A stretch of DNA of 64,000 nt from Jannaschia sp. S6380 (GTDB lineage Bacteria > Pseudomonadota > Alphaproteobacteria > Rhodobacterales > Rhodobacteraceae): positions 186,001-250,000 of the forward strand of contig NZ_JALKAS010000002.1 of the NCBI RefSeq assembly GCF_023015695.1, written 5' to 3'. Positions 1 through 64,000 of this stretch are shown here, piece by piece. The notes under the pieces were generated by a model that ran no database searches, was not told the DNA's origin, and saw nothing but the letters and a program-made list of their open reading frames with translations. Numbering within the stretch: the first letter of the stretch is position 1; the number at the start of each line of letters is the position of its first letter. The translations under genes were made by a program, and so were the position numbers.

Positions 1-321
1 GAGACGATCCCGGACACGACGGGAACCGACCCGAACGACCGGCAGGGCTACACCGTCCGCACGCGGTTCGACGGCAAGCTGGCCGATGCGGGCGGCTTCG
101 GCACCGACGCGGCATTCCCGGTGACGGTCGAGGTCGAATGCGCCGGCGCCTGGTGCGGCGGCGTGCCGCTGGACCGCGTGCTGTTGTTCCTGGAGCGCAG
201 GGGCGAGGAGAACGTGCTGGTCCAGGGGCCCTGTCCCCGCTTCGCCCTGAGCGCCACGCCGGAGGTCGTCGCGGGCGCGGCGGCTTGCCTGAAGGGCGAG
301 GATTGCACCCCGCCCTCGTGA
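1..321 (+). CDS. 3' end of an unrecognised, probably exported protein (5' end outside window)
   Basis: The frame is open from base 1 to the TGA at 319-321 and gives 106 residues, so the start lies upstream of the window. I do not recognise the family. Six cysteines are visible (ECAGAWC, GPCPRF, ACLK, DCTPP), which fits disulfide bonding in a periplasmic or secreted protein. The residues around VPLDRVLLFLERRGEE look like a beta-rich domain. It converges on ggt with a 10-base gap. Codon use matches the neighbours, so I treat it as a real gene fragment. Confidence 0.6.
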   Translation, partial: ETIPDTTGTDPNDRQGYTVRTRFDGKLADAGGFGTDAAFPVTVEVECAGAWCGGVPLDRVLLFLERRGEENVLVQGPCPRFALSATPEVVAGAAACLKGEDCTPPS

Positions 322-331
322 CGGGCAGGCT

Positions 332-2074
332 TCATTCGCCGATGGCCACCCCTTCGCGGCGCGGGTCGGCCCCGCCGGTCAGCGTCTCGCCCACCGCGAT
401 GATGTGCAGGCCCGAGGTCAAGTCGCGCACATTCGTCTCGAACCCCATCTCGGTCAGTGGTTCGGCCAGGGCTTCGGCCGCGGTTCCGGCCTCCAGGTCG
501 TAGGTGCCGAAGCGGTTGACCAGGTGCGGCATCGCGACCGCTTCCTGCACGTCCATGCCCCAGTCCACATGCGCGATGATCGTCTTGGCGACGTAGCCGA
601 TGATCCGGCTGCCCCCGGGCGAGCCAACGACCAGCACCGGCGCGCCGTCCCGCATCACGATCGTCGGCGACATCGAGGAGCGGGGACGCTTGCGCGGCTC
701 CACCCGGTTGGCGATCGGACGGCCCTCGTCATGCGTCGAGAAGGAGAAGTCGGTCAGCTCGTTGTTCAGGAGGAACCCGCCCGGCGCCATCACCCGGCTG
801 CCGAAACCGTTCTCGATCGTGGTGGTCATCGACAGCGCGTTGCCGTCGGCATCGACGATCGAGATGTGCGAGGTCGAGGGCATCGAGGGCGTCCAGCCGT
901 CGCCCCAGTCCGGGATCATGTCCAGCGCCGCGTGGTCCCAGGGCGGCGTTCCGGCGCTGACCTCGGGCAGGGCATCGTCGCCGTCGAGCAGGGTCGCGCG
1001 TTCGGACAGGTAGGCCGGATCGAGCAGGTTCGGCATCGGGACGAAGTCGCTGTCGGCCATGTAGCGGCCCCGGTCGGCGAAGGCGAGGCGCGAGGCGTCG
1101 CCGATCAGGCGCCAGGCCTCGGGCGAATCGGGGCCGAGGGCGGCGAGGTCGTGCGGCTCCACCAGGGCGAGGATCTGCCCCACGGTCAGTGCGCCGGAGG
1201 AGGGCGGGCCCATTCCACAGACCTCCGCGCCGCGATAGGGCGCGCAGACGGCGGGGCGTTCGGCGATTTCGTAGGCAGCAAGATCCTGCGTCGACAGAAG
1301 GCCGGGCTGCGACGCGCCGCGGATGGCGGCGACGATCCCCTCGGCGATTTCGCCTGCGTAGAAGGCATCGGTCCCCTCCTGCGCGATGGCGCGCAGCGTG
1401 GCGGCATAGGCCGGGTTCGTCAGCGTGTCGCCTTCAGCCAGCGGGGTGCCACCGGGCAGGAAATAGGCCGCCGTCGCGGGCTGCGTCGACAGCTTCTCGG
1501 CATCGTCCGCGACCAGCGTGGCCAAGCGCGGCGAGACGGCGAACCCGTCCTCGGCATGGGCGATGGCCGCGTCGAACAGCCCGCTCCAACTCGCGCGGCC
1601 CCAGCGGCGATGCGCCTCCTCCATCAGCATGGGCGTGCCTGGTGTGCCGACGGACAGGCCGCCGACCACCGCGTCGAAGAAGCCCATCGTCTCGCCATCG
1701 GTCTGGAACAGCGTCGGCGTGGCGGCGGCGGGTGCCGTCTCGCGCCCGTCAAGCGTGGTCAACTCGCCGGTTTCGGCGTCGTACCAGACCAGGAAGGCGC
1801 CGCCGCCCAGGCCCGAGGATTGCGGCTCCACCAGGCCCAGCACGGCCTGCACCGCGACCATGGCATCGGCCGCGCTGCCGCCTTCACGCAGGACGTCGGC
1901 CCCGGCCTCGGCGGCCAGCGGGTTCGCGGCGGCGACCATCCAGTCTTGAGCCTCGACCGGGGCGGCGGCCTCGGGCGAGAGGCCGGACGCGGCCTCGGGC
2001 GCGACGGCGTCGGCGGCGGTCTGGGCATGGGCGGGCAGGGCAAGCAGCAGCGATAGGCTGAGGGCTGTGCGCAT
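332..2074 (-). CDS. ggt: Gamma-glutamyltransferase (glutathione hydrolase), periplasmic
   Basis: A 580-residue gamma-glutamyltranspeptidase, an Ntn hydrolase that cleaves or transfers the gamma-glutamyl group of glutathione and related amides. Residues 1-16 form a short signal peptide (LLLALPAHA), so it acts in the periplasm. The precursor cleaves itself before the conserved threonine of STSHISIVD (about T401), separating large and small subunits. The small subunit carries the NNELTDF and GSPGGSRII motifs of the family. Length is typical (about 570-590). The ATG is chosen because a good AGGAG ribosome site lies upstream and the signal peptide begins there. It follows the MFS gene after a 62-base gap and may be co-transcribed with it. 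Confidence 0.95.
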   Translation of the reverse strand: MRTALSLSLLLALPAHAQTAADAVAPEAASGLSPEAAAPVEAQDWMVAAANPLAAEAGADVLREGGSAADAMVAVQAVLGLVEPQSSGLGGGAFLVWYDAETGELTTLDGRETAPAAATPTLFQTDGETMGFFDAVVGGLSVGTPGTPMLMEEAHRRWGRASWSGLFDAAIAHAEDGFAVSPRLATLVADDAEKLSTQPATAAYFLPGGTPLAEGDTLTNPAYAATLRAIAQEGTDAFYAGEIAEGIVAAIRGASQPGLLSTQDLAAYEIAERPAVCAPYRGAEVCGMGPPSSGALTVGQILALVEPHDLAALGPDSPEAWRLIGDASRLAFADRGRYMADSDFVPMPNLLDPAYLSERATLLDGDDALPEVSAGTPPWDHAALDMIPDWGDGWTPSMPSTSHISIVDADGNALSMTTTIENGFGSRVMAPGGFLLNNELTDFSFSTHDEGRPIANRVEPRKRPRSSMSPTIVMRDGAPVLVVGSPGGSRIIGYVAKTIIAHVDWGMDVQEAVAMPHLVNRFGTYDLEAGTAAEALAEPLTEMGFETNVRDLTSGLHIIAVGETLTGGADPRREGVAIGE

Positions 2075-2082
2075 GGTCTCTC

Positions 2083-2107
2083 TCCTGTCTGGACGTCCGG
2101 GACAGGA
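2083..2107 (-). promoter_or_regulatory. Hairpin that buries the ggt ribosome-binding site
   Basis: In the minus-strand RNA, TCCTGTC (from 2107) can pair with GACAGGA (to 2083), leaving an 11-base loop that contains the palindrome GGACGTCC. The 3' arm overlaps the AGGAG ribosome site of ggt. Pairing would therefore mask translation initiation of ggt relative to the upstream MFS gene. The pairing is directly visible; a regulatory role is inference. Confidence 0.4.
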
Positions 2108-2136
2108 TGAACCGATTTGACGTAAGGGCAACCCCT

Positions 2137-3387
2137 TCAGGCCGCCCGCAGCCGCAAAGGCACCTCCCGGATGGGCAGGTGGACGACGGCCGACAGGAGG
2201 CCCACGCCCACGCCGACCCACCAGACAGCGACGTAGCTGCCGGTGGAATCGTAGAGCGAGCCGCCCAGCCAGACGCCGAGGAAGCTGCCCAGCTGGTGGC
2301 TGAAGAACACCAGCCCGTAGAGCGTGCCCATGTAGCGCAGCCCGTAGATATGGGCCACGAGCCCGGAGGTCAGCGGCACCGTGGCCAGCCAGAGCGCGCC
2401 CATCGCGACCGAGAACAGGATGACCGAGAGCGGCGTGATCGGCAGCGCGATGAAAAGCGCGGCGACGACGGTGCGGCCCATGTAGATGCCCGCCAGCAGG
2501 TACTTGCGGGAGTACCGCTTGCCCAGCCAGCCCGCGTAGAGGGTGCCCGCGATGTTGGCGAGGCCGATGAGCGAGATCGATACCGCGCCCAGGGCCGAGG
2601 TGGTGGTGATCCCCATCGAATGGAGCGTGGAGCCGGGATCGATGGGGCCGCACATCTCGGTCACGAGGGCGGGGAAATGGGCGGTGATGAAGCCCAGCTG
2701 ATAGCCGCAGGAGAAGAAGCCGACGAAGATCAGGCCGTAGGACGGGTCGCGGACGGCGCGGCCGAGGATGGCGCCCATCGACTCCTCCAGCTCCGCCCTG
2801 GAGGCGACGGGCGCACGCATCGTCGGCAGCGCGAAGAGCGCGAGGCCCACCACGCCGGCGAAGATCAGGAACACCTCTTGCCACGAATAGAAGCCCAGCA
2901 GCCATTCGGCGGCGGGCGCGCCGAAGACCTGGCCCAGGCTGCCGGCGGCGGTGGCGATGCCCAGCGTCATCGACCGGTTCTCGTCCGAGGACGCGCGGCC
3001 GACGACGGCCAGGATGACGCCGAAGCCCATGCCGGCGATGCCGAAGCCCACCAGGATTTCGAGCAGTTGATGCGCGCCCGGCGTCGTCGCCATCGACGAC
3101 AGGACCAGTCCCGCGGCGTAGCAGATCACGCCCGCGACGATGGCCTTGCGGTCGCCGAAGCGGTCGGCGATGGCGCCGAAGATGGGTTGGCCGATGCCCC
3201 AGGCAAGGTTCTGGATGGCGATGGCGAGGGAGAATTCGGCGCGGGGCCAGCCGAACTCCGAGGCGATCGGGATCTGAAAGACGCCGAAGCTGGCGCGGAT
3301 CGCGAAGCCGATCATCAGGACGACGCAGCCCGAGATCAGGACGGGCGTCAGCAGGGGGCTGGCGGCGGGCGGGGCGCGATCGGTCAT
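2137..3387 (-). CDS. MFS transporter (oxalate/formate antiporter-like)
   Basis: A 416-residue major facilitator superfamily carrier with about twelve hydrophobic helices. The loop between helices 2 and 3 has the MFS signature as GAIADRFGDRKA (about residues 71-82), and a weaker repeat, AGWLGKRYSRKY, lies in the second half. The overall look (IRASFGVFQIPIASEFGW at the N-terminus) resembles oxalate/formate or monocarboxylate antiporter-like members. The substrate cannot be read from sequence. Its place 62 bases ahead of ggt suggests a link to peptide or amino-acid products, but that is inference. Confidence 0.85.
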   Translation of the reverse strand: MTDRAPPAASPLLTPVLISGCVVLMIGFAIRASFGVFQIPIASEFGWPRAEFSLAIAIQNLAWGIGQPIFGAIADRFGDRKAIVAGVICYAAGLVLSSMATTPGAHQLLEILVGFGIAGMGFGVILAVVGRASSDENRSMTLGIATAAGSLGQVFGAPAAEWLLGFYSWQEVFLIFAGVVGLALFALPTMRAPVASRAELEESMGAILGRAVRDPSYGLIFVGFFSCGYQLGFITAHFPALVTEMCGPIDPGSTLHSMGITTTSALGAVSISLIGLANIAGTLYAGWLGKRYSRKYLLAGIYMGRTVVAALFIALPITPLSVILFSVAMGALWLATVPLTSGLVAHIYGLRYMGTLYGLVFFSHQLGSFLGVWLGGSLYDSTGSYVAVWWVGVGVGLLSAVVHLPIREVPLRLRAA

Positions 3388-3504
3388 CGGGCAAGTGTTC
3401 CGCTTTCCCGCCGCCGGTTCAATTCAGCATTTCTGATGCGACCGACACGAACCCTTATGTGAAGCGCCATCCTGTTGCGACGCGAACGGGTCACGGTGTG
3501 GGGG

Positions 3505-3918
3505 TCACGCGTCGATGGACGCCCCGGCCCGGGACCCCTTGCGCGCCGCCGCGCGGGGCTTGCGCATCATCGTGAAGGTCCCGGTGAAGCCCGGATAGGA
3601 CGGAAAGCCCCAGGTGCCGGTGATCCGCTCGCCCTTGGCGTCGATCCGGCCGCGGTAGTGCGGCGCCTCGTTCCGCGGCAGGCCGTCGTAGCGCTTGACG
3701 AAGCGGATCTCGTCGCCGGCCGTGCGCCCGTCCAGGGTCGATGCCAGTTCCGGCCCGAAATCGGGGCGGAAGGTGTTCGGCTCGGTCGCGCGGCCCGTCA
3801 GATCGGTGCCGTCCTGGGCCAGACGCGCCTCGAACGGGACGATGTCGTCGTCCTCGCCGGTGGCGTCCGCATAGGCGTATCGGCCGAGCCAGGAGCCGGT
3901 CAGGTCGCGATCTGCCAT
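3505..3918 (-). CDS. Small conserved protein of unknown function
   Basis: A 137-residue soluble protein without signal peptide or membrane helix. The N-terminus (DLTGSWLGRYAY) and the central segment (FEARLAQDGTDLTGRATEP) look like a small beta-barrel/lipocalin-like sheet that repeats the theme 'G.W.G.Y ... F.A.L.Q.G..L.G', and ITGTWGFPSYPGFTGTFTM near the C-terminus repeats it. The tail is basic (KPRAAARKGSR). It is divergent from zapE with a 48-base gap. The ATG at 3918 is chosen because the GTW/GSW repeat begins just after it and AGAGG precedes it. No function is claimed. Confidence 0.65.
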   Translation of the reverse strand: MADRDLTGSWLGRYAYADATGEDDDIVPFEARLAQDGTDLTGRATEPNTFRPDFGPELASTLDGRTAGDEIRFVKRYDGLPRNEAPHYRGRIDAKGERITGTWGFPSYPGFTGTFTMMRKPRAAARKGSRAGASIDA

Positions 3919-3966
3919 CCTCTCGATGCCTTTCGCAATTCGGGCCCCGACGCTATGGCTCGGGGG

Positions 3967-5013
3967 ATGACGCTGCAAGAGATCTATGATGCCCGGGTGG
4001 CGGAGGGCCATCTGACCGCCGATCCGGCCCAGAAGGCGGCGCTGGCCCCGCTGGAGACGATAAGGGCCAAGCTGGCCGCGCCCCCGGCGCGCGGGTTCTT
4101 CGGCCGCCGCAAGACGCCCGAGGGGCCGATGGGATGCTATCTCTGGGGCGGTGTGGGGCGCGGCAAGTCGATGCTGATGGACCTGTTCCACGAGGCCGCG
4201 CCCGCCCCGTCACGACGCGTCCATTTCCACGCCTTCATGCAGGAAGCGCACGAGGCGATGCACCAGGCCCGCGCCGCGGGCACGCGCGACGCGTTGGGGC
4301 CCTTCGCGGACGGCGTGATCGCGGACATACGGGTACTGTGCTTCGACGAGATGCAGATCACCGACATCACCGACGCGGTGGTCGTCGGGCGCCTGTTCGA
4401 AAAGCTGTTCGCCGGCGGCGTGCATGTCGTCACCACGTCGAACCGGGTGCCGGACGATCTGTACAAGGACGGGCTGAACCGGGCGCTGTTCCTGCCCTTC
4501 ATCGAGATGGTGAAGACGCGAATGATCGTGCACGAACTGGCAGCGCGGCGCGATTACCGCCAGGACCGCTTGGGCGGAGAGCCCGCGTATTTCGTGGGCG
4601 GCGGACGGCTGGACGACGTCTGGGCGCGGCTGTCGGACGGGCGGTCCGAGGGACTGACGCTGCGGGTGAAGGGGCGCGATCTGCGGCTGGAGGACTTCGC
4701 CTCGGGCGTGGCGCGCGCGTCCTTCGCGGAACTGTGCGGGCGGCCGCTGGGGGCGGCGGATTACCTGGCGCTGGCGCGGGCGGTGCGGGTCCTGATCCTG
4801 ACCGACGTGCCGAAGTTGAGCCGGGCGCACGGCAACGAGGCGCGGCGTTTTGTGACGCTGATCGACGCGCTCTACGAGGCGCGCGTGCGCCTGATCGTGT
4901 CTGCGGAGGCGGAGCCGGAGGACCTGGCCCCCGGCGATGTGTTCGAGTTCGAGCGCACCGCGTCGCGCCTGCGCGAGATGCAGGCCGCGGATTGGGGCGC
5001 CGATCAGGGATGA
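3967..5013 (+). CDS. zapE: ZapE/AFG1-family cell division ATPase
   Basis: A 348-residue AFG1-like P-loop ATPase. Bacterial members (ZapE) bind the Z-ring in a nucleotide-dependent way; mitochondrial relatives help turn over respiratory proteins. Walker A is GGVGRGKSMLMDLF (about residues 60-73). Walker B is LCFDEMQITD (about 123-132), and VVTTSNRVPDDLYKDGL is the family's sensor region. FVTLIDALYE and the closing FEFERTASRL are also typical. The start is taken at the second ATG (3967), which gives the usual MTLQEIYDARV N-terminus; an in-frame ATG at 3955 is possible. Confidence 0.92.
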   Translation: MTLQEIYDARVAEGHLTADPAQKAALAPLETIRAKLAAPPARGFFGRRKTPEGPMGCYLWGGVGRGKSMLMDLFHEAAPAPSRRVHFHAFMQEAHEAMHQARAAGTRDALGPFADGVIADIRVLCFDEMQITDITDAVVVGRLFEKLFAGGVHVVTTSNRVPDDLYKDGLNRALFLPFIEMVKTRMIVHELAARRDYRQDRLGGEPAYFVGGGRLDDVWARLSDGRSEGLTLRVKGRDLRLEDFASGVARASFAELCGRPLGAADYLALARAVRVLILTDVPKLSRAHGNEARRFVTLIDALYEARVRLIVSAEAEPEDLAPGDVFEFERTASRLREMQAADWGADQG

Positions 5014-5056
5014 CCTGACCGACCGGCGCGCATCGCGCCCGCGAGACGCAGACCGG

Positions 5057-5575
5057 TCAGATGCGCGCCCGTCGCACCGGGAGGGCCGACATCGGCAGCG
5101 GGCCGCAGGGGTTCGACGCGTCGGGCGAGATCGACAGCGGCGTGTTCGGGTCGATGCCCGACTCCTCGATGAAGACGCCGTCGACGCAGACGTCCTGCGC
5201 GCGGTTGCCGCCGTTGAAGCCGAAGCCCGGGTCGCCGCAATCGTCGGCGAAGCCGTTGGCGTTCCATTCCTGATAAGTGCCGTCCTCGACATAGCCGCCC
5301 ATCGGAAAGGCGAGCCGGTCGGTATCAAAACGCAGCGTCCAGGAGGTGTCGGGCGTCAGGTCCTTGAGCGACCAGCGGCCGAGATAGCTGTCGTCGCGCC
5401 AGCCGGTGATGCCGAAACCGGTCACGTCGGCTTCGGTCACGATGCCGGTGGCGGTATCGGGATAGGAGATGAACCCCTCGATCCGGTAACCCTGCGCCCC
5501 GATCCAGCAGAAGCCGTGGGTGGCGGCCCCGGCCGGCGCGGTCAGCGCGGCGAGGAAGGCGGCGGCGCGGATCAT
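5057..5575 (-). CDS. Exported protein of unknown function coupled to folC
   Basis: A 172-residue protein whose first 18 residues (AAAFLAALTAPAGAA) form a signal peptide, so it is probably periplasmic. The mature part is rich in aromatic residues and glycine and has six cysteines (HGFCW, DDCGD, DVCVD, NPCGP among them), which suggests disulfides. I do not recognise the fold. The ATG overlaps the folC stop as ATGA, so it is probably translated with folC, though no functional link to folate is evident. It converges on zapE across a 43-base gap containing a GGCGCG-CAT-CGCGCC hairpin. The C-terminus (GPLPMSALPVRRARI) is not an exosortase signal because no membrane helix follows. Confidence 0.7.
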   Translation of the reverse strand: MIRAAAFLAALTAPAGAATHGFCWIGAQGYRIEGFISYPDTATGIVTEADVTGFGITGWRDDSYLGRWSLKDLTPDTSWTLRFDTDRLAFPMGGYVEDGTYQEWNANGFADDCGDPGFGFNGGNRAQDVCVDGVFIEESGIDPNTPLSISPDASNPCGPLPMSALPVRRARI

Positions 5576-6834
5576 CCGTGGTCGCGCAGGATGCGGCCCG
5601 CGAGGTAGAGCGAACCGCAGATCAGGATGCGTGCGTCGGGCGCGGTCCGCGCGATGGCGGCGACGGCATTGGTAGGATCATGCGCTTCGGACGCGGGGAT
5701 GCCGGCGGTGCGGGCGGCGGCGGCGGTCTGGGCGGCGGTCAGGGTGTTGACCTCGCCGGGGATGGAGACGGCGTGCAGATGCGCGGCCAGCGGCGCCAGC
5801 GGACGCATGTATCCCACGGCATCCTTGGTGTTCAGCATGCCGCAGATCAGGTGCAGCGGACGCGGCGGCAGGCGGGTCAGCGCCTCGGCCAGGGCGGCGC
5901 CCGCGGCGGGGTTGTGGCCACCGTCGAGCCAGATGTCGGCGGGCGCCGCATCGACCAGCGGGCCCGACGTGAGGCGCTGCATCCGCGCGGGCCAGACGGC
6001 ATCGGTCATCGCCGCCTCGGCCCCCGTCGCACGGTCGAGCATGCGCAGCGCGGCGACCGCCATGCCGGCATTGGCAACCTGGTGCGCGCCGATCAGGCGG
6101 GGCAGGGGCAGGTCCATCAATCCGGTCTCATCCTGGAACAGCAGGTGGCCATCCTCCTCGGTCACGTGCCAGTGCTGGCCGTGGACTTGCAGCGGCGCAT
6201 TCAGGCGGGCGGCGCGGTACTCGATGATCTCCAGCGCGGCGTCGTCCTGTGGGCCGACGATGCAGGGAATGCCGGGTTTCAGGATGCCGGCCTTCTCGGC
6301 GGCGATCTTCTCGATCGTGTCGCCCAGGAACCCCTCGTGGTCCATCGAGATGGGCGTGATGACCGTCAGCGCCGGGTTCACCACGTTGGTGGCGTCGAGC
6401 CGGCCGCCCAGCCCCACCTCCAAGAGGGTCCAGTCCGCGGGCGTCCGCGCGAAGGCCAGCAGCGCGGCGACGGTCGTGATCTCGAAATAGGTGATCGGCG
6501 CGCCCTCGTTGGCGGCCTCGCACTCGGCCAGCAGGTCGGCCAGCGCCGTCTCGGGGATCAGATCGCCGGCGATGCGGATGCGTTCGTGAAAGCGCGCCAG
6601 GTGCGGCGAGGTGTAGGCGTGGCAGATGTCGTCCGCCCCTTCGAGCCCGGCGCGCAGCATCGCCAGCGTCGAGCCCTTGCCGTTGGTGCCGGCGATGTGG
6701 ATCACGGGTGGCAGGCGCGTCTCGGGATGGTCAAGCGCGTCGAGCAGGCGATGAACGCGGTCCAGCACCAGGTCGATGACCTTGGGATGCAGCCGCATCA
6801 ACCGGTCGAGGACCAGATCCGACCCCGTCGTCAT
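5572..6834 (-). CDS. folC: Folylpolyglutamate synthase / dihydrofolate synthase
   Basis: A 420-residue Mur-ligase-family enzyme that joins glutamate to dihydropteroate and then extends the glutamate tail of tetrahydrofolate in the cytoplasm, using ATP. The P-loop is HIAGTNGKGSTLAML (about residues 46-60). EVGLGGRLDATN and ITPISMDHEGFLG are the family's central motifs, and DGGHNPAAGAAL marks the C-terminal ligand-binding domain. Length is normal. It lies 7 bases after accD and overlaps the next gene by ATGA. The accD-folC order is widespread in proteobacteria. Confidence 0.96.
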   Translation of the reverse strand: MTTGSDLVLDRLMRLHPKVIDLVLDRVHRLLDALDHPETRLPPVIHIAGTNGKGSTLAMLRAGLEGADDICHAYTSPHLARFHERIRIAGDLIPETALADLLAECEAANEGAPITYFEITTVAALLAFARTPADWTLLEVGLGGRLDATNVVNPALTVITPISMDHEGFLGDTIEKIAAEKAGILKPGIPCIVGPQDDAALEIIEYRAARLNAPLQVHGQHWHVTEEDGHLLFQDETGLMDLPLPRLIGAHQVANAGMAVAALRMLDRATGAEAAMTDAVWPARMQRLTSGPLVDAAPADIWLDGGHNPAAGAALAEALTRLPPRPLHLICGMLNTKDAVGYMRPLAPLAAHLHAVSIPGEVNTLTAAQTAAAARTAGIPASEAHDPTNAVAAIARTAPDARILICGSLYLAGRILRDHG

Positions 6835-6841
6835 TGGCCCG

Positions 6842-7786
6842 TCAGCCCCGGTCAGCGGTCGCGGGGGCGGGTTCGGCGGTGGCGGGTTCGGCGCCTTCGT
6901 CGGCGGCAGGCGCGGGCAGGTCGCCGTGGACCACCGGCCCCTCGCCCATCAGCATCCGCAGGATCGTCGCCAGTTCGTCGCGCAGGTCGCCGCGTGCCGT
7001 CACCCGGTCGAGCATGCCGTGATCGAGCAGGTATTCCGCGCGCTGGAACCCTTCGGGCAGGGTCTCGCGGATGGTCTGCTCGATGACGCGGGGGCCGGCG
7101 AAGCAGATCAGCGCGTTCGGCTCGGCAATGTGGACGTCGCCCAGCATCGCGTAGGAGGCGGTGACGCCGCCGGTGGTCGGGTGCGTCAGCACGACGATAT
7201 AGGGCAGCCCCGCCTCCTTCAGCATCTCGACGGCGACGGTGGTGCGCGGCATCTGCATGAGGCTCAGGATGCCCTCCTGCATGCGGGCGCCGCCGGCGGC
7301 GGAGAAAAGGACCAGCGGGCGGCGCAGCTTGATCGCGCGTTCGGCGGCGGCGATGATGGCATTGCCCACATACATGCCCATCGACCCGGCCATGAAGCCG
7401 AAATCCTGGACCGCGACCACGACCGGCGTGCGCAGGATCTCGCCCTCGGCCACCAGCATCGCCTCGGCCTCCTGGCTGGCCTTCTGCGCGGCCTTCAGGC
7501 GGTCGGGATAGCGTTTCTGGTCGCGAAACTTCAGCGGGTCCTCGATCGGGGCGGGGACCTTGATCTGCGTGAACACGCCGCCATCGAACAGCGCCTCCAG
7601 ACGTTCGCGCGGCGGGATGTGCATATGGTGGCCGCAATTGGTGCAGACGTTGAGGTTGTCGCGAAGCTCGCGGTGGAACAGCATCGTGCCGCACTCGTCG
7701 CATTTGGACCACAGGTTCTCGGGCACCTCGCGGCGCGAGAACAGCGAGTTGATCTTGGGCCGGACGTAGTTCGAGATCCAGTTCAT
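6842..7786 (-). CDS. accD: Acetyl-CoA carboxylase, carboxyltransferase beta subunit
   Basis: A 314-residue beta subunit of the acetyl-CoA carboxylase carboxyltransferase, which with AccA transfers carboxyl from biotin to acetyl-CoA to make malonyl-CoA for fatty acid synthesis. An N-terminal zinc ribbon is present (CDECG near residue 24 and CTNCG about 20 residues later). The crotonase-like core follows ([40 protein letters not shown]). The last 30 residues are an Ala/Glu/Pro-rich tail longer than in E. coli, probably disordered. The start has AAGGA upstream and gives the usual [12 protein letters not shown]. Confidence 0.97.
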
Positions 7787-7924
7787 CGGGCGTTCCTTCG
7801 AGACCTTCCGTCGAGATAGCCAGCGGACCGGCGGATTGCAATTCGACGCGCCCGGGCCACGCGGACGGAGCGACGTGCGGGCGGTGATTAAACTGCGACA
7901 TAGGCTTTGGTAAAAACAGGCGAA

Positions 7925-7958
7925 TTTCCGCCCGGAAACATGGTGTTGCGGCAACACC
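7925..7958. promoter_or_regulatory. Two adjacent perfect palindromes between accD and the RTX gene
   Basis: TTTCCG-CC-CGGAAA (7925-7938) is followed three bases later by GGTGTTGC-G-GCAACACC (7942-7958). Both are perfect inverted repeats in a 253-base divergent intergenic region, 82 bases before the RTX start. The very short spacers suit protein operators better than RNA hairpins. No T tract follows, so a terminator is unlikely. Confidence 0.5.
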
Positions 7959-8039
7959 TGCCGGCTGGCCCCTCGCCCCCCGTCCCAAGCCGCCGTAACG
8001 GTTTACCCCGGGGAATGGCAGCCAGGCGGGGGATTCGGC

Positions 8040-9833
8040 ATGGGGCTTCGGGCAACGGACATCTTCGACGACGCGGCGGACATGCTGCCGGGTGTGGCGG
8101 AGATCACGGATCTGACGGTCGCGCATGTGCTGGGGCGCAGCTTCGTCTTCGCCACGACCGAGGGTGGGTCGGGCCCGGCGCAGGGCATCGCGCGCATGAC
8201 GGTCAGCGGGGCCGGCCGGATGGAACATGCCGCGCAATATCTGCAGGACGGGCCGGGCAGCGCGCCGGACCTGCTGGTCGGTGGCGAGTATTACTGGGAC
8301 CAGATGGCCGTCATCGACAAGGGCAGCAGCGCGTACATGCTGACCTCGGGGCGGTATTTCGACGGCCGCGACCATGTCTACGGCTTCCACAGCGTCGAGA
8401 TCGGACGGGACGGCAGCCTGACGGTCGCCGACAGCTTGCCCGCGTCGTCCTGGGGCGGTGTGCAGTACCTCCAGACGATCCAGACCGACAACCGCAAGTT
8501 CGTGACCGGCTTCGACGACGACGAGGGCATCCTGTCGATCATGCGGATCGGCGGCGACGGCGGGATCGAGGTGACGGACACGCTGGACCTGTCGGACGAG
8601 GAATACCCGTCGCGCGTCATCGGCACGGCCTCGGTCGGGAAGGACGGCTACGTCATCTATGACGGCCACCAGCTGGTGAAGATCCGTCAGGACGGCAAGG
8701 TCGGCCGGCAAAGCGAGGTCGACCCGTCGATGCTGGACACGCTGGGCGGCCTGGGCCTCGTGGAGGAGGTGAAGGTCGGTGGCCGGACGTTCCTTCTGTC
8801 GGGCGGGACCCTGACGATGGGCGTGTTCGAGTTGACCGCGGATGGCCGGGTCGAGGCGCGCGACCTGCAGGTCCTGACCCCCGGCGAGGATCACTGGAAC
8901 AGCCTGCGACCCTATTTCGAAGGCTTCGAGATGGATGGCGAGACCTTCGTGGCGGTCGGCGGCACCACGCAGGCCGTGTTCCACCTGAACGGCAACGGCA
9001 TGCTGCACGAGGTCGACGAGAGCCGCTTCGACGGCACCGATTACGGCCGGACCACCGATGTCGAGGTCTTGCAGAAGGGCGGCAAGACCTTCGTGCTGGC
9101 AAAGGAGATCACCGGGTTTCGCGACAGCAACGGCATCCAGGTGCATCAGTTCACCAAGGGCGACGCGGAGCGCGCCGGAAATGGCGGGAACAACACGCTG
9201 AACGGGAACGGGGCCGAGAACTGGATCGCGGGGCGCGGCGGCAACGACGTGCTGAAAGGGCGCGGGGGCGACGATCTGCTGGAGGGGCAGTCGGGACGCG
9301 ACCGCCTGGTGGGCGGCGCCGGTCACGACAATCTCGACGGCGGCAAGGGCAACGACACGCTGGACGGCGGCGCCGGGTTCGACGCCTTTTCCGGCGGCGA
9401 CGGCAACGATCGCCTGATCGGCCGCGCCGGTCTCGATATCATGGAGGGTGGCACGGGGGCGGACCGGCTCTATGGCGGTGGCGATGCGGACATCCTCTAC
9501 GGTGGCAACGGCAACGACCGCATCCAGGGCGATGCCGGCGACGACGTCCTTCATGATGGCGGTGGCAGCGATCGTCTGACGGGGGGTGCCGGCGCGGATG
9601 TCTTCGTGTTGAGCCGCGACCGGCGCGACGACGCGATCACCGACTGGGAGGCGGATGTCGACCGGATCGACCTGCGGAATTTCGGCGATGTCGACTATTT
9701 CGATCTGGACATCCGCAATGCCGGACCGGGCGGCGTCACGATCGACCTGCGCGGCGAACGGCTGGAGGTGTCGGTGACGCGCGGACGGCTGGACCCCGAC
9801 GATCTGGGCGCGAACGATTTCCTGTTCGCGTGA
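8040..9833 (+). CDS. RTX (hemolysin-type calcium-binding repeat) protein, type I secretion substrate
   Basis: A 597-residue protein without an N-terminal signal peptide. Residues 1 to about 375 are acidic and rich in repeated beta-strand units ending in Gly/Asp-rich turns (VGGEYYWDQMA, VGGRTFLLSGGT, VAVGGTTQAVF), possibly a beta-propeller. About residues 380-525 hold roughly sixteen tandem RTX nonapeptides of the GGxGNDxLx type. The C-terminal 70 residues (ITDWEADVDRIDLRNFG to NDFLFA) are the uncleaved type I secretion signal typical of the family. It is therefore expected outside the cell, folded by calcium. No ABC/HlyD/TolC exporter is adjacent. The function of the N-terminal domain is unknown. 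Confidence 0.88.
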   Translation: MGLRATDIFDDAADMLPGVAEITDLTVAHVLGRSFVFATTEGGSGPAQGIARMTVSGAGRMEHAAQYLQDGPGSAPDLLVGGEYYWDQMAVIDKGSSAYMLTSGRYFDGRDHVYGFHSVEIGRDGSLTVADSLPASSWGGVQYLQTIQTDNRKFVTGFDDDEGILSIMRIGGDGGIEVTDTLDLSDEEYPSRVIGTASVGKDGYVIYDGHQLVKIRQDGKVGRQSEVDPSMLDTLGGLGLVEEVKVGGRTFLLSGGTLTMGVFELTADGRVEARDLQVLTPGEDHWNSLRPYFEGFEMDGETFVAVGGTTQAVFHLNGNGMLHEVDESRFDGTDYGRTTDVEVLQKGGKTFVLAKEITGFRDSNGIQVHQFTKGDAERAGNGGNNTLNGNGAENWIAGRGGNDVLKGRGGDDLLEGQSGRDRLVGGAGHDNLDGGKGNDTLDGGAGFDAFSGGDGNDRLIGRAGLDIMEGGTGADRLYGGGDADILYGGNGNDRIQGDAGDDVLHDGGGSDRLTGGAGADVFVLSRDRRDDAITDWEADVDRIDLRNFGDVDYFDLDIRNAGPGGVTIDLRGERLEVSVTRGRLDPDDLGANDFLFA

Positions 9834-9836
9834 AGT

Positions 9837-10748
9837 TCAGGCGTCTTCGACCGCGCCGGTGCCGGTCGAACGGCGCGCCAGCCACAGGCGGATGCAGACC
9901 CAGACTATGATCGTGGTCAGCATCTCCTGCCAGATGAGGGGGTCGGCGAGCGACAGTGCCTCAATTCCGAAGGGCGTGCGGTAAAGCGACAGGCCCGAGA
10001 GGTTGCCGTCGACCGACAGCAGCAGGATCGCCGAGCAGTTGTTGAGGAAATGCAACCCCCAGGCCGCCCCGATGGAGCCGGTCACACGCGTCAGGTCCGC
10101 CGCGATCAGTCCGAAAAGCGTGGGGGGCAGCATGAGCCACAGATCCTCCGTCCCGCCGGACGGGTCGCCATGCAACAGGCCGAAGGCGATGGCCGGCAGG
10201 CCCATCCAGACGATCGGGTGGCGAAAGCGGGCGGCGAGCTGCTGTTGCAGGTAGCCGCGGAACACCACCTCCTCGGCGCCGGTCTGGATGGCGATGCCCA
10301 CCAGCGCCAGCGGCAGGAAGCTGAGAAACAGCGACAGCGGCGTGTTGGGCACCGGGCGGAACGGCATCGGCAGCAGCAGTGTCACGGCCGCGTAGACCAG
10401 CGCGGCGATCACCACGGCGGTCATGAAACCGCGCCCGAGGTTCGGCCCGAACAGCGTGGCCGCCGGCCGGCCATGCAGCAGGCGCGCGACGGCCATCACC
10501 GCGAGTAGGGGGCCGATGAAGACCGCGAGCATCAGCACCACCATCGTCGGCGTGCCGCCCCCAGTGGCCAGCGTGCCGAGATAGGCGTTCGCGCCGTCCG
10601 GCCCGAAGGCGGCGATGAGTGCCACGAGCATGGCCGCGAAGCCCAGCGCGAAGCCCACGGCCACGATCAGGAAGCCGAGGAGCACGCGCCAAAGCGCCGG
10701 TCGGGCCCGGGCGGGGGCCACGAAGCGGTCGAAATCTGTGGTCCACAT
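9837..10748 (-). CDS. CPBP-family intramembrane metalloprotease (CAAX protease-like)
   Basis: A 303-residue membrane protein with about eight hydrophobic helices. The glutamate box AEEVVFRGYLQQQL (about residues 156-169, EExxxR), the second-motif histidine in AFGLLHGD and the third motif HFLNNCSAI (HxxxN) identify the CPBP/Abi family of intramembrane proteases. Bacterial members mature peptides or give self-immunity; the substrate here is unknown. It converges on the RTX gene with only three bases between them and diverges from ilvD. Confidence 0.88.
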   Translation of the reverse strand: MWTTDFDRFVAPARARPALWRVLLGFLIVAVGFALGFAAMLVALIAAFGPDGANAYLGTLATGGGTPTMVVLMLAVFIGPLLAVMAVARLLHGRPAATLFGPNLGRGFMTAVVIAALVYAAVTLLLPMPFRPVPNTPLSLFLSFLPLALVGIAIQTGAEEVVFRGYLQQQLAARFRHPIVWMGLPAIAFGLLHGDPSGGTEDLWLMLPPTLFGLIAADLTRVTGSIGAAWGLHFLNNCSAILLLSVDGNLSGLSLYRTPFGIEALSLADPLIWQEMLTTIIVWVCIRLWLARRSTGTGAVEDA

Positions 10749-10893
10749 GCGCGACGGTCCCTCGGGTCTTTTTCGCGGATGCTAGCAACGCCTTGTCGTC
10801 AGGGCAATCGCGCGCGGGGCCCCATCCGCCGCTTGTCCCGTCGTGACGCGGCGTCTATCCCCGGGGGCGACATTCGAAGAAGGAAGAGCCGAG

Positions 10894-12657
10894 ATGCTGC
10901 GGAACCGCACCGACAAGTCGAAGTTGCCCAGCCGCCACGTCACCGAAGGCCCCGCGCGGGCGCCGCATCGGTCGTATTTCTATGCCATGGAACTGACCGA
11001 GGAGGAGATCGCGCAGCCCTTCGTCGGCGTCGCGACCTGCTGGAACGAGGCGGCGCCGTGCAACATCGCGCTGAACTGGCAGGCGCAATCGGTGAAGGTC
11101 GGCGTCAAGGCCGCGTTCGGCACCCCGCGGGAGTTCACCACGATCACGGTCACCGACGGCATCGCCATGGGGCACGAGGGGATGCGGTCGAGCCTCGCGT
11201 CGCGCGACGCGATTGCCGACACGGTCGAATTGACGATGCGGGGGCATTGCTACGACGCGATTGTGGGGCTCGCCGGCTGCGACAAGTCGCTGCCCGGGAT
11301 GATGATGGCGATGGTCCGGCTGAACACGCCGTCCGTATTCATGTATGGCGGCTCCATCCTGCCGGGCAAGGTGCCCGAGGGGTCGGACGTGCCCGAGGAT
11401 TTCGCGTCGCGCGACCTGACCGTGCAGGACATGTTCGAGGCGGTCGGCCGCTATCAGGCTGGCGACGTGTCGGACGCGCAACTGGCCGTGCTGGAGCGCG
11501 TGGCCTGCCCCTCGGCGGGCGCCTGCGGCGGGCAGTTCACCGCGAACACCATGGCCTGCGTGTCCGAGGCGGTCGGGCTGGCGCTCTTCAACTCATCGGG
11601 GATGCCCGCGCCCTATGAAAGCCGTGGCCAATATGGCGAGGCGTCGGGCCGCGCGGTGATGGACCTGATCGACCGGAACATCCGCGCGCGTGACATCGTG
11701 ACCCGCAAGTCGCTGGAGAACGCGGCGCGGGTCGTGGCCTGCACCGGCGGGTCGACCAATGCGGGCCTGCACCTGCCGGCCATCGCACACGAGGCGGGGA
11801 TCGCGTTCACCCTGCAGGATGTCTGCGACATCTTCCGCGACACGCCCTATTTCGTCGACATGAAGCCGGGCGGGCAATACGTCGCCAAGGACCTTTACGA
11901 GGCGGGCGGCGTGCCCGTCGTGATGAAGGAGCTGCGGAAGGCCGGCCTGGTCCACGAGGATTGCATGACGGCGCATGGCAAGCCCATCGGCGAGATGCTG
12001 GACGAGGTGAAGGGCGAGGCCGATGGCCGCGTGATCCACGCGGTCGCGACGCCGATCACGAAGACCGGCGGCGTCGTCGGCCTGAAGGGGAACCTCGCGC
12101 CCGAAGGGGCCATCGTGAAGGTCGCGGGCATGTCCGAGGAGAGCCAGGTGTTCACCGGCCCGGCCCGCGTCTTCGAGTGTGAGGAGGACGCGTTCGAGGC
12201 CGTGAAGGCCCGCAAATACGCCGAGGGCGAGGTCATCGTCATCCGCAACGAGGGTCCCGCCGGCGGCCCCGGCATGCGCGAGATGCTGGCGACGACCGCC
12301 GCCCTTTCCGGTCAGGGGATGGGCAAGAAGGTCGCGCTGATCACCGACGGGCGGTTCTCGGGCGCGACGCGCGGGTTCTGCGTCGGCCATGTCGGGCCGG
12401 AAGCGGCGCATGGCGGCCCGATCGCCCTGGTGCGGGACGGCGACGTCATCACGTTGAATGCCGTCGAGGGTACGATCGAGGTCGATATCGACGAGGCGGA
12501 GATGGACGCCCGCCGCGCCGATTGGGCCGGACCGCGCCCGACGATCTATGCTTCGGGTGCGTTGTGGAAATACGCGCAGCTCGTGGGCTCGGCCAAGGAT
12601 GGGGCGCCGACCCATCCGGGCGGTGCCGGCGAGGCGCATGTGTACATGGACCTCTAA
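10894..12657 (+). CDS. ilvD: Dihydroxy-acid dehydratase
   Basis: A 587-residue IlvD/Edd dehydratase that converts 2,3-dihydroxy-isovalerate and -methylvalerate to the 2-oxo acids of valine, leucine and isoleucine synthesis. Candidate Fe-S cysteines are in TCWNEAAPC (C49/C56), AGCDKSLPG (C129) and [10 protein letters not shown] (C205/C211). [26 protein letters not shown] and [16 protein letters not shown] are family blocks. The start at [10 protein letters not shown] is chosen over an upstream ATG at 10843 because AAGGAAGAG lies at the right distance and the family begins here. It is transcribed alone or with the two small genes that follow. Confidence 0.96.
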
Positions 12658-12672
12658 GCGGGGTCCGCGGCG

Positions 12673-13452
12673 ATGCACCGGCCCCCGGGGTTCCTCGAAA
12701 GTCTGCGCTCCCGCCGCGCGTTGCGCGCCTGGCAGCGTGCGGCCGCCGCGGGCGAGACCGCCGATGCCGAAACGCTGGCGCGGCTGGCACCCCTGGCGCG
12801 CGAGGTGGCGCAGCGCGCCCGGCAGGTCGCCAAGGCGGCCGACCGGCGCCTGCTGGGGCCGCGTATCGGGGCCGAAGTGATGGACCGTCCGGCCCAATGC
12901 GACTGGGCCTGGCGGCCGGCCCCCTGGGCGCGGGCGCTGTCGCAGGCCACCTTCGCCGGCGCCGGGGGCGGCACCGAACTGGCCGAGGGCGTGACCCTGT
13001 TCCACGACTGCCCGCTGGCCGAGATCACCCTGCGCCAGGACCGGGTGCGCGATGCCGCGGCGGCCGCACCCTTTGCGCTGACGCTGGATGCGCTGGGCTT
13101 CGAGGGATCGTTCCTGTCGCTGGTCGTCAACCTGCCGACCGGGGGGGTCGCGGGTCTTGGGTCGGGGCAGCTGATCGGTGTCGCCGCGCGCCTGAAGATG
13201 GAGCGGCCGGCGGAGATGTTCGTGCGGCTGAACGTGCGCCACGGTCCCAACACCGAACAGCTTGTCAGCGAGCTGCGCCCTCACGGTCCCACCGGCGGGC
13301 CGGCCAAGGCGGAATTTGACCTGGGCTTCGTCGAAATCAACCCCGCGCGGCTGGAGGGTGCCTGGATCGACATCATCTTCGAGAAGCCCGAGATGAACCT
13401 GGTGCGGATCGAGGATCTGACCCTGACGCGCCGCCCGCGCGCCGATATCTGA
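12673..13452 (+). CDS. Conserved protein of unknown function (possibly DUF6478)
   Basis: A 259-residue soluble protein. Residues 1-70 are Ala/Arg-rich and helical (AWQRAAAAGE, REVAQRARQVAKAADRRL). The rest is a beta-rich domain with FHDCPLAEITLRQDR, FEGSFLSLVVNLP and FVRLNVRHGPNTEQL. From memory this resembles a Rhodobacterales-restricted family listed as DUF6478; I cannot confirm that here. It starts 15 bases after ilvD and is followed after 7 bases by another small gene, so the three may form one transcript. The C-terminal LVRIEDLTLTRRPRADI is typical of the family. Confidence 0.7.
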   Translation: MHRPPGFLESLRSRRALRAWQRAAAAGETADAETLARLAPLAREVAQRARQVAKAADRRLLGPRIGAEVMDRPAQCDWAWRPAPWARALSQATFAGAGGGTELAEGVTLFHDCPLAEITLRQDRVRDAAAAAPFALTLDALGFEGSFLSLVVNLPTGGVAGLGSGQLIGVAARLKMERPAEMFVRLNVRHGPNTEQLVSELRPHGPTGGPAKAEFDLGFVEINPARLEGAWIDIIFEKPEMNLVRIEDLTLTRRPRADI

Positions 13453-13459
13453 GGCCGCG

Positions 13460-13813
13460 ATGTCCTGGACCCTTCACCGCATCGCGATCACCGCCGGCCG
13501 CTATCGCGGACTGCTCCGAGGGGACGGCGCGCCGCCCGACCTGCGGATGGAACTGGACGGCGAGACCGTGGGCGACCTGACGGCGGTGGCTGTCGAGAGC
13601 GGCTGGCAGGTGGAGGGCGAGATCGGCCGCCGCGCGCTGAGCGAGGGAACCGGCACGGTGGTGATTCGCACGGCCGACGGACAGGTTCTGGACAGCTTGA
13701 CGATCGTCTGCGGCCTCTCGGCGCCCGAGGATCTGCGCGCCGAGCTGGGCGCGCTGCGGGCCGAACTTTCGATCCTCAAGGCGGCGTTCCGACGTCTGGC
13801 CAGCGGCGGATAA
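13460..13813 (+). CDS. Small conserved protein of unknown function with C-terminal coiled coil
   Basis: A 117-residue protein. The N-terminal 80 residues look like a small beta domain (RIAITAGRYRGLLRGDG, WQVEGEIGRRALSEGTGTVVI). The C-terminal 35 residues (LRAELGALRAELSILKAAFRRL) form an evident leucine-heptad coiled coil suited to self-association or partner binding. It begins 7 bases after the preceding unknown gene, and the two are probably translated together. No known family is recognised. Confidence 0.65.
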   Translation: MSWTLHRIAITAGRYRGLLRGDGAPPDLRMELDGETVGDLTAVAVESGWQVEGEIGRRALSEGTGTVVIRTADGQVLDSLTIVCGLSAPEDLRAELGALRAELSILKAAFRRLASGG

Positions 13814-13831
13814 TCGCTGTTCGCCAAGGGT

Positions 13832-13848
13832 GTTAACGTTGCGTTAAC
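13832..13848. promoter_or_regulatory. Perfect CtrA-type box upstream of the LysR gene
   Basis: GTTAACGTTGCGTTAAC is a perfect dyad (GTTAACG-TTG-CGTTAAC) and an exact match to TTAA-N7-TTAAC, the recognition pattern of the alphaproteobacterial response regulator CtrA; it also fits TTAAC-N5-GTTAAC. It lies 142 bases before the LysR start and downstream of the stop of the small coiled-coil gene. TTAA is very rare in this GC-rich window, so chance is a weak explanation. Confidence 0.6.
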
Positions 13849-13989
13849 CTTCATCTGCACGGTCGGCTTCGGCGTTTCGTGCCCCGCTTTAATCCCGAAT
13901 CCATCCCGCGATTGACCGGCGCGCGGCTTGGTCGTGCCGCAATTGGTCGTCAGCTTCGGGACAGTCGAATTATTCCCAAGGGCCTTTTC

Positions 13990-14895
13990 ATGGACCGTCT
14001 GTCAGAAATGGAAGCATTCGCCACGGTCGTCGACCAGGGCGGGTTCACCGATGCCGCGAAGAAGCTCGGCATCTCGAAATCGGCGGTGTCCAAGCATGTG
14101 TCCTCCCTCGAGACGCGCCTGGGGGCGCGGCTTCTGAACCGCACGACCCGCCGGGTGTCCCCGACCGAGATCGGGCTGGCCTATTACGATCGGGCCCGGC
14201 GTGTCCTGAACGACGCCGGTGAGGCCGATGCCCTGGTCACGTCGATGCAATCGGCCCCCTCGGGGATGCTGCGTGTCTCGGTGGCCACGGATTTCGGCGT
14301 GAACCACCTGTCGCCGATCCTGGGGGGGTTCCTGCACGAATACCCCGAGATCACCGTCAACATGGTGCTGAACAACCGCTACGTGGAACTCATCTCCGAA
14401 GGGTTCGACCTGGCCGTACGGATCGGCGATCTGGAGGATTCGAGCCTGCGTGCGCGCAAGCTGGCCGAGACCCACAAGCAGATGATCGCATCCCCCCAGT
14501 ACCTAGAGGAATACGGCCGTCCACAGCGCATCGACGACCTGAACGAACACAAGCTGCTGCATTATTCCAACCAGGCCAACGGATCGGTCTGGAAGCTGAC
14601 CGCGCCTTCGGGCGAAAAGCGTCAGGTCCGCTCCGCCGGCTGGCTGACCGTGAATGACGGGCAATCGCTGCTGAACGCCGCCTGCAACGGGCTGGGCATC
14701 GCGTTCTTGCCTGATTTCCTCTATGCCGAGGCGATGAAGGACGGGCGTCTGGTTCCCGCCATCGACGGCATGGCGCCCGAGACGCAAGGCATCTACGCCG
14801 TCTATCCGCCGGGCCGCTATACGCAGCCCAAGGTGCGCGCCTTCATCGATTTCCTGGTCGAGAGTTTTCGCGACCGCGGCCCCGGCGGCTGGTGA
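13990..14895 (+). CDS. LysR-family transcriptional regulator
   Basis: A 301-residue LysR-type regulator. Residues 1-60 hold the winged helix-turn-helix (FTDAAKKLGISKSAVSKHVSSLE, recognition helix about 30-40). A linker helix and a PBP2-like effector-binding domain follow (about 90-295; LRVSVATDFGVNHLSPIL, GIAFLPDFLYAEA). The closest look is to CrgA/DmlR-type regulators. The effector and targets cannot be deduced. The start at 13990 gives the standard MDRLSEMEAFATV; the frame stays open to a GTG at 13879. The upstream region carries a perfect CtrA-type box, so control by CtrA is likely. It converges on an OmpA gene with a 24-base gap. Confidence 0.9.
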   Translation: MDRLSEMEAFATVVDQGGFTDAAKKLGISKSAVSKHVSSLETRLGARLLNRTTRRVSPTEIGLAYYDRARRVLNDAGEADALVTSMQSAPSGMLRVSVATDFGVNHLSPILGGFLHEYPEITVNMVLNNRYVELISEGFDLAVRIGDLEDSSLRARKLAETHKQMIASPQYLEEYGRPQRIDDLNEHKLLHYSNQANGSVWKLTAPSGEKRQVRSAGWLTVNDGQSLLNAACNGLGIAFLPDFLYAEAMKDGRLVPAIDGMAPETQGIYAVYPPGRYTQPKVRAFIDFLVESFRDRGPGGW

Positions 14896-14919
14896 TAGGA
14901 CGCGCGCGCGGCGCCCGCG

Positions 14920-15831
14920 TCATTCGGTCGAGGTGATGACCACTTCCACCCGGCGGTTCGCCCGTCGCCCGTCCGGCGTGTCGTTGCGGGCGATCGGGGC
15001 GAAATAGCCCACGCCCTGCGCCTCGACCCGGCCGGGGGCGATGCCATGACGTTCGATCAGTAGCGCGCGCGCGCTTTCGGCCCGCCTGCGCGAGATGGCC
15101 ATGTTCCCCTGGGTGCCGCCCTCGGCATCGGTATGGCCGACCAGCGCGACCGTGGTGCCGGGATTGTCGCGAAGGAACGCCGCCAGTGCTGCGATCGAAG
15201 CATGGTCCGACCGGCCCAGCGTGCTGGACCCGGTGGCGAAATCGAGATCGGCCAGCACCGCATGACCGGACGACACGAGCGCCCGCACGATATCAGACCC
15301 GGTGGACGGGATCGGCGGCGGAGCGGGGTTCGACGCGCTCTTGACCGGGGCGGCCTCGGCTTCGGGGTCGATGCGGGTGACCTGGATGAAACCCTGCGCG
15401 CCCGAACGGCTGACGACGAGGGTAGTCCAGGCCTCGCCCTTGCGCATTGCCAGATAACGATAGTCGGCCAAGTCGACGAACATCGCCGGTGCCGGGGTCA
15501 CGTCGATCCCGAAGCGGAAGTCGAACCCGCCGCAGGCCCGATCGGCGCAGGTGAAGACCGCGCGCCAGTCCTCCGCCTCCAACTGGGCGCGCAGGGGGGC
15601 GAGGATCTGCAGCACGGTCGCCTCGGGCGCGTCCAGCCGCCAGACGCGGCGGGTCAGCCCGCCCTCGACCGTGACCACCGGAAGCGTGTCGACGAACGGT
15701 CCCGTCGCGATGCGATGCGCGGCCAGCGGTCGGCTTTCCGTGAACGTCGCCGCGGCCGGAAACGGCATCGTCAGATCGACCGCCCCCGCCGGGCCGGCAA
15801 GCGCGAACGAGAGCGCCAGTGCCCGGATCAA
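14920..15831 (-). CDS. OmpA-family peptidoglycan-binding protein, TTG start coupled to upstream gene
   Basis: A 303-residue exported protein. The signal peptide is IRALALSFALAGPAGA. Residues about 20-180 form an unassigned N-terminal domain with one CADRACGG pair of cysteines. The C-terminal OmpA domain (about 190-300) shows the peptidoglycan-binding pattern GHTDAEGGTQGNMAISRRRAES and closes with RRANRRVEVVI. It should tether the outer envelope to peptidoglycan. No ATG or GTG fits: the signal peptide begins at a TTG that overlaps the stop of the AhpD-like gene as TTGA, so translation is probably coupled. Confidence 0.82.
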   Translation of the reverse strand: MIRALALSFALAGPAGAVDLTMPFPAAATFTESRPLAAHRIATGPFVDTLPVVTVEGGLTRRVWRLDAPEATVLQILAPLRAQLEAEDWRAVFTCADRACGGFDFRFGIDVTPAPAMFVDLADYRYLAMRKGEAWTTLVVSRSGAQGFIQVTRIDPEAEAAPVKSASNPAPPPIPSTGSDIVRALVSSGHAVLADLDFATGSSTLGRSDHASIAALAAFLRDNPGTTVALVGHTDAEGGTQGNMAISRRRAESARALLIERHGIAPGRVEAQGVGYFAPIARNDTPDGRRANRRVEVVITSTE

Positions 15832-16394
15832 CGCGCCTGCCCGTGATATTCGGGGTTCGGCGCCATCGCGATGGCCGAGGCCACTCGGTTCGTCATGTTG
15901 AAGAACCCCGCGACGGAGGCGAGGTCGAAGATGTCGCGATCGCTCAGCCCATGATCGCGCAGGGATTGGCGGTCCGCCGCCTCGATCGTGGCGGAGGCGC
16001 GGGTAATGGTCACGGCGAAGTCGAGCATGGCACGTTGGCGTGCGTCGATGGGGGCCACGCGGTAGTTCATCGCGATCATCTCGCCCAGGGCGGGGTCGCC
16101 CGACAATTGCCGGACGGCCGCGCCGTGCGCGACGAGGCAATAGAAGCACCGGTTCTCGGCCGAAACGGCGACGGCGACCATCTCGCGCTCCAGCTTGGAG
16201 AGCCCCGAGGGTGCCAGCATCAGGTCGTTGTACATGGCCGTGAAGGCGTTCAGCTTGTCGATGTCGAAGGCATAGGCCCGCAGGACGTTGGGCACGAAAC
16301 CCAGCTTCTCGACGCAGATGTCGAAATAGCGCTGCGTTTCGGGCGGCAGCGGATCGACGGGCGGCAGGTTCAGGGCGGTGGGCAGATCGGTCAT
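15828..16394 (-). CDS. AhpD-like / carboxymuconolactone decarboxylase-family peroxidase-related protein
   Basis: A 188-residue all-helical protein of the AhpD-like superfamily. The active-site motif ENRCFYCLVAHGAAV (CxxC with a following His, about residues 82-96) is the redox centre used by AhpD-type alkylhydroperoxidases. The N-terminus (PETQRYFDICVEKLGFVPNVLRAYA) matches the 'peroxidase-related enzyme' subgroup. It probably reduces peroxides or organic hydroperoxides in the cytoplasm; the reductant is unknown. It overlaps the GNAT gene by ATGA and the OmpA gene by TTGA. Confidence 0.88.
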   Translation of the reverse strand: MTDLPTALNLPPVDPLPPETQRYFDICVEKLGFVPNVLRAYAFDIDKLNAFTAMYNDLMLAPSGLSKLEREMVAVAVSAENRCFYCLVAHGAAVRQLSGDPALGEMIAMNYRVAPIDARQRAMLDFAVTITRASATIEAADRQSLRDHGLSDRDIFDLASVAGFFNMTNRVASAIAMAPNPEYHGQAR

Positions 16395-17122
16395 GTCGGA
16401 CTCCAATAGCGGTAACCGCCCCGTCGGGCGAGACCCGCGCGCCGGTACAACGCGACGGCGGCGGCATTGTTCGCCTCGACCGGCAAGGCGATGTGGGACG
16501 CGTCGTGCCCCCGCGCCCAGCGGGCGGCATGGGCCAGGCCGATCCGCCCGACACCCCGCCGCCGGAAGCGCGGCAGCGTCAGCACCATATGGCAGACGGC
16601 CAGACGGTCGTGGATCGCCACGAAGAGTGCGCCGGCCGCGCGGTCGTCGAAACGCAGCAGGATCGCCGTGCGCGGGCCGGTCACGCGATGGGCCGGGGCG
16701 CGGCGGGCGGCGTCGTTGCCATGTGCGTCCCACAGGGCGTCGCAGATCGCCAGGGGCGGCCAATGGGCGAAGCCGCTGACGGGCGGCGCGTTGTCCGGGA
16801 TCGCCCCGACCGGTCCGGCCATCAGGTCCGAGACGCCGCCCATCGCATAGCCTCGTTCGGACAAAAGGGCGGCCAGACCGTCCTCCGCCCCGTCCAGCGT
16901 ACCGAAGACGGTGCCGGGGCGCGCGGCCTCGACCGCGGCGATGCCTTCGTCGTCGGGGGTCGCGCCGGGGCGCAGGCGGGCCGAGGTCGCGCGCCGCGTG
17001 CCCATGCGTTCCGCCGGCAGATCGAACGGCCCGATCCGGTCGAGCCGCGACGGCGGCCAGGTGGCGCGGATGGCCGCCAGGACCTGGGCCGCGTAGGGCA
17101 AGTCGGCGGCCGGATCGGTCAC
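16391..17122 (-). CDS. GNAT-family N-acetyltransferase
   Basis: A 243-residue protein with a C-terminal GNAT domain. The acetyl-CoA-binding motif A is PRFRRRGVGRIGLAHAARWA (about residues 187-206), followed by ALPVEANNAAAVALYRRAGL, the usual motif B. The N-terminal half is a degenerate second domain. The acceptor is unknown. The start is GTG, overlapping the stop of the upstream MoaB-like gene (GTGA). It forms a tightly coupled four-gene run (MoaB-like, GNAT, AhpD-like, OmpA). Confidence 0.85.
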   Translation of the reverse strand: MTDPAADLPYAAQVLAAIRATWPPSRLDRIGPFDLPAERMGTRRATSARLRPGATPDDEGIAAVEAARPGTVFGTLDGAEDGLAALLSERGYAMGGVSDLMAGPVGAIPDNAPPVSGFAHWPPLAICDALWDAHGNDAARRAPAHRVTGPRTAILLRFDDRAAGALFVAIHDRLAVCHMVLTLPRFRRRGVGRIGLAHAARWARGHDASHIALPVEANNAAAVALYRRAGLARRGGYRYWSPT

Positions 17123-17838
17123 GCGAACAGCGTCCCGAGTTCGGCGGTGGCGGCATCGACCCGCGCGGGGTCCTGGCCGCGGATCACGATGTTGGCGCCG
17201 AACCGGCCATCCTTCTGGAACGGATAGCTGCCGATCGACAGGTCCGGGAAGGCCTGCGCCAGATCGCCCAGCGGCCCGGCGATGTCGCCCTCGCCCCGGT
17301 CGATCCGGGTGGAGGTCGAGGAAAGCGGCGCCCCTCCTGTCAGCGTCGGCAGCACCGTCGCCACCATGGCCCGGAACACCGCCGGGACCCCGGCCATGAC
17401 GTGGACGTTGCCGAGGGTGAAGCCCGGCGCGACCGAGACCGGGTTGTCGATCAGCGTGGCGCCTTCGGGGATGCGGGCCATGCGCAGGCGGGCGGCGTTC
17501 AACTCCGACCCGGTGCGGGCGTAATGGTCGGCCAGCAGCGCGCGCGCGTCGTCGCGGATGCCGACGCCAGCGCCGAAGGCCGCGCCGATGGCGTCGGCGG
17601 TGATGTCGTCATGCGTGGGCCCGATCCCGCCCGAGGTGAAGACCGTGTCCCAATCCCGCGACAGCGCCCGCACCGCTGCGACGATGGCGTCGTGGTCGTC
17701 GCTGACGATGCGGACCTCGGCCAGGGTGATTCCGGCCTCGCTCAGGCGTCCGGCCAGGTGGTGCATGTTCGCGTCGCGGGTGCGGCCGGACAGGATCTCG
17801 TCGCCGATGACCAGCATCGCGGCGGTGGGGTTGGGCAT
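17119..17838 (-). CDS. CinA N-terminal / MoaB-Mog-type domain protein (competence/damage-inducible protein A family)
   Basis: A 239-residue stand-alone molybdopterin-binding-like (MoCF) domain, as in the N-terminal half of CinA; the C-terminal amidohydrolase domain of full CinA is absent. Conserved features are LVIGDEILSGRTRDAN near the N-terminus, SGGIGPTHDDITADA (about 68-82) and GNVHVMAGVPAVFRAM. Such proteins are annotated as competence/damage-inducible protein A; the true reaction is uncertain (nucleotide or molybdopterin pyrophosphatase are proposals). The start has GAGGAGG upstream. It is divergent from map. Confidence 0.86.
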   Translation of the reverse strand: MPNPTAAMLVIGDEILSGRTRDANMHHLAGRLSEAGITLAEVRIVSDDHDAIVAAVRALSRDWDTVFTSGGIGPTHDDITADAIGAAFGAGVGIRDDARALLADHYARTGSELNAARLRMARIPEGATLIDNPVSVAPGFTLGNVHVMAGVPAVFRAMVATVLPTLTGGAPLSSTSTRIDRGEGDIAGPLGDLAQAFPDLSIGSYPFQKDGRFGANIVIRGQDPARVDAATAELGTLFA

Positions 17839-17977
17839 GGTGACCTCCTCGCTCGGGTCCGGGTATAGGACGGGCCTCGGCGCTTCGCCACAGGTGCGCG
17901 GGGTCGATCCTGTCGCGGGACGGTGGATAATTCCTACCGATGGGATTATGTCGCCCGCGAACGACGGAGAATGAACC

Positions 17978-18790
17978 TTGGACGAACATCGCGGCAGGTT
18001 GACCCGGGACGGCATCCGCATCCACGAAGACGCGGATTTCGCCGGCATGCACGGGGCCGGTCGTCTGGCGGCCGAGATCCTGGACCGGGTCGCCGCGCAT
18101 GTCGTGCCCGGCGCCACGACCGGGGCGCTGGACAAGCTGATCACCGATTGGATCGAGGCGGCGGGGGCCACCTCGGCCACGATCGGCTACAAGGGCTATG
18201 CGCACGCCTCCTGCATCAGCGTGAACCATGTCGTCTGTCACGGAATTCCGGGCGACAAGATCCTCAAGAACGGCGACATCCTCAACATCGACGTGACGGT
18301 GATCGTCGATGGCTGGTTCGGGGACACGTCGCGCATGTTCGTGGCGGGCACCCTGACCCGCAAGGCGGAACGCCTGATCCAGGTCACGCATGACGCGCTG
18401 ATGAAGGGGATCGAGGCGGTCGCGCCGGGGCGGACCTTCGGCGATATCGGCCACGCGATCCAGGCCTATGCCGAGGGCCACCGGATGGGCGTGGTGCGCG
18501 ATTTCTGCGGGCATGGGCTGGGCCGGGTGTTCCACGCCCCGCCCAACGTGCTGCATTACGGCCGCCCGGGCACCGGTCCGGTGCTGGAGGAGGGGATGTT
18601 CTTCACGATCGAACCGATGGTGAATCTGGGCCGTCCCGAGACCAAGGTGCTGGCTGACGACTGGACGGCGGTGACGCGCGACAAGTCGCTCTCGGCGCAG
18701 TTCGAGCATTCGGTGGGCGTGACGGCGACCGGGGCGGAGATCTTCACGCAGTCGCCCGGCGGCCTGTTCCACCCGACCTGGACGGCTTAA
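17978..18790 (+). CDS. map: Type I methionine aminopeptidase, TTG start
   Basis: A 270-residue enzyme that removes the initiator methionine from new proteins. The metal ligands are visible in order: NIDVTVIVDGWFGDTS (two Asp), FCGHGLG (His), FFTIEPM (Glu) and AQFEHSVGV (Glu). The substrate His is in VVCHGIPGD. The start is a TTG at 17978: GGAGA (17966-17970) lies seven bases before it, while the ATG at 17971 abuts that site and is out of frame. The resulting N-terminus (DEHRGRLTRDGIRIHE) matches the family. The stop codon forms part of a CtrA-type box before radC. Confidence 0.93.
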   Translation: MDEHRGRLTRDGIRIHEDADFAGMHGAGRLAAEILDRVAAHVVPGATTGALDKLITDWIEAAGATSATIGYKGYAHASCISVNHVVCHGIPGDKILKNGDILNIDVTVIVDGWFGDTSRMFVAGTLTRKAERLIQVTHDALMKGIEAVAPGRTFGDIGHAIQAYAEGHRMGVVRDFCGHGLGRVFHAPPNVLHYGRPGTGPVLEEGMFFTIEPMVNLGRPETKVLADDWTAVTRDKSLSAQFEHSVGVTATGAEIFTQSPGGLFHPTWTA

Positions 18791-18801
18791 CCCGGCCTTA
18801 A
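18787..18801. promoter_or_regulatory. CtrA-type box upstream of radC
   Basis: TTAACCCGGCCTTAA matches TTAA-N7-TTAA, the CtrA recognition pattern. The first TTAA overlaps the stop codon of map; the second ends 24 bases before the radC ATG at 18826. Fit to the stricter TTAAC-N5-GTTAAC form is TTAAC-N5-CTTAAG. Confidence 0.5.
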
Positions 18802-18825
18802 GGGGCGGTGGGCATCTATCGCCTC

Positions 18826-19584
18826 ATGACCTGCCCCGCCCCCCAGCCCGCCGACGCGTTTCACGAGGCGCCGTTCCCGGACCTGTTCGCCGCCGCGCGG
18901 ATGACGAATGAGCCGGACCTGCGGGCGCAGCACCGCGCGCGTCTACGCCGCCGTTTCATGGACGGGGGCGCGGCGGCGATGCCCGACGGCGAACTGCTGG
19001 AACTGGTGCTGTGCCGCGCGCTGCCGCGAGGCGACGTCAAGCCGCTGGCCAGGCGTCTGCTGGCCACGTTCGGCGACGTGAACCACGTGATGGCGGCAAC
19101 GCCGGACCGTCTGGCGGGCGTGCCCGGCGTCGGGCCTGCCGTGATCGAGCAGATCAAGATCATGGAGGCGTTGGGCCACCGCATGGCACGTGCGCGCGTG
19201 CTGGGCCGGCCCGTCCTGTCGTCCTGGGACGCGCTGCTGGCCTATCTGCGCACGGCACTGGCGCATCAATCGGTGGAACGGTTCCGCATCCTGTTCCTGG
19301 ATCGCCGGAACACGCTAATCGCCGACGAGGAACTGGCGCGGGGGACGGTGGACCACGTGCCGGTCTATCCGCGCGAGGTGGTCAAGCGGGCACTGGCGCT
19401 GGATGCCTCGGCGATGATCCTGGTACACAATCACCCTTCGGGCGACCCGACCCCGTCGGAGGCGGATGTGACGATGACGCGTGCCATCCGCGACGCGGCT
19501 GGGATGCTGGGCATCGTGCTGCACGATCACTTGGTCGTCGGGAAAGGGCGCGAGGTGTCGTTCCGCGCCGAGGGCCTGTTGTAG
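18826..19584 (+). CDS. radC: RadC-family (JAB/MPN domain) DNA repair/recombination protein
   Basis: A 252-residue RadC protein. A helix-hairpin-helix region (GVPGVGPAVIEQIKIMEALG, about residues 97-116) precedes the JAB metalloprotease-like domain, whose metal motif HNHPSGDPTPSEAD is complete (about 202-215). RadC is associated with recombination and is competence-induced in several bacteria; its biochemical activity is unsettled. The ATG at 18826 is chosen. A GTG at 18808 and an ATG at 18901 are alternatives, and there is no strong ribosome site for any of them. The CtrA-type box directly upstream suggests co-control with competence and gene-transfer functions. Confidence 0.9.
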   Translation: MTCPAPQPADAFHEAPFPDLFAAARMTNEPDLRAQHRARLRRRFMDGGAAAMPDGELLELVLCRALPRGDVKPLARRLLATFGDVNHVMAATPDRLAGVPGVGPAVIEQIKIMEALGHRMARARVLGRPVLSSWDALLAYLRTALAHQSVERFRILFLDRRNTLIADEELARGTVDHVPVYPREVVKRALALDASAMILVHNHPSGDPTPSEADVTMTRAIRDAAGMLGIVLHDHLVVGKGREVSFRAEGLL

Positions 19585-19592
19585 CGCGGGGC

Positions 19593-20495
19593 CTAGCCCA
19601 CGGCGTCGAGGATGTAGCGCGCCGTCATCAGGTCCAGATGCGCACCGCCGCCGTTCTTGAACAGGGTGATCTGGTCATCCGACGTCCGCCGCATGGCGTC
19701 GCCGTCGTAGTGATCCGCGATGACATCGCCCGGCGCGATGACGCCCTGCGCCAGGGGAATCCTGAGCTCGCCGATATGGTCGAGCGTCGTGGCGCGGGCG
19801 TCGACGAAGATGTCGGCCCGGCGGAGCGCCACGTCATCGGCCTCGCGCATGTCGGGGCGGTAGGCGCCGATCAGGTCGACATGCTGACCGGGACGCAGCC
19901 AGTCGCCACGCAGGATCGGCACGGTCGTCATGGTGGCGCAGGTGACGATGTCGGCCGCGCGCACGGCTGCCTCGAGGTCGGGGGCGTGGTCGATGCCGCG
20001 CTCCGCCGCGAAGGCCCGGGCGGTCGCGGCCGTCCGCGACCAGATGGCGAAGCGCGCATCGGGGAAGGCGGCGGAATAGGCCTCGTGCAGTGACCGCGCG
20101 ACCGCGCCGGCGCCCACGATCAGGACGCGTTCGCTATCCGGCCGGGCGAGGCGCGTGGCGGCCAGCAGGCTGTCACCCGCGGTCTTCCACTTGGTGACGA
20201 GCGCGAAATCCAGCATTGCCGCCAACGCCCCGTCGGTGTCCGAGAAGAGCGAGACCGCGCCGCCGATGGCGGGCTTGCCAGTCGCCTTGTTGCCCGGAAA
20301 TATCGTCGCCGTCTTCACAAGCAGGCCCAAACCGTCGATCCAGGCGGATCGGCTGAGCATCGTGTCGGGATCGCGGTAGAGGAACGTATCGCCGATCTCG
20401 GCGCGGGGCAGATCGTGACCGGCCGCCAGCGCGCGGGTCAGGGCAAACCAGTCCAGCCGCGTGTCGGCTTCGGGTCCGATGATGGGGATCGTCAT
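19593..20495 (-). CDS. Ornithine cyclodeaminase / mu-crystallin family dehydrogenase
   Basis: A 300-residue member of the OCD/Mu-crystallin family. The NAD(P)-binding Rossmann motif is RVLIVGAGAVARSLHEAY (about residues 121-138). The substrate side shows KTATIFPGN and KWKTAGDS. Relatives either cyclise ornithine to proline or reduce cyclic imines such as pyrroline-2-carboxylate; this sequence does not decide which. It is the last gene of a coupled run and overlaps the HAD gene by ATGA. Confidence 0.85.
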   Translation of the reverse strand: MTIPIIGPEADTRLDWFALTRALAAGHDLPRAEIGDTFLYRDPDTMLSRSAWIDGLGLLVKTATIFPGNKATGKPAIGGAVSLFSDTDGALAAMLDFALVTKWKTAGDSLLAATRLARPDSERVLIVGAGAVARSLHEAYSAAFPDARFAIWSRTAATARAFAAERGIDHAPDLEAAVRAADIVTCATMTTVPILRGDWLRPGQHVDLIGAYRPDMREADDVALRRADIFVDARATTLDHIGELRIPLAQGVIAPGDVIADHYDGDAMRRTSDDQITLFKNGGGAHLDLMTARYILDAVG

Positions 20496-21115
20496 GCCGC
20501 CTCCTCGCTCGTCAGCAGGCCCTCGGCGACCAGGCGGTCGGCCCAGCCGTCGGGGGTGGTGAAGTGATGCACCTGCCAGCCGCGTGCGGCCGCCGCCGCG
20601 ACGTTGGCCGCGCGGTCGTCGGCGAACAAAAGCGCCCCGCCCGGAAGGCCGAGCCCGTCCTCGACGGCGGCGAAGATGCCTGGATCGGGCTTGATGATGC
20701 CCAGATGGCCGGACACGAAGGTTTGGTCGAATTCGCGCAGGAAATCGAAGTTCCGCGCGGCCAGGTCGAAGCTCTCGATCCCGAAATTGGTCAGTGCGTG
20801 GACCGGGATGCCGTGCCGCCGCAACGCGCGCATCAGGCGGACGGAGCGTTCGATCACCGGGCTGGCCAGCTCCAGCCAGCGATCGTGCCACATGCGGATC
20901 TCGGCGGCGAAGGCGGGGATGCGCTCGGCCTCGGCATAGATCACGTCGCGGAAGCCGTGGCCCAGGTCGACGCAGTCGTTCATGCCGTGCAGGTCGACGG
21001 CGGCGAACATCTCCCGGCGTCGGGCGGGGCCGATCTCGCGGTCGTAGAACCGCTCCGGCTGCCATTCGATCAGGACGTTGCCGATGTCGAAGACGACGGC
21101 GCGGATCGCGCTCAT
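20492..21115 (-). CDS. HAD-superfamily hydrolase (YihX/haloacid dehalogenase-like phosphatase)
   Basis: A 207-residue HAD hydrolase. Motif I is VVFDIGNVLIEW with nucleophile D9; the second aspartate is replaced by asparagine (DxGN), as is usual for the YihX/epoxide-hydrolase-like branch. Motif II is ALTNFG, motif III is IIKPDPGIF and motif IV is LLFADDRAANV. It probably dephosphorylates a sugar phosphate or similar metabolite. It overlaps both neighbours by ATGA. Confidence 0.88.
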   Translation of the reverse strand: MSAIRAVVFDIGNVLIEWQPERFYDREIGPARRREMFAAVDLHGMNDCVDLGHGFRDVIYAEAERIPAFAAEIRMWHDRWLELASPVIERSVRLMRALRRHGIPVHALTNFGIESFDLAARNFDFLREFDQTFVSGHLGIIKPDPGIFAAVEDGLGLPGGALLFADDRAANVAAAAARGWQVHHFTTPDGWADRLVAEGLLTSEEAA

Positions 21116-21918
21116 GCCAGGTGTTCCGCGTGGAAGGCGACATGGGCCGCGGCGAAGCTGGCGACGAAGAAATAGCTGTGGTCGTAGCCCTTCTGCAGGC
21201 GAAGCGTGGCATCGGCCCGGGTCTCGGCCAGGGCGCCGGCCAGGGCGGACGTGCCCAGCTTGTCGTAGAACTGGTCCGCCGTTCCCGTGTCGATCAGGCA
21301 GGGCGGCAAGGCGGCCCCCGATCGGATCAGCAGGGTCGCGTCATGCGGGGCGGGGTCGCCGACATAGGCGCCCAGTTGTGGCCGGCCCCATTCGCTCTCG
21401 GACGGGTTGGCGATGGGCGCGAAGGCCGAGACCGAGCGGTAGCGTCCCGGCGCCTTGAGCGCCAGCGTCAGCGCCCCGTGCCCGCCCATGCTGTGCCCAG
21501 TCACGGCCTGACGGTCGGGGTCGAGGTCGAAGGCCGCGAACACCGTCTCGGGCAGGTCCTCGGTGATGTAGCGCGCCATCCGAAAATGCGTGGCCCAGGA
21601 ACCGTCGGTCGCGTCGACGTAGAAGCCCGCGCCCTGGCCCATGTCGTAGGCGTTGTCGTCGGGGACGTCCGCGCCGCGCGGCGAGGTGTCGGGAAAGACC
21701 ACCGTCAGCCCCGCCTCGGCCGCCCAGGCCTGCAGGCCGGCCTTGGTCATCGCGTTCTCGTGCGTGCAGGTCAGGCCCGACAGGTACCAAAGCACCGCAC
21801 CGGTCGCGTGCTCGGGGAGATAGAGGCCGAAGGTCATGTCCGTGCCGGTCGCCTCGGATGCATGCGAATAGACGCCCTGGATGCCGCCGAAGCAGCGGTT
21901 TTCGGAGATGGTCTTCAT
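21112..21918 (-). CDS. fghA: S-formylglutathione hydrolase
   Basis: A 268-residue esterase-D-type alpha/beta hydrolase that splits S-formylglutathione to formate and glutathione, the second step of glutathione-dependent formaldehyde oxidation. The nucleophile serine is in TGHSMGGHGALTLALK (about residue 144). LSGLTCTHENAMTKAG near the N-terminus and YDHSYFFVASF with the catalytic His near the C-terminus are family signatures. The partner dehydrogenase (frmA/adhC) is not in the window. It overlaps the AEC carrier gene by ATGA. Confidence 0.94.
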   Translation of the reverse strand: MKTISENRCFGGIQGVYSHASEATGTDMTFGLYLPEHATGAVLWYLSGLTCTHENAMTKAGLQAWAAEAGLTVVFPDTSPRGADVPDDNAYDMGQGAGFYVDATDGSWATHFRMARYITEDLPETVFAAFDLDPDRQAVTGHSMGGHGALTLALKAPGRYRSVSAFAPIANPSESEWGRPQLGAYVGDPAPHDATLLIRSGAALPPCLIDTGTADQFYDKLGTSALAGALAETRADATLRLQKGYDHSYFFVASFAAAHVAFHAEHLA

Positions 21919-22853
21919 GGGCTTCCCCCTGTGATCAGGCCGATGACGACCGAGACGGTGACGATCGAGATGGCGGTGGAGACGAGGATCGCGGCGCTGA
22001 CCCGCTGCGGCGCCACGCCGTAGTGCTGCGCCAGCATGTAGACGTTTCCCGCCACCGGCAATGCGGCGGCCGAGATCATGACCGTCGCCGCGAACGGGTC
22101 GGCGACGGGAAATATGACGAGGGCCGCCAGCGCCACGGCGGCCGGGTGCAGCACCAGCTTGCAGAAGGTCAGCCAGCCGGCGACCGAGAGCCGTTCGGCC
22201 GTCTTGCCGGCCAGCGACGCCCCGATGGCGAACAGCGCGCCGGGCGTGGCGGCCGCGCCCAGAAGCGACAGGAACTCGCCCACCGGTTGCCAGAGGTCGC
22301 GGCCGGTATAGGACCATCCGAGCCCCAGCACGATCGAGACGATCATCGGGTTGCGCGCCAGGCCCAGCGCCACGGTGCGCAGCGTGCGTGCGGTGACACG
22401 CCCCTCGCGCGAGCCGGTGATGAGGATCACGATCAGCGAGGAAAACACGATCAGGTCGGTCGCCAGCACCATCAGCATCGGCCCCGCGCTTTCGGGGCCC
22501 AGCAGCAGCACGAACATCGGGATGCCGAGGAAGCCGACATTGCCGATGACGGCGACCTGCGCCTCGACCGCGGATTCCGCGACGGGCAGGCCGCGGATCA
22601 TCCCGACGGCGGTCGCGATCAGATAGACGGTGCCGGTGCCCCAGAGATAGGCGGTGATGAAGCGCAGATCGAAGATGTCGGCCAGCGACAGGTTCGCGGC
22701 GAAGTTGAACAGCATGGCCGAGAGGGCGAACCAGAAGACGAACTTGGTCAGGTAGGCCGTTGCCTCGGGCGTGAAGAAGCGCGTGCGGCCGGCGGCATAG
22801 CCGAGCCCGATCAGCGCGAAGAACGGCACGGTTTTCAGGAATATCGCCAGCAT
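21915..22853 (-). CDS. AEC-family (auxin efflux carrier-like) transporter
   Basis: A 312-residue integral membrane protein with about ten helices in two inverted halves. The Asn/Pro-containing discontinuous helix GNVGFLGIPMFVLLLGPE and its counterpart in the C-terminal half (ALPVAGNVYMLAQHYG) identify the AEC/MdcF-like group. Bacterial members move malonate, malate or other small carboxylates; the substrate here is unknown. It is the first gene of the coupled run ending at the ornithine cyclodeaminase-like gene. Confidence 0.88.
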   Translation of the reverse strand: MLAIFLKTVPFFALIGLGYAAGRTRFFTPEATAYLTKFVFWFALSAMLFNFAANLSLADIFDLRFITAYLWGTGTVYLIATAVGMIRGLPVAESAVEAQVAVIGNVGFLGIPMFVLLLGPESAGPMLMVLATDLIVFSSLIVILITGSREGRVTARTLRTVALGLARNPMIVSIVLGLGWSYTGRDLWQPVGEFLSLLGAAATPGALFAIGASLAGKTAERLSVAGWLTFCKLVLHPAAVALAALVIFPVADPFAATVMISAAALPVAGNVYMLAQHYGVAPQRVSAAILVSTAISIVTVSVVIGLITGGSP

Positions 22854-22919
22854 GGCGAAGGGCTAGCGGGCCGGGGCGGGGCTGTCCAGAATGGCCGTGG
22901 CCGCCCCCCCCGGTCCCGG

Positions 22920-23894
22920 TCAGCCTTGTCCGATCAGGATGCCCGCGGCCAGGACCAGCCCGCCGCCCAGCACCACCTGCATCGCGGCGCGCCAGAACGG
23001 CGTCTCCATGAAGCGGTTCTGGATCCAGGCGATGGCCCAGAGTTCGACGAAGACGATGGCGATGGCGATGCCGGTGGCCAGCCGGAAATCGGGGATCAGG
23101 TAAGGCAGCGCATGGCCCAGCCCGCCCAGCGTCGTCATCACGCCCGAGGCCAGGCCGCGCTTCCACGGGCTGCCCCGGCCCGAGAGTTGGCCGTCGTCGG
23201 AGGCGGCTTCGGTGAAGCCCATGGAGATGCCGGCCCCCACCGATGCGGCCAGGCCTACGAGGAAGGTGGTCCAGGTGTCCTGCGTCGCGAAGGCGGTGGC
23301 GAAGATCGGGGCCAGGGTCGAAACGGAGCCGTCCATCAGGCCGGCGAGGCCCGGTTGCACCCAAGTCAGCAGGAACTGGCGGCGGGCGCGTCCATCCTCG
23401 GCCGCGCGCGCGTCTGGCGCCAGCGCGTCGGCGAGCCCCTCGGCCCGGGCGGTGTGTCCGGCCTCGGCCGCGGCGAGGTCGCCCAGCAGCTTGCGCGTGG
23501 CCGGGTCGGAGGTGCGGCGCGCGGCGCGCAGGTAGAAATCCCCGGCCTGACGCTCCATCGCGGCGGCTTCGGCCCGGATCCGGTCGAGGCTCAGCGTCTC
23601 GGCCAGCCATACGGGACGGCGGGCGTAGAAGCCGGCCACATGCTCGCGCCGGATCAGCGGGATGACGTCGCCGAACCGCGCGGCGTGCAGATCTATCAGC
23701 CGTTGGCGATGACCATCCTCCTCGGCGGCCATGTCGTCGAACATCGCGGCCGTGTCAGGGTAGTCGCCGCGCAACCGCTCGCCGAATGCGCGGTAGATCC
23801 GGGCATCGTCCTCCTCGGAGAAGATGGCGAGGGCCAGGATCTCCTGCTCGGAGAGGTCCTTGAAACGTCGGCGGTTGAGGAGCGCGGGAAACAT
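22920..23894 (-). CDS. mbfA: MbfA-type membrane-bound ferritin / VIT1-family iron (or Mn) exporter
   Basis: A 324-residue protein with two parts. About residues 10-150 form a rubrerythrin/ferritin-like four-helix domain with carboxylate motifs FSEEDDARIYR, AEEDGHRQRL, MERQAGDFYL and AEAGHTARAE. About residues 160-324 form the CCC1/VIT1-like membrane domain with five helices (GLMDGSVSTLAPIFA, GLAASVGAGISMGFTEA). This architecture is MbfA of alphaproteobacteria, which exports iron at the inner membrane and protects against peroxide; its expression is usually under Irr. I saw no clear Irr-type iron control element in the 428 bases upstream. Confidence 0.92.
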   Translation of the reverse strand: MFPALLNRRRFKDLSEQEILALAIFSEEDDARIYRAFGERLRGDYPDTAAMFDDMAAEEDGHRQRLIDLHAARFGDVIPLIRREHVAGFYARRPVWLAETLSLDRIRAEAAAMERQAGDFYLRAARRTSDPATRKLLGDLAAAEAGHTARAEGLADALAPDARAAEDGRARRQFLLTWVQPGLAGLMDGSVSTLAPIFATAFATQDTWTTFLVGLAASVGAGISMGFTEAASDDGQLSGRGSPWKRGLASGVMTTLGGLGHALPYLIPDFRLATGIAIAIVFVELWAIAWIQNRFMETPFWRAAMQVVLGGGLVLAAGILIGQG

Positions 23895-24322
23895 GATGAT
23901 CCCACGATAGGCCCGGCGGATCGACGCGCAAGGGACGGCGACGCTTGGCCGATGGCGAAGTTCCGCGAATTGCGCCGCGGGCCGTCGGCCCACAAGCTGG
24001 TTCGCGACGCCGCGGGCCGTCAACGCCACATTCGATGGCGGCCGCATCGCCGGCCGGGCCGGGCGTCGGCCCAGAGGGCCGGGCGCATCGCCGTGCCCCC
24101 GCGCGGCGGTGCGCTTTGGTCCGCAAACCTCATCGGACGCGCATTTCGATCGAGCCGGAATCGCATGCAACCGTTGCCTGTTCCGACGGCCTGTCTCCCT
24201 TTCGGCAGCCCCGCCGCGACGGTCGTCACGGGACCGCGCCGGCCTTCGCGCGCGGTCCTGCCGCCTCGTTCGGCTTGTGCGGCAACGCGCCTCGGCTATA
24301 TTTCGGGCAAAGGGGTGCCGGA
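23895..24322. other. 428-base divergent gap between mbfA and the TetR gene
   Basis: An open frame (23951-24326, plus strand) runs through most of this stretch, but its product is Arg/Ala/Pro-rich with no family resemblance and runs into the TetR start. I do not call it a gene. It could be a decayed coding sequence. A promoter-like element for the TetR gene lies at its right end. No Irr-type palindrome, RNA gene or repeat was seen. Confidence 0.5.
24275..24302 (+). promoter_or_regulatory. Sigma70-like promoter of the TetR gene
   Basis: TTGTGC (24275-24280) and TATATT (24297-24302) are separated by 16 bases. The predicted start near 24309 leaves a leader of about 14 bases that contains the AAAGGGG ribosome site. 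TATATT is conspicuous in this GC-rich sequence. Confidence 0.45.
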
Positions 24323-24937
24323 ATGAACGATGTTTCACCGATCAAGCGGGGTCGGAAGTTCGACCAGGTGTTGGAGGGCGCACGGGCCGTTTTCATGGCC
24401 GACGGATACGAGGGGGCGAGCGTCGACGCGATCGCGCGGTCGGCGGGGGTCTCGAAGGCCACGCTCTACAGCTATTTCCCCGACAAGCGCGTCCTTTTCA
24501 TGGAGGTCGCCAAGGCCGAGTGTGGTCTCCAGGCCGACGAGGCCGATGCCGTCCTGACCGATGATTCGAGCCCACGCGAGGTCCTTTGCATCGCCGCGGA
24601 CCGGATGCTCGGGTTCTTCCTGTCGCCGTTCGGGCAGTCGATCTTCCGGATGTGCGTGGCCGAAAGCGACCGATTCCCGGAACTGGGGCGCGAATTCTAC
24701 GAGACCGGACCGCAGCTCTTCCGCGAGAAGATGGTCGAGTATTTCCGCTGCGCGGTCGCCGATGGCGCACTGGCGATCGAGGATTTCGACCTGGCCGCGG
24801 ACCAGTTCTTCGAGCTGTGCAAGGCGACGCTGTTCCCCGAACTGGTCTTCGGCATCCGCACCACGGTCACCGAGGCCGAGCGCCAGCGCGTGATCGACGG
24901 CGCGGTCGAGACGTTCCTGGCGCGCTACGGCGTCTGA
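24323..24937 (+). CDS. TetR/AcrR-family transcriptional regulator
   Basis: A 204-residue TetR-type repressor. The DNA-binding domain is residues about 10-58, with [32 protein letters not shown] as the helix-turn-helix and recognition segment. The C-terminal helical ligand/dimer domain resembles the AcrR-C (TetR_C_7-like) group ([22 protein letters not shown]). The ligand is unknown. It is divergent from mbfA and has its own promoter. Its 3' end overlaps ubiG on the opposite strand by 13 bases. Confidence 0.9.
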
Positions 24938-25671
24938 GGCTTGGTGCTGGCGGTGACGTAGTTCACGGACAGGTCGCGATCCGACAGCCGCCAGGACCAG
25001 GCGACCGGGTTGAAGACGAAGCCCATCCGGTCGACCGGGGTCAGTCCGGCGCGTCCGATCAGGTCGTAGAGTTCGTCGGGGGTGATGAATTTCGACCACT
25101 CGTGCGTGCCCTTGGGCAGCCAGCGCATGACATGTTCGGCCCCGATGATCGCCATGACGTAGGATTTCGGGTTCCGGTTGATGGTCGAGCAGATCATCAA
25201 GCCACCGGGGCGCAGGAGGCGCTGGCAGGCGGTGAGGTAGGCGAGCGGATCGGCGACGTGCTCGACCACCTCCATGTTGAGGACGACGTCGAAGGGCGCT
25301 TCGCCCGTCTCTACCAGCGCCTCGGCGGAGGTGTGGCGGTAGTCGATGTCGAGGCCAGATTGCGCGGCATGGGCCTGCGCCACGGGGATGTTGCGTTCGG
25401 CAGCGTCGACGCCCACGACGTCCGCGCCCAGTCGCGCCATCGGCTCGGCCAGAAGGCCGCCGCCGCAGCCGATATCGAGGATGCGGAGCCCGTCGAAGGG
25501 GCGGTCGGCCGTCAGATCGCGGTCGAACTCGCCGGCGATCTGGGTGGTGATGTAGTCGAGCCGGCAGGGGTTGAGCATGTGCAGCGGCTTGAACTTGCCG
25601 CTCGGATCCCACCATTCGGCGGCCATGGCCTGGAACTTCTCGATCTCGGCGGGGTCGATGGTGCTGGTCAT
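24925..25671 (-). CDS. ubiG: Ubiquinone biosynthesis O-methyltransferase
   Basis: A 248-residue class I SAM methyltransferase that performs both O-methylations in ubiquinone synthesis. The SAM-binding motif I is [20 protein letters not shown] (about residues 64-83); [13 protein letters not shown] and [20 protein letters not shown] are the later motifs characteristic of UbiG, as is [17 protein letters not shown]. Length is typical. Start SD is modest. Its 3' end overlaps the convergent TetR gene by 13 bases, so opposing transcripts would be complementary there. Confidence 0.96.
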
Positions 25672-25695
25672 GGCGTCCTCCGGCTCGGGGCCCTG

Positions 25696-25723
25696 TTGAA
25701 GGGCTGCGCTTGGTCTATATAGG
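25696..25723 (+). promoter_or_regulatory. Putative promoter of the proline iminopeptidase gene
   Basis: TTGAAG (25696-25701) and TATAGG (25718-25723) are 16 bases apart, and the ATG of the gene is at 25730. Transcription would begin at or next to the start codon, so the message may be almost leaderless. Confidence 0.3.
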
Positions 25724-25729
25724 TGCGAG

Positions 25730-26719
25730 ATGGATCGGAACCTTCAACAGACCAGCGCCGGTGCGCTCTATCCCCCGCTGGATCCGTTCGATCGGCAGCG
25801 GGTCGACGTGGGCGACGGTCACAACCTCTATGTCGAGCAGTGCGGAAACCCCGGCGGTCTGCCAGTCGCGGTGCTGCATGGCGGCCCGGGCGGCGGATGC
25901 AGCCCGATGATGCGGCGTTTCTTCGACCCCGATATCTGGCGGGTGATCCTGTTCGACCAGCGCGGCTGCGGGCGTTCGCGTCCCCATGCCAGCATCCGCG
26001 ACAACACGACCTGGCATCTGGTCAGGGATATCGAGCGGTTGCGCGGCCATCTGGGCATCGATCGATGGGCGGTGTTCGGCGGCAGCTGGGGCGCCACGCT
26101 GGCGCTGATCTACGCGATCACCCATCCCGACCGCGCCGCCCATCTGTTCCTGCGCGGTGTGTTCCTGATGGAGGAGCGCGAGCTCGACTGGTTCTACGGC
26201 GGCGGCGTGGGGGCGTTCTGGCCCGAGGCCTGGGCCCGGTTCGCGGGGATGATCCCCGAGGCGGAACACGGCGACCTGATCGCGGCCTACAACCGCCGCC
26301 TGTTCGACACGCCCGCGCAGGAACAGGTCCGCTTCGCGCGGGCCTGGGCCGCGTGGGAGAACGCGCTCGCCTCGGTCGCGGCGCAGGGCCGGTCGGGAGA
26401 GCCCGGGGGCGAATACGCCCGCGCCTTCGCGCGGTTGGAAAACCATTATTTTACCCATCGCGGGTTCCTCGACCACGATGGGTGGATCCGGGCGAACCTA
26501 GACCGGATCGCGGATGTGCCGGGCGATATCGTCCAAGGCCGCTACGACATGATCTGCCCGCCCGTCTCGGCCCAGCTGCTGGCCGAGGGATGGTCTGCCG
26601 CTACGCTTCAGATCGCCCCCTTCGCCGGGCATGCCTTATCGGAGCCGGGTATCGCCGAGGAGCTGGTCGCGGCCACGGACCGCATCGCCGCCGCCCGGTC
26701 GGGAGAGTTGCGTTTCTGA
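25730..26719 (+). CDS. pip: Proline iminopeptidase
   Basis: A 329-residue alpha/beta hydrolase of peptidase family S33 that releases N-terminal proline from peptides in the cytoplasm. The oxyanion-hole motif is [13 protein letters not shown] (about residues 49-61); the nucleophile serine is in [12 protein letters not shown] (about 113). The catalytic Asp lies near GRYDMICP and the His in AGHALSEPG. Length and the N-terminal [12 protein letters not shown] match the family. It is divergent from ubiG and precedes the rhamnose genes by 42 bases. Confidence 0.94.
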
Positions 26720-26761
26720 CACCGCGCCCGCTAGGGAAAGGCGGGCAGCGATGAGGGCGCG

Positions 26762-27316
26762 ATGCGGATCGAACGGACCAACCTGGACGGCGTGATGCTG
26801 CTGACCCCGCGCCGCTTCGGCGACGCGCGCGGCTTCTTCGCCGAGACCTGGAACGCCCGCGTCTTCGCCGAGGCCGGCATCGAGGCCACGTTCGTACAGG
26901 ACAACCACTCCGTCTCGGACGCCGTCGGCACGCTGCGGGGGCTGCATTATCAGGCACCGCCCGACGCGCAGGGCAAGCTGGTGCGCTGCGGGCGGGGGCA
27001 TCTGTTCGACGTGGCCCTGGACCTGCGGCGCGGCTCGGCCACCTATGGCGAATGGACGGGGCATGACCTGTCGGCCGAGAATGGGCGGATGCTCTGGATC
27101 CCGGAGGGCTTCGCGCATGGCTTCGTGACCCGCGCGCCGGGAACGGAGATCGTCTACAAATGCACCGGCTTCTACGCGCCCGGGGCCGAAGGTGCCGTGC
27201 GGTGGGACAGCTGCGGCATCGACTGGGGCCTGATCGGGGCGCCCCTGCTGTCGGAGAAGGACGCCGCCGCGCCGCCCCTTGCCCGCGTCGCCGCGCCCTT
27301 CGGGGCCGACGCATGA
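26762..27316 (+). CDS. rfbC: dTDP-4-dehydrorhamnose 3,5-epimerase
   Basis: A 184-residue RmlC cupin, third enzyme of dTDP-L-rhamnose synthesis. It epimerises C3 and C5 of dTDP-4-keto-6-deoxyglucose. [10 protein letters not shown] holds the catalytic His (about residue 62), and [12 protein letters not shown] and [17 protein letters not shown] are family motifs. It is the first of three overlapping rhamnose genes (C, B, D). The ATG of rfbB overlaps its stop (ATGA). Confidence 0.96.
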
Positions 27317-28353
27317 AGCTGCTGGTCACCGGCGGGGCGGGCTTCATCGGCTCGGCGGTGGTGCGGCAGGCGGTGGCGGCCGGGCTGGACGTCGTCAACC
27401 TGGACGCGCTGACCTATGCCGCCTGCCTGGCCAACGTGGCCCCGGTCGCGGATGCTCCGAACTACGCGTTCGTCCACGCCAACATCACCGACCGGCGCGC
27501 GCTGGATGACGCCTTTGCCGCCCATGACCCCGACGCGGTGATGCACCTCGCCGCCGAGAGCCATGTCGACCGTTCGATCGACGGGCCGGGCGCCTTCGTC
27601 GCCACCAACATCACCGGCACCTACAACCTGTTGGAGGCGGCGCGCGCGCATTGGGACCGGCGCGGCCGCGCCGAGGCGTTCCGGTTTCACCACATCTCGA
27701 CCGATGAGGTGTTCGGTTCGCTGGGCCCCACGGGGCGTTTCACCGAAGTCTCGCCCTATGACCCGCGCAGCCCCTATTCGGCTTCGAAGGCCGCAAGCGA
27801 CCATCTGGTCCGCGCCTGGCACGAGACCTACGGCCTGCCGGTTCTGCTGACCAACTGCTCCAACAACTACGGGCCTTATCACTTCCCCGAAAAACTGATT
27901 CCGGTGGTGATCCTGAACGCGCTGCACGGTCGGCCGATCCCGGTCTACGGCGCCGGCGAGAACGTCCGCGACTGGCTGTTCGTGGAAGATCACGCCGACG
28001 CGCTCTTGTCCGTGTTGCGGAACGGGCGCGTCGGGCGCAGCTACAACATCGGCGGCGACAGCGAGGCGCGCAATATCGACCTCGTCCGCGCGATCTGCGC
28101 CATCCTCGATCGGCTGCGGCCGGAGGGTGCGCCGCATGCCGACCTCGTCACCTTCGTCGCGGACCGGCCCGGCCACGATGCGCGCTATGCCATCGATGCT
28201 GGCCGCATCCACGAGGAACTGGGCTGGCGCCCCTCCGTCACGCTGGCCGAGGGGCTGGAGCGGACCGTCCGCTGGTATCTGGACAACGAGGCATGGTGGC
28301 GTCCGCTCCTGGATCGCGCCGGGGTCGGCACCCGGCTGGGGACGGGGCGGTGA
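27313..28353 (+). CDS. rfbB: dTDP-glucose 4,6-dehydratase
   Basis: A 346-residue extended short-chain dehydrogenase (RmlB) that converts dTDP-glucose to dTDP-4-keto-6-deoxyglucose using bound NAD. The NAD motif is [15 protein letters not shown] (about residues 5-19). [25 protein letters not shown] (catalytic Asp/Glu) and [12 protein letters not shown] (Tyr-x3-Lys) are diagnostic, as is [18 protein letters not shown]. It overlaps rfbC by ATGA and rfbD by GTGA. Confidence 0.97.
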
Positions 28354-29192
28354 CGATCCTGGCGTTCGGCCGGACAGGCCAGGTCGCGCGTGCGCTGGCA
28401 TCCCACGGGGTCGTCAACCTGGACCGGGCGGCCGCCGATCTGTCCGTGCCGGGTGCCTGCGACGCGGCGATCCGCGCGGCGCGGCCCCGCGCGGTCATCA
28501 ATGCCGCAGCCTGGACCGATGTCGACGGGGCGGAGGATGCGGAGGCGGCGGCGATGCGCATCAACGCGGACGCCCCGGGCGAGATGTCCCGCACCTGCGC
28601 GGAACTGGATCTGCCCTTCGTTCACCTGTCGACCGACTACGTGTTCGACGGGTCCGGCACCGGCCCTTGGCGCCCGGACGATCCGGTGGCGCCGCTGGGC
28701 GCCTATGGCCGCAGCAAACTGGCCGGCGAACGCGCCGTGACCGCCGCCGGCGGTCGCCATGTCGTGCTCCGGACAAGCTGGGTGTTCTCCGGCACGGGGC
28801 GGAACTTCGTCACGACGATGCTGCGCCTGGGGGCCGAACGGGACCGTTTGTCGGTGGTGAACGATCAGGTCGGCGGGCCGACCCCTGCCGCCGCTATCGC
28901 CGATGCCTGCGGGCAGATCGTGGCGGCGATGGCGGAGGGCGCGCCGTCGGGCATCCATCATTTCGCGGGGTCGCCCGATATCGACTGGGCCGGCTTCGCG
29001 CGGGCAATATTCGCGACCGCGGGCGTGGACTGCGCCGTCGACGGGATCGCGGCCGCCGATTGGCCCGCCAAGGCCCCGCGTCCGTCCAATTCGCGGCTGG
29101 ACTGCTCGGCGCTCGCGGACGTTTTCGGCATCGGGCGGCCCGACTGGCGGGCCGCCCTGAAGAATGTGGTCGGGAAAGTATCGCGGCGCTAG
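28350..29192 (+). CDS. rfbD: dTDP-4-dehydrorhamnose reductase
   Basis: A 280-residue RmlD reductase, last step to dTDP-L-rhamnose. The NAD(P) motif is [14 protein letters not shown] (residues about 3-16). [25 protein letters not shown] and the catalytic YGRSKLAGE (Tyr-x3-Lys) are present, as is [14 protein letters not shown]. It begins with GTG overlapping the rfbB stop. The usual fourth gene, rfbA (glucose-1-phosphate thymidylyltransferase), does not follow; a DUF2793 gene converges after 7 bases instead. Confidence 0.95.
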
Positions 29193-29199
29193 CGCGGTT

Positions 29200-30312
29200 T
29201 CACCGCCAGGACCCGATCGCCACCACGTTCACCACCAGCTCGTCCATCTCGGAGAAGGTATGCGGGTTGTCGCCCTTATACTGATGCAGGCGCAGCGTGT
29301 CGCCCGAGACGGTCTGATGCGTCAGCACGCCCAGATATTTCGGCTGTACGCTGGAGGTCGACCAGACCGAGGAGTGATCGACCGAGGCGAAGCTGATGAC
29401 CGGCGTGGTTTCGGCAAAGGCCGCCGGATAGTCCCAATCACCCACCATCTTGTGCCCGCCCGACTGCGTCAGCGTCACGGTGCCGTGGCAGATCATCGTG
29501 CCGTCGGCATGCAGGACCGCGATTCCGGTGGCGGTCTCGCGCCGTTCGATCACGCCGCCGGCGGGCAGGCCCGCGACCGTGGCGACCGGCGCCAGCAGGT
29601 TGCCGGGGCCGAACGTGCCGTCCGTGCGTGCCAGCCGCCCCGGGGTCACGTCGCCGGGCCCGTCCTGCACGGCGGCACCCGTCGCAAGTCCTGTCAGCGC
29701 GTCGAAGCGCAGCGCGGTTGTCCAGCCTGTGCCGTCGGCGCTGACCTTGACGGAAAACGCATCCTCGCCCGCGCAGCCCATCTCGGCCCGCCCGGAATAG
29801 CCGGTCTGGAACAGCAGCGTGCCGGTATCGCCCGAACCTGCCTTGTTCAGCACCAGTCGATGGTCGGAGCCGTCATGCGTCAGCAGTGTCGAATCCGAGG
29901 CCACGGCCAGCCGGTTCGCCGCGTCCGCCGCCGCGTTGATGCCCAGTTGCGGCAACGTCTCGGGCGCGGGGGCGGCGTCGGCGATCCAGGCGGTGCCGTC
30001 ATGGCGGCGGTCGACCCGTGCCTCGGCGTCATGCACCCGCCATCCGGGGGCGGGCGACAGGAAGGTCCAGCCGTTGCCCGCGAAGACCGCGATGTCGCCG
30101 TCACGGCCGGACCAGGCGCCGATGGCGCCGGGGGCAACGATATGGCGGTCGCCCTCGGCCGGCAGGTCGGGCGGGGCGGTGCGGTCGGCATCGGTGACGA
30201 CCGGCTGGACCAGCGCGTCCAGCATGCGCAGTGCTTCGTTGTGGGTGATGTGCTTCTGTGCCTGACCGCCCTGGATCAGGGGCAGGGACAGGATGGTGGT
30301 GTTTTCCGACAT
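29200..30312 (-). CDS. DUF2793 fibre-like protein (phage/gene-transfer-agent type)
   Basis: A 370-residue protein. Residues about 8-100 are a DUF2793 domain (LPLIQGGQAQKHITHNEALRMLDAL, EGDRHIVAPGAIGAW, GWTFLSPAPGW). The middle links to a C-terminal head of about 120 residues (TMICHGTVTLTQSGGHKM, DWDYPAAFAETTPVISFAS, LRLHQYKGDNPHTF) that looks like a tail-fibre receptor-binding tip. No signal peptide is seen. DUF2793 proteins occur in phages and, from memory, in fibre/spike components of the Rhodobacter gene transfer agent. It lies 80 bases downstream of the OPX gene, inside a capsule region, and a CtrA-like box sits just upstream. Confidence 0.82.
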   Translation of the reverse strand: MSENTTILSLPLIQGGQAQKHITHNEALRMLDALVQPVVTDADRTAPPDLPAEGDRHIVAPGAIGAWSGRDGDIAVFAGNGWTFLSPAPGWRVHDAEARVDRRHDGTAWIADAAPAPETLPQLGINAAADAANRLAVASDSTLLTHDGSDHRLVLNKAGSGDTGTLLFQTGYSGRAEMGCAGEDAFSVKVSADGTGWTTALRFDALTGLATGAAVQDGPGDVTPGRLARTDGTFGPGNLLAPVATVAGLPAGGVIERRETATGIAVLHADGTMICHGTVTLTQSGGHKMVGDWDYPAAFAETTPVISFASVDHSSVWSTSSVQPKYLGVLTHQTVSGDTLRLHQYKGDNPHTFSEMDELVVNVVAIGSWR

Positions 30313-30360
30313 GAGCCGCGGCCTCCGGTGATGTGAAGACCGGGACTCTCGGTTTGAGCG

Positions 30361-30377
30361 GTTAACGCTTTGTCAAC
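30361..30377 (-). promoter_or_regulatory. CtrA-like box upstream of the DUF2793 gene
   Basis: On the minus strand the site reads GTTGAC-AAAGC-GTTAAC, one mismatch from TTAAC-N5-GTTAAC. It is 49 bases before the DUF2793 start, in the 80-base gap after the OPX gene. TTGACA within it could also act as a -35 element, although no good -10 follows at 16-18 bases. Confidence 0.45.
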
Positions 30378-30392
30378 GTCTGTGGGGATCCG

Positions 30393-31496
30393 TCAACGCG
30401 GGGCGGTGCGGATCAGTCCGAAGACCGAGCCGATCAGGCTGAACACCGTCTGCGTCGCCGTGATCGGGCTTTCGGTCACGTAAACCAGGTCCTTGGGCAT
30501 GATCTGGAAGTTTCGTGCCGAGAACAGCCCGTCGGCCGAGGTCAGGTCCAGCGTGAAGATGACCTGCCGGTTGCGCGGGCCGCGCTGGCCGGCCGCCAGG
30601 GCCGAGACGGGGTATTCGCGCAGGATCAGAATGCCCTTCGGGTCGGCGCGCTGCTCCTGCACGCCGCCGATGATCGAGACCGCATCCATCGCGCTGAGCG
30701 TGCTGCGGGTGAAGGGGTGCAGCGCCTCGCTTCCGGCGGCCCCGACGGAAAGGAAATAACGCTCGTCCTCCTGAACGATGACCTGGTCGCCGCTGCGCAG
30801 CAGCGTGTCCAGCCGCGGCTCGTCATAAAGGCGGTCGATGGACGTGCCGTAGAGGCGCGACCCGCGTTGCAGCCGGATCTGCGGATTGTCCAGCGACGGA
30901 TCGACCCCGCCCCCCGCGGCCACCAGGCCGAGAACGGTGAAATTCCCGTCCGGCATCGGAAAGCTGCCCGGCTGGCGCACGCCGCCCACCAGATCGACGG
31001 CGTTGCCCCGGCCCTCGGCCATGGAAAGCTGGACCTGGGCCGACGGGGCCACGTCGAACAGCGCCGCCTCGACGCGGCTGCGCGCGCCCTGTGGCGTGGT
31101 GCCGCCGATCTGGACGTTGCCGACATAGGGCACGAAGATCGATCCCGCCGGCGACACCCGCATCGGGTCGAGGACGGTGCGCCGCCCCTCGGCGGGGACC
31201 AGCAGCGAGTTGATGTCGCTGTCCCAGATCGTCAGCGTCACCATGTCGCCCGGACGGATCACCTGGGCCGAGCTGCCCTGGCTGGCCGTGATCCAGCCCA
31301 GATGGGGCTGGTTGACGTCGGGCCACTGCGCGATCGAAGGCAACAGGGCGCGGGTGACGGGATAGACGGCGAAATCCGCCCCCTGCGTGTCGCTTGCGCG
31401 CACGACTTCCCCCTGCAGGGCGGCGCCGCGCGGAAGGGCGCACCCGCCAAGGGTGCCGAGACACGCCAGAACGGCGAAAAACCTGATGATCCGCAT
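30393..31496 (-). CDS. Polysaccharide export (OPX/Wza-like) lipoprotein
   Basis: A 367-residue outer-membrane polysaccharide export protein. The signal peptide ends in the lipobox LGTLGGC (Cys19 lipidated). The Poly_export domain follows (VIRPGDMVTLTIWDS, AGSIFVPYVGNVQIGGTTPQGAR), then SLBB-type beta-grasp repeats (VDLVGGVRQPGSFPMPDGNFTVLGLVAAGGG and SVGAAGSEALHPFTRSTLSAMDAV). It should form the channel through which the polysaccharide leaves. The ATG at 31496 is preferred to one at 31517 because GGTGGGGGAC precedes it and the signal peptide begins there. Confidence 0.92.
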   Translation of the reverse strand: MRIIRFFAVLACLGTLGGCALPRGAALQGEVVRASDTQGADFAVYPVTRALLPSIAQWPDVNQPHLGWITASQGSSAQVIRPGDMVTLTIWDSDINSLLVPAEGRRTVLDPMRVSPAGSIFVPYVGNVQIGGTTPQGARSRVEAALFDVAPSAQVQLSMAEGRGNAVDLVGGVRQPGSFPMPDGNFTVLGLVAAGGGVDPSLDNPQIRLQRGSRLYGTSIDRLYDEPRLDTLLRSGDQVIVQEDERYFLSVGAAGSEALHPFTRSTLSAMDAVSIIGGVQEQRADPKGILILREYPVSALAAGQRGPRNRQVIFTLDLTSADGLFSARNFQIMPKDLVYVTESPITATQTVFSLIGSVFGLIRTAPR

Positions 31497-31628
31497 GATG
31501 TCGTCCCCCACCGCCATGTGCCCCGGCAGTGGGGCCCGTCGTCGCGCGCCAACCTACCGGACGGGGCGGCGAGGTCAACGCGCCCTACCGTATGACGCGC
31601 CGGTATTCGCGCACGCTTTTCGCCTGCG

Positions 31629-31657
31629 TTGCCGGGGGTTGCCGGATGGAATACACA
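31629..31657 (+). promoter_or_regulatory. Putative promoter of the CapD-like gene
   Basis: TTGCCG (31629-31634) and TACACA (31652-31657) are separated by 17 bases in the 207-base divergent gap between the OPX gene and the CapD-like gene. Nothing else was recognised in the gap. Confidence 0.3.
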
Positions 31658-31703
31658 CTGTTGAAAGGCGTTCGCCAGAATTCGCCATGCAGAGGATGCC
31701 GGC

Positions 31704-33632
31704 TTGTCGCGTACCAAGATCAACGAACCGTCCCGTCTTGAATCGATCCTCCGTTCCCTGACCCGACGCCAGAAATACGCGTTCTTCCTGACGCTCGACC
31801 TGATCCTCGTGGTGACGGCCCTGGTGCTGACGCTGACGGTCAGCAACCTGCCCTACGGCTTTCCGCCCGCCGGCGTCGCCCTTCTGGTCGCGGTGCCCAG
31901 CCTGACCGCGCTGGCCGGCGGCCTGTCGGTCGGGCTTGGCCTGCCGGGCCTGGCGCTGGCCGAATTCGACGGCAGCGCGACGCTGCGCAGCGCGATTCTC
32001 GCCATGATGCTGGCCTTCGCGGCCTTCTTGCTGACCGTGGCCGTGGGGCAGAGCCTGCCCTTCGCGGTCTATGCCGGTTTCGCGATCACGCTGTTCCTTC
32101 TCATGTTCCTGTCGCGGGTCGTGCTCCTGCAGCTCGTCCTCGCCATCTACCGGCGCGGCGGCCGGGTCACGCGGGTGTTGATCTACGGGGCCGGCTCCAC
32201 CGGCACGCAGCTCGTGCGCGCGTTCCGCAGCCACAAGGGCATCGACCCCGTGGCCTTCGTCGACGACAACCCGTCCATGCAGGGCCTGACCATCGCCGGC
32301 CTGCCCGTGCACCGCCCGACCCGTGTGGCCGAGATCGCCGCGCAGAAGCGCATCGACCGCGTGCTGCTGGCCGTCCCGTCGCTCAGCCCGCCCAAGCAGG
32401 CGCGCATCGCCCGCAAGCTGCAGGAGATGGGGCTGGAGGTGCAGACGTTGCCTTCCTTCTCGCAACTCATCGGGACCGAGGCGCTGATCGACCGGCTGGA
32501 GACGATGAAGCCGAAGATGTTCCTGGGCCGCGACGAGGTCGAGGCGCCCCTGATGGATGGCCTCGACATCTACCGCGGCAAGTCCGTCCTTGTCTCGGGC
32601 GCCGGCGGATCGATCGGGGCGGAGCTTTGCCGCCAGCTGCTTGAAGGTCGGCCCCGCCGCCTCGTCCTGTTCGAGATGAGCGAGATCGCCCTGTTCAACG
32701 TCGGACGGGAGCTGCGCCACACCGCCGCCGAATTCGGGGTCGAACTGGTCCCCGTCCTCGGGTCCGTCACCGATGCCGGGCAGGTCCGCCAGGTGATCGA
32801 CCGCGAGGAGGTCGAGATCATCCTGCACGCCGCCGCCTACAAGCACGTGGCCCTGGTGCAGGCCAACCCGCTGGTCGGATTGTCGAACAACGTCCTGGGC
32901 ACCCACATGCTTGCCGCCGCCGCGATCGAGGCGGGGATCGAACGGTTCATCCTGATCTCGACCGACAAGGCCGTCCGGCCGCGCGGCGTCATGGGCGCGA
33001 CCAAGCGGCTGGCCGAACTGGCCGTGCAGGACCTGGCCGCGCGGGTGCCCGACGGCGGCACGATATTGTCGATGGTCCGGTTCGGAAACGTGCTCGGTTC
33101 CTCGGGGTCGGTGGTGCCGATCTTCCACGACCAGATCCGCCGCGGCGGGCCGGTGACCGTCACCCATCCCCACGTCACCCGCTATTTCATGACCATCGAG
33201 GAGGCCGCGCGCCTGGTGCTGCGGGCCGGATCCATGGCCGAGGGCGGCGAGGTCTTCCTTCTCGACATGGGCGAGCCGGTGCGGATCGTCGACCTGGCCA
33301 CCCACGCGATCGAGGCGGCGGGCTACAGCGTTCAGTCCGAAGAGAACCCACAGGGCGATATCGCGATCGAGTATATCGGCCTGTCCGAGGGCGAGAAGCT
33401 GCACGAGGAGTTGTTCTTCGACGGGTCGGAGCGGCCCACGGCGCATCGCAAGATCTTCCGCGTGCGCGAGGACGGCCTGTCGGAGTTCGAGATGGCCGAC
33501 ATTCTGCGCACCCTGCGCCGCGCGGTGGCCGATGGCGACGCGGATCTGGCACTGGACCTGCTGTCGCGGCGCGTCGCGGGTTTCGGACAGGACCGCGCCG
33601 AACCCGCTGCCCCACCGGTGATCCAGGTCTAG
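31704..33632 (+). CDS. CapD/WbpM-like membrane nucleoside-diphosphate-sugar 4,6-dehydratase, TTG start
   Basis: A 642-residue inner-membrane enzyme. About residues 25-150 hold four hydrophobic helices. A CoA-binding-like Rossmann domain follows (VLIYGAGSTGTQLVRAF, about 156-172). The catalytic short-chain dehydrogenase domain begins near residue 290 (VLVSGAGGSIGAELCRQLL). ISTDKAVRPRGVMGATKRLAELAV contains the active-site Asp/Lys and a Met in place of the usual SDR Tyr, as in WbpM/FlaA1. It probably makes UDP-4-keto-6-deoxy-HexNAc for QuiNAc, FucNAc or bacillosamine-type sugars. The TTG start is preceded by AGAGGA. Confidence 0.9.
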   Translation: MSRTKINEPSRLESILRSLTRRQKYAFFLTLDLILVVTALVLTLTVSNLPYGFPPAGVALLVAVPSLTALAGGLSVGLGLPGLALAEFDGSATLRSAILAMMLAFAAFLLTVAVGQSLPFAVYAGFAITLFLLMFLSRVVLLQLVLAIYRRGGRVTRVLIYGAGSTGTQLVRAFRSHKGIDPVAFVDDNPSMQGLTIAGLPVHRPTRVAEIAAQKRIDRVLLAVPSLSPPKQARIARKLQEMGLEVQTLPSFSQLIGTEALIDRLETMKPKMFLGRDEVEAPLMDGLDIYRGKSVLVSGAGGSIGAELCRQLLEGRPRRLVLFEMSEIALFNVGRELRHTAAEFGVELVPVLGSVTDAGQVRQVIDREEVEIILHAAAYKHVALVQANPLVGLSNNVLGTHMLAAAAIEAGIERFILISTDKAVRPRGVMGATKRLAELAVQDLAARVPDGGTILSMVRFGNVLGSSGSVVPIFHDQIRRGGPVTVTHPHVTRYFMTIEEAARLVLRAGSMAEGGEVFLLDMGEPVRIVDLATHAIEAAGYSVQSEENPQGDIAIEYIGLSEGEKLHEELFFDGSERPTAHRKIFRVREDGLSEFEMADILRTLRRAVADGDADLALDLLSRRVAGFGQDRAEPAAPPVIQV

Positions 33633-33673
33633 GGCCGTTTGACAGTGCATCCCGCTTCCGTCACCCAAGGCCC

Positions 33674-34672
33674 ATGAAACGCGCGCTCGTCACCGGCTCG
33701 GCCGGGTTCATCGGCTACCACCTCTCCCACCTGTTGTTGCAACGCGGCTGGCACGTCACCGGCGTCGACAATCTGTCGGATTACTACGACCCCGAGCTCA
33801 AGCGCCGGCGGCATGCCCGCCTTGGCGACGGGTTTACCGCCGTGATCGGCGATGTCGCGACGCCCGGCCTGATGACGGACCTCCTGGCGCAACACCGGCC
33901 CGACGCCGTCATCCACCTGGCTGCCCAGGCGGGGGTGCGCCATTCGATCGACGCGCCGCGCGATTATGTCGAGGCGAACCTGCTGGGCACCTACGAGGTG
34001 CTGGAGGCCGCCCGCGCCCACCCGCCGGCGCATCTGCTGATCGCGTCGACCTCCTCGGTCTACGGGGCGAACGCGGACATGCCGTACCGCGAAACGGTCA
34101 AGGCCGACACGCAGATGTCCTTCTACGCCGCGACCAAAAAGGCGGGCGAGGCGATGGCGCACAGCTATGCCCATCTCTACGGCGTGCCGACGACGCTCTT
34201 CCGGTTCTTCACCGTCTACGGCCCCTGGGGCCGACCGGACATGGCGCTGTTCAAGTTCGTCCGCGCGATCCTGAACGGCCAGCCGATCGACGTCTACAAC
34301 CACGGTCGGATGCGGCGCGACTTCACCTATGTCGGCGACCTGGTGCAGGGCATCGCCGATCTGATCGGCCGGCCCCCGGGGACGGACCCCGTCTCGGAAC
34401 GCGACAGCCTCAGCCCCGTCGCCCCGCACCGGATCGTCAATATCGGCAATGGCGAGACGGTCGAGCTCGGCCGCTTCATCGAGGCGATCGAGGGTGCGCT
34501 CGGGACAAAGGCCACGCGCAATCTTATGGACATGCAGCCGGGCGACGTGCCCGCCACCTGGGCCGATTGCGGCCTGCTGACGGACCTTCTGGGCCACGCC
34601 CTTCCGCGCACGCCGGTCGAGGAGGGCGTGCGCGCCTTCGTCGATTGGTACCGCGACGAATACCGAAGCTGA
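33674..34672 (+). CDS. UDP-glucuronate 4-epimerase (LpsL-like NAD-dependent epimerase)
   Basis: A 332-residue extended short-chain dehydrogenase. The NAD motif is VTGSAGFIGYHLSHLL; GVDNLSDYYDPELKRRRHARL and FFTVYGPWGRPDMALFKFV are features of the UDP-GlcA 4-epimerase (LpsL/Cap1J) group. The catalytic site is STSSVYGAN with YAATKKAGE (Tyr-x3-Lys). It would turn UDP-glucuronate, supplied by the ugd product at 54.3 kb, into UDP-galacturonate for the polysaccharide. It follows the CapD-like gene by 41 bases. Confidence 0.9.
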   Translation: MKRALVTGSAGFIGYHLSHLLLQRGWHVTGVDNLSDYYDPELKRRRHARLGDGFTAVIGDVATPGLMTDLLAQHRPDAVIHLAAQAGVRHSIDAPRDYVEANLLGTYEVLEAARAHPPAHLLIASTSSVYGANADMPYRETVKADTQMSFYAATKKAGEAMAHSYAHLYGVPTTLFRFFTVYGPWGRPDMALFKFVRAILNGQPIDVYNHGRMRRDFTYVGDLVQGIADLIGRPPGTDPVSERDSLSPVAPHRIVNIGNGETVELGRFIEAIEGALGTKATRNLMDMQPGDVPATWADCGLLTDLLGHALPRTPVEEGVRAFVDWYRDEYRS

Positions 34673-34689
34673 AACCGCTGGAGGTGCCC

Positions 34690-35385
34690 ATGCTCGATCT
34701 CTTCGATCTGCCCGCCTTGCCACGCCTCCCGGTCGCGGGACGGGCCGAGACCTTCCCCGTGGGGCGCGTCTTCTGCGTGGGCCGCAATTACGCCGCCCAT
34801 GCCGCCGAGATGGGCAACGAGGTCGACCGCGAGGCGCCGTTCTACTTCACCAAATCCGCCTTCTCGGTCGTGTCTTCCGGCCAGACGGTGCCCTATCCGC
34901 CGGGCACGTCGGACTATCATCACGAGGTGGAGTTCGTCGTCGCCATCGGCACGCCGGCATTCCGGGTCGACCGCGATGCGGCCGCGGATGCGATCTTCGG
35001 CTATGGCTGTGGGTTGGACATGACGCGCCGCGACCTTCAGGCGGCCGCCAAGGCCGCGCGCCGTCCGTGGGACCTGGGCAAGGATGTCGAGGGTTCGGCG
35101 GTCCTGGGTCCGCTGACATCGGCCGCTGCGTTCGGACCCGTGGGCCCGCAGGCGATACGCCTGACCGTCGATGGCGAGGTCCGGCAGACCGGGCGCCTGT
35201 CCGACATGATCCATGACGTGGGCGCGATCGTGTCGGACCTGTCGCGCTTCTATCGCTTGCGCCCGGGCGACGTGATCATGACCGGCACGCCCGCCGGCGT
35301 GGGCCCCGTGCAGCCGGGCGACGTGCTGGAAGGTTCGATCGAGGGGCTGAGCCCCGTCACGCTGACCATCGGGCCCGCCGCCTGA
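34690..35385 (+). CDS. Fumarylacetoacetate hydrolase-family protein
   Basis: A 231-residue FAH-fold enzyme, short form. FCVGRNYAAHAAEMGNEV, the metal ligands in HHEVEFVVAIG (Glu) and GYGCGLDMTRRDLQ (Asp), and the closing MTGTPAGVGPVQPGD are the family motifs. Relatives are acylpyruvases, oxaloacetate tautomerases/decarboxylases or hydratases. GGAGGTGCCC gives an excellent ribosome site. Its place between sugar genes is odd: it may simply ride on their transcript. Its stop abuts the stop of the convergent glycosyltransferase (TGATCA, no gap). Confidence 0.9.
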   Translation: MLDLFDLPALPRLPVAGRAETFPVGRVFCVGRNYAAHAAEMGNEVDREAPFYFTKSAFSVVSSGQTVPYPPGTSDYHHEVEFVVAIGTPAFRVDRDAAADAIFGYGCGLDMTRRDLQAAAKAARRPWDLGKDVEGSAVLGPLTSAAAFGPVGPQAIRLTVDGEVRQTGRLSDMIHDVGAIVSDLSRFYRLRPGDVIMTGTPAGVGPVQPGDVLEGSIEGLSPVTLTIGPAA

Positions 35386-36321
35386 TCAGAGCGTGACGCC
35401 CCCGGCGGCCATCCTGCGCCTGACGTCCCGGGGCGGAGCGAGGCCGAACCCGCCCCGCAGGACCGCCCCCGCCGCGGGCAGGTCGCGCCGCAGAACCAGT
35501 TGACCGGCCTTGGCGACGGTGAAGGCCCAGGCGCCGGGCAGGGATGCGGGCCGGTGGCGGCGCACGAACCGCAGCCGCGCGCGGTGCTTGAACCACTCCG
35601 AGAACGGCGAGGCCAGGCGACCCGGGCGCTGCGACCCGATCGAGGTGCCGGCCCGGTGCCGCACCACGGCGTCCGGACAATAGAGCAGCGGAAGCGGCCC
35701 GCGGCGCAGGGCCCAGTCAACCTCCTCGTAATACAGGAAGTAATCTTCGGGCATGGGGCCGGCCCGGTCGACGAAGGTCCGGCTGACGACCATGCTGGCC
35801 CCGGTGACGAAGACGATGTCGGAGGCCGAAGGCGGCGCCGTCCCGGCGTCCGCGTTCTGGTTGAGGTTGCGTGTCCGGCCCGTCCGCCAGTCGACGATGC
35901 CACCGTCGATCTGGATTGCCCCGGGCGGATCGGCATAGATCACGCGCCCGCCCAGGATGCCGAAACCGTCGGGCGCGGCATGGGTGGCGAAAGCGGCGGC
36001 GGTGTCCGGCGGGACCAGCGTGTCGGGGTTCAGAATCCAAAACCGGTCCAGGCCCGCGTCCTCCATCAGGATCCGCAGCCCGTGGTTCACGCCTGCCGCA
36101 AAGCCCCCGTTGCGATGGGTCGGGCACCAGCGCAGGTTGTGCGGGTCCGGGGCCCGGCGCCCGGCCACCACTTCGGCCGTGGCATCGGGCGAGTCGTTGT
36201 CGACTACCACCACCGATAGCGCGACGCCCCTGCTTTGCAGAAGCGTATCCAGGCAGTCGCCGATCACGTCGGCCGAGCCATGGGTGACGATCACGACGCC
36301 GAGGCGGGGCAGGTCGGTCAT
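35386..36321 (-). CDS. Family 2 glycosyltransferase (rhamnosyltransferase-like)
   Basis: A 311-residue GT-A fold enzyme. GVVIVTHGSADVIGDCLDTLL, VVVDNDSPD and RNGGFAAGVNHGL are the nucleotide-sugar-binding segments. WILNPDTLVP carries the DxD-equivalent, and DYFLYYEEVDWALR is the acceptor/base region often seen in WbbL-type rhamnosyltransferases. With rfbCBD nearby, rhamnose transfer is a reasonable guess. It overlaps the polymerase/ligase-like gene by ATGA and lies in a run with the beta-helix protein. Confidence 0.9.
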   Translation of the reverse strand: MTDLPRLGVVIVTHGSADVIGDCLDTLLQSRGVALSVVVVDNDSPDATAEVVAGRRAPDPHNLRWCPTHRNGGFAAGVNHGLRILMEDAGLDRFWILNPDTLVPPDTAAAFATHAAPDGFGILGGRVIYADPPGAIQIDGGIVDWRTGRTRNLNQNADAGTAPPSASDIVFVTGASMVVSRTFVDRAGPMPEDYFLYYEEVDWALRRGPLPLLYCPDAVVRHRAGTSIGSQRPGRLASPFSEWFKHRARLRFVRRHRPASLPGAWAFTVAKAGQLVLRRDLPAAGAVLRGGFGLAPPRDVRRRMAAGGVTL

Positions 36322-37706
36322 GATACGCGCCGCGCGCGGATCGTCATCGCCCGGCCCGGGCGAGGCGCAAAGCGGGTATAGGACGTGCGGGGCCGTGCGG
36401 GCCCCGCGGGCGCCGGCGGCGGCGCGCCCATGTCGGTGGCGCCCGGCTGCACCAGCCAGGCCGTCGCGCCCAGCACGAACAGCGTGAAGGAGAACAGGTT
36501 GCCCCAGACATGCACCGTGGCCAGCGTGAAGCTGAGCCCCAGCAGCGTGAAGACGCAGGCCCGCCGGATGAACAGCAGCGGATGCCCCGGACCCAGCCTG
36601 ACCCGCATCAGCCGCGCCACCTGCCAGGCCCAACCCAGGGCGATGAAGGCGAATCCCGGCACGCCGTAGCGCACGCCCATCACCAGCCAGAAATTGTCCA
36701 TCGAACCGGAATACATGAAATAGGGCCGCACCCAGTCTTTCAGGCCGATGCCGAACAGGATCGACGGCGGGATTTCGTTCTCGGCGTTGCCGAAGATGTT
36801 CATCACGCCCCACTCGAAGATGATGCTGCGCCAATAGGCGTTGTGGGCCGAGAAGGTCGCATGGCTCATGAAGACTTGGAAGGCCGACCGGTTGGAAATC
36901 AGGTCGACGGCGATATAGGCCAGCGCGAAGAGACCCACGAGCAACCACCAGCGCCGCTCCATCCCGCGGAACATCCAGGCCCAGCCGATCAGCGCGACCT
37001 GCAGAACGATGGCGAGCAGCGCCCCCGACGACAGCGCGGTGAACCCCGCGAGCGCGACGCCGCCCGCCGAAAGAAACCGCCAGACGTCGGAGCCGAGACC
37101 CTTGAGCGCCACGAAAGCCATCGAGAACGCGACCGAGCAGAACAGCCCGTAATGGATCGGATGCGCGAACACGGTCTGCACGCGCGCCAGGCCCAGGCGG
37201 GGGTCGTCGCGCGTGATCTCGACCGAGGTGATGCCCGGAAGCGAGCGGATCACCTGCAGGATCAGCGGATCGCCCGTCTGTGTCTCGAGCAGCGCGAAGG
37301 GCAGCGAAATGAGGACGAGCATCACCATCAGCCGGCAGAGCGCCACGAAGTCCGCCGCCGACCGAATGGTCGCCCGCGCCAGGACATAACCGCCCAGGAA
37401 CTCCACCCCGACGGAGGGGGCTTGTTGGATGACGCGGTCTGGGTTGTTGATCGCCAGGGCCAGCGTCAGCCAGGCCGCGTGGAGCAGGAACAGCCAGTCG
37501 GTCGCAAGCACCGGCCCGTAGCGCCCGCGCAGCAGGTTCACCAGCATCGGCAGCGTGACCATCAGCAACAGGATGCGCAGCGTGGTTAGGTGGATCGAGC
37601 CGATGTTCATCGAGATCGGCAGGACCACCGTCAGCAGGTAGAGCACGGCGAGCCAGTGCAGCCGCCCAGACCCGATCGCCGCCGGCGCGGCGGTGGCCGC
37701 CGTCAT
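36318..37706 (-). CDS. O-antigen ligase/polymerase-like membrane protein
   Basis: A 462-residue polytopic protein with about eleven to twelve helices and a large periplasmic loop (about residues 265-345, ending in FGIGLKDWVRPYF). That layout fits Wzy polymerases and WaaL ligases of the GT-C type. The cytoplasmic C-terminal 40 residues are Pro/Arg-rich. It would either polymerise repeat units or ligate the chain to a carrier; sequence alone cannot separate them. It overlaps the beta-helix gene and the GT2 gene by ATGA, forming one translational unit. Confidence 0.8.
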   Translation of the reverse strand: MTAATAAPAAIGSGRLHWLAVLYLLTVVLPISMNIGSIHLTTLRILLLMVTLPMLVNLLRGRYGPVLATDWLFLLHAAWLTLALAINNPDRVIQQAPSVGVEFLGGYVLARATIRSAADFVALCRLMVMLVLISLPFALLETQTGDPLILQVIRSLPGITSVEITRDDPRLGLARVQTVFAHPIHYGLFCSVAFSMAFVALKGLGSDVWRFLSAGGVALAGFTALSSGALLAIVLQVALIGWAWMFRGMERRWWLLVGLFALAYIAVDLISNRSAFQVFMSHATFSAHNAYWRSIIFEWGVMNIFGNAENEIPPSILFGIGLKDWVRPYFMYSGSMDNFWLVMGVRYGVPGFAFIALGWAWQVARLMRVRLGPGHPLLFIRRACVFTLLGLSFTLATVHVWGNLFSFTLFVLGATAWLVQPGATDMGAPPPAPAGPARPRTSYTRFAPRPGRAMTIRARRVS

Positions 37707-39589
37707 GGCAGCGACTTCTCGTCCGGGCGCCATGCGGTTCGCGCGGGTTGGGCGAGCGCGTCCGGCACGCCGTGCAACTCGAAGGCGTCGATGCTGCCCT
37801 CGAAGCTTTCCTTGGTGCCGAAGGGGTTGCCGAAGGACAGCCCCCAGGATCCGCGCGGCGGAAGGATGCCCGTGGCCGCCCGTTCGCCGATGACCTCGTC
37901 GCCTTCGCGCACGGTCAGCATGCCGGCCGGGCCGCGATAGCTGATCGTGATCTCGCCGCTGCCGTCCCGCAGGATGCGGGTCGGGCGCGTGCGCAGCCGC
38001 GTGGCGCCGCCGCCTTCCAGCAGCAGCTCCACCTCGACCGCGCCGCGACCGGTCAGCCAGACGCGCATCGCCTGGTGCAGGCGCAATACCTCGCCATGCG
38101 AACGATAGCCGTCGCGCGGTGTCAGGTGCAGGGTGATCTCGAACGCGCGGGCGTCGAAGAGCGGCGCCGTCATTTCGCGCGGCAGCACGACCGGGTCGAG
38201 CGCATCGCCCACGAGGATCGCGGGGCCGCCGATCTCCAGCCTTTGCAACGGGCGCCCTGCGCCGCCATCGGCCACCAGCGCCTGCGCCTCGGGGTCGAGG
38301 CGGATGCGGCCGCGCATCCCGGCGGTCGGCGCCTCGGGCAGGTCGGGGGCGACCTGCGGAAGGGCCGCGCCCAGGGCACGCAGCATCGGCGCCCCGACGG
38401 TCGCGCCGTCGAGTGGGCCGCCGGCACGGGCGACGAAATGTTCCGCCAGCGCCGGACGCAGGGGCGAAACGGCGTGAAAGACCCGGTCGTAGTGGTCGGC
38501 CTGGCCCGGCACGCGATCCTGGATCAGCAGGTTGCCCGCCACCGTCCAGTCGCCGTGGAAGGCCGGATCGGGCACCGCATGGGCCACATTGCCCAGCACC
38601 AGCACATCGCGGGACCGGTCGTCGACGCGGATGCGCGGTGTCCACAGGCCCGGGTCGTCGCGCTTGCCCGAGGAGGCCGCGTTTCGCGCCACGGTGTTGT
38701 TGCGGATCGTCAGCCCCTCGGTCGCGCCGATGCTGATGCCGTGCAGATGCGCGTTCAGGATCAGGTTCTCCTCGATCACCACGTCGCGGTAGAACATGTC
38801 GGCGCCGGCCGAATGGCTGTCGACCGCCTCGTTGCGCATGAAGATGGATTGGGTGAACAGCCCGGTGCCGGAGTTCAGCAGGTTCCCGCGGATCACGATC
38901 CCGGTGCTGGGGCGGTCGGTGTTGCGCGTCCAGAACTGGATCATGTCGGCATGATCGCCGATGCCTGTGGTGCGGTCAAAATCGCGGATCACGTTGTCCT
39001 CGATCCGGACGTCGGAGACCTGCGCGAAGTTCATCCCGTCGGACCGCATGCCGTGAACGAGATTGCCGGTCACCGTCACGTCCGAGGAGCGGGTGATGAC
39101 GACACCCTGGGCGAAGCCACGGAAGGTGCTGTCCCGCAACCGCAGCCCGATCGTGTCGTGGACCCCCAGGCCCAGTCCCCAGGGGCCTTCGGCGTCGCGC
39201 GTGCCGTCGAAGGTCAGATCGCCAAGGCGGATGTCCCTCGCGTCGCGGATCACGAAGCTGCGCCGGTCGCCGGCCCCGATCGGGCGCAGCTTGAAGGACA
39301 GGCCGTCGAGGACCAGATGCCCGGTCTCGGTGATCTGCAGCGCGGGAAAGACGGGCCGCGCCGCCCGGTCCGCCGCCCGCAGGGCCAGGGGCGCCGTCGG
39401 CGATCCGCCCCGACCCAAGCGCAGCGGCGGGTAGTCGCCCGGCGCCAGAAGGACCGTGTCGCCGGGCCCCGCCCGTTCCAGAACGGTCGCAAGCGTCTGC
39501 GGGTCGGCGCGCAGGACGCCGTCCGCGTGGGCATTCGCCGCCGTCAGCACCGCCAGGGCGAGGACGCGCATGAGGATTCGCAAGTTCAT
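37703..39589 (-). CDS. Secreted right-handed parallel beta-helix protein with LamG-like C-terminus
   Basis: A 628-residue exported protein (signal peptide about 1-23, ending AANAHA). Residues about 90-340 form a right-handed parallel beta-helix with NOS-type coils (VVITRSSDVTVTGNLVHGM, VIEENLILNAHLHGISIG, LTIRNNTVARNAAS), as in pectate/alginate lyases and mannuronan epimerases. Residues about 460-610 look like a concanavalin/LamG-type sugar-binding sheet (FEITLHLTPRDGYRS, GSWGLSFGNPFGTKESFEG). In the middle of an EPS cluster, a polysaccharide lyase, epimerase or deacetylase-associated role in trimming the product is likely. No catalytic triad could be assigned. Confidence 0.8.
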   Translation of the reverse strand: MNLRILMRVLALAVLTAANAHADGVLRADPQTLATVLERAGPGDTVLLAPGDYPPLRLGRGGSPTAPLALRAADRAARPVFPALQITETGHLVLDGLSFKLRPIGAGDRRSFVIRDARDIRLGDLTFDGTRDAEGPWGLGLGVHDTIGLRLRDSTFRGFAQGVVITRSSDVTVTGNLVHGMRSDGMNFAQVSDVRIEDNVIRDFDRTTGIGDHADMIQFWTRNTDRPSTGIVIRGNLLNSGTGLFTQSIFMRNEAVDSHSAGADMFYRDVVIEENLILNAHLHGISIGATEGLTIRNNTVARNAASSGKRDDPGLWTPRIRVDDRSRDVLVLGNVAHAVPDPAFHGDWTVAGNLLIQDRVPGQADHYDRVFHAVSPLRPALAEHFVARAGGPLDGATVGAPMLRALGAALPQVAPDLPEAPTAGMRGRIRLDPEAQALVADGGAGRPLQRLEIGGPAILVGDALDPVVLPREMTAPLFDARAFEITLHLTPRDGYRSHGEVLRLHQAMRVWLTGRGAVEVELLLEGGGATRLRTRPTRILRDGSGEITISYRGPAGMLTVREGDEVIGERAATGILPPRGSWGLSFGNPFGTKESFEGSIDAFELHGVPDALAQPARTAWRPDEKSLP

Positions 39590-39688
39590 GGCCTGCTCCG
39601 GTCCGGGGCGTCCCCCGGTCTGCTGCTCGGGCCCTCGGACGGGGCCGCTTACCGCGCAGGTTAGACCGCCACCACGGGGACGGGGGCC

Positions 39689-39711
39689 AAAAACCGGCCG
39701 GCGCCGCCGGT
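39689..39711 (-). terminator. Rho-independent terminator downstream of the flippase gene
   Basis: On the minus strand the arms ACCGGC and GCCGGT enclose a 7-base GC-rich loop and are followed directly by TTTTT. It lies about 130 bases past the flippase stop, in the 249-base gap before the beta-helix gene, and would separate the two transcripts. Confidence 0.55.
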
Positions 39712-39838
39712 CTAGCCTCGCGGTGTGGCGTCTCTACGTCGGGTCGATGCCGTCATGACCGGCGATGTCCAGCTTCGGCCGTATTTGCGCCAAACTCGGT
39801 GCTTCCGCGGCGCGTTCCCTCGACTGGCAAGCCCCTCG

Positions 39839-41179
39839 TCAGCGTTCGCCTTCGCGCCACATCGCCAGAACAGACAGGACCGCCAGCGCCGCGACAAGCA
39901 GCCATGGCGCGAACGTCGCCCCGGCGGCGAACGCGATCCCCAGGCACCACAGGCATACCCGGTGCACTGGCCATGCGATGCCCGCGTCCCGACGCCGCAC
40001 GAGATGGAGCGAAAGCGCAAATCCCACCGCTTCGCCGAGGCATCCCAGCCAGATAAGCACTGTCAGTTCGGCGCCCGCGCTCAGCGCGGCGATCCCGAGG
40101 ACCAGAGCCCCCACGCGAGGTAGGTTCGACAGCGCGGCATTACCCGTCCAGCCGCGCGCCAACGCCACCACCACGCTTCCGGTCTTGGCGACGCGCAACC
40201 CCTGCAGGATGGCGAGCGGCCCCAGCAGGATGGACAGCGCGCCGTAGCCCGTCCCGGCCAGAAGCGGCGCGGCCAGCCAGCCCGCCGCGACCCCGCAGAT
40301 CGCCAGCGCCAGTCCGGCCAGCATCGACGCCGTCAGCGCGGCATGCGCCGTGGGCACGAAACCCGCCGACCCGGCCCGGGCCGAGAGCCGCGGCAACAGC
40401 GCGGTCTGGATCGATTTCCCCGCGATCAGCGAGGGCGTCAGCGTCAGCGTCACGCCCATTGCGAAGACGCCGAGCGCCTCCATCCCCAGAATGTGCCCCA
40501 CCGCCAACTTGTCCGCCTGAAAGACAAGAAAGAGGATCACGGCATTGACCAACATCGGCCAGCCGAAGCGCAGCGTCCGGGCCCAGAGCGCGCGGTCGAC
40601 CCGCGGCCGCCACGGGCGTTCGGCCATTGCATGCGACAGGATCGCGGCGGCGACCGCCTGCGCCAGGATCGCGCCCAGCATGATCCGCCAGTCGCCCAGC
40701 CAGGCCGCCAGCGGCCAGACCAGCAAAAGCGACAGAAGCGCCGGTGCCGTGCCCGTCGCCATCAGCGGGCCGAACCGGTCGCTGCGGTTCATGCGGTGAA
40801 TGTCGAGATGCTGCATCGCGTTCAGCAGCGGGACCAGCGCCAGCAGACGATAGGCCCAGGCGGCCTCCGGAATGGCCAGGAACGCGGCCATCGGGCCCGC
40901 CAGCAGAAACAGCGCCAGCCCGGCCAGCGCGCCGCGCAGCAGCTGAAACCCGGCCAGGGCGTCCTGCAGGCGCGGGTCGTCGCCGTCGCGGGCCTGCACG
41001 ATCTGTTGCTGCAGCCCGAAGGCGGTGGCCATCTCGACCGCCGCCATGGCCAGCGCGAAGGTCGCCGCGATGCCGTAATCGGCCACCGGGATCAGTGCGG
41101 CGACGGTCAGGTTGCGCGCGAACAGCAGGCCCGAGGCGGCGGCGTTGCCGGACAGGATCAGAAGCGCGGGGCGGGGCAT
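39839..41179 (-). CDS. Wzx-type polysaccharide flippase (MOP superfamily)
   Basis: A 446-residue polytopic membrane protein with about twelve helices, of the PST/MATE-like MOP group. Typical points are the N-terminal NAAASGLLFARNLTVAALIPVADYGIA, the loop LDIHRMNRSDRFG after helix 4, and FQADKLAVGHILGMEALGVFAMG in the second half. It should flip undecaprenyl-linked repeat units across the inner membrane. The ATG at 41179 puts the first helix close to the start; an in-frame ATG at 41230 would add 17 residues. Neither has a strong ribosome site. It diverges from the F420-hydrogenase-beta-like gene. Confidence 0.86.
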   Translation of the reverse strand: MPRPALLILSGNAAASGLLFARNLTVAALIPVADYGIAATFALAMAAVEMATAFGLQQQIVQARDGDDPRLQDALAGFQLLRGALAGLALFLLAGPMAAFLAIPEAAWAYRLLALVPLLNAMQHLDIHRMNRSDRFGPLMATGTAPALLSLLLVWPLAAWLGDWRIMLGAILAQAVAAAILSHAMAERPWRPRVDRALWARTLRFGWPMLVNAVILFLVFQADKLAVGHILGMEALGVFAMGVTLTLTPSLIAGKSIQTALLPRLSARAGSAGFVPTAHAALTASMLAGLALAICGVAAGWLAAPLLAGTGYGALSILLGPLAILQGLRVAKTGSVVVALARGWTGNAALSNLPRVGALVLGIAALSAGAELTVLIWLGCLGEAVGFALSLHLVRRRDAGIAWPVHRVCLWCLGIAFAAGATFAPWLLVAALAVLSVLAMWREGER

Positions 41180-41287
41180 CGGGACATGTCCGGTGGGAAA
41201 AGGCTTGCGGGGTTGTGCGGGGCTTGCCATGCTGGGGTCAAGCCGCAAGCCCGCAAGAAGGCCCATGACGGCAGACAGAGCAGTGCA

Positions 41288-42532
41288 GTGAAGACGATCG
41301 ACACCCCTCTCGCGGATGCGGCCATGGCCACGTCCGAGGCACTCGCCATCGTGGCGAAGGGCGATCTGTGCGCCGGTTGCGGCGGCTGTGCCGGCATGTT
41401 CCCCGACGCCATCGCCATCCGGACGAAGGCGCCGGGCTTCCTCCGCCCCGTGCAGGTGGGGGCGCTGCCCGTCGGCGCCGACGACGCGATCGCCGACATC
41501 TGCCCGGGCCTGGGACAGCGCGTGGCGCCCGGGGGGCGTAGGGACGACCCGCTTTGGGGGCCGTGGCGCAGTGCCTGGACCGGCTGGTCGATGGATGGCG
41601 GGGAGCGGCATCGCGGCGCGTCGGGCGGCGCGCTCACGGCGCTTCTGACGCATCTTCTGCGCGCGGGCGTGGTGCAGGCGGTGGTCCAGAACGCGCCCGA
41701 CCCGAAGGCCCCTCTGGCGAACCGCACGGTGCTGACCGACGATCCGGCGGCGTTCTCGGCCACGGCCGGGTCGCGCTATGCACCCTCGGCGCCGCTGGAG
41801 GCGCTGCCCGATATCCTGGCCGACGGGCGCCGCGTCGCCTTCGTGGGCAAGCCCTGCGACGCGGCCGCGTTGGCGGCGATCCGGGCCCGCGACCCGGCCG
41901 TGGCGCGCGCGGTCCCGGTCATCGTGTCGTTCTTCTGCGCCGGCGTCCCCTCGGCCACCGGCGCGCGCGAGATCCTGCGCCAGTTGCGGGTGGAAGAGAC
42001 CGAGGTCGCGCGTTTCCGCTATCGCGGCCATGGCTGGCCGGGCCGCGCCACGGCCGTGCTGCACGACGGGACCGAACGGTCGATGACCTATCGCGAGAGC
42101 TGGGGCGGCATCCTTTCGAAGCATGTCCAGCATCGCTGCAAGATCTGCGCCGACGGGACGGGCAAAGCCGCCGATCTTGTCTGCGCCGACGCGTGGGAGG
42201 TGGACGATTCCGGCTATCCCCGCTTCGACGAGCGTCCGGGCGAGAGCCTGGTCCTGGCGCGCACCGTTCTGGGCGAACAGATCGCCCGTGGGGCCCAGGC
42301 CGCGGGCCGGCTGGCCCTGCGTCCCTATGACATGGCGCGGCTGGCCGATATCCAGCCCGGCCAGCGGGAGCGGCGGCGCGCGCTCTCTGCCCGACTGGCC
42401 GCGCTGCGCTTGCTGCGGCAACCGATCCCCGACTATCGCGGCCTGGGCTTGCGGCGGGCGGCGCGGCAGAACCCGTGGCGGCGGAACCTGCGCAACTTCC
42501 TCGGCACCCTGCGTCGCCACCTGCGGCGATGA
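41288..42532 (+). CDS. Coenzyme F420 hydrogenase beta-subunit-like Fe-S protein of polysaccharide cluster
   Basis: A 414-residue FrhB/FdhB-family protein. The N-terminus has a ferredoxin-type motif DLCAGCGGCAGMFP (three cysteines as CxxCxxC). The C-terminal domain has GKPCDAAALAA, VSFFCAGVPSATGA and HRCKICADGTGKAADLVCADAW, all family blocks with Fe-S or flavin roles. Such proteins recur in capsule clusters next to pyruvyl transferases, with unknown chemistry. The start is uncertain: GTG at 41288 or ATG at 41324. It overlaps the pyruvyl transferase gene by ATGA. Confidence 0.85.
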   Translation: MKTIDTPLADAAMATSEALAIVAKGDLCAGCGGCAGMFPDAIAIRTKAPGFLRPVQVGALPVGADDAIADICPGLGQRVAPGGRRDDPLWGPWRSAWTGWSMDGGERHRGASGGALTALLTHLLRAGVVQAVVQNAPDPKAPLANRTVLTDDPAAFSATAGSRYAPSAPLEALPDILADGRRVAFVGKPCDAAALAAIRARDPAVARAVPVIVSFFCAGVPSATGAREILRQLRVEETEVARFRYRGHGWPGRATAVLHDGTERSMTYRESWGGILSKHVQHRCKICADGTGKAADLVCADAWEVDDSGYPRFDERPGESLVLARTVLGEQIARGAQAAGRLALRPYDMARLADIQPGQRERRRALSARLAALRLLRQPIPDYRGLGLRRAARQNPWRRNLRNFLGTLRRHLRR

Positions 42533-43695
42533 GCGCCCCGCTCCGCATCCTGCTGCTGATGCACTCGACCCGGTCGCACAACCTGGGCGTCGGTGCGCTC
42601 AGCGTGGCGGAAGTCGCCATCCTGCGTCGCGTCGCCGCGCGGCTGGACCGGCCACTTGCGATCACGCTGGTCGACTATCCCGACGCGCGCACGCCCTATG
42701 TCACCGGCGACGATATCCGGATCGTTCCGCTGTCCGGCCGCTGGGTCAAGAACCCGCGCGGCTACTGGGCGGAGCTGCGCCGGGCCGATGCCGTGATCGA
42801 CATCGGCGGCGGCGACAGCTTCGCCGACATCTACGGGCGCAGGCGCCTGCGGCTGATGTTCGCGCTCAAGGCGCTGGCGCATCTGGCGGGAAAACCGTTC
42901 ATCTTCGCGCCGCAGACGGTGGGGCCGTTCAACCGTACCGCGTCGCGGCGCCTGGCGCGCATGCATCTGGACCGGTGCCGGCTGGTCGCGGTCCGGGACG
43001 AGCCGTCGCGCGATCACATGTATGAATTGGGCGTGCGCCGCCCGCCTGTCCTCGCCTCCGACGTGGCGCTGGCCATGCCGGCGGGGCCCGCACCGGACCT
43101 GCCGGGGGCGGGGCCCCATGTCGGGCTGAACGTGTCGGGTCTGCTGATGGGGGGCGGATATACCGGCCGGAACGAGTTCGGCGTCTCGCTGGACTATCCC
43201 GTGCTGATCGACGATCTGATCCGCTGGTTCCAGGGGCAGGGTGCCTGCGTGCACCTGATCCCGCATGTCATCGTCCCCGACGGCCCGCTGGCGGGCGAGG
43301 ACGATTACCGCGCCTGCGCGGCCCTGGCCGAGAAACACCCCGGCACCGTTCTCGCGCCGGCCTTCGCCTCGCCGCCCGAGGCCAAGGCCCATATCGCAGC
43401 GATGGATTTCTTCCTCGGTGCGCGGATGCATGCCTGCATCGCCGCGTTCTCGACCGGGGTTCCGGTCGTCCCGATGGCCTACAGCCGCAAGTTCGCGGGG
43501 TTGTTCGGCTCGCTCGGCTTCCACCGGACGGTGGACTGCACGGCCTCCGACGCGCGGACGATCCTCGATGCGGTGGCCGAGGCCTGGCATGACCGCGACG
43601 TCGTGGCGACGGAGGTCCGTGCAGCCCATGCGCGCGGGCTCGACCGGCTCGGCCGGTACGAGGCCGCGCTGGGCGACACCTTGGCCGCGCTTTGA
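42529..43695 (+). CDS. Polysaccharide pyruvyl transferase family protein
   Basis: A 388-residue CsaB/WcaK-type enzyme with two Rossmann halves. LLMHSTRSHNLGVGALSVAE starts the first; IDIGGGDSFADIYG and FAPQTVGPFNRTASRRLA follow. The second half has GLNVSGLL and the conserved DFFLGARMHACIAAFSTGVPVVPMAYSRKFAGLF. It would add a pyruvate ketal from phosphoenolpyruvate to a sugar of the repeat unit, giving the polymer negative charge. It is coupled to the Fe-S protein gene upstream (ATGA) and to a glycosyltransferase downstream (TGATG). Confidence 0.9.
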   Translation: MSAPLRILLLMHSTRSHNLGVGALSVAEVAILRRVAARLDRPLAITLVDYPDARTPYVTGDDIRIVPLSGRWVKNPRGYWAELRRADAVIDIGGGDSFADIYGRRRLRLMFALKALAHLAGKPFIFAPQTVGPFNRTASRRLARMHLDRCRLVAVRDEPSRDHMYELGVRRPPVLASDVALAMPAGPAPDLPGAGPHVGLNVSGLLMGGGYTGRNEFGVSLDYPVLIDDLIRWFQGQGACVHLIPHVIVPDGPLAGEDDYRACAALAEKHPGTVLAPAFASPPEAKAHIAAMDFFLGARMHACIAAFSTGVPVVPMAYSRKFAGLFGSLGFHRTVDCTASDARTILDAVAEAWHDRDVVATEVRAAHARGLDRLGRYEAALGDTLAAL

Positions 43696-44537
43696 TGGGC
43701 GAACGCGCCGTCGTCATCATTCCGCATCGCGACGATCCGGTGCGGCTGACGCGCTGTCTGGATGCGCTGGTGCCGACGCTGCCGGGCGGGGTCGGCGTCG
43801 CGGTGGTCGACAACGGATCGCGGGGCGACGTCGCGGGGCTGGTGGCGCGCTATCCCGGTGTTCGCCTGCTGCGGGAACCGCTGGCCGGTGCCGCGAATGC
43901 CCGCAACCGCGGCGTGGCCGAGACCGAAGCCCCGCTGCTGCTGTTTCTGGACGCCGATTGCCTGCCCGATCCCGACTGGACGGAGACCGCCCTGCGCGTC
44001 GCTGACCGGGGCGACCTCGTCACGGGCGAGGTCTACGTCTTTCACGAGACCGACGGCCCGGCCACGGGCGCGCAGGCATTCGAGCAGGTCTTTGCCTTTG
44101 ATTTCCGCACCTATGTCGCGCGCGACGGCTTTGCGGGCACCGGCAACCTGGTCACGCGACGCGCGGTGTTCGACGATGTCGGGCCGTTCCGCGCGGGCAT
44201 GTCCGAGGACAAGGATTGGTGCCAGCGGGCGCGGGCCCGCGGCCACAGCCTGATCTATGTGCACGAATTGCGCGTCGGTCACCCGTCGCGCGCGGACTGG
44301 TCGGCCCTGGCGCGCAAATGGCGGCGCCTGACGGACGAGGCGCGCGAACTGCACCGGGCCGACGGGCGACCCGCATGGGTCTGGACCCTTCGCGCGTTGG
44401 CGATGCCCGCCTCGATCGTCGTGCACGCGCCGCGGGTCCTGCGGGCACCGGGTCTGGGCGCGGGCGAGAAGGCACGCGCGCTGGCGACGTTGGCGCGGCT
44501 GCGCCTGGCGCGGATGGTCTGGATGCTGGGCGGCTAG
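43695..44537 (+). CDS. Family 2 glycosyltransferase
   Basis: A 280-residue GT-A enzyme. VVIIPHRDDPVRLTRCLDAL, VVDNGSRGDVAGL, GAANARNRGVAE and LLLFLDADCLPDPDW (DxD about residues 84-86) form the nucleotide-sugar site; GTGNLVTRRAVFDDVGPF and SEDKDWCQRA are the acceptor-side motifs (the ED pair being the likely base). A C-terminal hydrophobic segment may bring it to the membrane. The ATG at 43695 shares one base with the preceding stop (TGATG). The stop shares CTAG with the convergent kinase gene. Confidence 0.9.
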   Translation: MGERAVVIIPHRDDPVRLTRCLDALVPTLPGGVGVAVVDNGSRGDVAGLVARYPGVRLLREPLAGAANARNRGVAETEAPLLLFLDADCLPDPDWTETALRVADRGDLVTGEVYVFHETDGPATGAQAFEQVFAFDFRTYVARDGFAGTGNLVTRRAVFDDVGPFRAGMSEDKDWCQRARARGHSLIYVHELRVGHPSRADWSALARKWRRLTDEARELHRADGRPAWVWTLRALAMPASIVVHAPRVLRAPGLGAGEKARALATLARLRLARMVWMLGG

Positions 44538-45391
44538 GCCGTCTCGGCGTAGCCGTAGCCGTAATGGTGGTAGTCGCCTGGGTGGCCGCATTTGTTCAGC
44601 ACCACGCCCAGCACGTTGGTCTGCTGGGCCAGCTCCTTCTCGCAGGCGTCGACCTGGCCCAGGGTGCTCTGCTCGGCGGCGGCGATCATCAGCGCGCAAT
44701 CGGCATTGGGCAGAAAGGCGATGGCGTCGTCGCTGACCATGACCGGCGGCAGGTCGAACACGATCACGTCGGGCGCGAACTGCGCCTCGATCCGCTCCAG
44801 CAGCTTGCCGATCCGGCGGCCCTGCAACAGCTCGGCGGGGTCGTGAACGGGCGTGCGCGTGGTCGCGAAGGCCAGGTTCTCGCCCACCCGGGTCATCTGC
44901 GCGCCCGGTTCGGCCGTGCCGCGGATCGCGGCGGTGATCTCGTGGCGGGCCTGCAGGCCCAGGATCGACGCCAGCATCGGGCGCCGCAGGTCCAGGTCCA
45001 GCACCACGGTGCGGATGTCGGTCTGCCGCGCCAGCGAGAAGGCAAGGTTCATGGTCACCGTGCTCTTGCCGCAGCCCGGCCCGGGGGAGGTGACGGCCAG
45101 GCGGGACCAACCCTGCGCCTTCATCTGCTGCAGGGTGCGGGTGCGCAGCACATCGAACGGGGCGCTGCGGGCCCCGCCCTGGCGCGTCACGACGCGCTTG
45201 TCGGCCAGGTGTTCCGCCTCGGGCTCGAACCGGGGCAGGGCGGCCCACGCCTCCTCGACCGTGCGGCTGGCGGCCGGGGCGACCTTGCGCGAGATCGGGG
45301 CCTCCTGGTCCGTGGCGGCGGCGACCCGTCCGGCGAGGATGGCGTCCCGCGCGGCGCGGGCTTCGGCGATGGCGGTCTGAAGACGGTCCAT
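44534..45391 (-). CDS. CpsD/CapB-type tyrosine autokinase of exopolysaccharide synthesis
   Basis: A 285-residue bacterial tyrosine kinase (BY-kinase). Walker A' is VTSPGPGCGKSTVTMNLAF (about residues 100-118), Walker A'' is VVLDLDLRRPMLAS (about 130-143) and Walker B is VIVFDLPPVMVSDD (about 210). The C-terminal tail HHYGYGYAETA is a tyrosine cluster that would be autophosphorylated. It should regulate chain length with the Wzz-like protein encoded just upstream (11-base gap), which here is a separate chain. It is the third gene of the minus-strand operon ATPase, Wzz-like, kinase. Confidence 0.92.
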   Translation of the reverse strand: MDRLQTAIAEARAARDAILAGRVAAATDQEAPISRKVAPAASRTVEEAWAALPRFEPEAEHLADKRVVTRQGGARSAPFDVLRTRTLQQMKAQGWSRLAVTSPGPGCGKSTVTMNLAFSLARQTDIRTVVLDLDLRRPMLASILGLQARHEITAAIRGTAEPGAQMTRVGENLAFATTRTPVHDPAELLQGRRIGKLLERIEAQFAPDVIVFDLPPVMVSDDAIAFLPNADCALMIAAAEQSTLGQVDACEKELAQQTNVLGVVLNKCGHPGDYHHYGYGYAETA

Positions 45392-45402
45392 GGCGGGTCC
45401 TT

Positions 45403-46929
45403 TCAGAGGATGTCGGCGCGTTCGATGCGCGCGGCGATTTCGGCCGGTGTCGGCAGGAAGCCGGTGGCGATGGCGCCGGCGACGCCCAGGATCACCACGA
45501 CGGCGGCCGCCACCGTGATCTTGCGCTGGATGCTGCGGCCCACGCGGGGCGCGACCGCCGGCAGTTCCAGCAGGGGCAGCGTCGCGATGGGCGTGATCCC
45601 CAGCCGGCGCTGCAAATCGATCGGGCGTCGCAGGAAGCCAAGGCGGAGTTCGAGCAGGGTCACGACCAGCAGGCCGAGAAGGATGCCGCCCGCCGCCCCG
45701 GCGATGGCCACGATCTTGCGGTTGGGCCGGTCCGGTACGCGCGGGATCGATGCCTGCTCGATCACGGCGATGCGCTGGCCCTTGGACAGCGCCTCGATCG
45801 CATCGCCCGTCTCGGCGATGGCGCGCGCCTCCAGCGCCTGGTCGTAGAGTGCCCGGAGGTTCGCCTCCTCACGCTCCAGGCTGGCCAGTTCGGCCGCCTT
45901 GATCGGGGTCCGGGCCAGCCCGTCGCGGAGGTCTTCCATCTCGTCCAGAAGCGCGATCCGGCGGGCGTCCTCCTCGGCCAGGCGGGCGTCGATCTCGTCG
46001 CGGTGGCGGTGGAAGGCGGTGCGCCCGTCGTTGACCCCGCCCTGCGCCTCCAGCCGCCGGGTCAGCGCGGCGATCCGCTTGGCGATGTCGTCCGCGCCCG
46101 GGTCGCCGGCGGGCAGGTTGTCCAGCGTCTCGCGCAGGGCGGCGATCTGGCGCGCCTCGTAACTGGCCACGGGGGCCGTGCCCTCGCGCCGGCGGATCGT
46201 CTCGTGCAGGCGGGTCAGGCGCTCGCGCTCGCGGCGCAGATCGCCGCTGTCGCGTTCGATGCGGGCCAGCTCGGCCTGGATGGCGGCCAGGCGCGCCGTC
46301 CGCAGCTCCCGCGTGTCCGGCAGGACGTCCAGGTTCTCCTGCTGGAAGGACAGCAGCGTGGCGCCCGTCTCGGCCAGTTCCTGCTGCAGGCGCGACACCT
46401 CGTGATCGAAGAATTCCAGCGTCTGGCGGGCGACCGTGGTGCGCATGTCGACGTCTTCAGACAGGACGCGCGTCACAAGCTCGTTGGCGACGGCGGCCGA
46501 CATGACGGCGCTGTCGGCCTCGAAACCCAGGATCAGCATGGTGGCCTTGATCGGATCGCGCGGACGCGGCTGCCCACCCTCGATCCGGTAGGTGATGCGG
46601 CCGCGGAGGTCGTCGACGATCACGTCGGGGGCCGGCCGGTCGCCGCCATAGATCTGCAGCCGGTTGGCCATGTCCAGAAGCGCCTCGCGCGACAGGACAC
46701 GCTGCTCGACGATCTGGAGGTGTTCCAGCGCCTGCGTCTCGACGGTGGAGGCGGCCAGCTCGTCGGGGATCTTCTCGGCCTCGACGACCAGCCGGGCCTG
46801 GGCCACGTAGATCGGCGGCAGCGAGACCGCGATGGCCACGCCCGCGCCGGTGCACAGGAACACCGCCAGCAAAAACCAGCCCAAGCGCCTGCGAAACAGC
46901 GATGCATAGAATTTCAGTTCGCCCCACAT
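45403..46929 (-). CDS. Wzz/GNVR-type chain-length determinant protein
   Basis: A 508-residue inner-membrane protein. An N-terminal helix (about residues 18-38) precedes a Wzz domain (YVAQARLVVEAEKIPDELAA) and a long periplasmic coiled coil (about 170-400; LEFFDHEVSRLQQELAETG, REEANLRALYDQALEARA). A helix near residues 428-448 (IVAIAGAAGGILLGLLVVTLL) returns to the cytoplasm. A further hydrophobic stretch near 482-500 is unusual: most homologues end after the second helix. It matches exosortase-associated chain-length proteins, sets polymer length and partners the kinase. It lies 5 bases after the ATPase gene. Confidence 0.9.
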   Translation of the reverse strand: MWGELKFYASLFRRRLGWFLLAVFLCTGAGVAIAVSLPPIYVAQARLVVEAEKIPDELAASTVETQALEHLQIVEQRVLSREALLDMANRLQIYGGDRPAPDVIVDDLRGRITYRIEGGQPRPRDPIKATMLILGFEADSAVMSAAVANELVTRVLSEDVDMRTTVARQTLEFFDHEVSRLQQELAETGATLLSFQQENLDVLPDTRELRTARLAAIQAELARIERDSGDLRRERERLTRLHETIRRREGTAPVASYEARQIAALRETLDNLPAGDPGADDIAKRIAALTRRLEAQGGVNDGRTAFHRHRDEIDARLAEEDARRIALLDEMEDLRDGLARTPIKAAELASLEREEANLRALYDQALEARAIAETGDAIEALSKGQRIAVIEQASIPRVPDRPNRKIVAIAGAAGGILLGLLVVTLLELRLGFLRRPIDLQRRLGITPIATLPLLELPAVAPRVGRSIQRKITVAAAVVVILGVAGAIATGFLPTPAEIAARIERADIL

Positions 46930-46934
46930 CCCCG

Positions 46935-47819
46935 TCAGCCCACCGCGAGGCGGAGACGGCCCGGCCGGGGTGCGGGATCCGGCGCGGGCAGCGGCACCTG
47001 ATAGAGCCCGTCGGAGAGAACCTGACCGATGGCGTCGGCATCGATCCGGTCGCACCCCCCCGTCATCGCGTAGACGAGGGCCAGTTCGCAAAGCTGGTTG
47101 ATCGCCCGCGGCAGCCCGCCGGTCGCGGCATGGACGGCTGCCAGCGCGTCGTCGTCGAACAGATCCTCGGGCCCCTGCGCGGCGGCCAGGCGGGTGCCGA
47201 CATAGGCCTGCATCGCCGCGGGCTCCAGCGCATCGAGGTGGCCCCAGGACGCGACCCGCTGGCCCAGGTCCGACATCTCGGGGGCCCGCAACCGGTCGCG
47301 GAGGGCGGGCTGGCCGCAGAGGACGATCTGCACCAGCAGGTCCTGCGCGGTATTGATATTCGACAGCACGCGAAGTTCGTCCAGCGCCTCGGCGGACAGG
47401 TTGTGCGCCTCGTCTAGGATCAGGGCGACCCGCCGGCCGGCGGCGTATTCGGCGATCAGGATGTCCTGGACGCGCCCGTGCAGGACCGTATCGCCCTCGT
47501 CGCCCGTGACGGGCTGTCCCAGCGCATGAAGGATCCAGGGCAGGACGGAGCCGCCGCCGCGCCGAAGACCGGCCACGAAGACCATCCGCTGGTCATCGGC
47601 GGCGGCGTCGGCCAGCGACAGCAGAAGCGAAGTCTTGCCGGACCCGGTCTCGCCGGTCAGCACGATGAAGGCCGCGCCCGACACCATGCCGTATTCCAGC
47701 GCCGCATGCGCGCGCACCTGCGTCTGACCCCAGTAGAAAACGCCGGAATCGGCCAGCCCGCTGAACGGGCGACCGCACATTCCGAAGTGGTCCCTGTAGA
47801 GATCCTGAAGCTGGCTCAT
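46935..47819 (-). CDS. ExeA/GspA-like AAA ATPase of the exosortase/EPS block
   Basis: A 294-residue P-loop ATPase. Walker A is FIVLTGETGSGKTSLLL (about residues 51-67), Walker B is RVALILDEAHNLSAEALDELRVLSN (about 129-153). The N-terminal YRDHFGMCGRPFSGLADSGVFYWG resembles the 'XrtA-associated ATPase' and ExeA groups, which couple ATP use to envelope assembly. ATGGLPRAINQLCELAL is the sensor-2 region. The C-terminal tail contains VPLPAP by chance; no membrane helix follows. It is the first gene of the minus-strand operon and diverges from the sugar transferase gene. Confidence 0.88.
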   Translation of the reverse strand: MSQLQDLYRDHFGMCGRPFSGLADSGVFYWGQTQVRAHAALEYGMVSGAAFIVLTGETGSGKTSLLLSLADAAADDQRMVFVAGLRRGGGSVLPWILHALGQPVTGDEGDTVLHGRVQDILIAEYAAGRRVALILDEAHNLSAEALDELRVLSNINTAQDLLVQIVLCGQPALRDRLRAPEMSDLGQRVASWGHLDALEPAAMQAYVGTRLAAAQGPEDLFDDDALAAVHAATGGLPRAINQLCELALVYAMTGGCDRIDADAIGQVLSDGLYQVPLPAPDPAPRPGRLRLAVG

Positions 47820-48103
47820 CGCTCGTTTCCACTGAGTGGTTATTCTTGTTCGATTGTTTCTTGCGCATCGTTCGGACGCAAAACCGTCCTTGTCTTATTC
47901 GTGTAAAATTCGACAGGACTAAGGCGCGGTCGTGAGGAATCGGCGGCGCTTCGGGGCAGGTTCCGGGCAGCGCCGCATTCGGTCGCGAAATGACACCGGC
48001 CCTGCCACGATTCAGGGTAAACGGGTCATGAATCGACCATGACCATCCGCCAGTTTCGCTCTCGTTCCGGGTCTTCGACGGCCCAGCCGACAAATGAGCG
48101 AGA
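47820..48103. promoter_or_regulatory. AT-rich divergent control region of the exosortase/EPS block
   Basis: This 284-base gap lies between the minus-strand operon (ATPase, Wzz-like, kinase) and the plus-strand operon (sugar transferase, TPR lipoprotein, exosortase). Its first 100 bases are strikingly AT-rich for the window. They hold GGACG-caaaac-CGTCC (47874-47889) and a near-palindrome GTCCTTGTC ... GACAGGAC (47886-47939). Promoters for both directions probably lie here, but no convincing -35/-10 pair could be fixed. Confidence 0.4.
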
Positions 48104-48799
48104 ATGCGGATGACCATGCAGTTCGACCCCGAGGCGATCACGATCGGCGCGACGGCGGTGTCCCCCGTCGCGGTGGCGGATGGCGGGCGGGGCGTGTCCT
48201 ACCGGACGCATGTGAAGCGCGCGATGGACGTGGTGCTGGTGCTGGCCGCCGCACCCTTCGTCCTGCCGCTGGTGCTGCTCCTCGCGCTTCTGGTGTCGCT
48301 GGATGGCGGACGGCCCTTCTACGAGCAGGAGCGTCTGGGCCTGGGCGGTCGCCGCTTCCGCATGTGGAAGCTGCGCTCGATGGTGACGGATGCGGACGCG
48401 GCGCTCGCGGCGCATCTCGCCGCCGACCCGGATGCGCGGGCCGAATGGGACCGCGACCAGAAGCTGCGCGACGACCCGCGTGTCACCCGCCTCGGCCGGC
48501 TGATCCGTCGCACCTCGCTCGACGAACTGCCGCAGCTCTGGAACGTGCTGACCGGCGACATGAGCCTTGTCGGTCCGCGCCCCATGCTGCCCGAGCAACG
48601 CGCCCTCTATCCCGGTCACGCCTATTTTCGCCTGCGCCCCGGCCTGACCGGCGCCTGGCAGGTATCCGACCGCAACCGCACGACCTTCGCAGCCCGCGCC
48701 GAATTCGATCGTGCCTACGATATCGCGCTGTCGCTGACCGCCGACCTGGCGATCATCGCGGCGACGGTGGGTGTTGTCCTGCGCGCCACAGGTCGCTGA
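48104..48799 (+). CDS. Undecaprenyl-phosphate sugar-1-phosphate transferase (ExoY/EpsL-type priming enzyme)
   Basis: A 231-residue bacterial sugar transferase. One membrane-embedded helix (about residues 42-65) precedes the cytoplasmic catalytic domain with RRFRMWKLRSMVTDADA, RRTSLDELPQLWNVLTGDMSLVGPRPMLPEQ and RPGLTGAWQVSDRN. It loads the first sugar phosphate onto undecaprenyl phosphate and starts the repeat unit. Its place next to the exosortase genes mirrors EpsB-type primers. It starts the plus-strand operon; the TPR gene follows after 96 bases. Confidence 0.92.
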   Translation: MRMTMQFDPEAITIGATAVSPVAVADGGRGVSYRTHVKRAMDVVLVLAAAPFVLPLVLLLALLVSLDGGRPFYEQERLGLGGRRFRMWKLRSMVTDADAALAAHLAADPDARAEWDRDQKLRDDPRVTRLGRLIRRTSLDELPQLWNVLTGDMSLVGPRPMLPEQRALYPGHAYFRLRPGLTGAWQVSDRNRTTFAARAEFDRAYDIALSLTADLAIIAATVGVVLRATGR

Positions 48800-48895
48800 C
48801 CTTCGCCGCCGCGGGCCGCCACCGCGGTTTGCGGCAACCCCGAGGTGGGGCATGCTGACGCCAACAAGAGAACCGAGCAGAACGGGTTCAGACAC

Positions 48896-51328
48896 ATGAA
48901 GAGGTATCGCGCCCGCAAGGGGTGCACCATGGCCCTTGCCCTGGTGCTGGCGCTGTCGGGCTGCAAGTCCGACGGCGAAAGGCTGGGCGCCTACCTGCAA
49001 AGCGGCGGAGACTATGCCGAACAGGGCGATTACGACCGCGCGCTCGTCCAGTTCCGCAACGCGCTGAAGATCGATCCCGACCATGCCGAGACGCGCGCCG
49101 CGATGGGGCAGGTCCTGCTGGAACAGGGCGCCCTGCGCGAAGCGCGCGAGGAGTTCGTGATCCTGTCCGAGCGGTTCCCCGACAGGTTGGAGTTCCGAAG
49201 CCGCCTGGGCCAGATCGCGCTCGTCAGCGCCGACTGGGCCGCGCTGGATCGGCAGGCCGCCGCCGCGCGCGCCATCGACGACACCGCGCTCGACAGCCGC
49301 GCCCTGGACATCGCGGCCCGCTATCGCGCCGCCGTGCGTGAAAAGGACGCCGTCGCGCAGGATGCCCTCGCCGCCGAGGCGCGGGCGTTGCTGGCGGGGC
49401 GCCCCGACCAACCGGTGCTGCTGCGCGTGGCGGTCGACAACCTGACGAAGGGCCCCGATCCCGCCGCGGCGCTTCCGCTGCTGGACGCGGCGCTGGATAT
49501 CGACCCGCATGCGCCCGAACTGCAACTGCTGCGCATCCGCTTGCTGGCCGATTCCGATCGTCTGGACGCGGCCGAGGATCGGCTGCTGGACCTGGCCCGG
49601 CTTTATCCCGACGACCCGCAGATCGCGGGCCTTCTGGTCGCGCGGCATCTATCCAAGGGTCGGATCGACGCGGCCGAGAACGTGCTGCGTGCACTGGCCG
49701 AGGGCGCCCCGGCCGGCGAGACGCCGATGCGCATGCTGCTGGTGCGGTTCCTCTACCGCATGCGCGGGGCCGAGGCGGCCCTGGCCGAACTCGCCCGGCT
49801 GATCGACGGGGCCGGCGACGCGCCGGCGGCCCTTCTCTACTCCGGGATGGACCGTTCGATCCGCTTCGACGAGGGCGACCGCGACGGGGCCGTGCAGGGG
49901 CTGCGCGCGCTGCTGGCGGATCTCGACGACGCCTCGGCCGAGGCGCGCGCGCTGCGCGTTCTTCTGGCGGGCATGCAGGACAGGCTGGGCGAACGGCAGG
50001 CCGCGCGGGGCGAGATCGCGGAGGTCCTGGCGCTCGACCCCTATGACGCGCAGGCCCTCAAGCTGCGCGCGACCTGGGCGATCGAGGCCGACGATCCGAA
50101 ATCGGCCATCGTCGATCTGCGCACCGCGCTGGCGCAACGGCCCCGCGACACGGAACTGATGACGCTTCTGGCCGCAGCGCACGCGCAGGACGGCAATCGC
50201 GGCCTGGCGATGGAGCAGCTCTCGGCGGCCGCACAGGTCTCGGGCCATGCCGCGCGCGAAAGCGAACGCTATGCCGACGCCTTGCTGACGGATGGGCGGC
50301 CCGCCGTCGCGCGCCGGGTGCTGGAGGTCGCGCACACGGCGGCGCCGGGCGACGTCCCGGTGGCGCGCGCCCTGATCGCCCGCTACATTGCCGACCGCGA
50401 TTGGCGCGGGGCCGAGCGTGTGCTGGCGGGGCTCGGCCGCATCGACACGCCCACCGCGCGATCGGCCGCCGAACCGTTGCGCGCGGCGCTTCTACTGGGG
50501 CAGGGGCGCGACGCCGATGCCGCCCGTGCGATGCAGGACATGCTGGCGGCCGATCCCGGGCGGCAGGCGGCTTTTGCCGACCTCGTCGCGGGGTTCCGGC
50601 AGCGCGGCGAAATGGTGACCGCCCGCAGCCAGATCGAGGCGGCGCTGGCGCTTTATCCCGACGATGCCGCGCTCGGCATCCTGGCCGCCGAGCAGAGCCT
50701 GGCCGAAGGCGATTTCGACCGGGCTGAGCGGGAGTATCGCGCCCTGGCCCGCGGTCCGGGCGATGCCGCGGCGCTGCGACTGTTCGCGCTGCTGGCAGGG
50801 CAGGGTCGCCGCGACGCGGCCGAGGCCGTGCTGCGCCAGGGCCTGACGGATCACCCGACATCGCGCGGCCTGCGCCTGATCGAGGCGAACCGTCGCGAGG
50901 TGACCGGTGACGTGCCGGGCGCGATCGAACTGCTGGAGGCGCTCCATGCCGATCGGCCCGGCGATCCGACGGTGGCCAACAACCTCGCCTCGCTTCTGGT
51001 TGGGCATGACGACGATCCGGCGACGCTTGCCCGGGCGGCGCGTATCGTGGCGCCCCTGCGCGGCACCGCCAACCCCGCCGTCAGCGACACGATCGGCTGG
51101 ATCGCCTTTCGTCGCGGCGACGCCGAAGGCGCGCTGCCGCTGATGCGTCGCGCGGCGCGTGGGCTGCCCGACGATGCGCTCGTCCGTTCGCGGCTGGGCC
51201 AGGTTCAGGCCGCCCTCGGCCGGTCGGAGGAGGCGCGCGCCGCCTTCGCGGCCACGCTCGACCTCGCGCCTGCGGATCATCCGATCGCGCGGGACGCCCT
51301 GCGCCGCCTGTCCGCCCTGGGGGGCTGA
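48896..51328 (+). CDS. PrsT-like TPR lipoprotein of an exosortase system
   Basis: An 810-residue exported lipoprotein: the signal peptide ends in LVLALSGC (Cys23 lipidated). The rest is almost entirely tetratricopeptide repeats; clear copies are ...GDYDRALVQFRNALKIDPDHAETR (about 44-67) and AIVDLRTALAQRPRDTELMT, then NNLASLLVGHDDDPATL near the end. Length and architecture match PrsT, the TPR lipoprotein of PEP-CTERM/exosortase EPS loci, thought to scaffold polymer or protein export in the periplasm. The stop is 5 bases before the exosortase GTG. Confidence 0.85.
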   Translation: MKRYRARKGCTMALALVLALSGCKSDGERLGAYLQSGGDYAEQGDYDRALVQFRNALKIDPDHAETRAAMGQVLLEQGALREAREEFVILSERFPDRLEFRSRLGQIALVSADWAALDRQAAAARAIDDTALDSRALDIAARYRAAVREKDAVAQDALAAEARALLAGRPDQPVLLRVAVDNLTKGPDPAAALPLLDAALDIDPHAPELQLLRIRLLADSDRLDAAEDRLLDLARLYPDDPQIAGLLVARHLSKGRIDAAENVLRALAEGAPAGETPMRMLLVRFLYRMRGAEAALAELARLIDGAGDAPAALLYSGMDRSIRFDEGDRDGAVQGLRALLADLDDASAEARALRVLLAGMQDRLGERQAARGEIAEVLALDPYDAQALKLRATWAIEADDPKSAIVDLRTALAQRPRDTELMTLLAAAHAQDGNRGLAMEQLSAAAQVSGHAARESERYADALLTDGRPAVARRVLEVAHTAAPGDVPVARALIARYIADRDWRGAERVLAGLGRIDTPTARSAAEPLRAALLLGQGRDADAARAMQDMLAADPGRQAAFADLVAGFRQRGEMVTARSQIEAALALYPDDAALGILAAEQSLAEGDFDRAEREYRALARGPGDAAALRLFALLAGQGRRDAAEAVLRQGLTDHPTSRGLRLIEANRREVTGDVPGAIELLEALHADRPGDPTVANNLASLLVGHDDDPATLARAARIVAPLRGTANPAVSDTIGWIAFRRGDAEGALPLMRRAARGLPDDALVRSRLGQVQAALGRSEEARAAFAATLDLAPADHPIARDALRRLSALGG

Positions 51329-51333
51329 TCGCC

Positions 51334-52884
51334 GTGGCGTTCCTGTCGACCGCACCCGCCCGTCGTATCCGGTATGCGCCCGCAGCCCTGGTCTTCGCGA
51401 CGCTTGCGGCGCTGCCCTTGTTCTGGATGGGCCTGGTCTCGCTGGCGCAAGCCTGGGCCACACCGGAATACAGCCATGGCCCGCTGATCCCCGCGATCTC
51501 GCTTTTCCTGTTCCTGCGCGAACTGCGGCGCCAGCCCGAACCGGCGGCGGACGCGGTGCGCCGATGGCCGGGGTTCCTGCTGGGGGCGGGGGCGTTGCTT
51601 CTGGCGCTGGCAGGGCAGCGCACGTCGATCCCCGATCTGATCACCTACGCGATCATCCTGTGGGTGATGGCGATGGTGCTGATCTGCATGGGCTGGGCGC
51701 GGGGACGTCGGTACTGGGCGTCGGTCTTCCACCTGATCTTCATGCTGCCGCTGCCGCAGGTCCTTTACTGGCAGGTCTCGACGGCCCTGCAGGGCATTTC
51801 GGCGCAGATAGGCGTGGCCCTCGTGGAACTGGCTGGCATTCCCGTCCTGCTGGAAGGGCAGATCATCGACCTGGGTGTCTGGAAGCTGCAGGTCGCGGAA
51901 GCCTGCTCCGGGCTGCGCTACCTGTTTCCGATCCTCAGCTTTTCGTATCTCACGGCGATCCTCTATCGCGGACCGATGTCGCACCGGGTGCTGCTCTTCG
52001 CGGCGGCGGCGCCGCTGGCCGTATTGCTCAACGCCGCGAGAATCGGGGTCATCGGCATCTTGGTCGACCGGTACGGCATCGCGCAGGCGCAGGGGTTCCT
52101 GCACGTGTTCGAGGGCTGGGTCGTCTTCGGTCTGTGCGTGGCGCTGTTGTTGTTGCTGGCGGCCGCTCTGGCGCGGCTGCGGCTGGCCGGTGGGGCGATG
52201 CTCGATCTCGACACCGACGGGCTGGGGCGCGGGCTGGGCCGGATCACCGCGGTAACCGGCGCGGGAACGCTGTCGGCGCTGGGCGCGCTGGCCCTGGTCG
52301 CCGCGGCGCTGCACTGGGCCGCGGGCGGCGAGGGTCGCGCACCCCAGGCGCGTCTCGCGGCCTTTCCGATGCAATTGGGCGACTGGGCCGGTCATCGCGC
52401 GCGGCTGGACCCGGACGTGGCCCGCGTTCTGGCGGCCAGCGACTATGTCGTGGCCGACTTCGCCGCCAGCGGGCCGCCGGTCGGCCTGTTCGTCGCCTGG
52501 TACGCCCGGCAGGCCGACGGCGCCGGGCTCCACTCGCCCGAAATCTGCCTGCCCGCCGCCGGATGGGAAATCGCCGAACTGGCCCGCACCCGCATGACCC
52601 TTGGCGGTGACACCTTTCCCGCCAACCGCGCCGTGATCCAGAAGGGGACGGAGCGGCAGATGGTCCTCTATTGGTTCGAGCAGCGCGGCACCCGGCTGGC
52701 CAGCGCATGGCAGGCCAAGTTCGCGGCCGTGCGCGACGGCTTGGTCCATGGCCGCAGCGACGGCATGATCGTGCGGTTCACCACGCCCATCGGCGCGGGT
52801 GAGTCCGACGCCGCCGCGGAGGCGCGCCTCATGGCGCTCGCCGCCGCCGCCGTGCCGCGTCTCGTGCCGCTGATCCCCGGCTAG
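51334..52884 (+). CDS. xrtD: Exosortase fused to EpsI domain (XrtD, VPLPA-CTERM type)
   Basis: A 516-residue fusion. Residues about 20-285 are an eight-helix exosortase, with YSHGPLIPAISLFLFLREL near the N-terminus and catalytic residues Cys191 (VAEACSGLRYLFP), Arg236 (LLNAARIGVIGI) and His257 (FLHVFEGWVVFG). Residues about 335-510 are an EpsI/DUF3485 domain (FPMQLGDWAGHRARL, GLHSPEICLPAAGWEI). Exosortases cut C-terminal sorting signals and pass proteins to the surface; the EpsI fusion is, from memory, typical of XrtD of Rhodobacterales, whose substrates end in VPLPA-CTERM. The start is GTG. Its stop shares CTAG with the convergent GT4 gene. Confidence 0.9.
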   Translation: MAFLSTAPARRIRYAPAALVFATLAALPLFWMGLVSLAQAWATPEYSHGPLIPAISLFLFLRELRRQPEPAADAVRRWPGFLLGAGALLLALAGQRTSIPDLITYAIILWVMAMVLICMGWARGRRYWASVFHLIFMLPLPQVLYWQVSTALQGISAQIGVALVELAGIPVLLEGQIIDLGVWKLQVAEACSGLRYLFPILSFSYLTAILYRGPMSHRVLLFAAAAPLAVLLNAARIGVIGILVDRYGIAQAQGFLHVFEGWVVFGLCVALLLLLAAALARLRLAGGAMLDLDTDGLGRGLGRITAVTGAGTLSALGALALVAAALHWAAGGEGRAPQARLAAFPMQLGDWAGHRARLDPDVARVLAASDYVVADFAASGPPVGLFVAWYARQADGAGLHSPEICLPAAGWEIAELARTRMTLGGDTFPANRAVIQKGTERQMVLYWFEQRGTRLASAWQAKFAAVRDGLVHGRSDGMIVRFTTPIGAGESDAAAEARLMALAAAAVPRLVPLIPG

Positions 52885-54086
52885 CGTTTCGCGAAGACGC
52901 GGTCGTAGGCCGCCAGCAGGGCCGGCACCGAATGATCCCAGCTCAGCGTGTCCAGCACGCGGGCCCGGCCCTGCGCGCCCATCGCGCGCGCCATGTCCGG
53001 GTCATCCATCAACTGGGCGATCATCCGGGCGAAGTCGGCCGGGTCATTGGCGCGGGCATAAAGCGACGCATGCCCCGCCGAGGCACGCCCCTCGGTCAGG
53101 TCGAATTGCACCAGGGGCTTTTCCAGGGTCATGTATTCCATGACCTTGTTCATCGTCGAGATGTCGTTCATCGCATTCTTCGGGTCCGGCGCGACGCCGA
53201 TGTCGATCGCGTTCAACGCGCCCAGCATCGCCTCGCCATAGAGCGCACCGGTGAAGGTGAAGCGGTCGGCGAGGCCCCTTCGCGCCACCTCCGCCTCGAT
53301 CACCGGCTGGTGCGGACCGAAGCCGATGATGACGATATGCACATCCGCGCGGCCCATGTCCTGCACCAGGATGCGGACCGCCTCGACCAGCAGCTCCAGC
53401 CCCTCCTGCTGGCCGATGATGCCGATCCAGCCCAGGACGGTGCCGGCCTTTCGGAAGGACGCGTCGCCGGGGCCGGGCAGGAACTTCTCGATCCGGGGGG
53501 CGGAGCGGACGACGAACACGTCCTCGGCCGCCATTCCGCCGCGCCTGCGGGCGATGCGGGCGAAGCTTTCGTTGGTGGCGATGCTGACATCGGCGCAGGC
53601 GAAGGTGATCCGCTCCCACAGGCGCATCACGCCGTAAAGCAGGCCGCGCCTGCCGAACTTGGCCTCGAACAGCTCGGGGCAGACGTCGTGGTGATCGAAC
53701 ACGTAGCGCACACCGGCGAGCCGGTAGCGCAGCGCCAGAAGCCAGACCAGATCGGGCGGGTTGCAGCCGTGGATCACGTCGAAGCCGCGCGCGCGTCGCA
53801 CCTGCCGGGCCAGCCGGAACCAGTGGCGGATCGCGTGCAAATACTCGCGCGCATAGGCCAGGGCACCGGCATGCGCCTCGGGCGGGGCGGGGTGGCGGTG
53901 GATGTGGACGCCGTCGATGACCTCGTATTCGGCGTCCCAGCCGCGGCCCGTCGGGCAGATCACCGAAACCTCGTAGCCCGCCGCGACCAGCGAGGTCGCC
54001 TCCAGCCAGACCCGCCGGTCGAGTGGGACGGGCAGGTTCTCGACCACGATCAGCACGCGGCGCGGGGCGGTCTCGGCGGTGGGCAT
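52881..54086 (-). CDS. Family 4 glycosyltransferase
   Basis: A 401-residue GT-B enzyme. The N-terminal half begins RVLIVVENLPVPLDRRVWLEATSL and has DVIHGCNPPDLVWLLAL and FDHHDVCPELFEAKFG. The C-terminal half has VLGWIGIIGQQEGLELLVEAVRIL and the E-x7-E region KVMEYMTLEKPLVQFDL. The pattern resembles WbuB-like transferases of EPS loci. The ATG at 54086 is used; an upstream in-frame ATG at 54173 lacks support. It converges on xrtD with a shared CTAG and diverges from ugd. Confidence 0.9.
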   Translation of the reverse strand: MPTAETAPRRVLIVVENLPVPLDRRVWLEATSLVAAGYEVSVICPTGRGWDAEYEVIDGVHIHRHPAPPEAHAGALAYAREYLHAIRHWFRLARQVRRARGFDVIHGCNPPDLVWLLALRYRLAGVRYVFDHHDVCPELFEAKFGRRGLLYGVMRLWERITFACADVSIATNESFARIARRRGGMAAEDVFVVRSAPRIEKFLPGPGDASFRKAGTVLGWIGIIGQQEGLELLVEAVRILVQDMGRADVHIVIIGFGPHQPVIEAEVARRGLADRFTFTGALYGEAMLGALNAIDIGVAPDPKNAMNDISTMNKVMEYMTLEKPLVQFDLTEGRASAGHASLYARANDPADFARMIAQLMDDPDMARAMGAQGRARVLDTLSWDHSVPALLAAYDRVFAKR

Positions 54087-54280
54087 GCGGGAACCTCGGG
54101 TCGTCACGGGGTCGCAGGGGACAGGTGCCGTGGCCGGAACGCAAGCGGCACGGCGGAATTCGCCGATCGCCATGGCCCCTCCGCCACAACCTTGCCATTA
54201 TGGCGCGGAACAAGCCGCCCCGGCAGGCACGCATCGCGCGCGGGTCCGGCCGGACGGCAGGAAGAACGAAGGAACGGATC

Positions 54281-55585
54281 ATGCGTATCGCGATGATCGG
54301 CACCGGCTATGTGGGCCTGGTGTCGGGTGTGTGCTTTTCGGATTTCGGGCACGAGGTGGTCTGCGTGGACCGCGACCCGAAGAAGATCGAGATGCTGGAG
54401 GCCGGCCGCGTTCCCATCTTCGAGCCGGGGCTGGACGACCTGATGGCGCGCAACGTGGCGGCGGGGCGCCTGTCGTTCACCACCGACCTGAAGACAGCCG
54501 TCGGCGGGGCCGATGCGGTGTTCATCGCCGTCGGCACGCCGACGCGCCGGGGCGATGGCCATGCGGATCTGACCTATGTCATGGACGCCGCCGCCGAGAT
54601 CGGGCGCGCGCTGACCGGCTATGCGGTCATCGTGACCAAGTCGACCGTGCCCGTCGGCACCAACCGCAAAGTCGCCCAGGCCGTTCGCGACGCCGCGCCC
54701 GAGGCCGCGTTCGACGTCGCCTCCAACCCCGAGTTCCTGCGCGAGGGCGCGGCGATCGACGATTTCATGCGACCCGACCGCGTCGTCGTGGGCGTGGAGA
54801 GCGCGCGTGCCGAGGAGGTGATGTCCGCGATCTATCGCCCGCTCTACCTGCGCGACTTCGCGATCATGGTGACCGATCTGGAGTCGGCCGAGATGATCAA
54901 ATACGCGGCGAACGCGTTTCTGGCGACCAAGATCACCTTCATCAACGAGATCGCGGCGCTGTGCGAACGTGTCGGCGCCGACGTCAAGAAGGTGTCCAAG
55001 GGCATGGGGCTGGACGGGCGGATCGGGAACAAGTTCCTGCATGCCGGACCGGGCTATGGCGGATCGTGCTTTCCCAAGGACACCGCCGCGCTGGCCCGGA
55101 TCGGGCAGGACCACGCCATGCCCATGCGCATCACCGAGGCGGTCATGCAGGTCAACGAAGGCGTCAAGGCGCGGATGGTCGAGAAGCTGCGCGACCTCTG
55201 CGACGGCAGCTTCAACGGCCGCACGGTCGCGGTGATGGGCGTGACCTTCAAGCCCAACACCGACGACATGCGCGAGGCGCCCAGCCTGACCATCGTCCCC
55301 GCCCTCGTGGGCGGCGGCGCAAAGGTGCGTGTGGTCGACCCCGAAGGCCGGCGCGAGGGCGAGGCGCTGCTGCCCGGCGTGGCCTGGCACGACGACCCCT
55401 ACGAGGCCTGCGCGGAAGCCGACCTGATCGTGTTGCTGACGGAATGGAACGAGTTCCGCGCCCTGGACCTGGAGCGGATCGCCGGCGCGATGCGCACGCC
55501 CCGGATGGCGGACCTGCGCAACATCTATTCGCGCGAGGTGGCCGAGGCGGCCGGGTTCGCGGCCTACGATGCCGTCGGGCGTTAG
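54281..55585 (+). CDS. ugd: UDP-glucose 6-dehydrogenase
   Basis: A 434-residue enzyme that oxidises UDP-glucose twice to UDP-glucuronate with NAD. The NAD motif is MIGTGYVGLVSGVCFSDFGH (about residues 5-24), TKSTVPVGTN and SNPEFLREGAAIDDF are the substrate side, and GPGYGGSCFPKD holds the catalytic Cys263. GVTFKPNTDDMREAPSL is the C-terminal UDP-binding domain. AAGGA precedes the ATG. It supplies the UDP-GlcA 4-epimerase at 33.7 kb and possibly glucuronosyl transfer. Confidence 0.97.
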   Translation: MRIAMIGTGYVGLVSGVCFSDFGHEVVCVDRDPKKIEMLEAGRVPIFEPGLDDLMARNVAAGRLSFTTDLKTAVGGADAVFIAVGTPTRRGDGHADLTYVMDAAAEIGRALTGYAVIVTKSTVPVGTNRKVAQAVRDAAPEAAFDVASNPEFLREGAAIDDFMRPDRVVVGVESARAEEVMSAIYRPLYLRDFAIMVTDLESAEMIKYAANAFLATKITFINEIAALCERVGADVKKVSKGMGLDGRIGNKFLHAGPGYGGSCFPKDTAALARIGQDHAMPMRITEAVMQVNEGVKARMVEKLRDLCDGSFNGRTVAVMGVTFKPNTDDMREAPSLTIVPALVGGGAKVRVVDPEGRREGEALLPGVAWHDDPYEACAEADLIVLLTEWNEFRALDLERIAGAMRTPRMADLRNIYSREVAEAAGFAAYDAVGR

Positions 55586-55597
55586 GCGGGCCGCCCG

Positions 55598-56839
55598 GTG
55601 AGGATCCTCCTGGTTCACCAGAACATGCCCGGCCAGTACCGCGAGTTGCTGGACTGGCTGATCGCGCAGGGCGGGCACGAGCTGGTGTTCCTCACGCAGC
55701 GGCGGAACTATCCTGACCGCGAAGGCGTCCGGAAGGTCGTGTACGCGCCCCATCACAAGCCTGCCGAGGACGCCTATGGCCTGTCCAAGACGTGGGAGGA
55801 GGCGGCGGGCAACGGGTTCGGCGCGGCCCAGGCCGCCGCCCGGTTGCGCGACGAGGGCTTCGTGCCCGACATCATCCTGGGGCATACCGGTTGGGGCGAA
55901 CTTCTGTTCATGAAGCAGGTCCTGCCGGACGTGCCCATCCTGGGGTTCTTCGAGTACTACTACCTGGCCGAGGGCGGACCTGTCGGCTTCGACCCCGAGG
56001 ATCCGCCGTCCGAGGTCACGCCGTTCCTGCTGCATGCCCGCAACGCCGTGCCCAACACCGCGATCCAGGTGGTCGATCGCGGCCTGTCGCCGACCCGGTG
56101 GCAGCGCGACACCTTCCCGGACAGCTTTCACGACAAGCTCTATGTCTGCCATGATGGCATCCGTACCGATCGCCTGCGCGCCGATCCGGGCGTCACGCTG
56201 GGGTTGGGCCGCATCGGCCAGGTCACGCGCGAGGACGAGATCTTCACCTACCTCGCGCGGAACATGGAACGGACCCGCGGCTTCCACACCTTCATGCGCG
56301 CACTGCCCGCGATCCAGAAGGCGCGGCCCAACGCGCGTGTTCTGGTCGTCGGCGGCTCGGGTGCGTCCTACGGCAAGGCCAGCAAGGCCGAAGGCGGTTT
56401 CCGCGCCGAGATGGAGCGCGAGGTCGGCCACCTGATCGACTGGGACCGCGTTCATTTCCTGGGTCAGGTCCCCTATGAGGCGTATCGCCGGATCGTGCAG
56501 CTCAGCCGATGTCACATCTATCTGACGATGCCCTTCGTGCTGTCCTGGTCGCTGCTGGAGTCGATGGCGATGCAGGCCACGGTCGTCGCATCCGACGTGG
56601 CCCCCGTGCGCGAGGCGATCACCCATGGCAAGACCGGGCTGCTGGTCGATTTCCTCGACCCCGATGCCTTGGCCACGCAGGTGATCGACGTGCTGTCGAA
56701 CCCGGATGCGCATGCCGGGCTGGGACCGGCGGCGCGCGCGCATGTCGTCGACAACTACGACTTCCTGACCCGGTGCCTGCCTCGGCATATCGACCAGATC
56801 AACGCGCTGGTCCCCGAGGGCCGCGGCCTCAGCCTCTAG
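55598..56839 (+). CDS. Family 4 glycosyltransferase with Glyco_trans_4_3-type N-terminus
   Basis: A 413-residue GT-B enzyme. The N-terminal MRILLVHQNMPGQYRELLDWLIAQ and ILGHTGWGELLFMKQVLPDVPILGFFEYYY fit the Glyco_trans_4_3 domain. The C-terminal half has VLVVGGSGASYGKA, HFLGQVPYEAYRRIVQLSRCHIY and LSWSLLESMAMQATVVASDVAPVREAI (E-x7-E type site). The start is GTG, 12 bases after ugd, so the two are probably co-transcribed. The sugar donor may be UDP-GlcA, but that is a guess from position. Confidence 0.88.
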   Translation: MRILLVHQNMPGQYRELLDWLIAQGGHELVFLTQRRNYPDREGVRKVVYAPHHKPAEDAYGLSKTWEEAAGNGFGAAQAAARLRDEGFVPDIILGHTGWGELLFMKQVLPDVPILGFFEYYYLAEGGPVGFDPEDPPSEVTPFLLHARNAVPNTAIQVVDRGLSPTRWQRDTFPDSFHDKLYVCHDGIRTDRLRADPGVTLGLGRIGQVTREDEIFTYLARNMERTRGFHTFMRALPAIQKARPNARVLVVGGSGASYGKASKAEGGFRAEMEREVGHLIDWDRVHFLGQVPYEAYRRIVQLSRCHIYLTMPFVLSWSLLESMAMQATVVASDVAPVREAITHGKTGLLVDFLDPDALATQVIDVLSNPDAHAGLGPAARAHVVDNYDFLTRCLPRHIDQINALVPEGRGLSL

Positions 56840-56875
56840 TTGCGCGGCGTCGCGGCGCAGCCTATCTGCGGGCGC

Positions 56876-57817
56876 ATGAACGACGCATTGGACACCGGCC
56901 GCGAGGTCCTGAGGACCGAGGCGGCCGCCCTGTCGGCGCTGGCCGAGGCCATGCCCGAGGATTTCTCGGCCGTGGTCGACCTGATCGCGGCGGCGCCCGG
57001 GCGCGTGATCGTCACGGGCATCGGCAAGTCCGGGCACATCGCCCGCAAGATCGCGGCGACCCTGGCCTCCACGGGCACGCCCGCGCTGTTCGTGCATCCG
57101 GCCGAGGCCAGCCATGGCGACATGGGCATGATCGGGCGCGACGACGTCGTCCTGATGCTGTCGAACTCCGGCGAGGCGGCGGAGCTGCGCGACATGATCG
57201 AGCACACCCGGCGCTTTTCGGTCCCGCTGGTGGGGCTGTCCTCGCGCCCCGGATCGACGCTGATGCAGGCCGCCGATCACCGACTGACCATCCCCGCACT
57301 GCCCGAGGCCTGCGGGATCGGGATGGTGCCCACCACCTCGACCACGTTGACGCTGGGCCTGGGCGACGCGCTGGCCGTGGCGCTGCTGCGGCGAAGGAAT
57401 TTCCGGGCGGAGGATTTCGGCGTCTTCCACCCGGGCGGCAAGCTGGGCGCCCAGATGGCCCGCGTGTCGCGATTGATGCATTCCGAGGTGCCGGCGGTGA
57501 CGTCCGAGACGCCGATGCCCGATGCCTTGCTGACGATGACCTCGGGCGGGTTTGGGATCGCCGCCGTGGTCGATCGCGGCGTGTTGACCGGCGTGATCAC
57601 CGACGGGGACTTGCGGCGCAACATGGCGGTGCTGATGGACCGGCGCGCGGGCGACGTGGCGACGCGCGATCCGCTGACGGTGCCGCCCGACATGCTGGCC
57701 GCGCAGGCGCTGGCGCTGCTGAATGCGCGCAAGATCAGCGTGCTGATCGTCTGCGAGGGGCCCGCCCCGGTGGGCGTGCTGCACATCCACGACCTGTTGC
57801 GCGCGGGTGTCGCATGA
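56876..57817 (+). CDS. kdsD: Arabinose-5-phosphate isomerase (KpsF/GutQ family)
   Basis: A 313-residue enzyme that interconverts ribulose 5-phosphate and arabinose 5-phosphate, first step to Kdo. The SIS domain (about residues 30-190) has IVTGIGKSGHIARKIAATLASTGTPALFVHPAEASHGD and LMLSNSGEAAEL. Two CBS domains follow (about 200-313; FGIAAVVDRGVLTGVITDGDLRRN). The ATG at 56876 gives the usual N-terminus; ORF continues to 56840. It overlaps kdsB by ATGA. The clustering with kdsB and kdsA makes the Kdo role firm. Confidence 0.93.
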   Translation: MNDALDTGREVLRTEAAALSALAEAMPEDFSAVVDLIAAAPGRVIVTGIGKSGHIARKIAATLASTGTPALFVHPAEASHGDMGMIGRDDVVLMLSNSGEAAELRDMIEHTRRFSVPLVGLSSRPGSTLMQAADHRLTIPALPEACGIGMVPTTSTTLTLGLGDALAVALLRRRNFRAEDFGVFHPGGKLGAQMARVSRLMHSEVPAVTSETPMPDALLTMTSGGFGIAAVVDRGVLTGVITDGDLRRNMAVLMDRRAGDVATRDPLTVPPDMLAAQALALLNARKISVLIVCEGPAPVGVLHIHDLLRAGVA

Positions 57818-58596
57818 AGACCGCGATCCTGATCCCGGCGCGCTATGCCTCCACCCGCTATCCCGGCAAGCCGCTGGCCGAGCTTCGGCAGAAGGACGGC
57901 AGCGTCAAATCCCTGATCCGCATGACATGGGAGGCGGCGCAGGGAGTTCGGGGCGTCGACGCCGTGCACGTGGCGACCGATGACGACCGGATCGCGGATG
58001 CGGCGCGGGGCTTCGGCGCGACCGTCCTGATGACGTCGCCCGCGGCGGCGAACGGCACCGAACGCTGCGCCGAGGCGCTGGACCAGATCGAGGCCGACCT
58101 CGTGGTGAACCTGCAGGGCGATGCGCCGCTGACGCCACCCTGGTTCGTCGAGGCGCTGATCGAACGGATGCAGGCCGATACGGATGCCGCCGTCGCCACG
58201 CCCGTCCTGCGCTGCGACGCCGCGACCTATGCGATGTTCATCGAGGATCGGAAGGCCGGGCGCGTCGGCGGCACCACTGCCGTGTTCGACCGCAACCTGC
58301 ACGGGCTCTACTTCTCAAAGGAAGTGATCCCCTATATCGACCCGGGCAAGGTTCCCGATCCGATCCCGGTCTTTCACCATGTCGGCGTCTACGCCTATCG
58401 CCCCGATGCGCTGCGCGCCTATGCCGGATGGCCGCAAGGCGAGCTGGAGCGGCGCGAGGGGCTGGAGCAGCTGCGCTTTCTGGAAAACGGTGCCACCGTC
58501 GCCTGCGTCGAGGTCGACGCGCGGGGCCGCGTGTTCTGGGAGTTAAACAACCCAGCCGACGTGCCCCGCATCGAAGCCGTCCTGCAAGGAGCCTGA
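57814..58596 (+). CDS. kdsB: CMP-Kdo synthetase (3-deoxy-manno-octulosonate cytidylyltransferase)
   Basis: A 260-residue nucleotidyltransferase that activates Kdo with [23 protein letters not shown] (about residues 5-24) is the CTP-binding motif, [12 protein letters not shown] holds the metal-binding Asp, and [36 protein letters not shown] is the family's C-terminal block. The usual form has more of the motif MIQ; here [11 protein letters not shown] replaces it, as in capsule-type CKS enzymes. It overlaps kdsD by ATGA; kdsA follows after 2 bases. Confidence 0.95.
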
Positions 58597-58598
58597 GC

Positions 58599-59435
58599 AT
58601 GGAGCCCATCGCAACCCGCATTGTCGAGATCGGCGGCATCCCCGTTGGCGGCACGAACCCCTTCGCGCTGATCACCGGGCCGTGCCAGCTCGAAAGCCTG
58701 AACCATGCCCGCATGATGGCGACCCATATCGCCGAGGCGTGCGATGCGACCGGCACGCGGTTCGTCTTCAAGGCCAGCTACGACAAGGCCAACCGCTCCT
58801 CCATCGGCACCCAGCGGGGTCTGGGGATGGAGGAGGGGCTGCGCATCCTGGCCGAGGTCAAGGCGGAGTTCGGCTGTCCGGTGCTGACCGACGTGCACCT
58901 GCCCGACCATTGCGCGCCGGCGGCGGAGGTCTGCGACGTGCTGCAGATCCCCGCCTTCCTGTCGCGGCAGACGGACCTGCTGCTTGCCGCTGGCGGGACG
59001 GGCCGCGCGATCAACATCAAGAAGGGACAGTTCCTCGCGCCCTGGGACATGGAGAACGTCGCGGCCAAGGTCGCCAGCACCGGAAACGGGAACATCCTGC
59101 TCTGCGATCGGGGGACGAGCTTCGGCTACAACACCCTGGTCACCGATTTCCGTGGCCTTCCGGTGATGGAGCGGACGGGATATCCGGTCGTCTTCGACGC
59201 CACCCATTCGGTGCAGCAGCCCGGCGGGCAGGGCACCACATCGGGCGGTCAGCGCGAATTCGCGCCCGTGCTGGCGCGCGCGGCCTGCGCCGTCGGTGTC
59301 TCGGCCCTGTTCATTGAAACGCATCAGGACCCGGATAGCGCGCCTTCGGACGGGCCCAACATGATTCCCGTCGACCGGATGGCGGACCTGATCGCGGAAC
59401 TTCGCGCCTTCGACGACCTGCGCAAGGGCAACTGA
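58599..59435 (+). CDS. kdsA: Kdo-8-phosphate synthase
   Basis: A 278-residue TIM-barrel enzyme that condenses phosphoenolpyruvate with arabinose 5-phosphate. [48 protein letters not shown] and [22 protein letters not shown] are diagnostic. It has Cys in GPCQLES and the [10 protein letters not shown] segment, which places it in the metal-dependent or mixed class; I do not assign it further. AAGGAG lies upstream. kdsC (Kdo-8-P phosphatase) is not adjacent. Confidence 0.96.
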
Positions 59436-59482
59436 CCCGCGCGCCGCGACGTTGAGGCTGCGCAGCCACGCCGGAGACCCGC

Positions 59483-60073
59483 ATGTTCGAGATCATCGTC
59501 AGCGTCATGGGACGCGCCGGATACTTCGGGACGTTCCTTCTGATGTTGGGGGAGAACGTGTTTCCCCCGATCCCGTCCGAGGTCATCATGCCGCTGGCCG
59601 GCTTCCTGGCCGCGCGCGGCACATTGGTCCTGTGGCTGGTGATCGTGGCTGGGACGCTCGGCTCCGTGGCAGGCGCGCTCTTCTGGTACTGGATCGGGCG
59701 CGAGGTCGGCGAGGAAAGGCTGCGTCGCTTCGCCGAACGCCACGGCCGCTGGCTGACGATCGAGGGGCGGCATGTCGACCAGGCCTCCGACTGGTTTCGG
59801 CGGCATGGCGGGGCGGCCGTATTCTTCGGGCGTCTGATCCCCGGTGTCCGCACATTCATCTCGGTTCCGGCAGGGGTCGCGCGGATGCCGCTCGTGCCGT
59901 TCCTGGGATATACGCTGGCGGGCAGCCTGCCCTTCACCGCCCTCCTGGCAGGGCTGGGCTACGTGCTCGAGTCGCAATACGAGAAGGTGGGTGCCTGGAT
60001 GGACCCGATCTCCTGGATCGTGATCGGGGCGATCGTGGCGGCCTATCTGTGGCGGCTGCTGCGGCGGCGCTAG
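59483..60073 (+). CDS. DedA-family membrane protein
   Basis: A 196-residue inner-membrane protein with four to five helices. ENVFPPIPSEVIMPLAGFLA (about residues 24-43) and the GRLIPGVRTFISVPAGVARM segment (about 115-134) are the DedA/SNARE-associated signatures with the conserved Glu and Arg. DedA proteins are membrane lipid (undecaprenyl phosphate or phospholipid) flippases or related. It is 47 bases after kdsA, preceded by the palindrome GGCTGCGCAGCC. Its stop shares CTAG with the convergent alkB-like gene. Confidence 0.92.
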   Translation: MFEIIVSVMGRAGYFGTFLLMLGENVFPPIPSEVIMPLAGFLAARGTLVLWLVIVAGTLGSVAGALFWYWIGREVGEERLRRFAERHGRWLTIEGRHVDQASDWFRRHGGAAVFFGRLIPGVRTFISVPAGVARMPLVPFLGYTLAGSLPFTALLAGLGYVLESQYEKVGAWMDPISWIVIGAIVAAYLWRLLRRR

Positions 60074-61215
60074 CGCGCGACGGGGTTCGACGCGGTCTTG
60101 TAGGCCGACCAATCCGCGATGTCGGGATAATGCTGTCGACGCCACGCCCGCACGCGGGGGTTCATCACCCGGCGCCAGATCGGCGGCACCATCGCGGCCG
60201 CCGTCATGACCGGATAGCCCGCGGGCAACTGCGGTGCCTCGGACGCGTCATATGTCTGAAGCAGCGGAAACGGGCGGTCGGGCTTGAAGTGATGGTCCGA
60301 ATGGCGCTGCAGGTTGATCAGCAGCCAGTTCGACGCCTTGTGCGCGCTGTTCCACGAATGATGCGGGCGGACGGGTTCGTACCGGCCGTCGCCCAGGTGG
60401 CGGCGGGTCAGGCCGTAATGTTCGATGTAATTAACCAGTTCGAGCTGCCAGATCGCGGTCACCGCCTGCACGGCGAACAGGACCAGGCCCGTCCAACCGC
60501 CGAGGGCCACGGCGAGGAGGAGCATGCCGACCTGCAGCGCGGCGTAGCGCCAGAACGGGTTCGAGCGGTGGAACGCCGACACGCCCTTGCGCGCGAGCAT
60601 GGCGACCTCGGCCTGCCACGCGGAGACGATGCTGCTGCGAAGCACGCGCGGCAGGAAGCGGTGGAACCCCTCGTTGTACCGGGCCGTCGCGGGGTCGCGG
60701 GGCGTGGCGACATGGCGGTGATGCACCAGCAGGTGTTCGGAGCGGAAATGCGAATAAAGGACCATCGCCAGAAGGATGTCGCCCAGCCACCGGTCGAGAC
60801 GCGGCCGCTGATGGACCAGTTCATGCGCGTAGTTGATCCCGATCGTCCCGGTCACCACGCCCATACCGAAGAACAGCCCCCACATCTCCAACGTCGAGAG
60901 ATGCGTGCTGTGATCGACATACCAGATCAGGCCGAAAAGCGTGGCGAACTGGACCGGCGCCCAGATCAGCGTGATCGCCCGATACCAGCCCAGGCCGCGC
61001 CGCTCCATCAACGGGTCGGCATTGCGCTCCTCCAACCCTGCCAGCAGGTCGAGCGCGGAATAGAGGCCCCAGCCGTAGATCGGCACCGCCGCCACCCACC
61101 AGCCGCCCAGTACGGCGCCCAGCCACACCATCGGCACCATGGTGAGCGAGATCCAGAACGGCAGCGCGGCCCAGGGCGCGCGGACCTGTTCGTCGGGCAT
61201 GGTCGTGATCGACAT
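60070..61215 (-). CDS. alkB: AlkB-type alkane/aromatic non-haem di-iron monooxygenase
   Basis: A 381-residue membrane hydroxylase with about six helices. The histidine boxes are present: NYAHELVHQ, SEHLLVHHRHVAT, LQRHSDHH and the extra NYIEHYGL. The second box has Leu-Leu-Val where most AlkB have Asn-x-Gly (EHxxGHH), and the last box is followed by Phe instead of Ala. ATPRDPATARYNEG and the VRPHHSWNSAH block fit the family. It would terminally hydroxylate alkanes or a related chain with rubredoxin electrons; no rubredoxin gene is adjacent. Confidence 0.88.
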   Translation of the reverse strand: MSITTMPDEQVRAPWAALPFWISLTMVPMVWLGAVLGGWWVAAVPIYGWGLYSALDLLAGLEERNADPLMERRGLGWYRAITLIWAPVQFATLFGLIWYVDHSTHLSTLEMWGLFFGMGVVTGTIGINYAHELVHQRPRLDRWLGDILLAMVLYSHFRSEHLLVHHRHVATPRDPATARYNEGFHRFLPRVLRSSIVSAWQAEVAMLARKGVSAFHRSNPFWRYAALQVGMLLLAVALGGWTGLVLFAVQAVTAIWQLELVNYIEHYGLTRRHLGDGRYEPVRPHHSWNSAHKASNWLLINLQRHSDHHFKPDRPFPLLQTYDASEAPQLPAGYPVMTAAAMVPPIWRRVMNPRVRAWRRQHYPDIADWSAYKTASNPVAR

Positions 61216-61291
61216 CGTTCGCGGCGTCCCTTCGGTTGAGGTGCAGGATATCGCATTCGCGGCCCGTCGCTCAAGCGTCGGCTGGGAAACG

Positions 61292-62299
61292 CTACGTCAA
61301 CATGCGGTGCGCCTTGGCGAAGGCGGTCGGCAGGGCGGCGGGGTCGAGTGGGGCATAGCTCCCCCGGTCGGGGTTGCCCGCCATCCGCGTCGTCCGCACC
61401 GTCAGCGTCAGGTGGAAATGGGTGAAGCTGTGCCGAACTTCGCCCACGTCGCGCCAGTCGGCGGCGAAGGGCGGCACGTCTCGTGGTGTGTCGGACCAGT
61501 CCGAGGTGGGAAAGGCGAGCATGCCGCCCAAGAGCCCGGTGCCGGGGCGCGTCTCCAGCAGCCAGTCCTCACCCCGCCGGGCGAGATAGACGAACCCGCG
61601 CCGTTCCGGCTTGGCGGGCTTGGCGGCCTTGCGCGGCAGCGATGGGGCAATCCCCGCCGCATGGGCCGCGCAATCGTCCGACAGCGGGCAGAGCAGGCAG
61701 GCGGGCCGCCTAGGCAGGCAGATGGTGGCGCCAAGGTCCATGACCGCCTGCGCATGGTCGCCCGGTCGATCCGCGGGGGTCATCGCGGCGGCTGCCACGC
61801 GGATCTCGGCGCGCGCGGCGGGCAGCGGCGTCTCGATCGCGGCGAGGCGGGCCATGACCCGCTCGACATTGCCGTCGACGACCACGGCGGGTCGGCCGAA
61901 GGCGATGGCCGCGATGGCAGCGGCCGTATAGGGCCCGACGCCCGGCAGCGCGCGCAATTCCGCCTCCGTGTCGGGAAAGCGTCCGTCGTGATCGCCCGCC
62001 ACGACACGCGCGCATTTCAGCAGGTTCCGCGCCCTGGCGTAGTATCCCAGGCCGGCCCAGGCAGCCATCACCTCGGCATCCGGCGCGGCGGCCAGGGCGT
62101 CGACGGTGGGCCAACGGGTGGTGAAGTCGTGGAAATAGGCGCGCACGGCCGCGACCGTGGTCTGTTGCAGCATCACCTCGCTCAGCCAGACGCGATAGGG
62201 ATCCGCCCGTTCGGCGGCGCCCGGGGGCATCCGCCACGGCAGCACGCGCGCATTTGCGTCGTACCAGCTCAGCAATCGATCCGTCCTGGGATCACGCAT
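61292..62299 (-). CDS. mutY: A/G-specific adenine DNA glycosylase
   Basis: A 335-residue base-excision repair enzyme that removes adenine mispaired with 8-oxoguanine. The helix-hairpin-helix is LRALPGVGPYTAAAIAAIAFG (about residues 115-135), followed by the catalytic Asp in VVDGNVERVMARL. The 4Fe-4S cluster cysteines are CLPRRPACLLCPLSDDC (C-x6-C-x2-C-x5-C). A C-terminal NUDIX-like domain (RPGTGLLGGMLAFPTSDW) recognises 8-oxoG. It is divergent from the DciA-like gene with a 75-base gap. Confidence 0.96.
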   Translation of the reverse strand: MRDPRTDRLLSWYDANARVLPWRMPPGAAERADPYRVWLSEVMLQQTTVAAVRAYFHDFTTRWPTVDALAAAPDAEVMAAWAGLGYYARARNLLKCARVVAGDHDGRFPDTEAELRALPGVGPYTAAAIAAIAFGRPAVVVDGNVERVMARLAAIETPLPAARAEIRVAAAAMTPADRPGDHAQAVMDLGATICLPRRPACLLCPLSDDCAAHAAGIAPSLPRKAAKPAKPERRGFVYLARRGEDWLLETRPGTGLLGGMLAFPTSDWSDTPRDVPPFAADWRDVGEVRHSFTHFHLTLTVRTTRMAGNPDRGSYAPLDPAALPTAFAKAHRMLT

Positions 62300-62374
62300 T
62301 GGTGAGATGGCCCCTGTTTCCCGTCCCCGCGCATCATGTAGGATGCATCGAAGCCCCGAGGAACCCCATCACAG

Positions 62375-62863
62375 ATGACCCGATACCGAAAGACAGCGCG
62401 GCGCGTCTCGACGCTGGTGGAGCGGGACGTCCGCCGCATGGGCGAGAAGCGCGGCTTCTCGGAAACCCGGCTGCTGACGCATTGGGCGGAAATCGCGGGC
62501 GCCGAGGCGGCGTCGATCTGTCGCCCGGTCAAGGTCGGGTTCCCCCGCAACGGGTTTGGCGCCGTCCTGACCGTGCTGACCACGGGTGCGCAGGCGCCGA
62601 TGCTGCATATGATGTTGCCCGGCCTGCGCGAGAAGGTGAACGCCTGCTACGGCTATGCCGCCATCAGCCGCATCGATATCACGCAGACCGCGCCGACGGG
62701 GTTTTCCGAAGGGCAGGTCGCGTTCGCGTCCAGGAAGCCCGCGCCGCGGCCGGACCCCGCGCCCGAGGTCGTGGCCCGTGCCCGCGAGACGGCGGACGGC
62801 GTCGGCGACGCGGATCTGCGCGCCTCGCTTGAACGGCTGGCCGCCAACATCATATCGAGATAA
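62375..62863 (+). CDS. DUF721 / DciA-like protein
   Basis: A 162-residue protein. The N-terminal 100 residues are the DUF721 domain (VSTLVERDVRRMGEKRGFSETRLLTHWAEIAG, then MLHMMLPGLREKVNACYGYAAISRIDI). DUF721 includes DciA, the helicase-loading factor used by most bacteria that lack DnaC, so a role in DnaB loading is likely. The C-terminal part is Pro/Ala-rich with a short helix (DLRASLERLAANII). It is followed after 33 bases by the DsbA-type gene, a pairing seen in many Rhodobacterales. Confidence 0.85.
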   Translation: MTRYRKTARRVSTLVERDVRRMGEKRGFSETRLLTHWAEIAGAEAASICRPVKVGFPRNGFGAVLTVLTTGAQAPMLHMMLPGLREKVNACYGYAAISRIDITQTAPTGFSEGQVAFASRKPAPRPDPAPEVVARARETADGVGDADLRASLERLAANIISR

Positions 62864-62896
62864 CGCGCCTGATCCGGCGCCAGACTGGAGACCAAG

Positions 62897-63550
62897 ATGA
62901 TCACCCGACGCAAAGCCCTGACCCTGACCGCCATCGGCCTGGCCGCCGGCGGGACCTATAGCCTGACCCGCGGCGACCGGGCCGATGGGCTGGCGGAGTT
63001 CGGCGCCGCCAACGCCCAGGGCGCCGGCACGATCGAGGACATCACGCTGGGCGATCCGGGCGCGCCGGTGAAGGTGGTCGAATATGCCAGCTATACCTGC
63101 CCGCACTGCGCCAGCTTCCACAACGACACGTTCAAGGCATTCAAGCGCGAGTATATCGACACGGGAAAGGTGCATTTCACCTATCGCGAGGTGTTCTTCG
63201 ACCGCTACGGCCTGTGGGCGGCGATGATCGCGCGCTGCGCGGGGGCAGACCGCTATTTCGGGGTGTCGGACCTGCTTTACTCGCGGCAGGGCGAATGGGC
63301 CCGGCAGGAAGATCCGGCCTCGGTCGCCGCGAGCCTCAAGCGGATCGGCGCACAGGCCGGGCTTTCGGCAGAGCAGGCGGATGCCTGCCTGCAGGATGGC
63401 GACAAGGCCCAGAACCTCGTGGCCTGGTACGAGCGGAACGCCCAGGATGACGGCGTGCGGTCGACCCCGTCCTTCCTGATCGACGGCGAGATGCATTCGG
63501 GCAACATGAGCCTGTCGCAGATCGGCAAGCTGGTCGACGACGCGCTCTGA
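62897..63550 (+). CDS. DsbA-family thiol:disulfide oxidoreductase
   Basis: A 217-residue exported thioredoxin-fold protein. An N-terminal RR-containing signal (MITRRKALTLTAIGLAAGG) may be a Tat or Sec leader. The active site is CPHC (residues 68-71, EYASYTCPHCASFHN), and the cis-proline loop is STPSFLID. It should oxidise envelope proteins such as the cysteine-rich exported proteins here. It is close to the ScsA/BdbD-like DsbA group found after mutY and the DUF721 gene. It converges on lpxK with a 10-base gap. Confidence 0.92.
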   Translation: MITRRKALTLTAIGLAAGGTYSLTRGDRADGLAEFGAANAQGAGTIEDITLGDPGAPVKVVEYASYTCPHCASFHNDTFKAFKREYIDTGKVHFTYREVFFDRYGLWAAMIARCAGADRYFGVSDLLYSRQGEWARQEDPASVAASLKRIGAQAGLSAEQADACLQDGDKAQNLVAWYERNAQDDGVRSTPSFLIDGEMHSGNMSLSQIGKLVDDAL

Positions 63551-63560
63551 CCCCGCGCGA

Positions 63561-64000
63561 TTAGAGGCCCAACTCGGACAGCGCGGCCTCCAGCGGCGCG
63601 CTGTCCTCGATCTCCAGGCGGACGGGCAGGGCCAAGACTTGGCCCCGAAGGGAAGGCGGTAGCCGAACGGCGTCCTTTTCGGTCGTCACCGGCTGTGCCG
63701 ACAGCCGCGCCGCCCGTTCCCCCAGCCTGCGCAGAAGCGCCGGGGTCAGGGGTTGATGATCCGCCAATGCCTCGGTCCCGCGCAGATCGGCGCCCAGATC
63801 GCTGAGCGTGTCGAAGAACTTCTGCGGTCGGCCGATCCCGGCGAAGGCGAAAACCGGCAGACCGGTCCAGTCCATCCCCGTCGTCAGCGGGACGAGACGG
63901 CCGCGCAGCCGGGTCGGCGGCTGTGGCAGGACCACGGTGCCCGCCCCGATCGTCAGCGTGAAGTCGGCACGCGCCAGCCCGGCGGCCACCGGTTCGCGCA
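63561..64000 (-). CDS. lpxK: Tetraacyldisaccharide 4'-kinase, 3' part (5' end outside window)
   Basis: The frame is open to the right edge of the window; 146 C-terminal residues are present. LpxK phosphorylates the lipid A disaccharide at the inner membrane. Diagnostic text is REPVAAGLARADFTLTIG, VFAFAGIGRPQKFFDTLSDLGADL and the closing VTTEKDAVRLP. The visible part lacks the P-loop, which lies upstream in the missing half. It converges on the DsbA-type gene. Confidence 0.92.
   Translation of the reverse strand, partial: REPVAAGLARADFTLTIGAGTVVLPQPPTRLRGRLVPLTTGMDWTGLPVFAFAGIGRPQKFFDTLSDLGADLRGTEALADHQPLTPALLRRLGERAARLSAQPVTTEKDAVRLPPSLRGQVLALPVRLEIEDSAPLEAALSELGL

What the first reader, a model, noticed from the sequence alone, without database searches (positions are those of the whole stretch)
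29200..30377. CtrA-like box on a DUF2793 fibre gene embedded in a capsule locus
Seen: a 370-residue DUF2793 protein with a receptor-tip-like C-terminus, no other phage gene nearby, a GTTGAC-N5-GTTAAC site 49 bases before its start, and polysaccharide export and synthesis genes on both sides. Known, from memory: in Rhodobacter capsulatus, gene transfer agent spike/fibre genes lie apart from the main GTA cluster, some next to capsule genes, CtrA controls GTA genes, and the capsule is the GTA receptor. Inference: this gene encodes a GTA fibre or spike matched to the polysaccharide made by its neighbours, kept beside its receptor.
Basis: partly seen in the sequence, partly recalled or inferred. 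Interest (0 to 1): 0.75.

Follow-up and report, generated by a model that had tools for sequence, protein, structure and literature searches.

The report
Gene-transfer-agent tail fibre beside sugar-coat genes
A marine bacterium keeps the receptor-binding tail fibre of its domesticated, DNA-delivering virus-like particle among the genes that build its own sugar coat, and related bacteria often do the same, which suggests that the particles are aimed at kin wearing a matching coat.

Summary
The 370-residue DUF2793 gene is very probably the tail-fibre gene of an RcGTA-type gene transfer agent (GTA), the counterpart of Rcc00171 of Rhodobacter capsulatus: 49% identical over 324 residues to a 371-residue R. 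capsulatus DUF2793 protein, a foot that models like R-pyocin/AP22 feet, the only DUF2793 gene found in the genome, and an RcGTA-type head-tail cluster elsewhere in it. The CtrA-type box is conserved: 19 of 20 stand-alone copies in the genus have it at a similar distance. A second element, YGCTC-N5-GAG, follows; the composite also precedes the GTA endolysin (17 of 20 genomes), some tspA tailspike genes and one head-spike base gene, which marks a late GTA regulon. Polysaccharide linkage recurs: 15 of 20 stand-alone fibre genes in the genus and 16 of 33 sampled in other genera lie within four genes of varied polysaccharide genes, against 2 of 40 control regions. The capsule-linked GTA gene known so far is the head spike; here the tail fibre holds that place, and no spike-base gene was found. 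That CtrA drives it in cells, and that the fibre binds the product of its neighbours, is inferred, not shown.

The parts
29200..30312 (-). GTA tail-fibre gene (Rcc00171-type, DUF2793), 370 aa
29689..30312 (-). conserved N-terminal part (residues 1-208: DUF2793 and knob region), presumed attachment to the baseplate
   Evidence: alignment; identity by part; R4C baseplate chain match at residues 5-116; the attachment role is inferred from RcGTA
29203..29559 (-). C-terminal lectin-like foot (residues 252-370), presumed receptor-binding tip
30361..30377 (-). CtrA-type site GTTGAC-N5-GTTAAC (TTGA-N7-TTAAC, 8 of 9 to the consensus used)
   Evidence: the consensus itself is recalled
30343..30365 (-). 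composite promoter element TTAACCGCTC-N5-GAG-N2-TCC (overlaps the right CtrA half-site), the only exact match in the genome
30393..31517 (-). Wza-type polysaccharide export protein, upstream on the same strand
   Evidence: PF02563 E 1.7e-12
31704..33632 (+). FlaA1/CapD-type nucleotide-sugar dehydratase/epimerase
   Evidence: PF02719 E 7.4e-107
33674..34672 (+). NAD-dependent sugar epimerase
   Evidence: NCBIfam matches, all below cut-off (best E 3.4e-40)
35386..36282 (-). family 2 glycosyltransferase
   Evidence: PF00535 E 2.9e-11
36271..37713 (-). membrane protein, Wzy-like by position and reading only
   Evidence: no family
39839..42520 (-). ORF ending in a polysaccharide flippase (Wzx-type) domain
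   Evidence: PF13440 E 1.3e-31 at residues 474-715
42475..43695 (+). polysaccharide pyruvyl transferase
   Evidence: PF04230 E 5.9e-35
43692..44537 (+). family 2 glycosyltransferase
   Evidence: PF00535 E 2.5e-16
44534..47091 (-). Wzc-like autokinase (44534-45391) and Wzz-like chain-length protein (45403-47091)
   Evidence: TIGR01007 E 6.6e-25, below cut-off; PF02706 E 1.3e-5
26762..29192 (+). rmlC, rmlB, rmlD (dTDP-rhamnose synthesis), convergent with the fibre gene
   Evidence: TIGR01221, TIGR01181, TIGR01214 over cut-off

Best explanation
The gene encodes the tail fibre of an RcGTA-type gene transfer agent whose head and tail genes lie on another contig. The N-terminal DUF2793/knob part attaches to the baseplate and the C-terminal lectin-like foot binds a cell-surface sugar. 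Phosphorylated CtrA, probably with GafA, switches it on from its own promoter together with other late GTA genes (endolysin, tailspike). It sits in the surface-polysaccharide locus because fibre tip and receptor polysaccharide are selected to stay linked, so that particles recognise cells with the producer's own coat. Shown here by sequence: family, predicted fold, cluster presence, promoter architecture, recurrent linkage. Inferred: incorporation into particles, CtrA/GafA control in cells, binding to the neighbours' product (about 0.5 by my estimate), selection for linkage.
For: 49% identity over 324 aa to a 371-aa R. capsulatus DUF2793 protein; length and family are those of the RcGTA tail fibre. 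Both lie in one clade of 62 rows (support 99), apart from a clade of 23 short in-cluster DUF2793 genes. One DUF2793 match in the genome. Own cluster: 8 of 10 ORFs scanned match, among them NF048004 megatron, NF058675 RcGTA tape, TIGR02217/2218/2219, HK97 capsid and portal. In 150 family genomes 116 of 117 with DUF2793 have a megatron match (E <= 0.001) against 19 of 33 without (p 6e-10). Foot fold: 6ct8, 6cxb, 4mtm. CtrA-type site at 7 or more of 9 in 19 of 20 stand-alone genus copies. Composite at 11 of 13 or better in 19 of 20 against 2 of 965 other upstreams, and in 17 of 20 endolysin promoters chosen by protein family alone. Linkage: 15 of 20 in the genus, 16 of 33 in other genera, against 2 of 40 control regions (p 2e-5). 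In R. capsulatus tagged tail fibre binds capsule-bearing cells better (PMC10218006 passages), and CtrA-P with GafA is held to activate rcc00171, the head spikes and the lysis genes (PMC9638019 passages).
Against: No experiment. 17 of 33 sampled stand-alone copies in other genera and 5 of 20 in the genus have no panel polysaccharide gene within four genes. Four of the 33 (L171, L178, L185, L199; two of them linked) group with the prophage-type copies on the tree and may not be GTA fibres; without them it is 14 of 29. One linked genome (G135, L205) has no megatron match. The linkage label is clustered on the tree, so the loci are not independent and the p-values are too small. The window's tip has no detectable similarity to those of L119 and L126 although wza, flaA1, epimerase and GT2 there are 66-80% identical, so the tip does not simply track the locus. 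No CtrA-type site of 8 of 9 or better precedes the wza or rml genes in the window, so co-regulation of fibre and receptor is not supported here. The fibre could also be co-transcribed with wza.
Confidence: 0.85

Rival explanations
1. It is the GTA tail fibre, but its place among polysaccharide genes is neutral: such loci are recombination hotspots that collect movable genes, and the fibre binds some other surface sugar (LPS core, another polysaccharide).
For: Linkage is far from universal (17 of 33 unlinked in other genera). RcGTA tail fibres are proposed to bind an outer-membrane receptor (PMC7296036 passages). Linked against unlinked changes at least 14 times on the tree, as a gene that moves about would.
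Against: 16 of 33 against 2 of 40 control regions, with differing neighbours (wza/flaA1, rmlBCD, manC, GT4, epimerase), so one old insertion does not explain it. The 7 prophage-type copies in the genus are never linked, though these lie in phage tail clusters and are no like-for-like control. Other movable genes were not tested as controls.
Confidence: 0.3
2. It is a remnant or moron of a prophage (R4C-like siphophage) or of a tailocin, not a GTA part.
For: DUF2793 fibres occur in phages (8gtc chain E 9.2e-15; PHROG tail-fibre families), and 7 genus copies sit beside a g15-like phage gene. Four stand-alone copies of other genera group with these.
Against: No GTA/phage panel gene within four genes; the window gene lies apart from the prophage copies on the tree; promoter element shared with the endolysin, tspA and one spike-base gene; one stand-alone copy in each of the 20 genus genomes, broken in one.
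Confidence: 0.06
3. It is a host surface or matrix protein (a polysaccharide-binding lectin) recruited from a fibre and no longer part of a particle.
For: It follows a Wza-type gene on the same strand; lectin-like foot.
Against: Conserved N-terminal region; DUF2793 is almost confined to genomes with a megatron match. I saw no signal peptide by reading, but ran no program for it.
Confidence: 0.04

Closest known systems
RcGTA tail fibre Rcc00171 (R. capsulatus)
   Same: DUF2793, 370 against 371 aa, lectin-like foot, gene outside the main cluster, CtrA-type site before the gene
   Different: Here a near-complete CtrA-type site (8 of 9) plus YGCTC-N5-GAG, where PMC9638019 (passage) reports half-sites; here it lies inside a polysaccharide locus, which I did not find described for rcc00171 (Hynes 2016 not held)
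RcGTA head spikes GhsA/GhsB (rcc01079/80) beside capsule genes rcc01081-01086
   Same: Receptor-binding GTA gene next to genes of the receptor polysaccharide
   Different: Different protein (spike base and head fibre). The spike-base family NF048002 was not found in the own genome; 5 of 20 genus genomes have it
TspA, RcGTA tailspike (rcc02623; PMC13420450, preprint)
   Same: GTA-associated gene next to lysS; three copies seen in this genus carry the same promoter element (own, L283, L295)
   Different: Beta-helix protein that degrades biofilm, other fold and role
R-type pyocin fibres and AP22 gp53
   Same: Foot fold
   Different: Particle type and host

Membership tests
RcGTA tail fibre (Rcc00171 type) | N-terminal DUF2793 and homology along most of Rcc00171 | tested here: met
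   that P0061 is Rcc00171 rests on species, length 371 and family, not on a locus tag; the last 50 residues do not align in BLASTP
RcGTA tail fibre (Rcc00171 type) | pyocin/AP22-like lectin foot | tested here: met
   (predicted monomer, pTM 0.47, foot pLDDT 90 or more; only one Foldseek row at E <= 0.001, the R1 pyocin fibre)
RcGTA tail fibre (Rcc00171 type) | RcGTA-type head-tail cluster in the same genome | tested here: met
RcGTA tail fibre (Rcc00171 type) | CtrA-type site in the promoter | tested here: met
   sequence level only:
RcGTA tail fibre (Rcc00171 type) | CtrA/GafA-dependent expression | not testable with these tools
   needs mutants or ChIP
RcGTA tail fibre (Rcc00171 type) | present in GTA particles and needed for transfer | not testable with these tools
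   needs proteomics and a deletion strain
RcGTA head spike (GhsA/GhsB) | spike-base family NF048002, or the N-terminal star peptide of the head fibre | tested here: not met
   NCBIfam scan of the window gene finds no family; its N terminus is MSENTTILSLP; no ALGLGLGL-type peptide in the genome
Prophage/tailocin fibre | other phage structural genes next to it | tested here: not met
   no homologue of the eight GTA/phage panel proteins within four genes; unrelated phage genes would not be seen by this panel

The most novel reading that the evidence does not exclude
Fibre and neighbouring polysaccharide genes act as a movable lock-and-key cassette: GTA particles carry short random fragments of host DNA, so one fragment can carry the fibre gene together with an adjacent receptor-synthesis gene. 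Transfer would then change the recipient's coat and the aim of its own future particles together, keeping GTA exchange within coat-matched kin (a greenbeard-like system), with tips and coats diversifying as pairs across Rhodobacteraceae.
Probability: 0.25. Interest if true: 0.85.

Novelty: new variant of a known kind. Interest (0 to 1): 0.66.

Why it matters
How costly GTAs are kept by selection is an open question. Physical linkage of the particle's receptor-binding protein to receptor synthesis, found in many genera, would give a genetic basis for aiming DNA at kin and makes the idea testable with simple deletions. The composite promoter element also gives a sequence signature for scattered GTA genes: derived from fibre promoters alone, it picked out the endolysin, tspA and one spike-base gene, and it names a new candidate (a BrnA-antitoxin-like protein).

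Tried and rejected
Head-spike identity: rejected. The ALGLGLGL pattern gave 0 hits in the own genome; the spike-base protein of L294 gave none either (an empty answer without a positive control), so I used the family NF048002.

Raw motif counts: at up to 3 mismatches the composite has 14 hits in the own genome against 27 of the reversed control, so the count is not enriched and only the best matches mean anything. At up to 2 mismatches over 20 genomes it is 76 against 32 (my sums of the table). Only 30 of these 76 places came back as loci and were looked at. For L277 the BrnA-like match is somewhere in the locus; I did not check that it is the next gene.

Co-regulation of the polysaccharide genes by CtrA in the window: not found. 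A perfect site between an rfbA-like and a manC-like gene elsewhere (named by reading) was not followed up.

PMC5026251 (Hynes 2016) is not held, so I could not check what it says about neighbours of rcc00171. Searches for print on fibre/polysaccharide linkage: (20 of 30 listed); no listed title or abstract start, and no passage that I read, describes it for the tail fibre. Papers were seen as passages or one section (PMC10883770, PMC10218006, PMC11409702, PMC7296036, PMC9638019, PMC13420450, PMC8601537, PMC6209664, PMC6363796, PMC8265664), the rest as listings only; none was read whole.

Limits of the neighbourhood count: the panel seeds came from the window and from genus neighbourhoods, so the genus figure (15 of 20) is favoured; the family figure is not. 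The family sample is 60 of 117 DUF2793-positive genomes: those with exactly one match, a listed place, and 8 kb or more from the contig start, first 60 in handle order. Dropped for lying near the contig start: G025, G050, G053, G055, G093, G110, G126, G146, G165. Single-match genomes whose place was not printed, and those after the first 60, were not sampled. Of the 60, 27 lie in GTA/phage tail clusters (23 by label, and L161, L162, L196, L206 by g15 in the locus). L137 held no match at the tblastn step and was left out of the genus count. L134, L162 and L163 were dropped from the tree (under 200 aa). Gene calls come from my own GC-frame script, which misses or mislabels some genes (for L133 one search shows galU/rfbB where one search shows wza). 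In one search the motif control still held the fibre promoters; one search repeats it without them. Control regions: 33 from other genera and 7 from the genus, each 100 kb from a fibre gene on the same contig.

Full report
What is there. The window gene at 29200-30312 (minus) encodes a 370-residue protein with an N-terminal DUF2793 domain. It is the only DUF2793 match in a 3.53 Mb genome of six contigs, 99.96% complete. On one side lie rmlC, rmlB and rmlD. On the other is a Wza-type export gene on the same strand, whose stop is 80 bases upstream of the fibre start, and then mostly polysaccharide genes to about 47 kb. Whether the product is a capsule, an exopolysaccharide or an O-chain cannot be read from this.

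What it is. A 371-residue Rhodobacter capsulatus DUF2793 protein (P0061, 50 member sequences) is 49% identical over 324 residues. Passages of PMC7296036 give Rcc00171, the RcGTA tail fibre, as 371 residues with rod, knob and foot. The table passage of PMC10883770 lists the DUF2793 family as the tail fibre, among families co-evolving with GTA genes. That P0061 is Rcc00171 follows from species, length and family, not from a locus tag. On a tree of 85 N-terminal parts the window gene and P0061 lie in a clade of 62 rows (support 99), while 23 short DUF2793 genes found inside GTA clusters form another (support 99). The seven prophage-type copies of the genus, L193 and four stand-alone copies of other genera (L171, L178, L185, L199) form a supported group inside the 62. 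Inner resolution is poor (46 of 82 branches open).

GTA cluster. In L083 (contig 1, 940-960 kb) 8 of 10 ORFs scanned match: megatron (NF048004, equivalog), RcGTA tape measure (NF058675), TIGR02217, TIGR02218, TIGR02219, TP901-type tail protein, HK97 capsid and portal. Among 150 genomes of the family, one per genus, 116 of 117 with DUF2793 have a megatron match at E <= 0.001 against 19 of 33 without (Fisher p 6e-10); megatrons of prophages count here too. The one exception is G135.

Promoter. In 130 bases upstream, a TTAA-N7-TTAAC site scores 7 or more of 9 in 19 of 20 stand-alone genus copies (window included), each beginning 56-73 bases before the start, and 8 or 9 in 16 of 20; 12 of 325 other upstreams reach 7 and 7 reach 8. 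The 7 copies inside prophage tail clusters score 4-5. In other genera 15 of 33 stand-alone copies reach 7 against 1 of 27 in-cluster copies. A second block follows the right half-site: consensus TTAAcg...CGTTAACcGCTC...C.GAG.gTCC. The 13-position composite reaches 11 in 19 of 20 fibre promoters and in 2 of 965 other upstreams; the motif was taken from these promoters, so this comparison is favoured. The independent test is the endolysin family NF040573, found in 20 of 20 genus genomes: its promoters score 11 or more in 17 of 20 and 10 or more in 19 of 20, beginning 48-61 bases before the start in 19 and 85 in L316. The left CtrA half-site is weaker there: the best full site is elsewhere in some of them. 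Of the 30 loci returned by the genus-wide motif search (76 places in all), 14 are fibre genes, 6 endolysins, 2 tspA genes beside lysS, 1 a spike base (NF048002), 5 hold a BrnA-antitoxin-like gene, and 2 are unexplained. In R. capsulatus CtrA-P with GafA is held to activate the fibre, head-spike and lysis genes, and putative CtrA half-sites were seen in all three promoters (PMC9638019 passages). GafA binds 50-100 bases before tspA (PMC13420450 section 5, a preprint). The gafA CtrA site is usually 65-71 bases from the start (PMC6363796 passage). The GCTC-N5-GAG block may be the GafA or polymerase contact; that is a guess.

Linkage to polysaccharide genes. In the genus (20 genomes, all with DUF2793) 15 of 20 stand-alone fibre genes have a polysaccharide gene of my panel within four genes and 0 of 7 prophage-type copies do. 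The neighbours differ: wza with flaA1, flaA1 with rml, rml alone, GT4, GT1/GT2, nucleotidyl transferase, epimerase with CapD type, phosphomannomutase with manC. Unlinked are L123, L124 (rml genes about 7 kb away), L128, L134 and L136. In other genera 16 of 33 stand-alone copies are linked (13 within two genes) against 2 of 40 control regions 100 kb away (Fisher p 2e-5) and 4 of 260 control genes. Without the four copies that group with prophage types it is 14 of 29. On the tree, linked against unlinked stand-alone rows needs at least 14 changes; linked against all other rows needs 16, of which starred branches force 3. The label is also clustered (0 of 500 shuffles as low), so inheritance plays a part, the p-values overstate the case, and the number of independent origins is uncertain but above one.

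Tips. Across the genus the first 208 residues align while the tips fall into unlike classes. The window's tip has no BLAST similarity to those of L119, L126, L122, L117, L125 or L133, though the N-terminal parts are 53-67% identical. The Wzy-like protein is the most diverged neighbour shared with L119, L126 and L122 (38-47%), while the sugar epimerase is 79-80% identical to those of L119 and L126. This fits tip and polymer both changing fast, but it is a handful of loci and no correlation was tested.

Reading. A GTA tail fibre with its own late CtrA-type promoter lies, in many genera, among surface-polysaccharide genes. [quoted passage not shown] Here the spike-base family was not found in the own genome (5 of 20 genus genomes have it) and the fibre takes the receptor-linked place. 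The step from linkage to recognition of that very polysaccharide is inference, at about 0.5 by my estimate; that the gene is the GTA tail fibre, about 0.93.

Novelty. The protein is a new member of a known kind. The recurrent linkage of tail fibres to polysaccharide loci and the composite late promoter are not described in what searches listed or in the passages I read; subscription papers, including Hynes 2016 (not held), were not seen.

Noticed in passing
L153:4612-7017 (own genome, contig 1 about 2.15 Mb): A tspA-like tailspike gene near lysS (two small genes between) carries a perfect CtrA-type site and the composite element at one mismatch, but its reading frame has an in-frame stop 25 codons after the TspA-like start: real loss or sequencing error.
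   Followed up: partly
L155:6985-7482 and L277, L280, L297, L298, L299: A BrnA-antitoxin-like small protein (PF14384 for the own copy) goes with the same GTA-type promoter element in several genomes of the genus: a new candidate member of the GTA regulon.
   Followed up: partly
L263 (own genome, contig 1 about 2,349,776): A perfect CtrA-type site lies between an rfbA-like and a manC-like gene (named by reading), so CtrA may control some sugar precursors.
   Followed up: no
window 13832-13848: A perfect palindromic CtrA-type site (TTAACGTTGCGTTAAC) 46 bases before a LysR-family regulator gene at 13879-14895.
   Followed up: no
whole own genome: TTAA-N7-TTAAC occurs 16 times (both strands, palindromes twice) against 2 for the reversed control: an enriched set of CtrA-type sites whose other genes were not studied.
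   Followed up: no
L159, L160, L167, L208 and others: In many genera the single DUF2793 gene is a short (mostly 235-237 aa) gene in the GTA cluster, in a clade of its own: a tail fibre without a long tip, or a different baseplate part.
   Followed up: partly
G004, G006, G011, G016, G017: Only 5 of 20 genus genomes have the spike-base family NF048002; head spikes seem to be lost, replaced or too diverged in the rest.
   Followed up: partly
L134 (G001): The fibre gene's frame ends after 80 codons while its promoter element is intact.
   Followed up: no
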